Shown: piece after piece, positions 1 through 64,000 of the stretch
Numbering within the stretch: the stretch's first letter is position 1
How the letters are laid out: each line of letters starts with the position of its first letter
From: Alloascoidea africana
Lineage: Eukaryota; Ascomycota; Alloascoideomycetes; Alloascoideales; Alloascoideaceae
NCBI GenBank assembly: GCA_030581615.1
Contig: JAKTTT010000017.1
Span: forward strand, 186,001 to 250,000
DNA: 64,000 nucleotides
Reading direction: 5' to 3'
The notes under the pieces: generated by a model
Seen by the model: the letters and a program-made list of their open reading frames with translations, nothing else
The model's database searches: none
Told to the model about the DNA's origin: nothing
Translations under genes and position numbers: made by a program

Positions 1-2249
1 GTGGCAATTAGATAAAGGGCTTTAAGAGGTTCTTCATTAAGATAAGGGGGTTCACTCTCAATCATCTCAATGACCATGATTCCAAGGGACCAAATATCGA
101 TTTTCGAATCGTATTGTTTTTGTTTTACAACCTCTGGTGCCATCCAATAAGGCGTACCGACCATTGTTGCACGTTTATTTCTCTGATCTGTCAATTTTGC
201 ACAAAAACCAAAATCTGTGATTTTCACATTTCCACGTGCATCCAACAAAACATTATCGGATTTTATATCCCGATGTATAATGTTTTTATGATGCAAAAAT
301 TGTAAACCTTTTATCGATTCTCCAACAATTGCGGAGATTTGAGGTTCAGTTAAATGCTTGTTATTATCAATAACATCGGTTAAAGAGCCTCCTTCCATGT
401 ATTCCATAACGACCCAAAGTTCATTCATGGTTCTTAGATAGGAATCCAAAAAGTTTACAATGTTTGGATGATGGGATTCCTTCATGACCAAGATTTCATT
501 CACAATCAGTTCTTTCCGTTGTTGAGCATTGATATCCATCTGTTTAATTGCAACTTTTTGACCCTGACGTTTGTTTGCACGGGCCACGTAGACGGAACCA
601 GAGGCGCCTTGACCAATTTTTTCAATTTTTTGATAAAGAGGCGCTGGGTCGACATTTGTAACAACCTCTCTCAATTTTTTCAGGAAATGGGCTTCACTCA
701 TGGATCCGGAAGACCTGTCGTCTTCCTCCTTGTGGTGCTCCTTCTTACGCTGGTGGTGAGGCTGGTTCGGGGCCGCTCCTGCTGCTGCTGCTGCTGCTGC
801 CGCCGCCGCGGCCGCGTTGCTCGCAGAGCCCTGTAGCGGCTTCGGGTAGTTATTGTTATTGTTATTGTTGTGATGGGCGGAGCCGTTCAGCTTCTTGCCG
901 CTGGTGGTTATGGGCTTCAGGGGCAGGCCCTTGGTCTGCTGCTGGTACATCTGGTTGGTGGACTTCATGGTCTTGAGCTGCTGGTACTGCTTCTTCTGCC
1001 CGTCCTGGGAGCCCTGGGAGCCCACCACGGGCAGGCTGGGCTGGTGATGGAGCGGCGGCGCGTGGCGACTGGCAGCCGAGTCCGAGTTGAAGGTCTGTGC
1101 CTTGGCCGGCGGCGCTGGGGCCTTTCTCGCCGGGGCAAAGTTGTCGGTGGAGGTTGCGGCCTTCTTCATGATGTTGAGCGGAGCGACGGGCGACATCATC
1201 ATATTGTCCATGCTCTTCTGCGAGGCCAGCGGTGTCAGGGACGGCTTCTTGTCGACGGCCCGGGGCGGTCTGGGAGCAGCTCGCATGGGGCTGAAGTTGC
1301 CGTAGTCCGGTCTGGCACCAGAAGATCCTGGTCCTGGTGGTCCTGATGATGGTCCGCCTGGCTGCTGGTGCCTGGTGGTGGGAGCGCGTGTCCACTCTTG
1401 CAGGTCCGACGCAAACTTACTGCTCTGGTTATCCTGGGAGTTGTTTTTATGGTGGTAGTTATTGCTGCTGGAACTAGTCTGGAGTTGAGGTTTCTGCTGC
1501 AGTCTTTGCTGTTGCTGAGGATCCGTCGAGTTATTGCTATTGTTATTGTTTGGGTCGCCATTGATATCTGCGTAAAACTCCAAAACTTCAAACACCGCCT
1601 GCGGGTTTTTCTGAAAGTCAGCATTTGTGATGGCACTGGCACTGAGAAGACGGGCCCAAGTTTCGGGCAGGCCCGTGAAGTTGCCGGAATCCGGGTCGAA
1701 GCCAACGTGTATCTGGTGGGTGAAGTTTGTCGGGTGGGAGACGGATCCGGTGAGAGGAGATTTGGAAAAGATGATGTCGATCCACTGGCTTAGCTCCGAG
1801 TCATTTTTACAACTGACAAAGATGGAGCGTTGGGAGTTGTTTCTCAAGATCTCAAAGCAGTATTGTCTGACCTGGACTCTGGTGAGACTGGTGATTGTTG
1901 AAAGCGGGATTGAAAAAGTTAGATTTGGATCGTCCTGTTGGGAGGAAGACGAGGAGGACGAGGAGGAGTGGTGGGTCTGGGTGGACACGGTAGCCGAGTT
2001 GGAGGGCTCACTACGGTAAAAGTCGAGGGCCGTTTTGGTCAGTATCAGATAGCGTTTGGACCAGATGAAGCTGAAGATGGAGGAGTCGTCGCGGACGGAA
2101 ACCAGGCCCTGGTGGATGCGAGTATTTATGTTTTTGTTCTTGTGCTGCACACCTCTAGGGGAGCTTCTCATGGAGGGGGGTAGTGGGGCCGGGCCGGGGT
2201 TGGAAAACGCAGACCTTGAGTAGGCCGAGGTGGTGCTGGACAAGGACAT
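1..2249 (-). CDS. CLA4: PAK-family kinase Cla4/Ste20 type, C-terminus off the left edge
   Basis: Serine/threonine kinase of the p21-activated family, an effector of Cdc42 in polarity, budding and cytokinesis. The frame is open from the ATG at 2249 to the window edge (749 codons). A PH domain lies at about residues 47-160 ([14 protein letters not shown]), followed by a CRIB/PBD ([14 protein letters not shown]) at about 170-195. After a long Gln/Asn/Pro/Ala-rich linker the kinase domain starts near 537 ([10 protein letters not shown]), with the catalytic lysine in VAIKQMD near 568, HRDIKSDN near 660, DFG near 679 and APE just after 700. The frame leaves the window in the family motif ALYLIAT, so about 60-70 residues are missing. 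PH plus CRIB fits Cla4 rather than Ste20. The linker contains an alanine run from a GCN repeat and is much more GC-rich than the kinase part. Confidence 0.95.
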
Positions 2250-2365
2250 GTTGCGGTCTTCTCTCTGGGCTGGGCTGGGCTGGGCTGGACAGGGCAGGAT
2301 ACGGAGGATGGGGAGAGTGAGAGTGAGAGAGAGAGAGAGGGAGCGGGAAGGGGGAGGAAAGGAAT

Positions 2366-2389
2366 AGGATTAGGATTAGGATTAGGATT
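2366..2389 (+). repeat. 4 x AGGATT hexamer repeat
   Basis: Four perfect copies of a 6-bp unit about 120 bp upstream of the CLA4 start codon. A GA-rich stretch precedes it at about 2315-2345. Confidence 0.9.
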
Positions 2390-2509
2390 GGGAAAGAGGA
2401 AATAGGAATGGACACACACGCCTTATCTGGGCAAAACCCCGGGGCCTGCCACGGGGCTTTTGGCAGCGGCCAGGCCGGGCGCTGGGCAGCGAGCAGCTGG
2501 GCAGCAGCT

Positions 2510-2564
2510 GTTGAGTAGCTGTTCAGCAGCTGTTCAGCAGCTGTTCAGCAACAGTTCAGCGGTG
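2510..2564 (+). repeat. 5 x 11-bp minisatellite with CAGCT core
   Basis: Five consecutive 11-bp units of type GTTCAGCAGCT. Two are identical and three are diverged at the edges. They lie about 260-315 bp upstream of the CLA4 ATG. Confidence 0.85.
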
Positions 2565-2745
2565 AGCTGACGGCTGAACAGGAGATGAACTAGATCCAAA
2601 CGGTATCCAAACAGGATCTGAAGAGTCTGAAGAGTCTGAACAGTTCTTTCGCGACCGTGCCTGGCGAGGCCCGGACCGGTACTCGCACCCGCACCCGGTG
2701 GAGGCTGTCTGGAGGCCCGCGAAGGTGAAAACCACGAGTATCAAT

Positions 2746-2800
2746 TCTGTTTCTACTCTGTTTCTGCTCTGTTTCTGCTCTGTTTCTGCCCAGTTTCTGC
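2746..2800 (+). repeat. 5 x 11-bp minisatellite TCTGTTTCTGC
   Basis: Five consecutive 11-bp units of type TCTGTTTCTGC, three of them perfect. It has the same period as the neighbouring 2510-2564 array but a different sequence. Confidence 0.85.
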
Positions 2801-3200
2801 TCAGTCTCTCGCTCTGGCTCTGCTTCCCGTCCTCGGTTGCACTGGGCGGCCGTGGAAGCGCCCAGTCGAGCCTCCCGCGCTGAGTAATTGCCGGTCTGGC
2901 TCCTCAAATCACCTCCAGAGTCTTGTCTCAGTCTTAGTGGATTCCACCATCGATACACTCTCACTCTCACCCCATCTTGCCTTCTCTCTTCATTTCACAC
3001 TTTGGTTAGGCATAATCCAGACCGCTTTCCACTCTTTCATATAGTCAAAAAATTAAATCCATAATTATAACTCATAGTACACATTTACACATTGAACTCG
3101 CTAATCCGTATATAGATTGTATCTAAACAGAAAGAAAAATTAAAAAACAAAAAAAACCACAAGAAAATAACAACTGGCTCTAAGATAATTTACAGAAACA

Positions 3201-3236
3201 GAAAATGAAAATGAAAATGAAAATGAAAATGAAAAC
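3201..3236 (+). repeat. 6 x GAAAAT hexamer
   Basis: Simple tandem repeat in the AT-rich 3' flank of SNT1. The last unit ends in C. Confidence 0.85.
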
Positions 3237-3398
3237 TAAAAATTCAGTAAAGTCGGTGGGGCGGTGGTGTTCAACAGCTTGAAAGAAAATCTAAAAACAG
3301 CTGCAAACAAACAGAAAAAAAAAATGGCTCTAGCAAGAACAAGAACAAATTGAAAGAGAGTGGCTGACAGATAGCCTTTACCTGTAACATTAATACTC

Positions 3399-6300
3399 TC
3401 AAGTTTTCTGTTGTGGAATTGGAGTGTCTTCACTATTCAAAAGACTGGTTATTGAAGTAAATCGAGATTTAAAACCAGTATTGTTATTCATCCCAGGAAA
3501 TTTGGGTCCCGATGAAACCACTGGGATCGCATGATTAGAAGTGCTATTACCATTACCACCAGTGCCCGTGGAAGTACCCGTGGCAGTACCCGTGGCAGTG
3601 CCCGTGGCAGTGGCAGGAGAGCTTGCTGAAGGAGAAATAGACCGCGTTGGTGTGCCTTTACCTCTCGTTTCTGTTCCACCTGTCTCAATTGCAAAAACCA
3701 CAGGAGTTGCCGATTTCTTCACTTGAACCGGTTCTGAATCCTCTTTCGTTATTAGATTCGATAGCGAAACACTACGATGACTGCGTCTACCACCAACATC
3801 GTCATGAACAATGTTAAAATTGGAACTGGAATTGGAATTGGAATATCCAAGTAAAGCCTCTTTGCTTGAAGAGATGATTGAACTCGGGGTGATTGTATGT
3901 ACTCCAGCTCCAGGAACAGGCTTCCCGATAAAATATCCCGACATGGGAGGCGGGAAACTGGAAATCGGGACACTTGGAGGAGGCTCTTGAAGAAAATTCC
4001 CCAAACTCGGTGGTGGTGGTGGTGTGTTTGACTTTTCTTTCTCTAATCTCCTCAATTTATCTGCTTTTTCCACAAGTTTATCCCATTGTTCACTCTGACA
4101 TTTCCTCAAATAATAATTCTTAACCATCACAACACTCTTTGATTTCAACTGTTTCGCCACTGCTTCCCAATCACTACCATACATAGCCAAGAGTCGAGGG
4201 AAGAGCTCAATCTCATGTACACTCCAATAACTGGATGTACTGCTGGCGCTCCTTGTACTTTTCACTGGTTCATGTTCCACAACTGCAGTAGCCGTTGTAT
4301 CCTCCAATACTGGTGAGAAATCCCTCTCTATCTTCTTTCTCTTTGTCGCCCGTTCATCTTTATTTCGTGAACGAGCTTTTTTCACAGTAAGCCCCCCTTC
4401 GACCTTGGGTATAACAGGAGAAGTGGCAATGGTGATTGTAGTATCAGCAGCGTCAACATCATCTGGAGCAGCAATAGCAGTCGCAGTCGCAGTGGCAGTG
4501 GCAGTAGCAGTAGCGTTCGAAGAACTCTTCGGCTTCACCGATTCCATCAATGTAGAATCAGAATCGCTTTTCGTAAACTCCGCATTGGGAATCACTGGAG
4601 TATTGGTAGTGGTTGAATCATTATGGTCACTGGTAACAGTAGACGAAGTCGCAACAGTGGTAGCTATAGCGGTAGCTGTTGTCGTTTTCTTATCCTTAGT
4701 GGTAACCTTCTTCTTACCCTTTCTTCGCTTATTCTTTGACGCAAGTAGACTCTTATAATCAATTTTTTTCTTCGTCGCGTAATAATGAAGTACACATTCA
4801 GTTGGGGATCTCAACCCACCCATTAGTCTACTAATCTTTCCAAATTTTTTGGGATTGCTGAGATACGCATCAACAAACAAGGAATGCTCTTCATCTGAAA
4901 AAGTATCAACGCTATTCTGGAATATCCCACAATATGCCTTGTGTTTATCTTCCACATAGTTATTGATATCCATAAACAACATTTGCTCCTTTTCAATCGG
5001 ATCAAGAATCATATCGGGAATCGTGGCTGCACAAAGTCCAGCCTTGTACACGGGGTCCTGACTTTGTGCCTCCTGTTCTAACTGTGCCAAGATTTCTTCA
5101 AATTCGGCTTCCGTTCGTATCACATCACCATGATGTCGATTTCTCCTCTTGTTTGATGTTGTAGTGATACCATTCGTTTGTCCATTGCCAACATCTGGTG
5201 ATCCTGCTCCTTCTCCTCCTCCTCCTAATCCAGCAACATAATAATGAATGTTTTCAACTTCAGGTTCCGGAATATTCTCAAGTTCCATTGCCTTGTCAAC
5301 TGCAACACAATATTTTTTCCATTCGTCATTCATCATATTGTATTCTTTCATCAGTTCTTTCGTTCGTCTTATCGTTCGTCTCCTAACGGAAGTAATCTGT
5401 GAAATAACCTTGTCTTTTCTACAAACCCGATGAATTTTTAAATTCTTCTCGTAAAAAGAATACTCTTTTAAAGATCTGATTGGATGGTTCATTCGTAGAT
5501 ACTTCATCCCAATTCGTCGTTGTTCAACAGGTATATGTTCAATACTCCAGATTTGATACTCCAATTTATTTAATGGGAACATCACTGGCATCGAAATAGA
5601 TATTGAACTATTTCCTGTTACGTTTTCTTTTTCTTTTTCTTTTTCTTTTTCATTTTCCTCTTCAATAGCCTTAATTTCTGTGTATGTTTTTTCATCATCA
5701 TCATCAATGTCCATTTTCTCCTCCTCATTATCCACAGTAGTTGTTGGCACTGTTGTTGTTGTAGTTGTTGTTGGCTTCTCGGTCTCATTCTCAGTCTTAA
5801 TAACAGTGTCCTTATCCACAATCTTTTGTTTCTTGTCTTCTTCTAAAACCTCAATCGTTCGATCAGGAGAGGATACAGCTGCAAGTTCTTCAACACTATC
5901 AGCCACCTGTTTGAAACTGGAAATAGAAGAATCAGTACCAAGCTCCATCTGTTTCTTCTCCAAATTGGTTTCTCTTTGAAGAGCTTCCGAAAATGAAGAA
6001 ATTTTAGGTGAATACCCATCAGATGTAACTGAGGGGGTCTTGGTATGTCTTCCAACCTCCTCCTCCACCGCCGCCCTATGTACTTCTGTCTCAGAGGGTT
6101 TCTTCAAAAGTTTTTCCTTTGGATCGACAACTAAAGGCTTGGGCTCAATTACATGTTTCTCCCCTGCTTCATGTCTCAAATCCCAGTAATGATCCCGTTC
6201 AGAAAAATCGTGGCTTTTGGAAGAAGAATGTCGCTCTCGGGGAACTGCTTCCCGTGTGTGATAGAATGGCAGCTTCCTTTCTCGTTCTCGTTCTCTTTCC

Positions 6301-7515
6301 CAAGATCCCGGCTCTCTGTATCGTTCAGCATCCCGGTCCCAGGATTCATACTTTTCCCACTTTACATCTCGATCTTCATACAGTCCTCTTGGAGGTGGGT
6401 AATATGGTCTTCTGGCTGCAGTAGCCGCTTCCCAATCCCTGCTGTAAGGTGGATAATATCTCGTTTCGCTTCGGTCTCGGTACCGTTTAGATGATTTGTC
6501 GTACTCTGCATCCCGAGAATAATCTCTCATATAATCAAACGAAGGTCGCCGCGAGCTTGACAGCGGTTGAGATGGTGGAGGAGGAGGAGGAGGTGGTGGT
6601 GGTGGTGGTGCTCCAAGTGGTGGAGCCCCAAGCGGAGGTGCACCACGAGTTTTACTCCAGCTTCGTGGCCGATATGGAGGAACACCGCCATTAGCCATTA
6701 GAGCACTGGGACCGGTAGGAATTGCTGGCGGGGAAGGTGATTTTGACCATGATTGAACTGGTCGATTGTACGGATCATAGCTTGTAGGAGAAGGTGAAGG
6801 GTGCTCGTGAACTTGAACTGGGCCTCTGGGATAAGCAGGTGGAACATTCGGCCTCTATAAAAAAAAAACATGTTAGTAATCCTGAAAAAGACAACAACAA
6901 CAACACGCAGAATAGCCAACATACAGAGTCTTTAGGAGGTTCGATTGATTCTCGTGGGCCTCTTGGATAGTCTCTATGTTCTCTGGATGTCATACTCTGG
7001 CGCTTTTTATACTCTGCTGCTTCTCGTGTTCTTCGCTCTCTATCCTTTTCTCTTTCTTCGTATCGCTTTGTGTCATAATATGATGTGTACTTTGCAGAGG
7101 TGCTAGAGGTTGCGGGTCCATTGTGTCCATTAGATCCCGTACTACTGATTCTTCGTGGACCAGAAATAGGAGGTACTGATGAATAGCTACCGCTAGAACT
7201 CGTTCCTTCTCGTCGTGTACTAAATTCTGCTGCCGGAGCAAGTAATGGGCCTCTCGTTGTTGATGGAGATAATGACCTTCTACTAATTTCGTTTCTAGGT
7301 ATTCGTGACATTGGAGGAGGTTCGTCATATTTGCTGATTCTACTACTCGAAGGTCGACTCAAATATCCTGAATCCGCTGATGAATAGCTGGGATTTCGTA
7401 TCTTTGCAAGTTGATATGTGGATTCTGAAGAAGAATAGCCATGCCCGCTAGGAGGAGAATCTCGTCGTGGTATATAGCCCGAGGTCCCCGCTCGTCGAGG
7501 GTAATCTGGAGCCAT
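3399..7515 (-). CDS. SNT1: Snt1-like SANT/Myb corepressor (NCoR/SMRT family)
   Basis: Scaffold subunit of the Set3 histone deacetylase complex in yeasts. Two exons: 7515-6925 and 6854-3399, about 1348 aa. The intron (6855-6924, 70 bp) has a GTATGT donor, a perfect TACTAAC branch point and a TATAG acceptor, and joins in phase 0 (PPKDS then RPNVPP). The N-terminal third is Arg/Ser/Tyr-rich and disordered, with a run of prolines. SANT1 lies near residues 846-893 (FSDEEHSLFVDAYLSNPKKF) and SANT2 near 1070-1118 (YWSVHEIELFPRLLAMYG). Two well-spaced SANT domains with a basic linker are typical of Snt1/NCoR. Short GT/Ala and Gly/Thr repeats in the tail come from microsatellites in the DNA. The 5' end could have a further untranslated exon that I cannot see. 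Confidence 0.88.
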
Positions 7516-8033
7516 ATAGGAAGAAACAAAAAAAAATAAGTGTGCTTTTTAAGGGGGGAATCACAGCTTCCAAGCCAGTAGTTTGCTATATTTGTTCCCG
7601 ATTCATGAACAAAAGTGGACACTAAAAAAAAATGTGTAAGATTTGTTAGTCTGTATTTGGGTGTACGGGTGTTGTCGCGGGTGTTTGGTTGAGAGCGGAA
7701 GCTAGATACCCGGCTCTTTTCTTGCCGAAATATCTGCAAAACCGATTCTTGTGTGTTAACAGCATAGAGTAAATGTCTGGTATCCTATGAGATTAGAATT
7801 AGAAATGGTAAAATCGGCATATCGAATGCTCGCTTATGTCTTCAAACATGTAAAAAAGCCAGCAGAAAAAAAAATGCCCTCAATATAAAAAGTTACCCTG
7901 TGTTTAGATCACGTGGTTCCTTGAAACACAAGAAGGGAACAAAAAACTCTTGCGGTACTAACCAAAAACGATGGTTGACTAATTGATGATTAGAAGGGCC
8001 GCTCGATTTTTGTCAAGCAAGAGCAGTTATAAC
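7516..8033. other. Divergent SNT1-MET7 intergenic region
   Basis: About 520 bp shared between the SNT1 start (minus) and the MET7 start (plus). It holds poly(A/T) runs and one TCACGTG element near the MET7 side. No gene seen. Confidence 0.6.
7909..7915 (+). promoter_or_regulatory. TCACGTG, candidate Cbf1/bHLH site upstream of MET7
   Basis: A TCACGTG heptamer about 120 bp before the MET7 ATG. In budding yeasts Cbf1-Met4 uses this motif at sulfur and methionine genes. That it works here is inferred from the sequence and its position. Confidence 0.5.
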
Positions 8034-9648
8034 ATGACCACGTCAAGAGGATATACCGTAAGCATAAGCTTATTATAAAGATGTTGATAAAAAAGAAAAA
8101 AAAATGGATCATCAAGTTTGCTAAATTGTATATATCAAGGATGCGATTGATGCACTGAATTCACTCCAGTCCAATTTTGCAACCGTTGAAGCGGTTAGAA
8201 AATCGGGAAACCGAAAGAATGTCATGGCACTTGATGAAATGAAGGAATGGATTCGAAGAATGGGGTACAAAGTGAGTGTTTTTTTGTTTTTTTTTAATTG
8301 GTACGAAAGAGTCATTATCTAACTGCTGTTTTTTTAGGGAACTGACTTTGATAAGCTCAACATTATTCATGTCACAGGAACAAAAGGCAAAGGTTCTACC
8401 TGTGCTTTTACACATTCTATTCTTTCTCAATACCAACCCCAAATCTCGAAAATTGGTCTTTTCACTTCACCCCATTTAAAGTCTGTTCGGGAGAGAATTG
8501 GTATAAGTGGGAAGCCGATATCTGAAGAGAAGTTTGCATCCTATTTTTTCCAAGTCTGGGATAAACTCTCTTCCACTCAATCCGATCTCGATGAATTCCC
8601 CCTGTTAGTGGAAGGAGTTAAACCTGCTTATTTCAAATACTTAACGCTCATGTCTTTCCATGTGTTTCTTAACGAAGGAGTCGACACTGCAATCTACGAA
8701 GTCGGAGTTGGGGGAGAACTTGATTCAACAAATGTAATCGTGCATCCTACAACAACCGGTGTTTCTGCGTTAGGTATCGATCACACGTTTATGCTTGGTA
8801 ACACGTTAACTGAGATTGCATGGAACAAGGCTGGAATTTTCAAAAAGGGATCCAAAGCATTCAGTGTTCCACAGCCAGATGAGGGCAAGGCCGAATTAGA
8901 AAAGCGTGCGAAGGAGAAAGAAGTGGTATTGGAATTTGTCTCCGAAAAGACCAAACAATTGGAAGGATTGGACCTTGGTTTGAAGGGAGACTTTCAAAAA
9001 TCAAATGCTTCTCTTGCTATTGCTCTGTCTTTGGAACATTTGCACAAGCTGAATGTTGATGTTGGTGCAATGTCGTCATCATCTGAACTTCCGGAAAAGT
9101 TTATAACTGGGTTAAAAGATGCGAATTGGCCTGGAAGATGTCAAAAAATACAAGAGAATCAAATTACTTGGTATATAGATGGAGCCCATACCAAGGAAAG
9201 CATAAATGCTTCCTCTACATGGTTTAAAAAGGAAGCTATCAAATCCAAATCCGGAAACAAGAGATCCCGCATCCTCCTGTTTAATCAACAATCTAGAGAT
9301 GCAAATGCCCTTGTCAGCGAAATGTTCAAAACATTGAGTCCTGAAGTGGCCTTTGATGAGGCTTTATTCACGACCAATGTAACATGGTCCTCCGGTGCAT
9401 ATCAAGCAGACCTTGTCTCCTTAAACACATCAAAAGAACAGGTTGATGAACTTGTTGTTCAAAAGAATCTTGCTGAAGCTTGGAAGAATCTAAATGAAAA
9501 TAGCAAATCGCATGTATTTAGAGACATTGAGAGTGCTGTTGCTCATGTAAGAGAGTTGGCATCTAAAGAAGAAAAAGGAGTCGATGTTTTTATTACTGGT
9601 AGCTTGCATCTCGTTGGAGGAGTGCTTGTTGTTCTCGATGGCAAATGA
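8034..9648 (+). CDS. MET7: Folylpolyglutamate synthase (Met7/FPGS)
   Basis: Adds glutamates to folates, needed for methionine synthesis and mitochondrial one-carbon metabolism. Three exons: 8034-8057, 8140-8271 and 8338-9648, 488 aa. Intron 1 (8058-8139) begins GTAAGC. Intron 2 (8272-8337) has GTGAGT, a TCTAACT branch point and a T-rich acceptor. The spliced start reads RGYTDAIDALNSLQSNFA, close to yeast Met7. The Mur-ligase ATP loop VTGTKGKGSTC, LFTSPHLKSVRERI and the central YEVGVGGELDSTN are all present. The first coding exon is only eight codons, too short for an obvious mitochondrial signal, so the mitochondrial form (if any) may start elsewhere. Confidence 0.95.
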
Positions 9649-10560
9649 TGGTGGTATCTTGATTTTTGTTTGATATAGCATATTGTAGAGTGATAGAGAG
9701 CTAGATTTCATTGATCAAATCTTACTTACTTAGCTTAGCGGCATATTATATTGGTCTTGTTAACATCAAACTTGCTTTTTGTTGTAGAGAGCCAATATAG
9801 AAAGCTCTAATCAACAAACGGTATATTGAATAAGCGCCACCATTTTCAGATTAGAACCACATGATTGCAAGGATCTGGATGCGTGTCAATCTCCCCATTA
9901 TAACAAGTCGGTGCAAACCGTGATTGAAGTTCTGGTACATGAAAAACACGTTCTATAGCATTCCGTGCTTCTAAGTATAGAGACCAAACAGAGCGTGGGG
10001 GGAGATCAACCACACGAATACGGTGACAAGTTTGTGTTTAACGGTGATGATTCCAAAAGTCAGGAATCAAGGCGCGTATGAGAAGATTCAATATGAAACC
10101 AAACATCTCCTTCGAATTCTGACATTCCCTTTTTGTTCCGTGCTGCATCCTCTGACCCATGTACCGACCTGAAGAAGGAACAATTAATTCCTATTCTGCT
10201 AGCTTGCATGTGAATGGTGAGCGACAAATGTAGACATGTATCAAGTGTCAACTTCTTCTCTACTGCCTGAAAAGCAAGGGGCGCGAGCAAAATCGCATCT
10301 ATAAAAACACTGACTCCGCCTTTTAAATCCTGTTTCTCTTTTCCCGTTCATATCTGCTGCTTTTATTGTCCTCATTTTTCAACACCTTTTATTCTTTTCT
10401 ATAACACAGGCAGGGCCTTGGTTACCATCTACTTACACTAGCCGAAAAAGAAAAGCGCTTTCGAAGTCAAAAACTTATCTACCGATATAAACGCAAATCT
10501 AGAAAAAAAAATCTCAATCTACTTTCGTTTCAAACATTAAAAAACAAATATCTATTCAAT
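9649..10560. other. Intergenic: MET7 3' flank and precursor-gene promoter
   Basis: About 0.9 kb with no gene seen. The right half has a TATA element and a C/T-rich leader in front of the secreted-precursor gene. Confidence 0.55.
10300..10306 (+). promoter_or_regulatory. TATAAAA box of the secreted-precursor gene
   Basis: Consensus TATA element about 260 bp upstream of the ATG at 10561, followed by pyrimidine-rich DNA. TATA promoters are typical of strongly regulated genes, in line with a secreted peptide. Confidence 0.45.
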
Positions 10561-11037
10561 ATGAAATTTTCGCAAATTACAGTTGTTCTATTTGCCGCTT
10601 TGTCCATTGCTTCACCCATCCCAAAAGATCTCTCCAGTGAAGCTTTAGTCGTTGATCTTGGCACAAGAGATGCTAAAGACTTCTCAAGTGGTGTCAAACT
10701 CGATTTCGACAAGAGAGAGGCTACCAAAGACTATTCTAGCGGCGTTAAGTTGGATTTTGAGAAAAGAGAAGCCGATCCTAAGAGGGTATCTAAGGGTTTT
10801 GTCATCAACGTCGGTAAAAGAGATGCTGACGCTGACGCCGACGCCGCTGCTGCCAACCGTGTTGGTGGACTCCATGTTGGAAAAAGGGACGCCAAAAATG
10901 TTGCAGGCGGCTTCTCCATTGGGAAGCGAGAAGCTGAACCTGAAGCCAAGAATGTAGCCGGTGGTTTCTCCATTGGCAAAAGAGACCCCGAAGCAAAGAA
11001 CATTGCCGGTGGTTTCAGACTTGGCGGTAAGCGTTAA
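10561..11037 (+). CDS. Secreted multi-peptide precursor with Kex2 and Ste13-type processing sites
   Basis: 158 aa, one exon. Residues 1-18 form a signal peptide (hydrophobic LFAALSIAS, then P). The rest is seven degenerate repeats, nearly all ending in Lys-Arg (51-52, 68-69, 74-75, 86-87, 108-109, 122-123, 140-141 and the C-terminal 157-158). After most of these come acidic-Ala/Pro dipeptides (EA, DA, EAEPEA, DPEA, DADADADA), the classic Ste13 dipeptidyl-aminopeptidase substrate. Predicted mature cores: two SSGVKLDF types, VSKGFVINVG, NRVGGLHVG, KNVAGGFSIG twice, and KNIAGGFRLGG. The layout is that of alpha-pheromone precursors and of fungal repeat-containing Kex2-processed proteins. No core matches an alpha-factor I know, so whether it is a pheromone or another peptide is open. 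Confidence 0.85.
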   Translation: MKFSQITVVLFAALSIASPIPKDLSSEALVVDLGTRDAKDFSSGVKLDFDKREATKDYSSGVKLDFEKREADPKRVSKGFVINVGKRDADADADAAAANRVGGLHVGKRDAKNVAGGFSIGKREAEPEAKNVAGGFSIGKRDPEAKNIAGGFRLGGKR

Positions 11038-14000
11038 AAACAGTTTCAAAAAATAATTCAGCTAGCGCTTTCAAAATCAAGTTGTGGGGACGCTGAACTA
11101 AACACTTCCCGGAAAACATTTGAATACGCCATTCTTTTTTAAAAACAAAAGATAAGACTCCAAAAGTCTTTACACTACTCCTAACTTAATCGAGACTATC
11201 CTTTTGAGTTGATCCATTTTGTCCTATTCTGTTTTTTTTAAAATTGATTTTAGCATATGTAAATCTAGCCTTCCTCTTATGGTTGGTCTTTGTCATCTAT
11301 TTATGTGCTTCATTTTGTGTAGCTATAATATGGCTATTGGAAGTTTGAATTTTCTACTATTTCCAAAACTGAAGATAATTCTACCATACATCAAGCAAAA
11401 GAAATTGGCAATAATGAAAAATCGAGTTCTTAATCGGGCTCCTTTTTGTTGCCAGCTTTCTTGTTTTTTTTTTTTTTTCTTTTTCACAACGTTTCTTTTT
11501 GCATTTCATGCCCTTGTCATGCTACTATTGCATTGGAGCTCTTTGAGCATCCTCCCTCTCATTAACGAACTTGGATTTTTTAGTCTATCTCTTAGCATTA
11601 ATTAAACTTGTTACTCACTTAGTTTGTCCTGTTGAGGCTGTGAAAAAAGAGAAGTAAGATGATTGGGAAGGAAACATGAGAATGGCCTTTCGTTTAAACG
11701 ACAAGGTGGTATTGATGCATATAAGACGTATTTTGGATTAATATAGTTTTTTAGTTCTTTAGCCAGTTCTCTTTTGTACTAATTATCTGTTGTTTTTGTT
11801 GGTCTTTACATAATGAATGGCGTGCAAACAGAACAAAATATCAAACCCATTTACGTTAATCGACCACTGAAACCAATTCACATGAGTAGAGAAGAATATT
11901 GAAAACGCAAAGTTGTTGCACGATATTTCAACATCACCTGTCCCGTATCGTGTTTATATGGTGCTAATAATCAAACTCGTGTGTTTATCCGATAGCTGAA
12001 TGTGATTGATACATAGAACTGTTCCTCAAGACGTTAACTAGGAAAGATGGGCTCTTTCAAAATAAATAGATACCAAACTCACCACAACTAAAACTTGAGA
12101 GCACAGGGAAATAAAAAGATAACATAAAAAGCCAAGTTAAAAAACGGGAAATAGCTTCCAGTTCACTATGGACATCTGCCTATCAAGTATTCAGAAAATT
12201 ATGTCATAGCTTCTCATGGTCTATACAATCACACATCCATCTTTATAGCACAGATTCCCACTCTTTTAGATGCAGTTTCTAGAGCAATAATGGGTGTATA
12301 AATTTGAGTCTCATAATTTACCTCATATGATGAATACAGGGAGAGTTTGATCATTTGGTTTCATAGACCACAATTCATTAAGTATTTACATAAACCAAGC
12401 AGAAAGCTGAGTGTTGCAATGATGGTCGCTTTACAAATAAATGTATAATTAAATTTGAATAGTATGATATGACAGAGAATGCTAAGATCCTTTTAGATTC
12501 AGTTTACAATGCCTATTAGTCGGTCTTTCCGACATTATGCTCAAAATCAAATGCGCTGCTATAATCTCGGAGTAATCATGAATTGAGATCATAAGGCTCT
12601 GATTATAAAAAAACTACCAAATTAATTCTTTTTAACCTTTATACCTGAGGCCATCGCATGGATTAGAAGAACCGTCCGAAATCGAAACGCAAAATATCGT
12701 TAGACATGCCAAAAAAAAGAAAACTTGCTTTGTTGAAGACATACCTTTTGGGGATTTGTCTCAGCATGACGAAGAAACGGCTTTACTTTATTTTTTTTGG
12801 TTGATGCCTAACCCAGTAAACCATTATGGAAACAAAATGACCCTCACATCTTGAACAATAACGGGAAAGGAAATAATAGCATACGTATTTCATTTTAATC
12901 ATCGATTACAGTAAATGCAGACCACATATATTAGAGAGCGCATCAAACATTCATTTCCTTTGTGATTGCAATTTTCAAACTAGCTGAGCTGGAGAAAACT
13001 GCCAACGCTTACCATTTGAGATTTTAGATTGCGGCATATTCATGCGACATAAGCGGCGGATCGACTTGGCGTCCTTGCTGTACCATTGATCCAACTCCTA
13101 ATGATCAATGTTTCTATAGCGTCATCAACAAGCAGCTCTCGTTATCGGCAGTGAGGGTACTAACTGTGGCTTCATCTAATTGATGATCTACCATTTGACC
13201 CTGTTGGATTCATGGTAAGACAACTGCAAACGGGCCAAAACACCATTAGGAAAATTAACTTTAAAAAGAAGTGTCCTAGCGATCAATGTCGAAGAAGTCA
13301 AATTCATCTATCCTATCTAAATGTCTGAAAGATTCCAAATCTTTCCAACTTGAATCTTGAAACTACAAGAAGCATGGTACAGTGATTTCGTAGAGTTCAC
13401 ACGCTGCTGCTGACCCCAATAATTCGATTTGATACCGTCTAGCCAGCGACTCGCCAAAGGAAAAGGCGATGTTGTATACACACACTAAATGAGCCTGCAA
13501 AGAACAAATTGTTCTTAAACGTAACCAAATGAAACCTAGCATTTGGTATACAGTTTACTGCGTTTCTACATTCTACGATTTAGATGCTTTTCCGTTCCTT
13601 TTTTAACTTTAATTCACCTCAAGATCTGTTATCAATAGCACCGTAAACGAATAATGGATCAACTTTGAACATTGCCTTTCTATCCTTTTACATGCTTCCC
13701 TCTATATTTAGTATCAAGCCATTCATTCCAGTACTAAAATGATGATCGTATCTGTATGATCGCATAAACGTAATCAAGAAGTAGAAACAAACTGCCATCT
13801 ACAGGCATGCGAATTCCTCGGAAAAAGATGCCCACAGAATGTGCAAGTCACAGCACTATAGATTACTGAACTGGTATAATTATAAATAAAAGAAAAATAT
13901 GGTCAGGAACCGCAATAACATAAGATAGGAAAAACGGTTTCTCACACAATCATACTAGTATGATGGTCACTGGTATCACAGATTGGTCAAGGAGAAACTT

Positions 14001-14604
14001 TTACCCCCTTCTATGCATTCTTGTGTCAGAAATTGCCCATCATCATTGTCCTTACCGTACTTTGACTCTCCGCCCCACAAAAAACTTACTATGTAAAGCC
14101 TAAGTGTGACTGGCTATGCATAGGTCTCAGTTCTATCCCCATCGCCTTCAACACACAGAGCTGTCAGCTCTAAAGCGTAGAAAAATAGGGAAGTAGGAAT
14201 ACACGTAGCAATGATAAAGAAACAAAAACTGCCCTGATTCATATATTTTATTAGTTATTTAGCAACTATCCTATATGTTGACAAACAGAAGCATAGAAAA
14301 TAGAAGATGCTCAACAATTATTGATAACACGCCTTGCTCTTTTAGAAGAAAAAAACAACAGGAAAACTTTAAAAAAAATACCAACAAGCAGAATCATACA
14401 CTCAGCAACAGCAATAATCAAAAATGTAGTTGGAGTAGCAATAGGGCAAACTATTAACTAAAACGGTCTTTACTCTCAATCAATCAATCGATCCACCAGT
14501 AATCTCTCTTCTTTAAAAAATGATCAAAACTTTCCTCATGAGACCTCTCAAGTTCAACTTGTAGAAAAATCAAACAGTCAAAGTCTTTAATTGTTTAAAC
14601 AGCT
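11038..14604. other. 3.5 kb gene-poor region
   Basis: No supported gene on either strand. The longest open frame (11219-11605, plus) is a low-complexity F/L-rich translation of T-rich DNA and looks like chance. Except near the ends the region lacks the long poly(A/T) runs seen between other genes. It could hold non-coding RNA or distal regulatory DNA for the precursor gene, but I see no recognisable element. Confidence 0.5.
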
Positions 14605-15781
14605 TTATATGCTCAGAAGACTCTTTTGAAATTTCCAATATGGCGCGCGTATTGGGTCGTACGTCTTTTCCAGCATCTCCAAAGCTCGTAATGATTTCTT
14701 GGGGTTTGTTTTTGCATAGATCATAGATAGCGTTTCGAGAGCGTGAGAGGATGTAACCTGGGAGGTTTCCGTTATGTAAAATCTTCTCCTTGCCATATCC
14801 TCATAATCATCTTCGTCATCATCATCCTCATTACCATATCGATTTCTAACATTTGTAACTGAACCTTGTTTATGTCGGAAGATATGTTTTTGTCCCTTGT
14901 CATCACTATCCGTGCCCTTTGATGAGATATCCGCATATTTTGTACAAAAATCTGACAACTCTGCCAATGGCCTCCCAGTCTTTTTATATATGCCTAGCAA
15001 GTAGTTCCAAGGACTTGGATTCTGGGGTGCCAAATCGATTGCATTCTCTGCAAATTCTATCTCAGAGTCCAAAATCTTTTTCTTTTCCTCTTCTGAAATA
15101 GTACCCTGTCCAATATTACCGTCTCCAGCTAAATATGCTAGCTCGCCGAAAAGTGCAAAGAAACGGTGGTTCCAAGCACTATTATTTCTTACATCAAATT
15201 TGATCAATGCCTCTGTAAACCTCATCTCACGGATGCCCCATAATTGGAAAGTTCGGACGAGCCACTGTCTATATGTCCAGACATGGTAATTTTTGTTATC
15301 CTCTTCGATCATAGCTTCTATCAAGGGGAACTCTCTTTCAGGCGAGGGAGCGCCAGGAAGGGTGAGTATCCTCTGTCTGTAGTTCCAGATCTGGTAGTTT
15401 TTTGTCTTTTCTAGGGCAACCTCCTCTACCCAGTCGAGCTCCTTCGCCAGGTCTAGATTTAGAGCCTTTACAATGTCGAATCTATAGCACCAGACAGTAT
15501 AGTGAGCCGCGTTCATTCCGATTATGAAAGAAGTCAAGCTCAGAGCACGCTCTGAAAACTCTTTCTTTGCCATGAGAGCGCGAAGGAGGCCCGTTGCGGT
15601 TTCGTACTCCTTTGTGTAGGCAATTCTGCAGAGCTGTTCGCCAGACTCGTCTTGAGGAATCGGCGTAAGATCGTTCCAGTTATATTTTTCAAGGGCAGAC
15701 TTTAAACAGACAAGACGGCAAATGTTAGCATCCACCACATATAGCTCTGCACCTGGAGCACCAATCTCTTCTACTCACCAT
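14605..15781 (-). CDS. RAM2: Protein farnesyltransferase / GGTase-I alpha subunit
   Basis: Shared alpha subunit of farnesyltransferase and geranylgeranyltransferase I, which prenylate CaaX proteins. Coding exons are 15781-15779 (only ATG) and 15699-14605, 365 aa. The intron (15700-15778, 79 bp) starts GTGAGT directly after ATG, has a TGCTAAC branch point and ends AAAG. Splicing gives MSALEKYNWNDLTPIPQDE, which aligns with the yeast Ram2 start. PFTA repeats are clear: YTVWCYR, YQIWNYRQ, YHVWTYRQW, NSAWNHRFF and SPWNYLLG. An acidic insertion (EDDDDEDDYED) lies near residue 300. The unspliced frame could start in the intron (GTG at 15738), but that segment contains the branch point and has no family match. 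Confidence 0.93.
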
Positions 15782-16085
15782 AGGGGTGTTGGGTGTGCGT
15801 TGTACAAGAATGGAGGAGAGAGAACCAACTGACACAAGAACAAAAAAGTGGTTGCCGCTTTGGGACACAAACAGCACTGCGGGCGATGCTTATGCGGATG
15901 CTGACTCAGCGCACAAAACCTCAAAAAGCAGACACCAAAAAAGCGATAGTGGCATCGACTCTGCTCCCAGTTTCTAACTGTGCCAACGAATGCCCTGCCA
16001 GAGAGGCCATTGCCTCGCCGGGGAGCACGCTCTAGCTACGACGAACCAGCTCGAGGGCCGAGGAACGGGAGTAAGGCGATACTGG

Positions 16086-16825
16086 TCACGGGGTGCTCTT
16101 GGATATTATGTAATTATCGACGAACTGCTGACGTAACACCGTAGCCACCAAAACATCTCCATCGTGTGAGATGGACAGCAGAAACTCTTCATCTGGGGAC
16201 CCCGTTTCTCCAAGACCTGGGGGCGTCGCGCTTTGGCTGACCGCGTATCCCACATTTGGCTTTCCTACATGTTTGCGGGACGCGGTTCTCTGATTAGCAC
16301 GCGAGAAAAAAGTGTTCGCTGCTGCTAGAAGACCAAAAGGAACATACCATTTTCATCTTTCCATTTGTACCAATCTTTAAAGGTAAATCCAGACTGCCTT
16401 TCCGGATCTAAAGTTTTGAACACAGCTTCCTTCGATGCCCAACTTCCTGCTAAATAGGTTGCCAGCTTCAACTCCAGCGTCTGGAGCGATTTGTCGTTCG
16501 TGTTCCTGGTGTTTCTTAAGCTCCAATTCCAATTCCAATTCCAGTTTGACATCGAAAGCCAATTCGGTTTGTGTCTTTCGACTGTCGATGAGCTGTGAGG
16601 CTGGTTTCCAACAGGATTACCAGTGGCTGAGTGTGCTTTTGCAATTGTATCATATTCTTCCAGGTAGGTCTCGAATAGTACCATCTCTCGGTCTGGATTC
16701 AGAATCCTCTTTGCAAATCTACGCGTATATCGTCTTGGCTTGGTAGCAATTAATTGAGTGAAACGAGATATACGGACAACGTCTACCCCAATCGATCTCA
16801 CGATTGGAATCCTTTGCGTTTGCAT
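16086..16825 (-). CDS. PPT2: Mitochondrial phosphopantetheinyl transferase (holo-ACP synthase)
   Basis: Transfers 4'-phosphopantetheine from CoA to mitochondrial acyl carrier protein, needed for lipoate and type II fatty-acid synthesis. Exons 16825-16348 and 16264-16086 give 218 aa. The intron (16265-16347, 83 bp) has GTATGT, GCTAAT and ATGTAG, and restores the reading DENGKPNVGY. Motifs: GVDVVRISRF with the metal-binding Asp, WASKEAVFKTL (the WxxKEAxxK signature) and SISHDGDVLVATVL near the C-terminus. Odd point: a run of Asn-Trp pairs (NWNWNWNW) near residue 95, encoded by an AATTCC repeat, sits in a variable loop before the signature. It shares orientation with RAM2 and ERG12. Confidence 0.9.
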
Positions 16826-17223
16826 CCGGTCGGTGGTGGATGTGGTGGTGGGATGTGATCAAGCCCATTCACTGAAAACTTACACAACTATACAACTCAC
16901 CTTCAAAGAATCATGCATTTGACCTTTTGTTCAACAATATTCTATTTCACATCCTGAAATTGCAAGGAGAGTTAAAAGTCTAAATTGCAAATGTTAAGCT
17001 ATACACAAATTAGTATAAAATATTAGAATAAAGCAATCTTGATAGGGTTGAAAAGCAAGTGACCAGTAAACATTGATTTAAAGACAAATTCGAACTAGTG
17101 GAGAACAGAACAAAAAAAAATGAGAGATCGGGAAATGCTTAATTTTTATATTCCACCAGAAACACCAGAAAAATCTGGGAATTAGAACCTGAAGACAAGG
17201 CCCAAGGGCAAATAAGGCGTAAG
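16826..17223. other. Intergenic: ERG12 3' flank and PPT2 promoter
   Basis: About 400 bp of AT-rich DNA between two minus-strand genes. No gene seen. Confidence 0.6.
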
Positions 17224-18795
17224 TTACCAAAACTTCCAGTTGTGAGTTTCACATCCTAGAGCAGAAGCAATCTCTTCTTTATCAGTGTAGTTAAGAAATC
17301 TATCCAACGAAAAGATATCATCAACTTTTGCATCCACATCTTTAGCGATATCGCTAGCCGTAAGCAACCCAACTCCTTTTCCACCAAGAGTGGTATTGAA
17401 AACCTCAAATCCATATGCTTTGTCCATCCTTTGAGCAAAATCTTGAATCTGCTCTTCGGTGGTATCCTCATTCAAAATGGTAATGGCACAGCCACCACCG
17501 CCGGCACCTGTCAACTTTGTGGCGCCAATCTGCAACTCGTCCGCAATTACCTTGATCTTTTCTAAGGTAGGGTGCGAAACGCCAATGGAAACCAACAAGC
17601 CGTGATTCACCCTAACCAGAGTACGTATCTGATCCCGAGCAGCTTGGTCAAAGTTTGGATGAATCATGAGATTGTAGGCGTCTTTTGCAACATGCTCCAT
17701 CGAGTCTAGAAGATATGAGCTCGTCACCGGTAAAGTTGCATTCAGTTGGGCGACACCAGCCACAAGGTCTGCAGTTCGTCTCGGATGCTTTGTGTTTGTA
17801 AGTAAAAGCTGTAAAGGAGGAAAGTTCCTCATGGAGGTTCGCACATTAGGAACACCAGTACCAACTCTTTGGAAAATCACAGCTCCTCCATGGCTCGCAA
17901 CGGCGTTATCGATTCCGCTTGGATTCCCATGGATACACTTCTCTCCAACAAAAGCCCAAGCGTCAATGAGATCGACATCGTGTGTTTCGGAGATATTTGT
18001 CGGGTCGGACTTGCCAGTTGAAGCCGCGGATATGTGTCCGTTAAGAAGCAGTAGTGCCGCACTTAGACAAACGGATATAGCAGCTGAAGAGCCTAGCCCC
18101 GCCCCTATTGGGAGCGTAGATCGTAGAGAAAAGGTGAGACCTTTTACTTTTGGAACTCCATTCTTATCCTTCGTTGATAGAGAGAGATAAAGGTAAAGGA
18201 ATGCAAATGCAGCAACGTATTGAAATGAGGATGAAATGTGTGCAAGGTGTTTCTGAAGTCCATCAACCACTTCAGGGATCAACTCTTTATCCTTCAGATC
18301 TTGCATTTGCTCTGGAGATGGTAATTTCATTTGCTCTAATAGGTCCCAGGGAAGATCTTTTACATGCCATGTTTGCTTAAAATCAATGTCTGGGAACTCT
18401 AGTGAGATGGCATCCGACTCCAAACCCGACTCCGACCCCGAGCCCGACTCACTCGAGGGCGTTATAAGAAGATAGGTCCGGAGCGAAAGAGCAGCTGCGA
18501 TTGCAGGCTTTAAAAAAATGTTAGAAACCAAACAATTGGATAATTAAAATTTACCAAATCGTTTGATAAAATCAAAAAGCTGATCCGCGATCAAGAATTT
18601 GAAGGGCAGCCAATTGCCAACATTTTGTTTCGATTCCAGTTTCGAACTACTACACCTTCTTTGAAACTCTCAACCCAACACAATGAACAAGACAATGGCA
18701 GAACATACCTTCCCATACACGGCGGAATGCTCGCCAAAGAGAATTACCTTGCCCGGCGCAGAGAGCAAAAACGAGTCACCAAGATTCAAACTCAT
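17224..18795 (-). CDS. ERG12: Mevalonate kinase
   Basis: GHMP kinase that phosphorylates mevalonate in the sterol/isoprenoid pathway; cytosolic. Exons 18795-18709 and 18507-17224 give 456 aa, close to the yeast length of 443. The intron (18508-18708, 201 bp, long for this window) has GTATGT, TTCTAACA and AAAG, and splits the motif GEHSAVYGKPAIA. Other GHMP motifs: LPIGAGLGSSAAISV (ATP-binding loop) and KLTGAGGGGCAI near the C-terminus. A Ser/Glu/Gly stretch (SSESGSGSESG) around residues 55-65 is lineage-specific. It diverges from YTM1 with about 250 bp between start codons. Confidence 0.95.
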
Positions 18796-19043
18796 GCTGG
18801 TTCTTGTTGAAAGAGACCTTGGAGAAAAGAGAGAATAAACGGGAAAGAGAGAAAATCAGGAATGCATTATTAAATCTGTCTGCCAGCAGGCAAAATACTA
18901 CACCCATACACCTATCTTCATAGAAAACTTTATATGGTAGACCGGGTAACGAGGAATTTTTCAAGAGATGCCAATTTTTTGATTTTTTTTTGGAAACTGC
19001 CATTCTTTTTTCACTTTTGGGTCCACAATAACCAGCAGTCGCA

Positions 19044-20447
19044 ATGGGGGACGAGAATTTACAGGTGAAAGTCCGATTTGTAACGCGGGACACAGATCCG
19101 GAGCTACAAGTTTCAGATGCCCCTCTCCTTGTACCCGCTTCTTTAAAGAGATATGGGCTCTCAGAGGTTCTGAACCAGCTGATACAAAACAGAGAAGACA
19201 GTGAGGGAAACGAAGATAATGAGAGGAAGCCTGTTCCATTCGATTTTCTAGTTGATGGAGTTGTGCTTCGTTCGTCAATTCAAGATTACCTAACGCAAAA
19301 TGGCCTTTCTCGAGAACATTTTATGACTCTTGAGTATACAAGAAGTGTGCTACCACCATCTTTCCTTGCGAGCTTTACTGATGAAGATTGGGTTTCCTCT
19401 GTGGAATGCTGGGATGGCAAAAAGATTATTTCTGGAGGATATGATGGCGTTGTCAGAATATGGAACGAATCTTGTAAAGTTGAGGTGCAATGTGTAGGGC
19501 ATCTGGGTGCGATTAAGGATACATGTTGGATCAATGGGACCCGCGTGGTTAGCGCTGGAAACGATAGACAGATTCGACTTTGGAAAGCGTCATCGGGAGA
19601 AAAAGAGAACGATAAAGTGATTGAGGGCACAACTGTGGCTATTTTACAGGGTCATAAGGCCCCAGTAGTTTCTCTCGATGTGAATGCTGTTTCTAACAGA
19701 ATCCTTTCTGCAAGTGCAGACCACACTGTAGGATTCTGGTCTACAAACCACAAGGAGATGGATGCTGTGGATCCAATTGCAAGTAGCGAGTCCCAGCTAA
19801 GTTCCACAGCATCACAAAAGAGACGGAAAATCGCGATTCAGGACGGCACGATACGAAGACGAGCACCACTTTCCTTTCTTGAGTCGCATTCACAACCTGT
19901 GAGCGAGGTCATTTTTGCACCCAATGATAATACAGTTGCTTACTCTGTATCTCTAGACCATACGATAAAAACATGGGATCTGGTTACTGCAAAAGTGGTA
20001 GATACGAAAAAGACACAGTATTCTTTGCTTTCCGTATTGGCCCTCCCAGAACTGAACCTTCTCGCTTGCGGATCATCCGCGAGACACATTACTCTCCATG
20101 ATCCACGTGCCAACTCTACACAATCAACATTAAACGAGTCTGCAAATAGTCGAGTATCACAGGGCCAACTCAATGGCCATCGGAATTTTGTTGTTGCGTT
20201 GGCAAAGAGTCCAGATAGCGATTACGTCTTTGCAAGTGCTTCCCACGATAGCACTGTTCGTGTATGGGATATTCGAGCGGAAAAGAGTCTTTTTGTCATT
20301 AAACGAGAAACTACAGGCTTATCAACATACGATAACAAAGTTTTTGATGTTTGTTGGGATTCCAAGTTTGGTATTGTGAGTGCAGGCCAAGATAAGAAGA
20401 TACAGATAAATAGAGGAAGCGAGTTAATGCCATTAAAGGAGCGATAA
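19044..20447 (+). CDS. YTM1: Ribosome biogenesis WD-repeat protein Ytm1/WDR12
   Basis: Member of the Nop7-Erb1-Ytm1 (PeBoW) complex needed for 27S pre-rRNA processing and 60S assembly in the nucleolus. 467 aa in one exon (yeast 460). An N-terminal NLE/ubiquitin-like domain (about residues 8-90, VKVRFVTRD to FDFLVDGVVL) binds the Rea1 MIDAS domain in the family. About seven WD repeats follow (GGYDGVVRIW, SAGNDRQIRLW, SASADHTVGFW, SLDHTIKTWD, SASHDSTVRVWDIR). Its stop lies 28 bp from the stop of the convergent downstream gene. Confidence 0.95.
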   Translation: MGDENLQVKVRFVTRDTDPELQVSDAPLLVPASLKRYGLSEVLNQLIQNREDSEGNEDNERKPVPFDFLVDGVVLRSSIQDYLTQNGLSREHFMTLEYTRSVLPPSFLASFTDEDWVSSVECWDGKKIISGGYDGVVRIWNESCKVEVQCVGHLGAIKDTCWINGTRVVSAGNDRQIRLWKASSGEKENDKVIEGTTVAILQGHKAPVVSLDVNAVSNRILSASADHTVGFWSTNHKEMDAVDPIASSESQLSSTASQKRRKIAIQDGTIRRRAPLSFLESHSQPVSEVIFAPNDNTVAYSVSLDHTIKTWDLVTAKVVDTKKTQYSLLSVLALPELNLLACGSSARHITLHDPRANSTQSTLNESANSRVSQGQLNGHRNFVVALAKSPDSDYVFASASHDSTVRVWDIRAEKSLFVIKRETTGLSTYDNKVFDVCWDSKFGIVSAGQDKKIQINRGSELMPLKER

Positions 20448-20475
20448 TTAGAGGAGCAACATGTTTTATTTAGTT

Positions 20476-22026
20476 TCAGTCACTATCATCAATATCCATT
20501 TCATAATCCTCGTCATCATCGTTTCTGTCATCAGTGGGTAGGTTTCCGCCATCTCCATTAGCTTTAGACATTCCTATTGGAGTACCCAATACGCCCATTA
20601 CACCATTATCACACTCAATTCCGGCACTACTTTCTGGAATAAAAGTCGACTGAGGCCTTTGGAACTCGGGAGTTGAAGAAACCAGTATTCCTGTAGAGGC
20701 AACATTTTCAATAAACGAGCTCTGTGCATCTATACTTGGTTGATGAATTGTTGACGATAAGGGTAAAATTGTACCAGAAGAAGAGGGGAATGAATTTAGA
20801 GATCGACTCCGTGGTCCATTTCTCTCTTGAGATGCCATATGATCAAGTGTAGCGCTTGGGCTTATCGTAGCTAGCCCTGTTTCATTATGATGAGAAAACC
20901 TGGGTGTGAAAGCAAAGCTTCTCGAAATGTTGTTGCTCAAATCCAAGCTAGCGTTATTACTCGCTGATATGGATAGTCGTGAGTTCCCAGCTACCTGGCT
21001 GATAGGAGGCAAGGTTGGTAATGATGGTGATACAGGAGAATGGATTGCACTCATATCTACTCCAATAGACCGAATTAGTGGACCGCTTCTTATACTGTTG
21101 TTCCCAGTGCTCATGCTCATCATGCTCATGTTTATACTCGAGTTTGCATCTCGTCGCTGTGGTGTTGACACGGCTTGTATTTGAATACTGGCATTTGGAT
21201 TTGCTCTTAGTTGTGATTCATTGTTTGGGTCAGAATACGTTATTCCCTGTTGATGAAGGCCGCTTATTTCATTGACGCTGTATTGTTCATGATGCTCAGT
21301 TCGTTCCTCGTCTGTAGTTTCAACCTGCTCGTAATCATCATCTTGTTCATACTCTTCGTCTGCTGGCAGAAATCCTTCACTTTCGTTTCCACTATCATCT
21401 TCCACATCTTCCTCATCATCTTCCTCCTCCTCTTCATCATCATCATCATCGTCGCCATACAGCGAATTTTCTTCTTCTACGATATCTGCATCTAAATCAA
21501 CTTCTTGTTCTTCTTCATCTTCGCCTTCCACACCCTCAACTCGTTCAACATTTTCCCCATTGTGGTCATTTTGAGCTTCTTCTGTTTCAGCTGTTCCCTC
21601 AGAAACAGAGTCCAATCCAAAATCCTCATGGTCAGTATCGTTAGGTAAACCATCATCAACATTCCCAGCATTTATTGAAGCTGCCATATCCGCTGCCTCT
21701 GCCTCTTCCACAAGTTGTTGTTGCACAGTTTTCGTCAGTCCTGGTGGTTTAAGATATGTAAACCCAAAAGTTCGAACAGATTCCAAATAGGATTCTCTTG
21801 CTGCTTCCATTTTCGCAGTCCATTCGTCGTTTAACTGTCGCTGTTGCTGTGTTAGCGATATGCTGTTTCTGTACTGTGGTCGACTTGCCTGTGGTTGATG
21901 ATGTGCACGGTTACCGCGATAAAACTGATGAGCATTGTTAGATTTCTTGGGCTGGGATGGCTGGTCTGAATAAGACTGGAGCCAGAGATTTGGAGCATCT
22001 CTGATTGTTAATCGAGGGAGATACAT
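20476..22026 (-). CDS. APC15: Apc15/Mnd2-like anaphase-promoting complex subunit
   Basis: Small APC/C subunit involved in checkpoint-complex turnover and, in yeast (Mnd2), in restraining meiotic APC/C. The first in-frame ATG is at 22026; the open frame upstream has no ATG. 516 aa. The N-terminus MYLPRLTIRDAPNLW matches the fungal Apc15 start (LPxLTPRDSHxLW). Near residues 80-125 comes an EWTAKMEAARESYLESVRTF helix followed by GFTYLKPPGLTKT, matching the family block with RFGxTWLRPPGxTKT. Then come a very acidic run (about residues 170-250, many D/E) and a Ser/Asn-rich tail ending in MDIDDSD. Much longer than animal Apc15, but acidic tails are common in fungal members. The two N-terminal motifs support the call; the tail does not help. 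Confidence 0.75.
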   Translation of the reverse strand: MYLPRLTIRDAPNLWLQSYSDQPSQPKKSNNAHQFYRGNRAHHQPQASRPQYRNSISLTQQQRQLNDEWTAKMEAARESYLESVRTFGFTYLKPPGLTKTVQQQLVEEAEAADMAASINAGNVDDGLPNDTDHEDFGLDSVSEGTAETEEAQNDHNGENVERVEGVEGEDEEEQEVDLDADIVEEENSLYGDDDDDDEEEEEDDEEDVEDDSGNESEGFLPADEEYEQDDDYEQVETTDEERTEHHEQYSVNEISGLHQQGITYSDPNNESQLRANPNASIQIQAVSTPQRRDANSSINMSMMSMSTGNNSIRSGPLIRSIGVDMSAIHSPVSPSLPTLPPISQVAGNSRLSISASNNASLDLSNNISRSFAFTPRFSHHNETGLATISPSATLDHMASQERNGPRSRSLNSFPSSSGTILPLSSTIHQPSIDAQSSFIENVASTGILVSSTPEFQRPQSTFIPESSAGIECDNGVMGVLGTPIGMSKANGDGGNLPTDDRNDDDEDYEMDIDDSD

Positions 22027-22268
22027 TGGGGATTGCGTCTGGCTGTTTGTTGTGTGTGTGGGTGGCAGTGAGCAGCCGTTGATGTTTGTTGCGTTGTGAT
22101 GGTGTTTGCTTGAACAGGGTGTGTGTGAAAAAACAAAACCCACCAGTTACCTCTAATGACTGTGTATATTCTCTATACTCATCTAAAAATCAGCACAACA
22201 ATAATATAATAGAGTATGTATATATGGTACAGTATTCATAACACTAATTGACCCCCAGTCTTCAAATT

Positions 22269-23651
22269 TCAATGGTATGAATGTGCCTTATGATACTTGA
22301 GCCCATTCATATTCTTATACCGTCGTCCGCATATAGCACACATGTAAGGTTTTTCGATTTCCAACTGCTTCAACATGGCAGCTTCATCTAATTCTTCCAT
22401 ACCTTCCAATCCAACGATTGAAAATGTTCCATCTGAATTTTCTTTCAAATTCTGGCCCTTGTGACCGAATTTAAGATGATACTTTAGACCATTGCTGTTC
22501 TTGTAAGATTTTGCACATGTTCGAACAGGACATCGATATGGCCGTTTTTCCACTGGAGAGGTTATAAACAAATTTCGAGATGGATCATTTATTACCGGAA
22601 CGTTACTGTCATTCAGATTCTGAGATTGCGTCAAGTCCTGGTCTTGATCGGTGTCTGGCAACAATATCGCTTCAGAGTTCGGGTCATCGAGGTCCATCAT
22701 GCTGTCATTAACCATTATGCTTGTATCTTTATTGTCACTTAATATTTCGCCTCCGTGTTTGTTGTTGGCACCGATATTAGAGAAAATGAGATCTGTATCA
22801 TCCGCTTGAGAAATGAAAATTGATTTGGTGTTCACAGCTTCGCCCTCCGCATAAAAATCCGGATCGAATATAAAATCATGTGGAGAGTTTTGAAATCTTC
22901 CTCCTCCAGCATCTCGGTTTTTCTGTTTGGGGTCTATTATGGAGATAGAATTGGGTCCTCGAGAGTGTATTTCTTCATAATGCGTCAGGAGATCGTGTAA
23001 GGTTGGAAGCTCGTTCCCACAGCAGCTGTAGTCTTTGCAATACTGCTCTTCCAGTTTGGGGAAATAAGATGCTGAAAAGCCTGGAGATATGGATATGCTT
23101 GGATTATGATGCTGCTGGTTCTGATTCTGGTGGCCGAGATGGTGGTGATGTCCGTCGTGGACCGATAGATGCCTATCTCCCGAAAAGGAGCCTACTCCAA
23201 TGGCAACTGCCGTTCCAGACCCGCTTCCGGGAGTACTATTCATCTGCGTTATGTCCAGCGAGCCAAAGGACGATACACCGGTGCCGGTGCCGCCTCCTCC
23301 AACAGCGCTGCTGGTGCTTTGTCTTCCCTGGTTGCTGCCATGCTTGTAATGCTCGTACAATCCAAGCTCCTCCTTGATCCAGTTCCCGATGCTTGTCCGG
23401 CCCCAGGAGATTCCCCCTATACCTTGAGAGTGTGCGATCGAGTCCCTTCTGAAAGTGGCATGGTGGCCAGTATTATTTCCGGAAGCTCCAGAAAGCAGAA
23501 ACGTTGGCGATTGTGAAAAGATGTTGATATTATGGACATGAGAACTGTTGTGTTGAAATGGTATTGGCTGGGAGCTCCTTGTACTTGTACTTGTACTTGT
23601 ACTGGTGGCGTTGTTGGAGCTCGTCGTGATATTACTGTTTGACGGCGGCAT
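22269..23651 (-). CDS. SFP1: Sfp1-like split C2H2 zinc-finger transcription factor
   Basis: Sfp1 controls ribosomal-protein and ribosome-biogenesis genes and cell size downstream of TOR. 460 aa from the ATG at 23651; the frame is open a further 10 codons with no ATG. Visible parts: an S/T/N-rich N-terminus; the conserved block SWGRTSIGNWIKEELGLYEH (about residues 90-110); a degenerate finger (CKDYSCCGNELPTLHDLLTH) near 210; and two C-terminal fingers, RCPVRTCAKSYKNSNGLKYH and MCAICGRRYKNMNGLKYH, separated by about 50 residues. The YKNxNGLKYH wording and wide finger spacing are typical of Sfp1. An acceptor-like CACAG lies just upstream of the ATG, so an untranslated 5' exon is possible. Confidence 0.82.
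   Translation of the reverse strand: MPPSNSNITTSSNNATSTSTSTSTRSSQPIPFQHNSSHVHNINIFSQSPTFLLSGASGNNTGHHATFRRDSIAHSQGIGGISWGRTSIGNWIKEELGLYEHYKHGSNQGRQSTSSAVGGGGTGTGVSSFGSLDITQMNSTPGSGSGTAVAIGVGSFSGDRHLSVHDGHHHHLGHQNQNQQHHNPSISISPGFSASYFPKLEEQYCKDYSCCGNELPTLHDLLTHYEEIHSRGPNSISIIDPKQKNRDAGGGRFQNSPHDFIFDPDFYAEGEAVNTKSIFISQADDTDLIFSNIGANNKHGGEILSDNKDTSIMVNDSMMDLDDPNSEAILLPDTDQDQDLTQSQNLNDSNVPVINDPSRNLFITSPVEKRPYRCPVRTCAKSYKNSNGLKYHLKFGHKGQNLKENSDGTFSIVGLEGMEELDEAAMLKQLEIEKPYMCAICGRRYKNMNGLKYHKAHSYH
23578..23605 (+). repeat. About 4 x CTTGTA hexamer inside the SFP1-like gene
   Basis: Microsatellite that encodes an alternating Ser/Thr run (TSTSTSTST) in the disordered N-terminus of the zinc-finger protein. 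Confidence 0.8.
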
Positions 23652-26013
23652 GACGTTCACAATTCCTGCTGTGGTGAGCAAACAAATATATAGGGTCTTG
23701 TTTCAGATCCTCACAGAGGGTTGGTCGAAGTTGTTGATACTGGCTTGACGTTGGTTCTGACTAATGTTATCAGAGAGAGGTATTATCCCAGCTCCACCCT
23801 TAACCTGATGAGTACTGACGTCTCTAATGATGTCGCGAATGTATCGGCCTGAAACTTGGACTTGAAATGACAGACCCTCACGGACTAATTGCTCCTACAG
23901 TGGCACACTACAGGAAATAACCCTTACCTCTCTTCTCAGGTCACTGTTGAAGGAGGCGCCTGGTGCTGGGTCGGACAGTATTGAGGATCCAGGGACAGGT
24001 GTGCGGTTACCCGGAGCGTGCGCAACCTTCGCCACGGCAGGAAACGGATCTGGCATGAACCGCACTCCAGGCCAAAGTTTCTATTTCTTCGCGGTCCTCA
24101 AGGCAATGGCCGGCAGAGCAGGTTATACAACAGTTTAGGCGTGTAGTATAGGTCCTACTTAGTGGTGAGCCCGCGGTGAGTCCCAGCCACCTTCGGCTGT
24201 GTGTAGAGATTTGGCCTACTGCGAAAAGCGACCAAAGTGTATGCAGAATCCTTACCTTGGCATCCACTGCTAGTCATCACCACCTATCCTATCCAATATT
24301 ATTACCGTCGTGTTTGCAATTGTTGAAAAATACTGTCCATGTCATTGGCATCAGTATTATTATTATTTTCGCAGCGGTGGGCTAGTTCCAGTGTTTGATC
24401 CTTGTGTACATATTCTGCCCTGTAGAAAGTGTTTTACAACCCTAGTGTATATAGTGTAGGAGCGATTAAACTCTGGAGTTTCACCGTTAGAAGACAGGTA
24501 CAGTTATTAATGTGCTGTGTAACAGTCAATTACTTGATCGATCGATTGACTTCAGTTTCAATTTTCGCCTTTTTCCTTTGCTTTGTCCGGATGCAATATT
24601 TTATAGATAGTTTTTAGGCATTCCTGACGTGAACGTTGACATGGTGATGTTTCTAGACGGCGAAGGAGAAGGCACTTGACATGATCTATTAGTTTGCTTG
24701 TATTAAGCAACAGTTACGATCTGAAGAGATGTTCTATTTTACCACCAATGTAGAATATTTAACAGCTTAAAAAAGAAGTTTGGAATAATTATGAAAAAGA
24801 TACAAATCAGGTAAACAAAAGAGAAGAAACAAAACAAAAACAAAAAAAAAAAAATGAAGACGTCGTCGTGCTTGCGTTTGTGTATTCAAACTCTATCATT
24901 GATGCTGCCGCCATCCACAGGAAGATAAAACCAATGACCAGAATGTATCCGAAATTCGAACAGGAGTAAAAGCAAGATAAAGCATGAGGATAGGTGAAAA
25001 CTATGGAAAAGATTCCCGGTTCAAAACTAAAAAGCAATAATAGGGACATTAATATGGAAATAAAACCAAATTCAGAGATTCTATGCCACAACTCGTGCGG
25101 CTTGCTTCCCTTGACATCATTTCCAGCAAATGTAGTAGCTATGATAATCAGGGAAAATGTCTAAATCGAGAATCCAGAATTCATATGTGAGTGACTAAGG
25201 AATAGATGTGGGGGGAAGCATTGGCTTTGTTACACATCATCCACCATACCGGTCTACACAACCATCATCTTTGACAAGAGAAACCCGTTTTGCGTCATAC
25301 GAGACAAGACACACGGTGTCCATTCATTGAACATCGAAAAAAGATAAAATTTCATGTAAAGTTAAAAAAACAAACTAAAAAACCCCGTAGAACAGATTCT
25401 TTTCTAGGGCATAGCAGCCACCATCCTGATAAGAGCCTGGCTGGGAGCTGTAACTGTCGATCTCGGACTGCCTCTCACGACACTCCCACTCCAGTGCAAT
25501 TGCAATTCCCACTTCCATCCTGGCTGCGTTAGCGCCCGTCTCCTTATTCGTCTCGCGCTAAGCGCCGACTCCCACGAAATGGCACAGCATTACCCGGCCG
25601 CATCGAGATCCCGCAATAATTGCCCGATCTGGATCCGCGAGCCTACGTGAGAAACAAGCACCGGCAGCCCATTTACAGAGAGACTTGCCAGCATCGGCTG
25701 AGAGAGCAGCACAAATCGGAACTGGCTTGGGCCTGGTTTTGCTTTGTGCCCGAGGTGCACACGCTGACACCATAATCGCTCACAGGGTCCACTGTTCCTA
25801 AAGAAAAAAAAATCACAATGAGGAATTAAATCTATAAAGAGGCTTTCCATTTCCCTTTTTTACTCCATCTCCTGCCACTCCTCCAAATCAAGCCTCCCGT
25901 CTCCACTATCCAGTGCCCTATTTTTGCTTTTTTGATTTGGCATTTTTTAGTTTGCTTGCGCCAGATCCCTTTTTTTGCTTTTTTTTTTTTGACCCTCCAC
26001 CAAAGTTCAAGGC
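23652..26013. other. 2.4 kb divergent upstream region
   Basis: Between the SFP1-like start (minus) and the hydantoinase start (plus). It holds several donor-like GTAAGG sites on the minus strand (near 23930 and 24250), in line with spliced 5' UTRs, a possible membrane-protein exon (24807-25160) and a GC-rich patch at about 25430-25800 with no convincing reading frame. No tRNA or known RNA recognised. Confidence 0.5.
24807..25160 (-). CDS. Possible exon of a small multi-span membrane protein
   Basis: An open frame of 117 residues that begins straight after an acceptor-like sequence (GATTTAG). It has three strongly hydrophobic stretches: FSLIIIATTFA, FISILMSLLLLFSF and YILVIGFIFLWMAAASMI. Polar loops (NDVKGSKPHELWHR) and a short acidic segment (IEFEYTNAST) separate or follow them. 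The spacing resembles MARVEL-type four-span proteins with the first span in an unseen exon. I could not find a matching first exon, and the C-terminal end runs into a poly(T) tract, so it may be a non-coding coincidence. Confidence 0.35.
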   Translation of the reverse strand, partial: TFSLIIIATTFAGNDVKGSKPHELWHRISEFGFISILMSLLLLFSFEPGIFSIVFTYPHALSCFYSCSNFGYILVIGFIFLWMAAASMIEFEYTNASTTTSSFFFFCFCFVSSLLFT

Positions 26014-29000
26014 ATGACCATTCCAAGTATCAGACATCTACTGATTGGAGTGGATGTGGGCGGTACAAATACAGACTCTGTTTTAATCGATCCAAATGGA
26101 ATTCATGCTCCAAATAGAGGCATATTGGCTTTCAACAAATCTGTAACCACTCCGGACGTAAGTGAGGGTATAGAGAGTGCGATCGCGGCTTTATTCGACC
26201 AGCCAAATACCATAGTCACATCTTTAAACGAAAACTCTTGTTCAACTCCACCGATAATCAACAAGTCTGATATAGCAGCAGTCACGATCGGAACCACACA
26301 CTTTATTAATGCGGTAGTGGAAAGAGATAGAGCCCGACTGGAAAAAGTTGCTGTGATCAGACTATGTGGTCCCTATTCCCATTCAACACCTCCCTTTTCT
26401 GATTTCCCTACCGGACTAACTCGTATCCTTAACGGATACACTGCATTTGTGGATGGTGGACACAGAGTTGACGGCTGCGAAATACGATCACTGGATGAAT
26501 CGAAAATAAGAGAACATGCGGAAATCATAAAGAAGATGGGGATCAATGCGATTGTGGTGAACGGTAACTTTGCCCCAATGAAACCAGATCACGAAGTAAG
26601 AGCTGCTGAGATATTGAAAAGCGTGATTCCAAATGCAAGAATAGTGCAAACACACCAGGTTTCGGGTATTGGGTTCCTCGAGCGGGAGAATGCCTCGATT
26701 TTAAACGCCGCTGTTATGAGGTTCTCGGTCAAAATCATTCGCTCTTTTAAAGCTGCTATTAGGAGACAGGGACTATCCTGTCCCGTTTTACTGACGAAAA
26801 ACGATGGTACGGTTTTAAGTGCAAGCGATGCTATGAAAACGCCCATCACAACTTTTTCATCCGGCGCTACAAACTCCATGAGGGGTGCAAGATTCCTCAC
26901 CTCTAAAGAGTTTGCTCAGTCTGGCAAGGGCAACTCAATGATCGTTGTGGATGTGGGAGGTACCACCACTGATGTTGGAGTTTTACTGCCATCGGGATTA
27001 CCTAGACAGTCATCATCTTACTCCGTGGTTGGTGGTGTCAGAGTCAACTTTTCCATGCCCCAGGTTGAGAGTATCGGTTTAGGAGGAGGAACCATAATCA
27101 GAAGAGGCCAAGAAAAAGACGCTGTTGTTAAAATTGGTCCAGACTCAACAGGCTGTAACATTATAAAAGATAGCATTGTTTTCGGAGGAAAGGTGGACAC
27201 TGCAACCGATGTAGTCATTGCTAAAGCTTTACAAGAAAAAAGATTCAGAACTGAAATGCATCAAATCGGAAACCCTGAATTGGTTAAGGATAAATACCCA
27301 ATTGACTATATCTGCAGTTTTGCAACAGAGTTAAAGTCCAAAGTTGAACGAGTAATTGACAGAATGAAAACTTCGCCTGATCCTATACCTGTTTTACTTG
27401 TGGGAGGAGGATCATTTATCATTCCAGAAGAGTTGGCACCGGCATCAACAGTGATCCGACCTCCATATTTTAGTGTAGCGAATGCAATTGGCGCAGCAAC
27501 TGGTAAGATTTCAGCAGAATGTTCATTGATCAAGCTCATATCAGAGAAATCTGCGAAAGATAAAGCGTTACAAGATTTGAAAAATGAAGCAATTGATAAA
27601 GCAATTGCAAAAGGTGCAAAAGCAGGCACAATAGACTTTGTTGATATTTCAGTCGAGGAAATTCCCTATGTACCCGATACCTACTCATTTGCCGTCAAAG
27701 TCGTTGGTGAGGTTGACTATGCTAGAGTCCAAGATATTTTCTCAAAAGAATCGGCTTTGTTTTCAGCAGGTGAAGGTGAAGATGAGGATGAAGATTTGGA
27801 TTATTCGACATCTGGTGGGACCATAGCGAAAAATTCAATATTTGGGGATTCTGCCATGTTGGAAATGAACCATGAAAATGAGATTAAGGAAGAGATGATG
27901 ACCAAAGAGGACAAGCCTTCAAAGTATAAACCTTTTATCAACAGTAACAAAGAGTGGATTCTTTCAGAAACAGATATCAAGTTTGTTGCAACTGGCGCTT
28001 ACATTTTAGGCTGTGGTGGCGGTGGCTCACCTTATAGCACATATCTCGATCTTCGACACATGATACGAAACAACGATGAAATCAAAGTGATCAATCTTCC
28101 TGATATTAAGCTTGAGGATGGTGACCAAGGCCAGATATGTCCAATTGGGTATACAGGTTCTCCAACGGTATCCTTGGAGCAACTTAATGGAACCGAACTT
28201 ATGGATGCTTTTAGGATGTTGGAGAAACATGCAAATATAAACTCTTCGGCCGTGATGCCTTTTGAAATTGGGGGTTCAAATGGATTACAAGGATTTTTTG
28301 TGGGTTCCTCGTCTAATTTAAACCTCCCTGTGGTGGATTGCGATCTCATGGGACGTGCCTATCCTACAACTTGGCAATCGCTTCCTGTTGTGTACTCTAA
28401 TGATCGCTGCATTTATACCCCATCTTCTTTCAGTGATGGGAACGATAACACACTGGTGATAGCCAAAGCACAAAACGATGTGATGGTGGAGAAGATCACA
28501 AGAACAGCATTGGTTGAACTGGGTTCCTGGGTCGGTGAAGTAGATGCGCCTCTGACCCTTGAGCAGATAAAGACCATGTCAGTGCAAAATTCTATATCAT
28601 TGGCATGGAGAATAGGCAGAGCAGTTGCCATTGCGAATGAAAAGTCTGAACAGAATTTGCTTCCAGAGAGAATAATAGAAGCAGTTGGTGGACATGGCTC
28701 TGCAAAACACATTTTTTCTGGGAAAATCATCAGCATTGAGAGGAAACTGTACCATGGCCATGTGTATGGAGAAGTTACGATTGAGGATCCAGACACAAGA
28801 CGACAGATGCATATACCGTTTAAGAATGAAAACATTGCAGCAAAGATTCGGGATCAACCGGATCAAGAAGCCAGAGTTGTTTGTTCTGTACCCGATCTAA
28901 TTGCTGTTATCGATGAGGATACCGGTGAGGCGATAGGAACACCCGAATATAGATACGGAATCATGGTCTTTGTACTCGCGATTGCACCTTCTGATAAATG

Positions 29001-29145
29001 GACCAAAACGGAAAAGGCACTTGAAATTGGAGGACCAAAATCATTTGGACCCCCTTTTGATCAGATAAATTATGTTCCTATTGGCAAGTTTTCGGAACCG
29101 GTTAGCGTCATTGAGGAGTATTATGAACCACACTCTGACTCGTAG
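26014..29145 (+). CDS. Hydantoinase/oxoprolinase fused to DUF917
   Basis: 1043 aa, one exon. Residues about 8-210 are Hydantoinase_A_N (LLIGVDVGGTNTDSVLID, then VTIGTTHFINAV). About 225-520 is Hydantoinase_A with the actin-like ATP site (IVVDVGGTTTDVGVLLPSG; ESIGLGGGTIIRRG). An acidic linker follows (EGEDEDEDLDYS), then a DUF917 domain from about 650 (FVATGAYILGCGGGGSPYS). The ASKHA fold suggests ATP-dependent opening of a cyclic amide; the natural substrate in fungi is not known to me. Bacterial relatives often encode the two parts as separate adjacent genes, whereas fungi have this fusion. The start codon is the first ATG after a poly(T) leader. Confidence 0.9.
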   Translation: MTIPSIRHLLIGVDVGGTNTDSVLIDPNGIHAPNRGILAFNKSVTTPDVSEGIESAIAALFDQPNTIVTSLNENSCSTPPIINKSDIAAVTIGTTHFINAVVERDRARLEKVAVIRLCGPYSHSTPPFSDFPTGLTRILNGYTAFVDGGHRVDGCEIRSLDESKIREHAEIIKKMGINAIVVNGNFAPMKPDHEVRAAEILKSVIPNARIVQTHQVSGIGFLERENASILNAAVMRFSVKIIRSFKAAIRRQGLSCPVLLTKNDGTVLSASDAMKTPITTFSSGATNSMRGARFLTSKEFAQSGKGNSMIVVDVGGTTTDVGVLLPSGLPRQSSSYSVVGGVRVNFSMPQVESIGLGGGTIIRRGQEKDAVVKIGPDSTGCNIIKDSIVFGGKVDTATDVVIAKALQEKRFRTEMHQIGNPELVKDKYPIDYICSFATELKSKVERVIDRMKTSPDPIPVLLVGGGSFIIPEELAPASTVIRPPYFSVANAIGAATGKISAECSLIKLISEKSAKDKALQDLKNEAIDKAIAKGAKAGTIDFVDISVEEIPYVPDTYSFAVKVVGEVDYARVQDIFSKESALFSAGEGEDEDEDLDYSTSGGTIAKNSIFGDSAMLEMNHENEIKEEMMTKEDKPSKYKPFINSNKEWILSETDIKFVATGAYILGCGGGGSPYSTYLDLRHMIRNNDEIKVINLPDIKLEDGDQGQICPIGYTGSPTVSLEQLNGTELMDAFRMLEKHANINSSAVMPFEIGGSNGLQGFFVGSSSNLNLPVVDCDLMGRAYPTTWQSLPVVYSNDRCIYTPSSFSDGNDNTLVIAKAQNDVMVEKITRTALVELGSWVGEVDAPLTLEQIKTMSVQNSISLAWRIGRAVAIANEKSEQNLLPERIIEAVGGHGSAKHIFSGKIISIERKLYHGHVYGEVTIEDPDTRRQMHIPFKNENIAAKIRDQPDQEARVVCSVPDLIAVIDEDTGEAIGTPEYRYGIMVFVLAIAPSDKWTKTEKALEIGGPKSFGPPFDQINYVPIGKFSEPVSVIEEYYEPHSDS

Positions 29146-29603
29146 ACGACAGTGTTCTTTTTATTTTATTTTTTTTGTTTTAATCAATGTTTGCTTTTTC
29201 TTTGTTATTTTTAGTTATTTTGGCATACGACATTCACGATCATAAGAATCTTAGGACTTTTCCCCATTTTAATTTTATTATTCAAAGCGTGTAACTTAAT
29301 TGGTTTTAAGTAAACTTGTGTATACAATTTTAGCTGATGTGAAAAATCTACAAAAGATGATGGCTTAGGATGATTCTTTTCAGGAGAGAGAGAATCAAAA
29401 CACCCATTCTCCCAAAACGGGATAGAGTTGGTTTTCAGCAAGACCTTGGAAGATAAGTTTTATCGTTCTTTTCTACTTTGATACACAACAATTAGCAACC
29501 TATATCCAAAAGTCAACTTTACCAATTACATGTGGTACCTATAAACAACAATTATTGTGTTTATATTGTACATGCTATTTACTCAAATTACACCGTTGAG
29601 AAG
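29146..29603. other. Intergenic: hydantoinase 3' flank and YMR1 promoter
   Basis: About 460 bp of AT-rich DNA with T-rich tracts just after the stop, probably 3' end signals. No gene seen. Confidence 0.6.
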
Positions 29604-32385
29604 ATGGAGTTTATAAAGATCGCAAAGGTGAGATCACAGACAGGTTTCTCCTATCTATGAAACTATACCAAAAAGATCCCGATTGTTGTATTCCATACTA
29701 ATGATTATTTTGTTATATTTGTATTACTCCAGGTTTCGGACGTTACGGTACAAAGGCTAGGACATTCGTCCAGCGGTACACTTCATCTCACAGCCCATCA
29801 TCTCATCTTTACACAGGAAAAGCCTACTAGAAAAGAGATTTGGATCTGCTATCCGATAATCGCATCTGTGGATCGCATACCTTTCAATATTGCATTAGGA
29901 TATAGCTATTTAAGGATCCGATGTCGGGATTTCACGTTCTTGGCTGTTTTCATAAAAGATGAAAGAGAATCAGAAGATGTTTTTGAGAGCATAATGAGGC
30001 TCACTTGTGTTTGTATGTTTCATCTCTTTGTGGATGAAGATTCGAGAATCAAACAGTCCTAACACTTTTCGCGACACGAATAGCAAGTGTGCAAAGTTTA
30101 TATGCTTTCCAATACGCCCCTCCCCCAATTGAAAAGGCTTTCAATTCCTGGCATGTATACGATGTTATAAAAGAGTTTAAAAGAATGGGCGTTTGGAAAG
30201 AAGAAAGACCAAAATGGAGAATAACTGAAATCAACAACAACTATCAGGTATGCTTGTTTCACAATGTTGTCATCGCTTGTTTTATTCTAATCAGTATGGG
30301 AGTGTAGTTTTCTCCAACATATCCTTCACAACTTGTCGTTCCACGTTCGATATCAGATAACGTACTGAACCATGCTTGCAAATTTCGATCCAAAAATCGT
30401 ATTCCCGCACTGGTATACTTTCATGAATTGAATAATGTAAGGACATGTACCTCTTGTTTTTTTTTTTTTCTCAATTGTTGCAACATGCCTACTAAGATTC
30501 GCGTCACTTTCAGTGTACGATAACAAGATGCTCTCAACCTATGGTTGGGCTGACACAGAATCGATCAATTCAAGATGAAAGATTTGTAAGCGCAATCTTT
30601 TCAACTACAAAGCAAGGCCCAAATGTCTATGGCGCACAACAAGAAAACCTGATAATTGATGCGAGACCTACAACCAATGCAATGGCACAAACAGCGCTTG
30701 GAGCCGGGACCGAAAATATGGATCATTACAAAAGCTCTAAAAAGATTTATTTAGGAATCGACAATATCCACGTAATGAGAGATTCTTTGGCCAAGGTTGT
30801 GGAAGCTTTGAAAGATGGAGATATCTCAAATCTGCCGCCTTCAAAAGAAATACTTAGTAGATCGGGGTGGTTAAAGAACATAACAGTGGTGTTAGAAGGC
30901 TCGGTATTAATTGCAAAACGCGTCCATTATGAGCATAGCCATGTTTTGATTCATTGTTCAGATGGATGGGATAGAACTTCGCAGTTGTCCAGTGTAGCAC
31001 AGATTCTCCTTGATCCTTATTATCGGACTCTTGAAGGGTTTATAATATTGGTGGAAAAAGAATGGATGTCCTTTGGGCATAGATTTGCTGAACGGTGTGG
31101 ACATTTGAGCAACGAGAAGCATTTCAACAATATTGGTGATAACAATCAAGCACAGCAAGCTTTTAATAGCGTCAGCAGTAAACTGATTAAACAAAAACAC
31201 ATCAAGTATACATCGCCTATCTTTCATCAATTTTTGGATTCTGTTTATCAGATCATGAGACAGTTTCCCTCGGAGTTTGAATTCAACGAAAGATTCCTGC
31301 GAAGGCTGTTTTACCACACGTATAGCTGCCAGTATGGAAACTTTCTCTACAACTCGGAAAAAGAGCGAAAGGATGCCAAAGCCTCAGATTTGACCCGATG
31401 CGTTTGGGATTATTTTCTGTCCAGAAGACAACAGTTTCTGAATCCCGAGTACGAGGCATCATCTATGACAAAGGGGGATACGATGCTGTTACCGAATCCG
31501 AAAGATGTAAAATACTGGTTCCAGCTGTTTGGGAGATCAGATAAGGATATGAATGGAAGCCTTGTCGCTGAAGATGGGGATGCATCTACAAATGTCAACA
31601 ACCTTTCAGTTGTTTCTGGATCACCATTTACTAGAAGCGTGACACCTGTCAAGTCACCAATGGCTGACGCCAGTGGTAATGTTGATGTTCTTAGGACAAT
31701 GGGGGAAAACAAGAATAACAATGAGGAAAAACTTAACGAGCGGCAACAGGTGGCAAGGGATTCTGGAAAACAAGATCTCGGTGATGATTCCCAAGAGCTT
31801 AAAGTATCAGGCGTGCAACGGAATCGATCAGACAAAAGCCCAGAGTCAACTCCAGCTCCAACGTCATCTTCCAGCTCAGTGGTCACTCCTATACCTCGTC
31901 ATCCATTAGAACATACTCGAAATGACTCAGGGGACGAACCAAAACAAGAATCTTCGAGAAATGATGGCATAGAAGAAAGTGAGGCTTCTCTCATGACGGA
32001 TCAGAGCAAACCTTATACAGAAAGGGACGGTACAGATAATGATTCAAATCTAAATGAGTCACATTTACAACGCCAGTCTCAGTTACTCGAGATGACGACA
32101 CCAAGAGGCAAGGAAGAACATGGTGTTGAAGCCAGGGCCAGTAACGGTAGCATGAATCAGCTTTTTGAGGACATGACTATGGAAAGTGTCCAGAGAGGGG
32201 CTTCCAAAGTAAACACGTTCCTTTCTGGGTTTGTTGGCAAGATCAGTGGCTCCAGCGGATTGGGATCTGGCCCTGAAGGTTCCACTACACGCAACTCCAG
32301 ATCCAACTCGGGGAGGGTGGTCCACGAGGTTAGAGAAGACCTAGGGTTCACGGTGAGTGACAACTGGAGTCCCCAGGCACGTTAG
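29604..32385 (+). CDS. YMR1: Myotubularin-type PI3P 3-phosphatase Ymr1
   Basis: Dephosphorylates PI3P (and PI(3,5)P2) on endosomes and vacuoles. Five exons: 29604-29627, 29733-30012, 30084-30247, 30308-30436 and 30514-32385; 822 aa. The four introns are 60-105 bp with GT-AG ends and TACTAAT, CCTAACA, TCTAAT and TACTAAG-like branch points, and all phases agree. Exon 1 encodes only MEFIKIAK. An N-terminal PH-GRAM domain is followed by the myotubularin phosphatase: FNSWHVYDVIKEFKRMG, RIPALVYFHEL, QPMVGLTQNRSIQDE, and the catalytic loop HCSDGWDRTSQ with Cys and Arg intact. GFIILVEKEWMSFGHRF and FNERFLRRLFYHTYSCQYG follow. The last about 300 residues are a Ser/Glu/Asn-rich tail with no visible domain. 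Confidence 0.95.
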
Positions 32386-32535
32386 TCCTGCTAGTATAGT
32401 GCTGCTGATGTACGGGTGTATGTTGTGCCTGCTGCAGGTTCCTGCACGCTGTCCCGATTCGAGTCGAACGGCCGAAAAGAGGCAGTAGCTGTGAAGCTGC
32501 AGAACCCATCCTGATTAGCTCTGCTCCGGAACGTA

Positions 32536-32543
32536 TAAAAAGG
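32536..32543 (+). promoter_or_regulatory. TATAAAAA box upstream of the RING gene
   Basis: TATA element about 65 bp before the ATG at 32605, in the short gap after YMR1. Confidence 0.5.
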
Positions 32544-32604
32544 TACCCAACTCTCTTGTCTTGCACTTCTCCCCATCTCGTTACTCTACACCGTAATCTC
32601 TGCC

Positions 32605-33416
32605 ATGAACTTCAAGCGAATCAAAGCTGGCCCACTCACAATCACCTACGCCTCTGCCCCCTCCGGAGATGCCTCTGAGGAGGAATATGTGTACAAGGCA
32701 AACAAATCCTATACAAAGTTTCTTAAAGCTGGTGTAAGTAGGCCCCTAGCTTATCACACTAGGCATGTTGTGGTTTGTTCACCAAGTCTAACAATCTTTG
32801 TCAATTTTCCGATCTAGAGCAACAAGAAAAGAGAGAAACTACTGGCTGATATGACTGATGATCGGTATTCATGTCCAATCTGCTTGGAAATCATGTTCGC
32901 TCCATTCGTTACCACTTGTGGCCACACGCACTGTTACAACGTATGTCTTTTTCTGGTTTGTTTTGATAGCAACAATAGCAACCAATCTCTGGATATCATG
33001 TGAGAATAGTCAAACTAACTATTTTATAGTGTTCCCTGGAATGGTTTAAACGAAACAAGTGTTGTCCTATCTGTCGTCAAGAGGTCATCGAGCTGCCTGA
33101 ATTGAACAGAGCAATGCAGGATCTCGTCAGTTCGTACTTTGAGGCCAGTGTTATTCTCGGCGACTCATCTCCAACAGTTGACCTTCTAATCTCGAATAAA
33201 GATCGCCTATTAGAACAATATGAGCAGCACAGACAGAATAACGAACTCTTCCTAAATGCATTTCAGCCACCAATTAAAGCTTACACAGACATGTGGGGTT
33301 ATAAACGGTGCCGGACCTGTGACCATGTAGTTGACGATATTTGTTGCAACAATTGTGGAATTGGAATTCTGAACATGAAAAAGAAAAAAATTAGCATTGG
33401 GCCACGGGTAGACTAA
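32605..33416 (+). CDS. PSH1: Psh1-like RING E3 ubiquitin ligase
   Basis: Exons 32605-32733, 32818-32940 and 33030-33416; 212 aa. Donors are GTAAGT and GTATGT; branch points TCTAACA and ACTAACT. The RING is C3HC4: CPICLEIMFAPFVTTCGHTH, then CYNCSLEW and CCPICRQE. It is followed by VIELPELNRAMQDLVSSYFE and a C-terminal four-cysteine zinc ribbon (CRTCDHVVDDICCNNCG). Yeast Psh1, the ligase that removes mislocalised CENP-A/Cse4, has the same order, with a PALN segment after the RING and a CSNC...CPHC ribbon. This protein lacks Psh1's long acidic tail and ends soon after the ribbon, so the same substrate should not be assumed. A generic RING E3 is the fallback. Confidence 0.7.
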
Positions 33417-35858
33417 CTTGTCAACCTCCTGGCTTTTTCATATTCCAAGATTTTTGTTCGTTTTTGTTTTGGGGGAATTGTTTTTCTGTATGAGTTTATC
33501 TGATGTCAGCACTTCTGAAATCTTCTTTGAATGCTTTGTTTGAAAATTGTACTGTTATTACGCTTTGTTCATTATGTATACTTTGGAATCTTCATTCGAC
33601 CTTTTTTTAAATCTCTGCTCTAGGTTATCCTATTTTGCATTTATAAAATCAAATAAAAAAAAATGGCTTTGCCATTATGGCAAAAACAACTACACTCAGT
33701 AACAATAAAGTAGGTGAATGTCAAATAGACCCTTCTGGCTACGTGCATGTCAAAGGGTACTACTCCATCTGATAGATGCTGCAGGTAGAAAGCGACAGAT
33801 CTGGTGCCTGGGATACTGAGGGTCTATTTATGGTCAAAGGATACGAACTCAATCTTTGGGATAAAAAATCGCCATTCTTCAAGTAGTACTAAAATGATCT
33901 TATAGTTAATACTTGTGTCGTAGTAAATCATAGTCACGATCAACAGCATTCACAAGTAACCTGAAAACACTATGCTACTCCAAAGGGCCTTTCCTAAGCA
34001 GTTTTATTCTTAAGCTGAGTGTCACCATTTCATTGTCCTTGTTTACATTATTGGCAAAGAAAATGCCAACTGCTTGATACTAAACAATCAGGACAAAAAC
34101 CAATTTCAGACTTGAGATTGATCCTGTATTCTAGAGAATCATGCGTTAATAGGTCTTGGAATATTGCCATTCACGGGGGTTTTTCATTGATAATACATTA
34201 CACAAGGCACTAGAAATGTAAAACCATCTGTCTCACAAATGAGCCATATTTTCGAGTCCTATTGTAAGTCTGATTGTTTAAGATGTGAAATGTTCTTTGC
34301 ATACAATGGCCCACAAGGGTCACAAGGGTGGTAGGCGTTCAGGGTTGGGCTAGGTGAGCTTAGGATGAATTCCGTTGAAACAGATGAAAAAGAATACCCA
34401 CCTTGATGGTCTTAACTTTCTCTTTGAGTGGCCGGCAATCTTCATTTTAGGGTTTTGGGCTACGCCGTTAAGGATCCATTTTCTTTCTGGTTTTGAAACG
34501 ATGAACGGCGTGCGCACATTTAGATTCACAACCTATCTGTGGCATAGCTTATTCCGGCGTTTGATGGACTCTTGTACTCGCTTTAACTGCTGGTAGAGCA
34601 TTTTTCTCCTATGAATCTTGCAAGATTGAAAGGCCGTCTTAACATCCTAAGTTAAAAATATTGGAGAAAATGATTAACACTAAGCCATCTAATGCCGCAA
34701 ATTTGTAAATCTTCTGGTCGGCCCTCAGAGATTCACAAAATGATTTGGGTAACAAATTCCATGGTCTCATGATAGATCCTACCATGTTGCTCATTTCCGT
34801 TTCGGAACAGTAATAGTGAGTTCTTGTTAGATCTTGTCAGTCCGCTGTATCCATCCTTTCTATTCTCCCAACTCTGTACAATTGGTAATACAAAACTAAA
34901 GCAGTAAAAGCTAAAACTAAAGGGTACACAAACAAATCAGTCTCATTTATTCATGCTTTGGATTCTCTGGCAAGCCTTCCATCGTTTCCTTAAACCAATT
35001 GAAGCGATAGAACAACTTTGCTGACATTACACAGATAGCCGGAAAAGAAGTATTCATATAGTGAAACATTGAATATTGAGAGCTCAGAAATCGATGTCCA
35101 AGCGTCTTTCACTTATCTTAGCATTGTACTTGGGAGAATATACTATGCACAAAGAAATGAACATTGCAGGATCTACACGATTATGATTAAAGTTCAAGGC
35201 TACACATGTCAAGGGCCATATAAAAGGACATTTATAGGTGTAGCTGGAAGGGAACAAATCCAGGAAAATATTGGCAGCATCTTGAAGAAGACCTCCAAAT
35301 TATTTCAGAGTGCAATTAAGAGAGCCCCTGAATACATTTCGATGATACGGATTGTGACATAAAATAATGATTTGGGAATGAACATAGAGATTCATGAGTC
35401 AATCATGTTGGTGATAACCATTCCAAGACTTCCTTACACTGATATAGGTACTGTAGAAGCATTGCGTGCTCTAGTGTTGATCTTCATTGGGCCGATTCAT
35501 GCCGCTACAATCTTGTCACCTAAATCAAAATTGTTGGATAGAATTGGCCCACAGCCTGTGTCACAAAATAGTAGGTTGAATTGATCTGCGTATCCGTTGT
35601 TAGAGTTGTCAATTTGCCTATCATCATTACAAGTCTTTCTTTTAAGTTGAGCCAAAACCAGTATTGCAGAGAAAACCATAATTGCAACAATTGGCCTTTC
35701 TCCATGCTCGAAATTAAATTCTCATTGCCAAACATCATGGGAGAAAAACCCATAAACCAGGTTGTTCTGGTACCGAAAACAACCACAGAGATCTGGCTCG
35801 GTAGGAATAAATCTACCAAAAGCTTGAAAGACATCTTCTTTATGAAATACCATCTTTT
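33417..35858. other. 2.4 kb intergenic region
   Basis: Between the stop of the RING gene (plus) and the stop of MED10 (minus). Frames up to 97 codons (e.g. 35069-35362) show no family motif and are of a length expected by chance at this base composition. No RNA gene recognised. Confidence 0.5.
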
Positions 35859-36451
35859 TTATGAAGTACCATTAGATTCAGTGGTTTTGGCGCTGTCCAA
35901 TCGTGTAACTACTTCATTGATGTTATCTGTAATATCGGGAAAAGCGTCTTTCAGTTTTCCAGCCAGTGAATCGCGAAGAGACTGAGCAGAAAGTTAATGT
36001 CAGAAAAAATAGATTCAACATGTAGAAAGGGGTGCTTCAACCACATACTCTCATCGCCTGTTGTTTCCCTCTCAAATATTGATTCAATTTTCTTGTGCTC
36101 TCCACAAATTCTCGTGTGTAAACATCTGGATTTCTTCCGTCTTCAATAAACTGAATTACTTCTTTGGAAATTGGGAAAGCCTCAACTTTGGACGCAGAAT
36201 TGTTCAGCTGTTCCAATTGCCCAATTGTATAGTTACTGATATCCGAAAGTTCAACATTAGTAATGCTGCTTTGTAATAATTCGTGAATCTAAAGTAACAT
36301 ACACCCGAGTAACTAATGCCTCTCTTGACGCTTCGGTTCCCTGAAAATCGTGAACCATCATTCCAAGCTCGATAAAAGACTCTATGAGCTGAGCCAGTTC
36401 ATCCTTCACTAGATTCAAATCGTTGAAATCCGCATTTCTTAGTTCAGTCAT
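35859..36451 (-). CDS. NUT2: Mediator subunit MED10 (Nut2)
   Basis: Middle-module subunit of Mediator. Exons 36451-36303, 36235-36049 and 35981-35859; 152 aa. Both introns are 67 bp with GTATGT donors; intron 1 has TACTAAT. Splicing joins ALVTR to VNYTIGQLE in phase 2 and AMR to SLRDSLAGKL in phase 0. MED10 hallmarks: VKDELAQLIESFIELGMMVH, then KEVIQFIEDGRNPDVYTREF and STRKLNQYLRGKQQAMR. It is divergent from MET16; the 326 bp between them holds two CACGTG sites. Confidence 0.93.
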
Positions 36452-36544
36452 AGTTAACTTCAGCTGCCACTTTAAAAGGCATGTATATGTTTGTGCAGTG
36501 AGGACTAAATTTCAAAACCCGGGTAACTTGTGTCTCAACATCAC

Positions 36545-36571
36545 CACGTGAGATAACCATCTTTCACGTGA
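36545..36571. promoter_or_regulatory. Two CACGTGA / TCACGTGA elements, candidate Cbf1-Met4 sites
   Basis: CACGTGA at 36545-36551 and the full palindrome TCACGTGA at 36564-36571, centres about 20 bp (two helical turns) apart, some 210-230 bp before the MET16 ATG. Cbf1 binds TCACGTG at sulfur-assimilation promoters in yeasts. The sites also lie about 95-120 bp upstream of the MED10 start, so the effect could reach both genes. Confidence 0.65.
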
Positions 36572-36777
36572 AATTAGGAAAATATGTCAATCACAAAGTA
36601 TAAGAAAAAGTCAACTTTGCGCGTAATATGGATTTGGAGATCTTCGTAGAGTGAGAGGTTTAAATAATGCGGCAAGGACGATAGGTTTGTATTCTGTTTT
36701 TCCCCTTTTGTTGCTTTTTTGCTGTTTTCACACGTTTTCCAACTCCCCAAAATATACCCACAGTAAATCAACTTGCA

Positions 36778-37617
36778 ATGCCCTCAGCTATTTCAGAAGC
36801 CCCTAAGCCAAATGGAGTTGTTCTAACTCAGAAGCAATTGGACCATCTCAATGTTTCGCTGCAAAAGTTGACGCCACAGGAAATACTCCACTGGGCTCTT
36901 ATTACCTTCCCAAATTTGTACCAGACGACTGCATTTGGGCTAACAGGTCTGGCAACTGTGGATATGATTTCAAAGATGGGATCTGATGAGACGCATCCAA
37001 TTGATCTGATCTTTATTGACACTTTGCACCATTTCCAAGAAACTTTGGATCTCGTTGACCGAGTTAAAGCAAAGTACCCAGTTAATGTTCATGTTTTCAA
37101 GCCTGAAGGATGCTCTAGCGTCAATGACTTTAATAACCAATACGGTGAGAAACTGTACGAAAAAGATGAAAATTTTTATGATTATGTGGCTAAAGTTGAG
37201 CCTGCTCAACGTGCGTATCGGGAACTGAAGGTTGTCGCTGCCTTAACAGGGCGAAGGCGAAGTCAGGGTGGAGCCAGAGGATCTTTACAAGTTATAGAAA
37301 TTGAAGAATCATCTGGTCTTATTAAGATAAACCCTCTCGCAAATTGGAGCTTCCAAGAGGTTCTGGATTATATTCAGGCCAATGATGTTCCTTACAACAG
37401 TCTGCTTGACCGGGGCTATAGATCTGTGGGTGACTTCCATTCAACGCTTCCAGTAAAACAAGGTGAAGACGAAAGAGCTGGACGATGGAAGGGAAAGGCT
37501 AAGACTGAGTGTGGGATTCATGAAACCTCCAAGTTTGGCAAATATCTTGCCGAGAAAAGGGCCCGAGAAGAACGAGAACAACAGTTGAAACAAATACAAG
37601 TACAAGAACAGTCTTAA
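36778..37617 (+). CDS. MET16: PAPS reductase
   Basis: Reduces 3'-phosphoadenylyl sulfate to sulfite with thioredoxin, in the sulfate assimilation route to cysteine and methionine. 279 aa, one exon (yeast 261). PAPS-reductase/adenine-hydrolase fold: FGLTGLATVDMISKM (PP-loop region), IDTLHHFQET, ALTGRRRSQGGARG, INPLANWSFQEVLDYI and YNSLLDRGYRSVGDFHST. The catalytic cysteine is in KTECGIH near the C-terminus. It carries a charged Glu/Arg/Gln tail. Twin CACGTG elements upstream fit sulfur control. Confidence 0.96.
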   Translation: MPSAISEAPKPNGVVLTQKQLDHLNVSLQKLTPQEILHWALITFPNLYQTTAFGLTGLATVDMISKMGSDETHPIDLIFIDTLHHFQETLDLVDRVKAKYPVNVHVFKPEGCSSVNDFNNQYGEKLYEKDENFYDYVAKVEPAQRAYRELKVVAALTGRRRSQGGARGSLQVIEIEESSGLIKINPLANWSFQEVLDYIQANDVPYNSLLDRGYRSVGDFHSTLPVKQGEDERAGRWKGKAKTECGIHETSKFGKYLAEKRAREEREQQLKQIQVQEQS

Positions 37618-38763
37618 TGGATGCTGTGTGAACAGCTGAATACATTCATTTATTACATTTTGAATATCGCACAAAATTCACTTTATTTTTATTGGTATAG
37701 TTGAACAGGTTTATTATTGGGAAAAAACGCATGTTGGCTAGTGGTTCAATAGACATAGTTTAATCAACACTAGTTTTTTACACGAGCTGTCTAGATTTTT
37801 GGATCATTCTAATGTTAGATCAAATCTCACTCGGGTGAATAGTTGCCTATTTGATTGCTCTATGTATGAAGCAATCAACCTTTGGTTTGTTTTCGCTCGA
37901 GAGAATGGTCTTGAGAAAGCCATTGCGGACTAAAGAACTTAGAAACTAAGCCAAGCAGCATCCGAGGAAGGACTTAAGGCTCGTATTAGGAAACCTTTGG
38001 TTTGAGATACCATCGGTCTCGCCCGCCGTTTCAGAGACAGCAATCTCCTCTCCTACTGGTTCTTTTTGGGATACTAAAGCACTAGCTCAGGGCTTTCTTT
38101 CTTTGAGCCATCCTTTTTAGCATAGACTAGTTACTACTGTGGGGAAAACATTTTGGGAATTTCCACACTAATAATTAGTGACATACGCATACACAAAAAG
38201 AAGTCGTTAACTTTGCAGACTCATTCTTAGTACCATAGAAAAACAGATAAAGGGAGAAAAATTCAGAAACGCTCTCATTTTCCTAGGAGGAAAAGAACGG
38301 CGGGGTTCTGTCCAAGGAAAAGCTGGACAGCCCAAGCTTCACTAGGAGATTTTTAACAGCATTGCATTTAATACAGACTAGCAAACCTGGAATTACCGCG
38401 GCTGGTTTCGGTTTTATGAGCCCAATTTTCGACAGTTTTTATTTTTATTTTTATTTTTATTTCTGGATTGACCATAAAAGGCAATAAACTGCATTGGCAA
38501 ATAGGTATGCTAATCAATAAATGTCCTTGGTCCTGTATCTCGTATTGTTCCTAATAAATTCAGCACTTTGGACTTGGCTAAAAATGGGTACCATACCCGA
38601 TGCAACTCTCTAACATCTATCAAGGATTGTGTAGTTTGCGACTTTGATTCTAGTTTCCTGTAACACGCAATGGTGGTCTGGATTGTTAGCACCCGATTGC
38701 AGATAGCATGAACACTGAGCTTTGTAGAAACCTGAAAATTTCAACTTTCACGACTTTACCTTC
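37618..38763. other. 1.1 kb intergenic region between MET16 and RNH1 stops
   Basis: Convergent gap, longer than usual for two 3' ends. No protein gene seen. It contains a hairpin-like inverted repeat (CTGTCC...GGACAG, about 38307-38330), an 18-nt block identical in antisense to the 18S rRNA 530 loop (38387-38404) and a TTTTTA repeat (about 38436-38460). A non-coding RNA here is possible but unproven. Confidence 0.5.
38436..38460 (+). repeat. TTTTTA hexamer repeat
   Basis: Roughly four tandem copies in the convergent MET16-RNH1 gap. Confidence 0.8.
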
Positions 38764-39719
38764 TTATGGGTGGTTATCTCCTTTGGTTAAAGGACTGTTT
38801 TTGGCTCCAGATGAGGCGAGTTTGTCAGCTTCGTCATTTCCCTTGCAACCAGAGTGGCCCTTCACGTAATCCAACACAATTTCTGGCAACCCGTGAAACG
38901 TGTAAACGGCGTTAATCCAGTCAATATCGGATAATATTTTAAGAATCAAGTCTTTGTGCTTTATATCGTCCCCTGTGATTCCTTTAAATCCATTTCTCAT
39001 CCATATTCTGCTCCAGACAGTCAAAGAATTGATCGAATATTGTGAATCAGACAAAATGACGTAGTGTTTCAATGATGACACTGTGCATGATTTTGGTTTT
39101 CCGGTAATCATTTTAGTCCCTTCTAATTGCAGTTCTTTTTTTATCAACTCGATAGCCTTGGCTATCGCGGTGAGTTCAGCCAGGGGAGTGGTCTGAATGT
39201 AGCCTTCAAGATGTGTGGAGATGTTGCGTTTATCTTTAGGACCAAAGTAGACCCCATATCCAGCTATTGGATGTTTTAGTCCCTTTCTAAGAGTTGATCC
39301 ATCTGTATACACTATAGCACTCTTTGCCCCATATTTAGACCTAATGGTGGAATCAAACGATTCAGTTTTTCGAGGAACAATAACGGCTTTTGGTGTACAG
39401 GTAGTCGAATCTTGTCCCGAAGCCTTATCTTTCTTTAGGATCTTTTTACGTAAAGCTTTAGTAAGTTGAGTTCCCGGAGCATAAAACTCAAATGCTTCTT
39501 CAACTGTTTCAAAGCTTCTGAAAACTGCTTTTGAGAATCCGTGCACTTGGTCTTTGCACTCGTCCCATTGTGTGTAGACTCCTGGAATCCTCCCTATTGA
39601 TGCACATTTTAGGCTTGATCCCTAACGGCGAAACACAAAATAAGCTTACCTTTCCTCACAGCATAGAACTTTTCGGAATTGATGCCAAAGGTACTAAAAT
39701 GCCTGACTCCACCGATCAT
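38764..39719 (-). CDS. RNH1: Ribonuclease H1
   Basis: Cuts RNA in RNA-DNA hybrids in the nucleus and mitochondria. Exons 39719-39650 and 39593-38764 give 299 aa. The 56-bp intron (39594-39649; GTAAGC donor, ATAG acceptor) restores KFYAVRKG + RIPGVYTQWDECK, the hybrid-binding domain (about residues 18-60) that starts RNase H1 proteins. The catalytic domain has all four acidic residues: YTDGS, PLAELTAIAKAI, ILSDSQYS and KGNDEADKLA. The spacer between domains is about 60 residues and Lys-rich. The first 15 residues (MIGGVRHFSTFG) could be a weak mitochondrial signal. Divergent from MRP2, 231 bp apart. Confidence 0.95.
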
Positions 39720-39950
39720 TCAGCCTCCCTAGCCGTAGCTGGTAGTGTTATTACCCTTGGTAGGAGGAAAGAAATTATAGTTGGCTGGTATCGAAAGCTT
39801 GTTTCAGTTCACTTTATTTGATGATCCCAGAAGTGTCCTCAGAACTGGAGTATGATAATTACGCATGTCGTGGGATATTTGAGTCCACCTTCAACATTTC
39901 TTCCCGCTACATCGGATCATCGACACCTCTAATCATCAACCAATAGAAAT

Positions 39951-40369
39951 ATGACGAAACTAGTGCGCTTCCCTCTTTTGAAGAAGAAGCAACTGCCTAG
40001 TGGATATGTGAACGGCCGGATCCTCAAAGATCACTTTAAGAGGCAGATGGCGGCAGACAATGAGATCACCACTCTTGCCTTGAAATATATTTCTCGAAAC
40101 ACGACCTTACCTCCAAGAGCAAGATTAGAGGCTCAACTCCAACTTACAACCATGCCTAACTATACGAGAATGACCCAAATTAAAGATCGATGTGTTGATA
40201 CAGGAAATGCCAGATCTATTATTCGTGAATTCAGATTGTGCCGAGTAAGTATTTTAGCTGTAGTGCTGATTGTTTGAGTAGCCTAACGATCTGTTTTTGT
40301 TTATAGTATCAATTCAGGCTACAGGCCAAGGATGGTAACCTTCCAGGTGTTAAAAAGGGTATTTGGTGA
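39951..40369 (+). CDS. MRP2: Mitochondrial ribosomal protein uS14m (Mrp2)
   Basis: Small-subunit mitochondrial ribosomal protein of the S14 family. Exons 39951-40244 and 40307-40369; 118 aa (yeast 115). The intron (40245-40306, 62 bp) has GTAAGT, CCTAACG and TATAG. S14 motifs: ALKYISRNTTLPPRARLEAQ, KDRCVDTGNARSI, then EFRLCR joined to YQFRLQAKDGNLPGVKKGIW at the C-terminus. No zinc-binding cysteine set, as usual for the C-minus mitochondrial form. Confidence 0.95.
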
Positions 40370-43300
40370 AGGATTTCCCACTGTTATTGCATAATATGTA
40401 AATAGAAAATGTGAATATGTGAATATAATTGGAGTTTCACTGAACCAGTTCGTAGAAGTATTGTAGAACTATAGAATTAGAGATTGAGCAGTATTTCATT
40501 GGTCTGATAACACTGGTTCTATGGTCAGGTTCTGCAGATTAGAACTTTGAATATGAGTTTGTGTGTTTCTGATCATACTTCAGATTGTGTGTGCCGACGA
40601 CTTGTGCTTTCACAATATTCTGTGATCCGAATAACTTTAAGAGTTGAATGAATAGTACATATTCATGCAAATTTTCTAAATATTCTATTAGCTGTTAGAT
40701 TGGATATTTTGCTGGTTTCTCCGTCTTGTCCTTCCTGAAGGATGATTGCTGACTCCTCATTAAAAATTGTTCTTTGTATTAAACACTTTCAAAGCTCGAA
40801 ATTCAGATACAAAAGCACCTGAGCGTTAAAAGGACTTTGAAATCCTACTTCTGTAAACAGCTTACACCTTAAAAGTTCTGGTTTTTGCCCTGTTATGTAT
40901 TAACTGGAAAAATTTAAACTTGATGTCCAATGTCAAAAGACATCAAACCATGATGAGTGATCCGAGTAACACGCCCCTTCAATCCAACTAGCATTTAGAG
41001 AATGATCATTGTCGTTTACCAAGACAACGTCACAATAAAGCCTTTTTTATTGTCAAATTATTGGCAAGGCGGTGACTTGAATTAGTTTTCCGAGTGCAAA
41101 TCAAGAGTAAAATTTTGCGCAAGGTAGAAAGCACTAACACTTGAAAATTAGAACTCTGCATTTCCCGAAAGCAATGGGTAGGATTTTGACTGAACAGAGA
41201 GTCTCAGAGAGGAGTTTTCTACATCTATAGTAAGCAATTAAAGTGAAACGTTCAGCATCTACGTACACATCTACAACGCTTTATTCAAAGGTGATGAAGG
41301 TGAATCATCATTCCGATTCCTTTAATCATCTTTTTACATCCTTTTTCTCGGAAGTTGGAGCTCCCCTTCCGTTTTATACTTTCCTAATCTTCGGGTTGCT
41401 GAGTATATTTGGCGATTCCTTTGTTTTAATAACCACAAGCTGCTGAATCTGTTTTTCAAAGATAACCAAGATCATCAGAATGCTGGACCAGCAATGTTGA
41501 ATCTGGCTCAAAATTGGATTTGTAGCTACTTTTTATATGAGAAAACTATTGTTGAACACATAGTTGGTATAGATCATGATAATGATTGCTTGTTGTTTTT
41601 GATTAGCATGCTTGACAAGTGAAAGCGGCATTTTTGAGTAAGATTCTACTAAAAGTTGCTCATTAAACACCATCTTTATACTCAGTTCTCGAAAAACTAC
41701 TTTTGCTTTTTAGAATTTTAAGAGGAGGCAACTTTTCTTTTGTTCATCTGCTAAAAAGGTGTTGCGAATAACATAGCTTGAACATTTTGGTTATTCTTCC
41801 AACTAATTTTTCCCCTATTTTCCTTTGGATATACTCTTGGGAATCCATAGCTAGCAACTCTTCCCTGGGTTCCTTATCATCTGCTCCAAACTAATTATCG
41901 ACAAGTCAACATGAATGTTTTATAATTTTTTCTTTCTCTCATTCTTCGAGGTCATTCTTAAAGCTAAACTTCACCAACTTGGTTTTTCAAATAATTTTGC
42001 AAGTAAAACTTTGGTGGATAAACCACTAGTCAGAGATGTAGAAAAATCGTTTAATATTTCACAAGCGTATTTACGCGATGAGTTTGACATGATCAAAGAT
42101 CTATGTGGGCTAAAGAATACATAGATTCGCAGTATGCAACAAAAGCCTTGAAAGGAATTCGAGAGTTCAGCAACAGCGTAAACGTCAACACCAAATCGTA
42201 TGATTTAATCATTCATTATAAGTTCGGGGAAAGACTATTTGTAGCATATTTATGCCTGTATTTAGGAGCGTAGGGATGCCCTTATCAGCTCAATGCAATA
42301 ATGATGATCACCTCTACCATCATCATGCCTCTTCAAAAATTTGAGCTCTACTACGAGGCATGAATGCCATTCAGCTAAAAGTCGGTGGTTCATTGTCCAG
42401 CCCACTCTGACAAAACATCCATCCTAGTGAGAAATTATTGTGGCTTGAGCCAGATTCATGCATATCCATATGACATCCGCTTCCGCCTAGAAGAAGCAAA
42501 ATTGTCAGGAATACGGGAAACTACCGAACAAGAACGTTAATAATATAAGCCCAGGCCCGCAGGACTAATCTAGAACATGGAATAGAACTTTGAGGATATT
42601 TTCTCATCTATTTCACTACCCAAAAGTAAGAATCCCTGAACTGTTCAGCTAAGCGAAAAAGAAGAGTGATGTGGACAAAATTGTGAGAAAGTAAACAAAG
42701 AGCATAGAAGTTACAAGCAAGAGGGGAAAACTTCATCTCCGATCTTTTGTGGCTTATTCATAGAATTTTGTATTATTTTCATGAGAATTACCAAAAAGGA
42801 AACCATCCGAAACTTCACATCTGACGGGATATATCGCAAGGCTCACATAGCTTACTGCTAGTTAGCTCCACAAAAACGTTCATACGTTTTGTACGGTGCT
42901 TGCACCATCTTTTGTTAGACATATATTTGAGGCCTCTACTTCGAAGCATTCCTCTAGAGCTCATTAAAAGCAGGATAAGACAAATATACAAAACGAATTT
43001 CGGGGCGCCAAAAGTTTATGACTAAAGTTTAGTGAGAATATCTGATCATATAGAAGTTTTTGCTAAAGTTGCCAGTATACCATTAAAAATGATCTTTTCG
43101 AGAGAATGAAGAGCTTCTGCAAGAATAAACGGTATAATCAGCTGGAGATCTCAGAACGTCCCCTTGTTTCTCACCACAAACACAACTAGTTTAGCTATCA
43201 TACAACTATATGAGCCAGAATCCTACTAATAGTACAAATTGGAGTGTTAGAGGATGCTTGGAATCCAGTTCGAAAAGGATTCAGTCTATGATACTACATC

Positions 43301-46300
43301 AAGAAAATGAGCCTAGTAAAACATTTTGGAGTTCTTGCTCTTTGTTGTAAGCCTTATAAACTCGAGCTAGGTTACTCGGCTAAAAGTACTTGATTTAGAA
43401 ATTAGAGGCATGCAAATATGAGCAATTATAAAGCTTTTCAAATGAGATTGAAATGACAGACAAACTGGTCAGAGGGTCAAAAAGCCATGTTGGCCATTCA
43501 GAGTAGTAGTCGTTGTCTGTATTGGAAATTAAAGGCTGATCCTTTTACCCAAGACCAAGAAATCCTTGAAAACTTGTATCAGAGGCTCAGAATTGTCATA
43601 CAAAGTGGAAAAGAAATGCTTTTGCAAAGCCTCAAAAGGCCATTGAGCTTGTGGTTAAATCAAGATCGATACGCCTTTCCCCATTATCGAGTCTTTGTTG
43701 TTGCCACAATTGCTTAATTCATGACATGAAAATATTTGTCGAAACAAAAAACGCCCAGTTACGATTCAAATCTCAACATGAACTTGTGAGTCAATGGCGA
43801 TCCCTGTTCATGGATTTGCCCCCATATGCCTTATATCACCAAACCGACCCTAATTAGAATATTGGTTAAAAGGTCCGTGCTTAGGGCAAGAACACTGTGG
43901 ATGATGTTGGCTGACAGGCCAGGTAATCTGTAACATGAGGTTAACAAACCCTTAAAACTAATATTCAGAGAGTACAATTTAAGCATTAGCAGTGATCAGG
44001 GATTCATTAGAAAAAAAAACAGGAAGCTATAATAGTTTGCCCTGTTTCTTAAGCGGCACAGAAATCTCCATCACTAGTACGGTCTCGATGTGAAAAACTA
44101 TGTAAAAGTTAGACATTTTAAACTTTGGCTAGAAAGAAAGATGTTTTGGAATTGGAACGGAGTATTTAAGGTAAAAGGAGCACTTTCAGAAAGTGTTAAC
44201 GTTTGGGTGTTCCTTTCCCTGATTCTGGTTCCCCTGGGTCCGACTGCCACTCTGTAAGTACCATAGATTCTCCTTGTAAAATAATTCACCAGTCGGGTCG
44301 GTGAATTAGTGAGTTTCCGGTTTCCACAAGCCCCTACAGAAAAGGGTCATACTTGCAATTATGCACTGGAAATCTCCTTGACCAGTTTCGGTTGAAATCT
44401 CTCCTGTGCAGCTCAGCAGGTTTAGGATCCTTGTTTTGACTTCTGCTCATCAACAATTTTGTAGACTTTTTGCTCGCCTCTTGTACATTCTGCCATTCAC
44501 TTCTGAACATAAAACGTCATCTTTAGCTCTAGTGTAGTCTCACATTAACTACACAAGAAAAACCAATTACTTTTTGTTCCTTGCTCATGAATGCACTTCA
44601 AAAGGCATCTGTCAGCTAATGGAGAGAGATTTTAATAATACAGGTGGAGATATTTGCCATTGTTTCAAGTCACTACCCTTTAAGAAGGTTTTGCTAATTA
44701 TTATCATTTAAAGTGTGTATAATTGAATCTTTCTAGAAGTGTCAAAATCCACGAGAAGTTTATAATTATTTACAGGAGTTAGTCAGAACAAGAAGCTTTT
44801 TCCGTTTCAAAGTGAAGAAATTATATTAATCAAATGACTGTTTGGTAAGAAGGAAGGAAAAGAGGAAGAATTAGCGGATAAGATATATGATAAGTTGAAT
44901 AGAGAGAAAGCACAACAAAGGATGCGTGATACAAGTTAAAACGCTGAGAGCATCGTTAGGAGTAGTCCTTATTTTCACCAAAAAATAAAAGTGCTGGGTT
45001 ATGATCTCCATACCAAATAAACATTCTAAGGAATATCTATAAAAGGTGTCCAGTCCCAATGGCCATTCGGTAGAATCTACAAAAGTTCTTGATTCCCAGC
45101 GTAGTAGTATTAATAGAAGAAAATCTCGGCTCGAAAATATAATCTCATTGGAGCATAAAGAAGTTTGTTTAATGTTATGAATAGGTTGGGTGTAGCCACA
45201 CTTTGATAAATACATCAAAAAACGGTGTTTTAGTTTACGCTTTGAGAATCCTTTTTCTAGTGATCATGAATTCTGACGAAACATAGTAAAGAAATGGACT
45301 TAATAAAGCACTTCGCTTTCTAGCCTTCAACTTTTTACCCACATTTTTTTTGGTTTTGCCTTAAACTTTTGACTTGACCTTAACTTTGGTAACTCAATCC
45401 CAAGTCTATCAAATGTGTGCTTTATTTATCAATGAGACCATTGTACTGAGTAATCCTTCAACAAAATAAAGAAATGCCTGATTGGTGCTATGCTAGAAAT
45501 ATATCCTTACTTGTCGGGTCCTAAACTACAAGCAATGAGAATTGAAACACTCTTCCTGTTCGATGAAAACTATGGCTTCAGAGACCCGAGATCCTGTAAT
45601 TGGTAGATAATTTTGCTCTACAAGGGGCAAAAAATCCTATTAAAGGCTTGTGATTTGTTCTGCCTCCGCTTAATTCATATGAGTCTGATCGTGCGGAAAA
45701 ACAATAAAAACCACCCAGCTTGTACTAGTGTAACATGATCGGTACTATTTATTCTTCTGTTGTTATCTAAGATCAGCCAACAAGATCTTCAAAGAGATCT
45801 TTCACTAGAAAGATGACAACATTGTTCTAACAAGCTCGGAGGGTGGAGTCAGAACTAAAGTGGTGTAGTTGGCTTTTGTAACTAGTGGGGGATCGGATCA
45901 TCTACCGAGGTAATGTTAGAGAGAAGGAATCGGAGAGAACAAAGCTGGTAAATTCCATGAGATAATGAAAAAGACTGGTCTTTACAGACTGTTTTATAGA
46001 AATCAGTCAAGCAATATCAAAAGCATTACAGGCCAAGAAAATTGAAATTTACCAAGATATACATTAATAAAGATGGCAGCTTCTTAAGAAACAAAAACTC
46101 TCTCAAGGCGAATTCTAAACATTCAGTAGTTTGTATCAAGAACTATAAACACTTCCCTTAAACTTTGATCTCTCGGAATACAAACACAAGATTCTTTCTA
46201 TAAACTTTGAGAACAAGTCCCTGTTATTAGTAAAATGAAACTTGTTAATTAGAAGATCATTTGTACTTTCAAATATGCACTTAAATCCCAAAAGTAGAAG

Positions 46301-49300
46301 GACCATTTGGTTCTTCTATAGGACTCCGTTTAACTATGCCATTGTGATTGACAATCTAAGAGCTTTAAGTAAATGAACCATTGTGTACAATCTAGAGATG
46401 TCACTTGAAAGCCTACTCAATATTAGTTCATTATTGAATTTTTATCCTTTTTTTACGCAGCTTTTTCTAATCGTTGTTTTAGCTCTTGTCAATCACCAAT
46501 GCCTTGTCAAACTAAAGGAAATGAAAGACATAAAGGTGGCTTTTTTTACAATCAACAAAAGCATATGTCATCTATTGGTATGGTCAAAAGAAAAAACACT
46601 AGCCTACACGGTTATTGTTTCAGAAAGAGGAGCGGGAATCAGGGTAGCAAACGTTTCTTTTGATTTGATTCTTTAGTTTAATAAACGATATAAACTTTCA
46701 CCTTCTTAACAGGCTACCTCATACCAGTAACAGAAAGTTACAGATCTGCTATTGAGCTTGTTACTTGAACCTCAAGAAGCTCTCAAATAACAAGAGTTCT
46801 CATATTAAAATCAGACCTGTCTGGCACATTTGTGTAAGTAAAAAATAGCAATATGTTTTTCCAAGGAGAAGCGCATTTTCAAGGCCATATACCCTATTCC
46901 TGGATCCCCACAGAAGGCAAGGAAAGTAGCATAACATTTGAAAAGTGAAAAATCATTAAAAAGTTTGCACTGTTTCAACCCCATTATATTTCTCGCCAAA
47001 GAAATTCTAATGAGAATGTTGCGAGTTGCAGCACCGTTAGCTATAGGGAATCTCCATTTTCGCCCCATAGAGTTGATCTGATGACTTCATACCAAATAAC
47101 AAAGCATACTTCAAATCAGTTTAGGTCAAGTTATTGCTGGTAGGTTAATGCTTTCTAACGTTTTCAATCTCTTTCTTCTTCTGTAAAGATTGAATTTCTT
47201 GATTCCTCTCCTTTGTCATTGTTGCTTGAGTGAGAAGCAAATTCAAAACAATCGCCAATCGTCGAAACTAGACTATTTCCGAGACATTTTGGTTCAAGCC
47301 GGGGGTAGTAAGGTATTATAATACGACAACAATAACTACCATGCTTTAACACCAGGAACGCTACTAGGATACTAACTAAACTTGATCTTTTACTCTCATA
47401 CTTGTCGACAGTCTTTAGCAAGTTAGCAGAAGTTGGAGAGAATAGGAAGGTCGCAGTGTTGTTACAACTTGCCTGAAGCAGCTAGTCCTGTCCTAGTCTG
47501 GAATTATATTCGAAAAAAAATTCACACTACAGGCATTCTTCATGATTCCACAGCCACTGTCATACTGTAATCTGCAAGCTGACCCTAGAATAAGGAAATT
47601 ATGAAATTATGAACTAATTTACCCGATTAACAGAAACAGTATGAAAGGGGTTTTTCATATGCTTTTCATGGGTAGAACGAATCGGGTTACGGACTTCTGT
47701 ACACTAGAAACATGGTCTAGTTGAATCATACATGGCGTCCGGTAGCAGGCAGATATGTGAAATCATCTTATACTAGATTCATAATTAATATATAGTGGTC
47801 GGTTTAGAAGTTGGAAGGGTTTTTCTTTTCGGCTTGGAAGGCTGCACTATAAGTATATGATAGCTCTAGAGTAACTGATCACAAACTAGTGTTTATTTCC
47901 TACAACCACAAATTTACTGTTTTGGGAGGTGCTAAACGTGCTTGCAATATCGGGAGATATCATTTTAACGAGTTTCATACAGAACCTCATACGATTAAGG
48001 TAGTTCATAAATTCTTCAAATGCCCTATTTATTTAGAAACAATGGACAATCTGTAATAACTAAAAGCAGCAAGTTCATTTTTACTCTTGTATCTTCTCCG
48101 CTCTATGCATGAAACTATACAAAGAACTAGGCATCTGATAAATAAGAGTCTTGGTACAATTCAGCTGAAATGACAAAGAAGGTAAAGAATATTAAGTCTA
48201 CCAAGATTTGGTTTTGAAGGATAGAGAATTTTATCTTATCAAACTCATTTTTCCAAACATATCTATACGCACCATTTTATGAATCCCTTCCCTTTGAACA
48301 ATCACACCAATCAAGGTCTTCAGAGTCAAAAGGTAGAAGGAGAAAGCATATGCCATACTGAAATTGATCTTTTAAAATGGAATGGCCTAATTTTTGTAAA
48401 ATAATTACTTGCCAAAGATGTTCTAAATAGAACTCTTGGAGTGCAGGAAGAAGCCTGATTTACAATTGCACCATCGAGTTGGTAAGGCATTCTTCAATAC
48501 AGCTGAGGAGGTTAACATATCCTTGGAGAAGCAGGACTATGACACCGGTTTGAGCCAGTGCCGATTATACAGCAGTGATTCAGGACCATGCCTTTAGGAA
48601 AACAAACATCCGAAGATCAAGAACCCTGTGGGATCATTCATGCTTTCAGGTACAAGGTGAGAGATTGGATAACTGGGGGGAAGATTTCAAACAGCTCAAA
48701 ACAAGAGCAATCGCCAAGACTCATGTTCTATTAGCACTTTAAAGGTAAAAGGAGTCAAGGACGAAAAATAATAGCTAGATTCGTCGTAGTTGAGTCACAC
48801 TATCATGTCTCGAATTTGAAAGATTATCATGTTCATATTATACTCGATGCTCAGGTCTGCAATCATTTGCGTTAAAACCTTCTATGATTTACCTTAAAGC
48901 GGCCAGTTAAGGCTAGTATGAAAATATTCTGGCACAAAAAGATGAACCCTGTCAATTTCTGCTTTGTTTGGGCGTAATTATGCAACCCAGCTTAAAATGA
49001 TCCTGTGCATGTTTATTTCCATATTGGACTTTTCTTCCGAATCTGGAACTGCCAAAACCGGGAAATATTAAAAATTAATATTATATTACACGGTTATGCG
49101 AATTCTTTCTCTTTTTCTTTTTTTCTTTTTTTTGTTTCTTTTCTACTGAGCTTCGTTTTCTTCTCCTTCCACCTCCTTTTATCCTAACTGTATATTGGGT
49201 GTAGGAAAGGAGACAAGAGCTTAGAGTTCTCCAAAGGCTTCAGACTGTCCAAAGGTCTCTACCGGGTTACAATCAACACACTATTGTGTCTCATTGCATC

Positions 49301-49401
49301 GCCACTTTCCCTCCAGCTTGCTGATCCCATAAAATAAGCGATAAGATCACTCAATACGACGGATTTAGTGTTCCGAAAATAGTAACCAAGGGGGTAACCT
49401 T
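40370..49401. other. 9 kb region without a recognisable gene
   Basis: The largest gene-free block here. Six-frame reading gives only short frames (at most about 115 codons) with no family motif. I see no tRNA, rRNA, terminal repeats or transposon parts, and found no long internal direct or inverted repeat by eye. Composition is AT-rich and even, with fewer long poly(A/T) runs than ordinary gaps. Candidate explanations: a regional centromere, long non-coding transcription, or old decayed sequence. Confidence 0.5.
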
Positions 49402-52400
49402 ATGGGGGGTTGGAAATGGCAAATGCCTCGCAGTACAGCAAACCCAATCCCGGAGATGGCAACAGTGTATGTCGCATTCGGTTTTTTGCCCTTTGTGCCA
49501 AACAATGCAACTGAAATAAGAATCCTGCTGATAATGACATTTGCTTCTTTTTTTTTCTAGAGAAATGCAAAGCAACAAGTACACAATATTTGAATTCCCT
49601 TTGCCTTTAGATAAAGCAGCATTGGAGACCGAAAATGAATTCCGTTTACCCCAGAACATACATACTTCAGGCTCTAAAGATTATAAGTGCTTGAGATGGC
49701 GGTCCCTTAGACGAAGTAGGTATTTGCACCACATAGAGTAAACGTGCTCCTCTTCTAACTTTGACCCACAGACATTTATCTCTCTCATATCTCACACCCC
49801 AGTAAACCAAAACATGGAGAAAGATTGACTTGTTGTTGCAAAGAACATTGTGGAGACATGTGCTTGAATCGGTAAGTGGGCGGCAGCTGTACACTGCAAA
49901 TCTTCCTCCTATCAACCCAATTCCTTCTAACTGCCAAAGATGAAAAAGAATGAGCCGGTATGAATGCGACGAGTACAATTGTCCAAGGGGAAAAGAGAAT
50001 TGTGGGAATAGGGCCTTTCAAACGCTTTTGGGATGTTTAAGCGTAGACAAACACTCATCTTCAGAATTCGAAGTGTTTTGGGTAAGCACATTTATACCAA
50101 TATTTGGCTTCCAAGATTGTTGTTACTAAACTTGGAAATAGACAGGAAATAGAGGCTACGGGCTACGAGCGTTGAAAAAATACTCTCCTGGGAGTCTAAT
50201 CATTGAATATACAGGAGAAGTAATTTCTGAAGCTCAAATGGAATCTCGCTTAAACGAGAAAGACAGCGAGTCTAAGGTAGTAGAAGAGTTTCCCTTCAAA
50301 GTTGATGAGAATCCAGACTAACTGTGTTGAGCAGAATTGTTACTTTATGAGCATTAAAAAGGGATATGTGATTGACAGTGAGAATAGAGGGTCGTTTGCG
50401 AGGTTTGTGAATCATTCCTGTGAGCCCAACTCAGAAATGCAGAAATGGATAGTCAAGGGTCAACCCAGAGTTGGATTATTTGCAGGCACTAACGGTGTTG
50501 GAATTGGGGAAGAAATAACTTTTAATTATATGTTTTCCTGGTTCGAAGGTTCCCAACCACAAATATGTCTGTGTGGATCACCGCGTTGTAAAGGGTTCAT
50601 TGGTAGTATGTCAGCAAGGTCAAATGCCACTGAGCAGAAAGCACACTCGATTAGACATAAAGAACGGATGCCTGTAAATGATTCAAAAAGACAGCAATCC
50701 GCAGAATTGACGACTTTCAGCAAATCTGATACCAGTGAAACTCGACTGTCACCTGTGCAACCTGTCTGTTCCAAAAAGAGGCCCGAACTCCGTTCAACAA
50801 GAAAGAGAAAAACTGAGCATTTTACAGAATCAAACCTTTCACTTTCGAGTTTCAAGTCACATGCAATTTCAAACAAAGTGGTAACAGTGAATAAACACCG
50901 TCCAATTGTACCCAGTTCTTTAAAAATCATGCATAGTTCCGATATAGAAGAAAACGGAAAGAATTCTTCAAGTTATACAACTGCCCAAAATTCAAATTCA
51001 CCACGTCAATTGAGAAACCAAGTCGCAAGAAAATCGGTCTTCCCCTCAGAATTGAAAGGCACTAGCCAAACAACTTCACATTTTAACAAAAAAAGTCGGC
51101 AGAAATCGCTATCAGTAACGATACGGCTCGACCCAACGGTACTTTGTTCTTTTCAGGAGCCAAAACAGGTTGAAAAGGAGAATTTCCATGAAGATACGAG
51201 TTCAGTAGTAGCAAGAAATTCAATACTCTCTCGTTGTATTCTTAATCACCGATCTCCTGAATTCGATGTTCATACACATTTCCCTAACGAAGTTCAACAA
51301 GAAAAGATATGTGAGAATCCGAAACAGCGGCGCTCTTTACCAATTAAAACAAAACATCCTGCCAAAAACTTGGCATTTTCAGATGGAACTGAGAACATCA
51401 CTACAAGTAACAATGTGGTTGGTTCTGAAACGCAATCCGAAGAACCAATTTTGGCGCCACAGTTTTCAAGAGCAATTGAGGCCCCGAGTCCTAATTTATA
51501 TTCAATTGGGATGGATCAAAATAAACCAATGGAACTTACAAAAAGTTTACAAGACACAACCAAAGGTTTTTTCAGTTTAAGCGACGTGAAAGTGGTGAAC
51601 GATATGTATGACAGTGATGACAGCTTCACCACAGATGATGAAGATGAAGGCGCTCGATTATTTGCAATTGATTCAATTCATGACAACAAGAAGAGTATGA
51701 GTAATAACGATAAAAATGATGGTTCAGCAAACACAAACAACAATAGCACAAGCGATAGAAAAATTTCCAATTTTGATATGGAGACTCTACCACACAAAAC
51801 TTTCCCCAGTATATTATTTGAACAGGCAAAAGCTATACCCACGAACCTAAATAATTTTACAACTACAACATTAATTAAAAATTCAACGAGTGAAAATACC
51901 AATACGAATCCCAAGTTAATCCCATTTTCCAAATCCCCAGATACCAGCAAAACCAAAAGTGGGTTAAAATTGCCTAAAGATGGCCCTCAAACCCTTCAAA
52001 ATGACAAATGTGCAAGTCCTGTAACCAATTCAATTAAAATCTCAAGTTTGCTAAATAGCGAGCCAGGAGAAGGAGATGGCCACAAATTTGCTGGCAATAG
52101 AGAAAGCCCACCTATTAGCAACACAATCAAAAATCCCAAAGTTACTGAAAAATCACAGAATCGAAAAGATGCAAAGAAGCCTGAATCTTCTGATAATCAA
52201 ACACCCATTACTGGAGTTTTCGACTCAGCATTGGGATTTTCCAAAATTGTTCGAAGGGGAAGACCAGCAAAAGCCACTCAAATTCCTTTAAAAGATATAA
52301 AGCACATGTATGTTCCGAAAGTTGGAGGACAGGCCAAATTCGTGAGCATGTATTCAAATGTGAATGGTATTATTGAGACACTTGATGAACAAAACAGGAA

Positions 52401-52458
52401 TAAGCCGAAAGATTATATATTTGTAAACACAATGACATCCGAGTTTTACCCGCATTGA
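49402..52458 (+). CDS. Ash1-type SET-domain histone methyltransferase
   Basis: Likely H3K36 methyltransferase of the ASH1/NSD class. Six exons: 49402-49466, 49561-49715, 49772-49871, 49949-50081, 50142-50276 and 50335-52458; 903 aa with all phases consistent. Introns are 56-94 bp, several with CTAAC branch points. AWS domain: CCCKEHCGDMCLNRMSRYEC then CGNRAFQ. SET: TGNRGYGLRALKKYSPGSLI, IEYTGEVISEAQ, then RFVNHSCEPNSEMQKW; the EMQKW wording is typical of Ash1. Post-SET: CLCGSPRCKGFIG. A roughly 600-residue Ser/Asn/Lys tail ends with an AT-hook-like RRGRPAK near residue 835. Exon 1 is the least certain; it was chosen because its phase and GTATGT donor fit. Filamentous fungi have ASH1; S. cerevisiae does not, to my knowledge. 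Confidence 0.85.
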
Positions 52459-55400
52459 AAACAATCAAGTTTTTAGGTTTTTAATTTTTGTTTGTTTTTT
52501 TGTTTGGTGTCAGATAGCTGGACATCTATTTGTAAATCAGTTCTAGAGATAATGAAAGCTTGTCTAGATATTTACTTGTAAAATAAAAATAAAGATCGCA
52601 TGGGGGGAGGAAAGTCAATACAATAAAATGGTGCTTTATTGTTAATAGTTTGGCAAGTTTTTGTGGTTTTATCACAATTAAGGGATTTTGTGTTGTGGAT
52701 TGTCACATTTACCCCCCCTTTTTTGTGTCTCTGGTATCAGAGACCGGGCAAAAAAAAAATTCATTTATCACTGGATACATTGCCAGAATTTGTTACATTT
52801 TATTAAAACTAGATTACATTTGGATCTATTCTAGATCTAATGCACAAGTATTTCTTTTTTACTTGTATTGTGTCGTCAAAGGTGTAAACTTGAAAGAACT
52901 TGAAAGAACTTGAAAGAGAACTATTACACGTAACTCTCTCCATGAGACTCAAAGAATGAGCTCCAATTGTGAGTTCAAGAAATTGCTCTGTTTTTATTGT
53001 TTTTTCTAATCTTCTGAAGACTTCCCAAACTTTAAAGAATAAATCCAATTCTTTGCAATAAAAAGAATTGTATCAAATGGGTATGGTCAATAATTATTGA
53101 TACAACAGAATGGGCACGCATGAGGAGGGATAAAGGATTTGTTGATAAAAGATCAAAGTTTTTTACAACTGTGGTCAACAACAATCTTGTTATAATCCAC
53201 TTTACGGGATTTTAAACATTTATCAAAGCGGTTTATAAAGACAGCAAATCCCATTTCTATTCTTTTTTTGTCTGTTTTTTTGCGTTGGGTAAAAGAGCGC
53301 ATATGCCGCGAGGAGTGGTCGGGTCCAAACAAGAACGGAGCACTCTCTACAACTCTGTCCAACCTTCTTTTCTTTAAATTTATATATCTCAGGTTGAATT
53401 TAATGCAATTTCGAGTGATAATTGTCGATTGATTGTTCTCCAGACTATTAAAAGAGACAGCAAATCATCAATATTCAATTAGAAAATGCTAAAGCATCTT
53501 GTGTTCAAGTTATAGCAGAGGCTTATTATTACTCTACACACCTTACCCCACCTTGATTTTCGTTCTTATTCTTCTACATATCACTTCTAATATATACTAA
53601 AAAGACTTCAACAAAAGTTGAATATATCAGAGCCAAAGACAGCACTGAATCCAAATCTATTCCGTTTGATTCAAGGTTTTTAATACAAGAAAACATCGAG
53701 TAGTTCCCGAAAAGTAACAACAACATGTTAGGATCTGATACATTTTTTCTCAGATTCAAGACAAACAAAACCCAGTGAATCCTATACACCCGTTTATTAC
53801 TATCCACTGAAATATATTAGAAAAAGGTTTTGGGCGTGAGTTTGGGTCAAAATATTTTAAGAAAATCATGAACGAATAGGGAATCAAAGATTAATCTTGA
53901 TCTGACAATCTTACAACCGAATCCTGAATATGAAAAAATAGGATTGAGAAACATGCGAAGGGCGTCAAGGAAGATTGTTAAGACTCCGGAATGGATGATA
54001 ACGGAAACAAAAACAATAACTAGTTATCTAGTCATTTTTTAAAAAAAGAAAAATCTTCGGACTTGTTCGGTCAATCGAAATGCACCAAGAGACAGAATGA
54101 ATGAAAGTTATGCTGGCATAGATACTTAGTAGAAGAGAATATTCTAGTAAAAGTTTCGCGCCCCAGATCTAGCACAATGTTTATATTCCCACAGATTCTC
54201 TGATGTTTGGGATATAACCATTTGCTCGCACCAACAAGCCCTGGTAATTGGTACGCAGAGTGCACTCGGTCCAATTTACTAAGTGTAAACCGACAATACT
54301 ACTAATCTTTATTGGATTTAGGACTTTGATATCATGTTACTGGGATATCAAAGAGCAAATATTCAAAGGTTTTAATTATTGGAATAACACAAGGAGGTCA
54401 GCTCTTGGTTTCCATTGTCACCAAACACCACAGCAACAGTTCTCCATTATATATCTACCCTTAAAAAAATCAGAATGTTTTATTATTCGAACAGCGAATC
54501 AACACTAATTTATACCGATATACTGCTTATTGAATAGATTTTCTAAAATAATTGAATAGTGTCTGTTTTATTTATGGGGTGTCCTTCCATCCTGAATCTT
54601 AAAAACAAACTATTTTTTCAAGGCAAATTGGAAACTTTACAAGCGCCAAAAAAAAGGCTTATAAGACATAATAAATACGATCAAAAAAAAGAAAAAAAAG
54701 TTTTTACTTTAGAAACCGATCCAATAGACGTTGATTAGCAGGGAGTTCAGAAAAAGCGGCAATCTAGAAGTTGTTTTTTCAAGACGTGTGCGTGCTATAG
54801 TAACTATTCGGAGATGTGTGCTATTACTACTTGTGGAAAATCAGAATTAGGATATGTAACTGTAGTAAAGTTGTAGAAATAACTGGAAAATTTAGATGAG
54901 ATCAATTTTCAAAATAGTATTGCTTTTCTCATCATCTAGTTTTTTGTCTTATATAAATGTTGAATGAAAGTGTTGTGGGAAATGCGGCCTTCTTGTTCAC
55001 TCACATGTGACACACACGGTTTAACAACAAACAAAAACAAACAAAAACAAAAAAAAAACAGCCATTTCTGAGCACGCCCTTCTGAATAACACAACTAGCT
55101 AGTTATACATTCCGAAAGATATTCAACTTGTTTTACACCTCCTATTCAATAATGAATGTTTTTTTTAAAAAGGCAAGAAGAATAGCAACAGAAGCTTTTG
55201 AAAGAAAGGCGATTGAACAAAGATTCTGGGGGGTTAATGTACTGATTTGCTTGCGGCGTGTTTCTTAACCAAACTTTTGGTTGGATAGCTCTTTAATGAA
55301 TTTTGGGAACAATACAATACAAGATCAAGGACCAGAGAATAATTAGGCCAACGGGAATAATGAAAAGGAAGGGGAAGGATGTGCAGGTACAAATTGTACT

Positions 55401-55705
55401 TGAGTATACCCAGAGCCATGAACACATATGATATTCATCAATCAAGAGGTTCCAACATAAGCCAAAAAAAAACAAACAGATCTGTTTATGCTTTTTTTAC
55501 AATGCAGCTCAAATCTTTATTTAGCGTTACCACAACTTTATTTTAAAATTTTGGTTCGTTCTTTAAATGGATCAAAGTTACAAATCTATGCATTAAAACG
55601 AACTAACAATACAACTCTATGTTGAGAGTGTGGAGTGAAGTGGGCAAAAACACAAACAAAGTTGATGTTGATGAACACAACAGAAAGCAAATTCATGAAA
55701 ATCAA
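52459..55705. other. 3.2 kb intergenic region
   Basis: Between the Ash1-like stop (plus) and the stop of a hypothetical minus-strand gene. AT-rich with many poly(A/T) runs and a short 10-bp repeat. Minus-strand frames at 55234-55475 translate to a hydrophobic stretch (VGLIILWSLILYCIV) but are too short to call. Confidence 0.5.
52887..52916 (+). repeat. 3 x 10-bp repeat AACTTGAAAG
   Basis: Three perfect tandem copies downstream of the Ash1-like gene. Confidence 0.85.
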
Positions 55706-56305
55706 CTAATGATGACGATGATGATTTTTATTGTGTATCATTTTGATCACTTGTTTCAAAACCATTTTTTTCTCTCTTTCATCTCGATTCATTTCAATTC
55801 CATCTTTTCTTTTCCTCTGTGTTTGTGGAAAACTGGTCCAATTTTTGTGTTTAACACAACGTCTTGGATTACAAACATAATTTATTGTAATTGGGATTGA
55901 ACAACAGGCAAGTACAATCCAGGCTGTTGTCAATGGAATCAAATTTAGCATTGCAAATGTAAACATCAAAACCACGATGAAGTTGAGCAATTGAATTGGG
56001 CCATCATGATTTCGTAAAAACCTAAATATTTTATTTTGGCGAATTGTTTGAATCAGTTTGATACAAAATTGATATAGATTAGATGGTAAGATTTGTTTCA
56101 TCAACAAACTGAATTGATCAAATTGTGTATTTTCAAATCGTTTATCACGTTTGAGATCTTTTTCAAGTTTTTGAAAACAACGGATCAAATCCCTTTTCAT
56201 TTTTGAAGATTCAAAAGTGTATTCATAATTTTGTATTTGAATAAGAATATCGAGAAGTTGGTTTTGTGATTTATCGCCAGTGGCAGTAGTGGTTTTGAAT
56301 ATCAT
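55706..56305 (-). CDS. Hypothetical protein with a hydrophobic hairpin
   Basis: 199 aa, not recognised. A charged N-terminal half (QKLEKDLKRDKRFENTQFDQ) looks helical. Two adjacent hydrophobic segments follow near residues 105-145 (LLNFIVVLMFTFAMLNLIPL, TAWIVLACCSIPITINYVC), then a basic tail rich in Lys/Arg/His ending in a His run. The close pair of long hydrophobic segments resembles an ER hairpin as in reticulon-like or Pex30-type proteins, but no motif proves this. The ATG is preceded by an AT-rich leader. The frame is well above chance length for its base composition. Confidence 0.6.
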   Translation of the reverse strand: MIFKTTTATGDKSQNQLLDILIQIQNYEYTFESSKMKRDLIRCFQKLEKDLKRDKRFENTQFDQFSLLMKQILPSNLYQFCIKLIQTIRQNKIFRFLRNHDGPIQLLNFIVVLMFTFAMLNLIPLTTAWIVLACCSIPITINYVCNPRRCVKHKNWTSFPQTQRKRKDGIEMNRDEREKKMVLKQVIKMIHNKNHHRHH

Positions 56306-56687
56306 CTTGTTTGTTTATCTTAATTATTATTTTATTAACTTTTTTCCAAAGAATTAGTTCACAAGAAAGCTAAGCTATGATGAATATATATTTGTTTTTT
56401 TTTTTATATAGCAAAGAAAAGGTGGAGGAGATGAAGATGTTTTTTTTTGTTTTTCTTGGAAGTTAGATCCAAACAACCACAAAAAGGGGACATAAACAAG
56501 TGGAGGAGGGATTAGAAACATTAAGGTTCGGATACAAGAGCACGCGATTCATTAATCAAAAAAAGAGGAAGAAACCCATGAGGACTGATGAAAGGGTATA
56601 ATACCAAACAATAAGGGGGACATAAACGGGCTGATGCTAATGTACCGATCCAGCAGAAAGTCGTAATGAAGGAGAGGTTGAAATTAT
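56306..56687. other. Intergenic gap between two minus-strand genes
   Basis: About 380 bp: promoter side of the hypothetical membrane protein and 3' flank of RIM9, with poly(T) tracts. No gene seen. Confidence 0.6.
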
Positions 56688-58355
56688 TTATCTGGGACCA
56701 CCATTAGAACCAATGCGTCTTGGACCACGAGGACCAGAGGTTCTAGGAATTGCAAAATCAGGGTTTGAGTTGAGCAAAGCCTGGTGATTCATCGGTGAAT
56801 TTCTATGTTGCTGTGCGGCGGCTGGGTTATAGTTTTCTTGTGGTCGCGGACCCAGTCTTGAGGAATTTGAATTTGAATTTGAATTGTTTGAGTATGAACG
56901 ATGGGCCGTGCTGCCACTGGAAGAGCTCGTGGAGTAGGAGATCCGATTGGGGGGTCTTTCTCCCGGAACAGGACTCGATCGCACGTAATTGAGGTGATTT
57001 GCATTTGAGTTTGCGTATCTGGGGCTCATTGGACGTGGAGAATCGTCTTGAATCACCTCGTCTGCGAGCCTCTGGAGCTGGGGCTTCAACGGGACCTCGA
57101 CCTCAGTGTTAGCGCCCGTTGGAGGTTGAGGTTGAGTCTGTGCCCTGTCCTGGTTATAGTTATGGTTATAGTTATGGTTATGGTTATGGTTATAGATATA
57201 ACCGGGCCCTGGCCCTGGCCCTGGACCTGGACCTGGACCTGGACTTGGTCCCGTACCTGGCACCCTGCCTGGACGCTGGGGCAGAGTTGCAAACGAGTGA
57301 GGCGGCATTGCGGCCATCCGGGCTGGTTGGACTCCGGGAGCCAGCACTGGAGGAAGGGCCGGGGTGATTTGGTCGGGGGCCGGGGGTCGAGGGACCGGTT
57401 TGGCCTGGGGCCTTGGCTTTGCGATGGCCGGCGGATAGTGGACCTGGGGCGTGTTTGTGCGGTCCGTGGTGATCGTCATGGCATCGTACGAGCGGTGGTT
57501 TGCGAGCTGCTGCTCGTTCTGGTTCTGCTGGTTCTGTTGGTTCTGGTGATACTGGCTCGCGGGCAGCCGGGGCAGCGTCGTGAAGGTGGCCAGCGGGCCC
57601 TTGGGCTTGGAGTCGTAGGCCTGGTCCAACACCCCCAGGTTCTTGGAGCTGAGCTCCAGCACGGGCGGCGCCAGGTTCAGGTCCAGCCGGATGTCGTCGA
57701 CCTCGCGGATCGCAAGCCTCGCGGCCGCGGCCGCGGCCAGGGCGAGCAGACTCGCGACCACGGCGCCGAGGACGAGCCACGAGCCAAAGGCCAGATGGGG
57801 CAGAAACAGCAGCGTGTCGGCCACAAAGGCGAGCACTGCCAGAGCGGCCGCGGCCAGCCCCAGCGTCAGCAGCCAGTTGAGCACGCGGCGGCGGGCCGGG
57901 GCAGACGAGCCGTCGTCGTAGTTGTCGACGGCAGGCTCGCCGTACTCGTCCTTGCCGTCCACGCTGGAGGAGCGGTTGCGGCTTCTTCGACTTTTCAGGC
58001 TGCTGACGACGAGTGCGGCGGCCGAGGCCACGAACAGCACCAGACTGAGTCCCGCGGCCAGGGGGTGCACGATCAGCAGCTTCGCGACCCTGGAGCGGGC
58101 CGTGTAGGACAGGCTCCAGCGACCCTGGTCGTTTTGCACGTCCGCGGCACGGTACACGGCCTGGGCGGACGAACAGAGTCTTCTTGAGTTTGAGTTCGAG
58201 CTACAATAGCCAAACACGCCGTAGTCCACGGCGCCCAGCGAGGCGAGCCGGAACGGCCTGACGACAGGCACCGAGATCGTCGCCACGAGCAGTAGCCCCA
58301 TGGCCACGAACGAGAGCACGCACACGGCAGCCAGCCAGAGCCTGTGGTGTGCCAT
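56688..58355 (-). CDS. RIM9: Rim9/PalI-type membrane sensor of the alkaline pH pathway
   Basis: Four-span plasma-membrane protein of the SUR7/PalI family that assists Rim21/PalH in ambient-pH signalling to Rim101/PacC. 555 aa. TM1 is at about residues 7-29 (LSFVAMGLLLVATISVPVV). A loop with the paired-cysteine GYC...C motif follows, then TM2 at about 95-117, TM3 at 158-182 and TM4 at 188-212. The remaining 340 residues are a cytosolic Pro/Gln/Asn/Ser tail with a PG-repeat and an HN/YN-repeat from microsatellites at 57152-57249. The membrane part is very GC-rich, the tail less so. Family length is variable because of the tail. Divergent from RidA, about 150 bp apart. Confidence 0.82.
   Translation of the reverse strand: MAHHRLWLAAVCVLSFVAMGLLLVATISVPVVRPFRLASLGAVDYGVFGYCSSNSNSRRLCSSAQAVYRAADVQNDQGRWSLSYTARSRVAKLLIVHPLAAGLSLVLFVASAAALVVSSLKSRRSRNRSSSVDGKDEYGEPAVDNYDDGSSAPARRRVLNWLLTLGLAAAALAVLAFVADTLLFLPHLAFGSWLVLGAVVASLLALAAAAAARLAIREVDDIRLDLNLAPPVLELSSKNLGVLDQAYDSKPKGPLATFTTLPRLPASQYHQNQQNQQNQNEQQLANHRSYDAMTITTDRTNTPQVHYPPAIAKPRPQAKPVPRPPAPDQITPALPPVLAPGVQPARMAAMPPHSFATLPQRPGRVPGTGPSPGPGPGPGPGPGPGYIYNHNHNHNYNHNYNQDRAQTQPQPPTGANTEVEVPLKPQLQRLADEVIQDDSPRPMSPRYANSNANHLNYVRSSPVPGERPPNRISYSTSSSSGSTAHRSYSNNSNSNSNSSRLGPRPQENYNPAAAQQHRNSPMNHQALLNSNPDFAIPRTSGPRGPRRIGSNGGPR
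57152..57249 (+). repeat. GGTTAT and GGCCCT/GGACCT hexamer repeats in the RIM9 tail
   Basis: Two adjoining hexamer arrays, about 57152-57198 (TTATGG type) and 57203-57249 (CCTGGC/CCTGGA type). On the coding strand they specify His/Tyr-Asn and Pro-Gly repeats. Confidence 0.85.
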
Positions 58356-58505
58356 GCCTACGGAAACGAGAGAAAACGAGGGCTATTGTTGGAATTGCAC
58401 AGGGGGCTTTCCAGGAGTTTTGCAGCCCTATTGTTCTGCAAGAGAGAGAGGGGGGTTACCCGGAGCGTGTTTTGATGCTGATCCCCCAAAATCCAGTCAC
58501 AATTG

Positions 58506-58922
58506 ATGATAACCACTCAAACCAACCTGAAAGGCATGTCCGATCTCAACCACGTCCTTACCAACAAGGCCCCGTTGCCGCTGGGGCCCTACTCCCAGGC
58601 CGTCGTGGCCGGGGGCGTCGTCTACGTGTCCGGCCAGGGCCCAATTGACCCAGCCTCAGGCAAGCTTGTCGTGTCCTCGATCCGCGAAGCCACAGACCAA
58701 ACCCTCCGCAATCTCAAGGCCGTTCTCGAGGCCGCGGGCTCCTCGCTGGACCGAGTTGTGAAAACGACCATTTTTCTGGTCGACATGGACGACTTCAAGC
58801 AGGTCAACGAGGTCTACGAGTCCTACTTTGCCCAGGTCAAGCCCGCCCGGAGCTGTGTTGCGGTGAAAACCCTGCCTGCCGGGTTCCCTGTCGAAATTGA
58901 GGCAGTTGCCCTGGTCCAATAG
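58506..58922 (+). CDS. MMF1: RidA family enamine/imine deaminase (Hmf1/Mmf1)
   Basis: Hydrolyses reactive 2-aminoacrylate and related imines formed by PLP enzymes such as threonine deaminase, protecting branched-chain amino acid synthesis. 138 aa from 58506, or 128 aa from the second in-frame ATG at 58536, which equals the usual RidA length. Motifs: APLPLGPYSQAV, VYVSGQGPIDP, RNLKAVLEAAGSSLDRVVKT, and the signature PARSCVAVKTLPAGFPVEIE with the catalytic-site Arg. The ten extra N-terminal residues have one Lys and no Arg, so are a weak mitochondrial signal at best. Its stop is 27 bp from the convergent EHD3 stop. Symbol assigned by family; HMF1 is equally possible. Confidence 0.93.
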   Translation: MITTQTNLKGMSDLNHVLTNKAPLPLGPYSQAVVAGGVVYVSGQGPIDPASGKLVVSSIREATDQTLRNLKAVLEAAGSSLDRVVKTTIFLVDMDDFKQVNEVYESYFAQVKPARSCVAVKTLPAGFPVEIEAVALVQ

Positions 58923-58949
58923 TTTATCATATGTAATTCAATTCAGTGT

Positions 58950-60356
58950 CTAGTATCTGCTTGTATTGTCTGAGTCCGTATCGGTGCCTCTGATCCGCCG
59001 AAGCACCTCGCACACCTTCCACTCGACGCCGTCCTTGCCGTTGAACCGGGCCACCACGTCTCGCACCGTCTGCTCGACGGGGCCCTCGTGCTCGCGACAC
59101 AGCTTCTCCAGTTCTTGCGCCAAAGGCAGTCCCGTGGAGTGTCGATACTGCCTATACCGCTGGGCATTTTCAAACACAATGTGGAGCCGAGGAGATTCCT
59201 CCTCTTTTTCTTCCTCGTCGTCCAGAAACCGCTCCACCGTGGCGACATCCACCTGGTCCAGGCTGGATGGACTCCAGCGCGGCTCTCTCGGCGGCTTTGC
59301 AACCAGCTTCGCGTGCACTCCTTCCACAAAGTCCTGGCCACCTGCCCTGACACAGTTGTAGCCCGCACGCAGGTCCGTCTCGAAGGCCTCGCGGATGTCC
59401 ATCCGAGGCGCCCGCTGGAGCAACGCCAGGGTCAATTTCAAGCTCGTGGGAGACCTTCGCAGCATCGTCTGGGCCGTTTCCACCGCAAATTGCGACCCGT
59501 CCCGCTCCAACGCCCCTACGATCTCTTCCACCGTGGGACGGTCAAAGCACGAATCGATCGTCGCCAGCTGTCGCCTCGAAAAGCAGAATCGGTAGTCCTG
59601 GGGCATCGGATCCACAAACTGCTCGATCGTGCGGTCGACCAGCTCCAGATATCCACTCCAGCTACAGCTGCCACTGCCTCTGCCACTGCCACTGCCTCTG
59701 CCACTGCCACTGTCCGGTGCCCTCAACGCTGCCAGCCGCTGCTCCAGCTCGTCCAGCCTCGAGGACTTCACATAATGGGTCGCGTAGCCGGCCACCACGG
59801 CGTCCCGGCCTCTCACGGCCTCGCCCGTCAGCGCCAGATAATGGCCCAGCAGCCCGTCGCAGCACCGCGAGTAGAAGAAGGTGAGCGCGCAGTCCGGGAA
59901 GTAGCCGATCTCGGCCTCGGGCATCGCGGCCACCGTGTGCTCTGTCGCGATCCGGAACGGGGCGTGCACCGAGAGCCCCAGCCCGGCTCCCATCGTGATT
60001 CCATCCATCTCGGCCACATAGGGCCTGTTCAGCGAGGCCACCGCCAGATCCAGCGAGTACTCGACCGCCATGGCCCGCGACATGGCCGCTGCTCGGTTCG
60101 AGCCCTCGGCGGAAACCACAGACACAACGTCGCCCCCGGCACAGAACGCCTTGGACCCGCGAGCAGCCCTGACGACTACAATCCCATCGCGGTCGTGCTC
60201 GTCTGACCCCCATTCTGCCACCTGCGCCGTCATCCTCAGCAGCATCCGGCCCTCCAGCGAATTCAGCTTGCGCGGCCGGTTCAGCGTCATCACGCGCAGC
60301 GCTCCGGCCGTGTGGAACAGCACCGTGTCCTCGCCCGAGGTGCTTGCTGGTGGCAT
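58950..60356 (-). CDS. EHD3: 3-hydroxyisobutyryl-CoA hydrolase-like (Ehd3/HIBCH)
   Basis: Crotonase-fold protein of the valine-degradation hydrolase family; yeast Ehd3 is also a mitochondrial small-ribosome subunit protein (mS47). 468 aa from the first ATG at 60356. The frame stays open upstream to beyond 60428 without an ATG and encodes a signal-like stretch (see findings). Motifs: RVMTLNRPRKLNSL, KAFCAGGDVVSV (oxyanion-hole GGD), YVAEMDGITMGAGLGLSVHA, AMPEAEIGYFPD (with catalytic Glu) and PTSLKLTLALLQRA. An internal Gly-Ser-Arg repeat near residue 220 comes from a CCACTGCC-type microsatellite at about 59667-59712. High GC. Confidence 0.9.
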   Translation of the reverse strand: MPPASTSGEDTVLFHTAGALRVMTLNRPRKLNSLEGRMLLRMTAQVAEWGSDEHDRDGIVVVRAARGSKAFCAGGDVVSVVSAEGSNRAAAMSRAMAVEYSLDLAVASLNRPYVAEMDGITMGAGLGLSVHAPFRIATEHTVAAMPEAEIGYFPDCALTFFYSRCCDGLLGHYLALTGEAVRGRDAVVAGYATHYVKSSRLDELEQRLAALRAPDSGSGRGSGSGRGSGSCSWSGYLELVDRTIEQFVDPMPQDYRFCFSRRQLATIDSCFDRPTVEEIVGALERDGSQFAVETAQTMLRRSPTSLKLTLALLQRAPRMDIREAFETDLRAGYNCVRAGGQDFVEGVHAKLVAKPPREPRWSPSSLDQVDVATVERFLDDEEEKEEESPRLHIVFENAQRYRQYRHSTGLPLAQELEKLCREHEGPVEQTVRDVVARFNGKDGVEWKVCEVLRRIRGTDTDSDNTSRY

Positions 60357-60518
60357 CGAAGCGTATCTTGTGGCTGCCAAAAGTGCCAAATGTTGGAGTT
60401 TTCCAAGGGTGGATGGACCCCCAGACACCCAGACACCCCTCGTCCTCCACCTCCTCTGGCCGCATCCAAAAAGCCCAGCCCGGCTGTTTTGTGCCCGCCA
60501 CGCCTCTTCGCCAACGCC

Positions 60519-61651
60519 ATGGACGTTTCGCCGCCGGTCCTGGAGTTTTCCTGTGAGTAGCAGCCGCTGCTTCGTTGCTGCTTCGTTGCTGCCTGTTTTC
60601 TGCTCTGCTAACCTCGCTAGCCAGCTCCGTTCACACAGCCTGCCACGCAGCGTCTCTCCATCACAAACCGAAGCAACTCGATTCTCGCTTTCAAAGTCAA
60701 GACAAATGCTCCCAAAACGTATGCCTCTGATGGTTCATGCTCTGGCATCATTGATCACCCTGTATTAACACTTTTGTTTTGTTGGGGGCTTTCTCTAGTT
60801 ATTGTGTCCGTCCCAACGCTGCGTTCGTCCAACCAGGAGAACAAATCGACATTGCAGTGATTCTTCAAGGTTTGGAATCCGAGCCGGAATCCTCTTTCAA
60901 ATCAAGAGATAAATTCCTCATCGTTTCAATCCCCATCACTCAGGACCAAATCACAGATGACATGGCATCCGCTTGGAAAACAATCGAATCTTCCGCTCTT
61001 AAAAGTGATATCAGAAATACGAAAATTAGAGTCAGTTATAAAGTATCAACTCCTCCTTTACCAACCACAATCCCACATAGTGAAACAAATCAGAATGCTA
61101 TTGCTACTGCGGAAAGTCCAGCTCCTGTTCAACCTGAGCCTGCTACTGTTCCACCTCCAGCGGTTGCTCCACCGCCAGCTCCAGCTTCAGCTTCAGATGC
61201 CAGAGCCGTCACACCGACCCGCCAGAACAACGCCAACGGCTCCGTGATTGCCGACCAGAGAATACCCCAGGTCCAGGTCCAGGAAGTCTCGCCCATCAGC
61301 GTTCCCTCGGATGTGGCCGCCGCTTCTCCTGAACAGTTGCAAACCCCCGTGGGCCAGCCCTTCCGCCACGAAACGATACCAAGCCCTTCGACTAGGGCCC
61401 AACCACAGCCCCCGGCACAATCCGAGAGATCCGTTGAACATCAAGCTCAAGCTCAAGCTCAAGCTCAAGCTCCAGTGCCTGCCCCTGCTCCAGTGCCTGC
61501 CCCTGTTTCAGCTCCCGCTCCAGTTCCAGCACGCGAGCCCCAAGAACTCGCCGTGGGCCTGGACACCCGTGTCGCGCCCCAGGGCATCCCCGTCCAGATC
61601 ACGGCGCTGATTGCGTTGATATCGTTCCTTATCGGATGGCTTCTGTTCTAA
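60519..61651 (+). CDS. SCS2: VAP-family ER membrane protein (MSP domain + tail anchor)
   Basis: ER receptor for FFAT-motif proteins at membrane contact sites; in yeast it recruits Opi1 and Osh proteins. Exons 60519-60552, 60625-60718 and 60799-61651; 326 aa. Intron 1 has GTGAGT and TGCTAACC; its acceptor is CCAG at 60623-60624, since the nearer TAG gives the wrong phase. Intron 2 starts GTATGC and ends CTAG. MSP domain residues about 1-125: RLSITNRSNSILAFKVKTNA, then PKTYCVRPNAAFVQPGE. A Pro/Ala/Gln-rich linker follows, with AQ and VPAPAP repeats. The C-terminal anchor is VQITALIALISFLIGWLLF. Confidence 0.93.
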
Positions 61652-61814
61652 TGAATGTCTTTGCATTGTTGAGTAGTGACTTATTTAGTGGATATAGGTG
61701 TTTCCTATGGTGAAATAGTTAACCTTGTGAAAATCAACAACATTTTCCTCCTCCCCCCTGTAAAACTCTCCTTTTCTCCTTCCTCCTTCCTCATCTCCAC
61801 AGCATCCTATAATA

Positions 61815-64000
61815 ATGTCCGCGTCCTCGCCGCTGAACCAACAACCCAAGGGCCAGCTCCAGCCCAAGGTCATCGCTCTGTACGGCCGGCTCTTCTACGT
61901 ATGTGTTCATTCATTCATTCGTTCGCGTGGTGTGGCGTGGCCTGTGGCCGCAGTCGCGTAGCTATGATGATGATGCTTCAGCCACCACTAACCATTCATT
62001 TTGTCCATTCCCGAAGAACTATGAACCTCCCATGGATAACGGCTATTGGAACGAGTTTTTCATGCTCAAGTTCCATCGGCCCTCTTTAGCAGCAACATTT
62101 GCGAATCTGACACCTCAACAACTTCGGTCTTTCCACATAACGACAAGAGAACTGTTTTCCCGTGGAGTTCTCACATATATGGATGATGAGGATCCAACAG
62201 TTGTTGAAAATACGGTCAATGTGTTGGGTGTTTTCCTCAACTGTATCTTTCGCAAAAACTTCCACAATAGTTCCGATATCATAGATGTATTGACTGGAAT
62301 AGACAAGGTGGATTCTGTCTTTTATCTTTTTTTACAAAAATTGGGGAAACTGATGCAGAGAAATAACGATAGGGATAAGAATATTGAAAATGATCCTTCG
62401 TTGAGAGCAGCAGCCCTTCAAACTATTCTCATTGTCGCACGCGGGTCTTTCAACTCAAGTCTTACGAGTTTCTTCTTCCAGATTGATTTTTTCAACTGCT
62501 TGTTGGACCTCCTCCAGTGTGCCAACTCCACCCCACCACAACAACAAGAGGAAGAAAGCGAGAGTTTGTATTTTGAAGATGAGGAAACAGCAGTAAAAGT
62601 GCAATGTCAGGTCCTTACACTATTAGGAATCCTGTCGAACCTGGATAAACTCCAAGGCCAGAATCCGTACCTGACCCAACTGCAACGGCTCGATTTCACA
62701 AGCACCACAAGTTCACTGGGCAGTGCGATAATGAATGCAATCAACGCGGTTTTCCAAATCCAATTGGCCGAGTATTCGGATCTAAGCACAGATGTATTTC
62801 AAGTGAAATCACTTGCGGATGTGATTCTCTCTTTCATTGGATTTGGTAAATCTTCGGATTCAAATAACGCCACGTTGAAAGAAAACGTGGTCTCTATTTC
62901 AACCACCGTGACAGATGTCCCAAATCAAGCAATTCTCCCCTCGGAAGAAATCACTTCCATGTTATTTATCTATGATCTTATCCATTTGAACCCATCTTTT
63001 GCCAAAATGTTTATGAATTATCAAAAAATTTCAAATGGAATCTCACCACTTTTCAATTTCTTCAGTTTTGCCTCTTTTATCTTTCAATATCAACATAAAA
63101 ATGAACGAGGTCAGATTTATTCCCGTCTTTGTCTCTTGATGATGCGATTAATTGCCGAATCTCCTATTCTATTCGATCGACTTTTGGATCCAGAATTGAA
63201 AAACTCGGGGTTATTTATTTGTAGACATAAAAACCCAACACTTGAATTTGTCGATTCATCCAAAAATCCAAGATTACCTATCGAAGGATTCTTGGATTCT
63301 GTTCAATGTGCTCTTAGATTCAACCTTTCGAGAAGACTAAATGTGGAAATGTACAAACTTGCCCTAACTGATTTATACCATTTGATTAATCAACTCAAAT
63401 TGAAAAATGTGGCGGTTGAATACCATTGGGATCAACTATGGTCCACCCTTTTCTCAATGCTTCAGTTTTTCGCATCCCAATATTCTAACATGTTTGACAT
63501 ACAAACCAACAACAACAACAACAATACAAATTTGCCAACAAATGATAGTTCCGATAGTCTAGCCACAACAATTTCAATTTCAACTTCAACGGGGGATGAA
63601 GAATATAGATATCATGGTCGTGGTGGTGTCCCACGTATAAAATCAGCTGCCAAAGATGATATTTTGTTTTTGATCGAGGCAATCTTTATGATTCTATATC
63701 TCTGTTTGAAATATGGAGACCAATTTATAAATTCACAACACCATTACGATGATCTTTTTTACAAATTGCTACAGGCAAACATTGTATTGAACCGGCTTGT
63801 ATTGGAACAATTCCATGAATTAAGGGATTCAAAAGTCGCTATTGTGCTTTTGGACGTTATAAACCATTATTCAAACCCCGAGAATACGAAAAAGGGTTCC
63901 AAAACAGAGGAGGATGAGGAGAACAGCAACGATGATGATGAAGGTGATAAAAACGATGCAAATTCATCTTTGATAACAGTGAAAAAAATCAACTTTTCAT
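61815..64000 (+). CDS. ARMH3/DUF1741-like armadillo protein, C-terminus off the right edge
   Basis: Exon 1 is 61815-61898 (28 codons) and exon 2 starts at 62017 and is open to the end; 689 codons visible. The intron (61899-62016, 118 bp) has GTATGT and CACTAACC. The start GRLFY + NYEPPMDNGYWNEFFMLK resembles the opening of the C10orf76/ARMH3 family (a Trp/Phe-DEFFLLK block). Helical repeats follow (VNVLGVFLNCIF, LRAAALQTILIVARGS, GQIYSRLCLLMMRLIAESPI), ending in a typical DUF1741-like region (DDILFLIEAIFMILYLCLKY). Human ARMH3 works with GBF1 and PI4KB at the Golgi; the fungal role is little known. An acidic Asn/Asp run is near the right edge. Confidence 0.7.

What the first reader, a model, noticed from the sequence alone, without database searches (positions are those of the whole stretch)
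10561..11037. Undescribed-looking secreted precursor releasing three families of short peptides
One frame combines a signal peptide, seven repeats ending in Lys-Arg and varied Ste13-type spacers (EA, DA, EAEPEA, DPEA, DADADADA). The cores drift from SSGVKLDF (N-terminal two) through VSKGFVINVG and NRVGGLHVG to KNVAGGFSIG (exactly duplicated) and KNIAGGFRLGG. All fit a loose G-hydrophobic-x-hydrophobic plan, so they look like one repeat family diversifying in place. Ordinary alpha-factor genes hold near-identical copies; this graded set looks unlike them. It could be a mating pheromone of a divergent lineage or a non-mating secreted peptide.
Basis: partly seen in the sequence, partly recalled or inferred. 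Interest (0 to 1): 0.8.

Follow-up and report, generated by a model that had tools for sequence, protein, structure and literature searches.

The report
Yeast secreted multi-peptide precursor gene
This is a yeast gene for a secreted protein that looks built to be cut into seven short peptides, the way yeast mating pheromones are made, but the peptides do not look like known mating pheromones and their job is unknown.

Summary
Bases 10561-11037 (+) encode 158 residues with a signal-like N terminus, eight Lys-Arg sites and acidic X-Ala/X-Pro dipeptides after six of them, counts that 0 of 100,000 residue shuffles reach. Seven units carry peptides; predicted products are KDFSSGVKLDFD, TKDYSSGVKLDFE, VSKGFVINVG, ANRVGGLHVG, KNVAGGFSIG (twice) and KNIAGGFRLGG. 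The new result: the two KNVAGGFSIG copies differ at 6 of 30 bases and the two SSGVKLDF copies at 8 of 24, without one residue change. So these repeats look old and their peptides kept by selection. It fits the Kex2-processed repeat proteins (KEPs), with an alpha-factor-type Ste13 layout; Ytm1 in the window indicates a budding yeast. It is not shown to be an alpha-factor: no Pfam MF_alpha match, no Trp or Pro in any core, cores unlike YGEPxW of Yarrowia and Trichomonascus. KEPs are widespread, a third of surveyed ones lack homologues, and precursors with dissimilar peptides are known (Ece1). New member of a known kind. Most likely function, inferred only: linear secreted signal peptides. No eukaryote genomes were held, so relatives could not be sought.

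The parts
10561..11037 (+). Complete ORF of the Kex2-processed repeat protein (158 aa plus stop), one exon
10561..10614 (+). Signal-peptide-like N terminus, MKFSQITVVLFAALSIAS (residues 1-18; cleavage point approximate)
   Evidence: highest hydrophobicity window of the protein; cleavage site inferred by eye
10615..10674 (+). Pro-region with a probable decayed unit LVVDLG-TR-DA (residues 19-38)
   Evidence: 10644-10674 matches 10797-10827 at 71% over 31 nt; best 30-nt match 21, reached by 17 of 2000 codon shuffles of the pro-region
10675..10710 (+). Core 1, KDFSSGVKLDFD (needs cleavage after Thr-Arg and trimming of Asp-Ala on its N side)
10723..10761 (+). Core 2, TKDYSSGVKLDFE, after spacer EA
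10768..10779 (+). Spacer-only unit EADP between two KR sites
10786..10815 (+). Core 3, VSKGFVINVG, no dipeptide spacer
10822..10851 (+). Spacer DADADADAAA (five X-Ala dipeptides)
10852..10881 (+). Core 4, ANRVGGLHVG
10894..10923 (+). Core 5, KNVAGGFSIG, after spacer DA
10948..10977 (+). Core 6, KNVAGGFSIG, after spacer EAEPEA; same peptide as core 5, 6 of 30 bases different
10996..11028 (+). Core 7, KNIAGGFRLGG, after spacer DPEA; precursor ends in KR-stop
10300..10306 (+). TATA-like element about 260 bp before the ATG
   Evidence: one match where 0.78 is expected in 912 bp, so no evidence by itself

Best explanation
The gene encodes a secreted Kex2-processed repeat protein of a budding yeast. 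The precursor enters the ER; a Kex2-type protease cuts after each Lys-Arg; a Kex1-type carboxypeptidase removes Lys-Arg; a Ste13-type dipeptidyl aminopeptidase removes the acidic X-Ala/X-Pro dipeptides. This leaves linear 10-13-residue peptides of two kinds, acidic-ended (KDFSSGVKLDFD, TKDYSSGVKLDFE) and Gly-ended (ANRVGGLHVG, KNVAGGFSIG, KNIAGGFRLGG, with VSKGFVINVG as outlier). They are most likely extracellular signal peptides, the two duplicated ones held unchanged by selection. Shown: ORF, site pattern, silent-only divergence of the two main repeat pairs. Inferred: secretion, each cleavage, the signalling role.
For: ORF and sites. Site counts beyond 100,000 shuffles. After trimming of X-Ala/X-Pro dipeptides four of the five Gly-ended units have exactly 10 residues, the fifth 11. 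SSGVKLDF copies: 8 of 24 bases differ, 0 residues; KNVAGGFSIG copies: 6 of 30 bases, 0 residues. With the same number of random substitutions 0 of 20,000 and 4 of 20,000 trials keep the peptide as well. Ala codons GCT/GCC 19 of 21 against 127 of 252 in seven window ORFs, Fisher p 0.0004, compatible with high expression. No DUF3328 hit listed among 17 window ORFs scanned, so linear products are likely. Ytm1 in the window is closest to chain 6elz_p (S. cerevisiae, recalled): 510 bits against 326 for 8esq_p (S. pombe, recalled).
Against: No transcript, peptide or relative was seen. VSKGFVINVG has no spacer, core 1 has no Lys-Arg on its N side, and cores 1 and 2 start in different register (K against TK). 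The trimming rule leaves whole dipeptides by construction, so only the equal core lengths are informative. The substitution null ignores transition and codon bias, and the repeats are only 8-14 codons. GGF copies 2 and 3 show no clear constraint (3009 of 20,000 trials), nor does the pro-region copy (10,848 of 20,000). The Ala codon bias is inflated by the repeated spacers. Two unlike peptide families from one precursor are not what a single-receptor signal needs.
Confidence: 0.6

Rival explanations
1. It is the alpha-type mating pheromone precursor of a divergent yeast lineage: one core family is the Ste2 ligand, the others are relics or spacers.
For: Signal peptide, KR, and X-Ala/X-Pro spacers are the alpha-factor layout; PMC6339444 (section 8 read) states that the Ste13 signature in Ascomycota is generally only dedicated to alpha pheromones; most KEPs of Saccharomycetes were annotated as alpha-factor (PMC7329392, passages). 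One ATGAAAC, part of a pheromone-response-type motif (recalled), lies at 10093 where 0.19 is expected in 912 bp.
Against: No MF_alpha or MF_alpha_N match listed even at E 10 (HMMER's filters drop most weak matches). No Trp and no Pro in any core. Cores unlike IYGEPGW/GYGEPNW of Trichomonascus and Yarrowia (PMC13130702, passages). Two dissimilar peptide families in one precursor. No full TGAAACA and no Mcm1-type site in the 912 bp upstream (motifs recalled, their validity in this yeast assumed). The scanned neighbours are housekeeping-type genes; the nearest with any mating link is a prenyltransferase alpha subunit, which has general roles (recalled).
Confidence: 0.15
2. The peptides act at the cell surface: short amphipathic beta-strand peptides assemble on the wall, as the longer Rep1 repellents of Ustilago do.
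For: All six distinct cores contain a hydrophobic-x-hydrophobic step near the C end; alternation score 8 against a shuffle mean of 3.9, reached by 426 of 20,000 shuffles. Rep1 precedent: Kex2-released peptides form amyloid-like fibrils (PMC4617103, passages).
Against: Cores are 10-13 residues; ten of the eleven Rep1 peptides are 35-53. The alternation was tested after it had been noticed, and related cores are not independent. The structure model is uninformative (mean pLDDT 36).
Confidence: 0.15
3. The peptides act on other organisms (antimicrobial, toxin-like or host-directed), as candidalysin from Ece1 does.
For: Ece1 has the same precursor logic, seven KR motifs and eight different peptides (PMC12153327, passages); deletions of six Coprinopsis KEP genes had no apparent phenotype, which the authors read as a possible role towards the biotic environment (PMC9769878, discussion read).
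Against: The cores are short, weakly charged and mostly Gly-containing; by eye none resembles the 31-residue candidalysin. No direct evidence for it in the window.
Confidence: 0.08

Closest known systems
Kex2-processed repeat proteins (KEPs; Le Marquer 2019 PMC6339444; Umemura 2020 PMC7329392)
   Same: Signal-like N terminus, short repeats separated by Kex2 sites, most cores in the 9-24-residue class that is commonest in Dikarya
   Different: Two peptide families in one precursor; a Ste13 signature without a recognisable alpha-factor core
Ascomycete alpha-type pheromone precursors (MF-alpha)
   Same: Signal peptide, pro-region, KR plus X-Ala/X-Pro spacers, tandem cores, no cyclisation gene found among the ORFs scanned
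   Different: No Pfam match, no Trp or Pro in the cores, cores not all near-identical
Candida albicans Ece1 (candidalysin precursor)
   Same: One secreted precursor, several KR sites (seven in Ece1, eight here), dissimilar peptides
   Different: Ece1 is 271 aa and its candidalysin 31 aa; whether it has X-Ala/X-Pro spacers was not checked
Ustilago maydis Rep1/Hum3/Rsp1
   Same: Imperfect repeats between Kex2 sites
   Different: Rep1 and Hum3 repeats 31-55 aa, Rsp1 18 or 21 aa; a basidiomycete
Dikaritin/ustiloxin precursors
   Same: Signal peptide and Kex2-separated cores
   Different: No DUF3328 gene found among the ORFs scanned; cores carry no Tyr except TKDYSSGVKLDFE; DUF3328 reported absent from Saccharomycetes

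Membership tests
KEP | ER signal peptide | tested here: inconclusive
   Strong N-terminal hydrophobic stretch; SignalP not available
KEP | Repeated similar sequences separated by Kex2 sites | tested here: met
   the published detection pipelines themselves were not run
KEP | Actual Kex2 cleavage and secretion | not testable with these tools
   Needs peptidomics
Alpha-type mating pheromone precursor | KR followed by X-Ala/X-Pro dipeptides | tested here: met
   6 of 8 KR are followed by [DE][AP]; one of the other two is the C terminus
Alpha-type mating pheromone precursor | Pfam MF_alpha or MF_alpha_N match | tested here: not met
   Not listed at E up to 10 (also at 0.1)
Alpha-type mating pheromone precursor | Core with a known motif: Trp/Pro type (recalled), GQ or PG in most Leotiomycetes, YGEPxW in two yeasts | tested here: not met
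   No Trp, Pro, PG or GQ in any core
Alpha-type mating pheromone precursor | MAT-alpha-specific expression and Ste2 activation | not testable with these tools
   No transcripts; no genome held
Dikaritin/ustiloxin precursor | DUF3328 (UstYa-type) genes nearby | tested here: inconclusive
   No hit listed for 17 window ORFs scanned; further ORFs, small exons and the rest of the genome not scanned
Ece1-like | Homology to Ece1 or a candidalysin-like amphipathic helix | not tested
   No sequence comparison was run; precursor logic only

The most novel reading that the evidence does not exclude
A budding yeast uses the alpha-factor processing route for a second, non-mating peptide language: one precursor delivers two conserved, unrelated ligand families in fixed ratio (two acidic-ended, four Gly-ended and one intermediate), each possibly with its own receptor or surface role.
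Probability: 0.25. Interest if true: 0.65.

Novelty: new member of a known kind. Interest (0 to 1): 0.38.

Why it matters
Few KEPs have a known job. In Ascomycota the Ste13 signature is said to be generally reserved for mating pheromones (PMC6339444, section 8). A budding-yeast precursor with that signature but without a recognisable pheromone, whose duplicated peptides look kept by selection, is a good case to test whether yeasts use this route for something other than mating. The predicted peptides, and masses for five of the six distinct ones, are given, so the first test is simple.

Tried and rejected
Genome-wide searches were impossible: no whole genome is held. Relatives were sought in prokaryote genomes (590 pattern matches, none confirmed), viral contigs (600 pattern matches, none confirmed) and phages (none). 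None of these collections is meant to hold yeast genomes, so the negatives say little. The Pfam hit Fibrinogen_BP (27.2 bits, cut-off 50) is rejected as a match below its cut-off, probably compositional; two further matches at E 0.2 and 0.67 are taken as chance. PDB matches of the precursor (E 0.4-0.5) are noise. The AlphaFold model (mean pLDDT 36, single sequence) was not used further. Promoter motifs: no TGAAACA, no Mcm1-type site, one ATGAAAC at 10093 (0.19 expected), one TATA-like element (0.78 expected), two CCAAT (2.71 expected). The four-residue string GFRL in core 7 also occurs in the C. albicans alpha-factor (recalled); judged coincidence. CTG-Ser code: judged unlikely (CTG is 46 of 331 codons of the Leu set in eight ORFs; of five CTG codons in Ytm1, three lie at Leu, one at Val and one at Ser of the 6elz_p chain, read by eye). 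Literature searches that gave nothing nearer; supplementary tables could not be opened, and most subscription papers are not in the library.

Full report
What is there. The frame at 10561-11037 (+) is a complete ORF of 158 codons in one exon. It begins MKFSQITVVLFAALSIASPIP; the hydrophobic peak lies at residues 6-16. It then holds eight Lys-Arg pairs, the last at the very end. Six of the eight are followed by Asp/Glu and Ala/Pro. Shuffling the residues 100,000 times gave at most 7 KR and at most 3 such motifs. No other of the window's 747 stop-to-stop ORFs of at least 40 aa has more than one motif of the looser form KR[DEYVGST][AP].

Register of the spacers. I cut after each KR and removed leading dipeptides that end in Ala or Pro as far as they go. 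The spacers removed are EA; EA-DP; none; DA-DA-DA-DA-AA; DA; EA-EP-EA; DP-EA. What remains is TKDYSSGVKLDFE, nothing, VSKGFVINVG, ANRVGGLHVG, KNVAGGFSIG, KNVAGGFSIG and KNIAGGFRLGG. That whole dipeptides are removed is built into the rule. What is informative is that four of the five Gly-ended products are exactly 10 residues long and the fifth 11. The first SSGVKLDF unit lies behind Thr-Arg-Asp-Ala. It comes out as KDFSSGVKLDFD only if Thr-Arg is cut; core 2 starts one residue earlier (TKD against KD). PMC2515848 (passages) notes evidence for Kex2 processing of sites with other residues at P2, so this is possible but unsure.

The duplicated repeats look old and their peptides kept. Comparing codons of paired units: the eight codons of SSGVKLDF differ at 8 of 24 bases with no change of residue; the wider 14-codon unit at 12 of 42 bases with two conservative changes (F/Y, D/E). 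KNVAGGFSIG differs at 6 of 30 bases with no change; with its KR, 8 of 36. Placing the same number of substitutions at random gave as few residue changes in 0 (8 codons), 0 (14 codons), 4 (10 codons) and 0 (12 codons) of 20,000 trials. Copy 1 against copy 3 of the GGF family has 3 residue changes (46 of 20,000). Copy 2 against copy 3 shows no clear constraint (3009 of 20,000), nor does the pro-region copy (10,848 of 20,000). The null has no transition or codon bias, so the figures are rough; the two main pairs remain far from it.

A decayed unit. LVVDLG-TR-DA in the pro-region resembles FVINVG-KR-DA (71% over 31 nt). A codon-shuffled pro-region matches the rest as well in 17 of 2000 trials. I regard it as probable that the pro-region began as another unit.

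Surroundings. Upstream lies a folylpolyglutamate-synthase-like Mur ligase (8338-9648 +). Downstream is a gap of about 3.5 kb without an ORF over 130 residues stop to stop (not scanned by Pfam), then a protein prenyltransferase alpha subunit (14605-15774 -), a phosphopantetheinyl transferase (16325-16825 -), a mevalonate-kinase-like GHMP kinase (17224-18543 -) and Ytm1 (19044-20447 +). Seventeen window ORFs, the precursor included, were scanned by Pfam. No DUF3328 and no pheromone receptor is among the families listed (for Ytm1 the best 25 of 36 were shown). ORFs judged only by eye (a kinase at 3-2369, a RING-type protein near 33 kb, an RNase H-like fragment at 38767-39621, those at 58506-60356 and 61837-63999) were not scanned. 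Ytm1 scores 510 bits to 6elz_p, 326 to 8esq_p and 280 to 5cyk_A (S. cerevisiae, S. pombe, Chaetomium, organisms recalled). The PAPS reductase scores 352 bits to 2oq2_A and 351 to 7rge_A (both from budding yeasts, recalled). So the window is most likely from Saccharomycotina. Truncated N termini and splice-like motifs suggest introns in several genes, not demonstrated; with G+C 42% this suggests a lineage like Dipodascales. That is a guess, and the species is not identified.

Function. The machinery implied is that of alpha-factor. PMC6339444 (section 8 read) says the Ste13 signature is generally only dedicated to alpha pheromones in Ascomycota, and PMC7329392 (passages) that most KEPs in Saccharomycetes were annotated as alpha-factors. 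Against a mating role: no MF_alpha or MF_alpha_N match at E up to 10, no Trp or Pro in any core, and two unlike families. In Trichomonascus the candidate MF-alpha has twelve copies ending IYGEPGW, with GYGEPNW in Yarrowia (PMC13130702, passages). A Ste13 pattern outside known mating use has been seen in mushrooms, where KEP peptides are detected and some look Ste13-trimmed although their role is unknown (PMC9769878, abstract and discussion). I therefore put linear secreted signal peptides first, alpha-pheromone at 0.15 and surface-active beta peptides at 0.15. The alternation of hydrophobic residues (score 8, mean 3.9, 426 of 20,000 shuffles) is suggestive but was tested after the fact. Codon choice at Ala (19 of 21 GCT/GCC against 127 of 252) fits strong expression but is inflated by the repeated spacers.

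Novelty. One survey counts 7878 KEPs, 2560 of them without homologues (PMC7329392, abstract passage). Different peptides from one precursor are known from Ece1 (PMC12153327, passages), and imperfect Kex2-separated repeats from Rep1 and Hum3 (PMC4617103, passages). Six core fragments gave no paper in 5.39 million, but supplementary tables, where KEP lists sit, could not be searched. It is a new member of a known kind, of moderate interest because its duplicated peptides look selected and none looks like a known pheromone.

Noticed in passing
window 38767-39621 (-): Open frame with an RNase H-like sequence, perhaps the remnant of a LINE-type retroelement; identified by eye only.
   Followed up: no
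window 26014-29145 (+): 1043-aa ORF that joins hydantoinase/oxoprolinase domains to S-Me-THD-like N- and C-terminal domains.
   Followed up: partly
window 56001-62000: Sharp rise of G+C (0.51-0.62) over the SUR7/PalI-like gene and the genes after it, against 0.34-0.45 in the other 2-kb steps except the first two (0.50, 0.48).
   Followed up: no
window 11038-14604: About 3.5 kb beside the precursor without an ORF over 130 residues stop to stop; may hold regulatory or non-coding sequence, or small exons.
   Followed up: no
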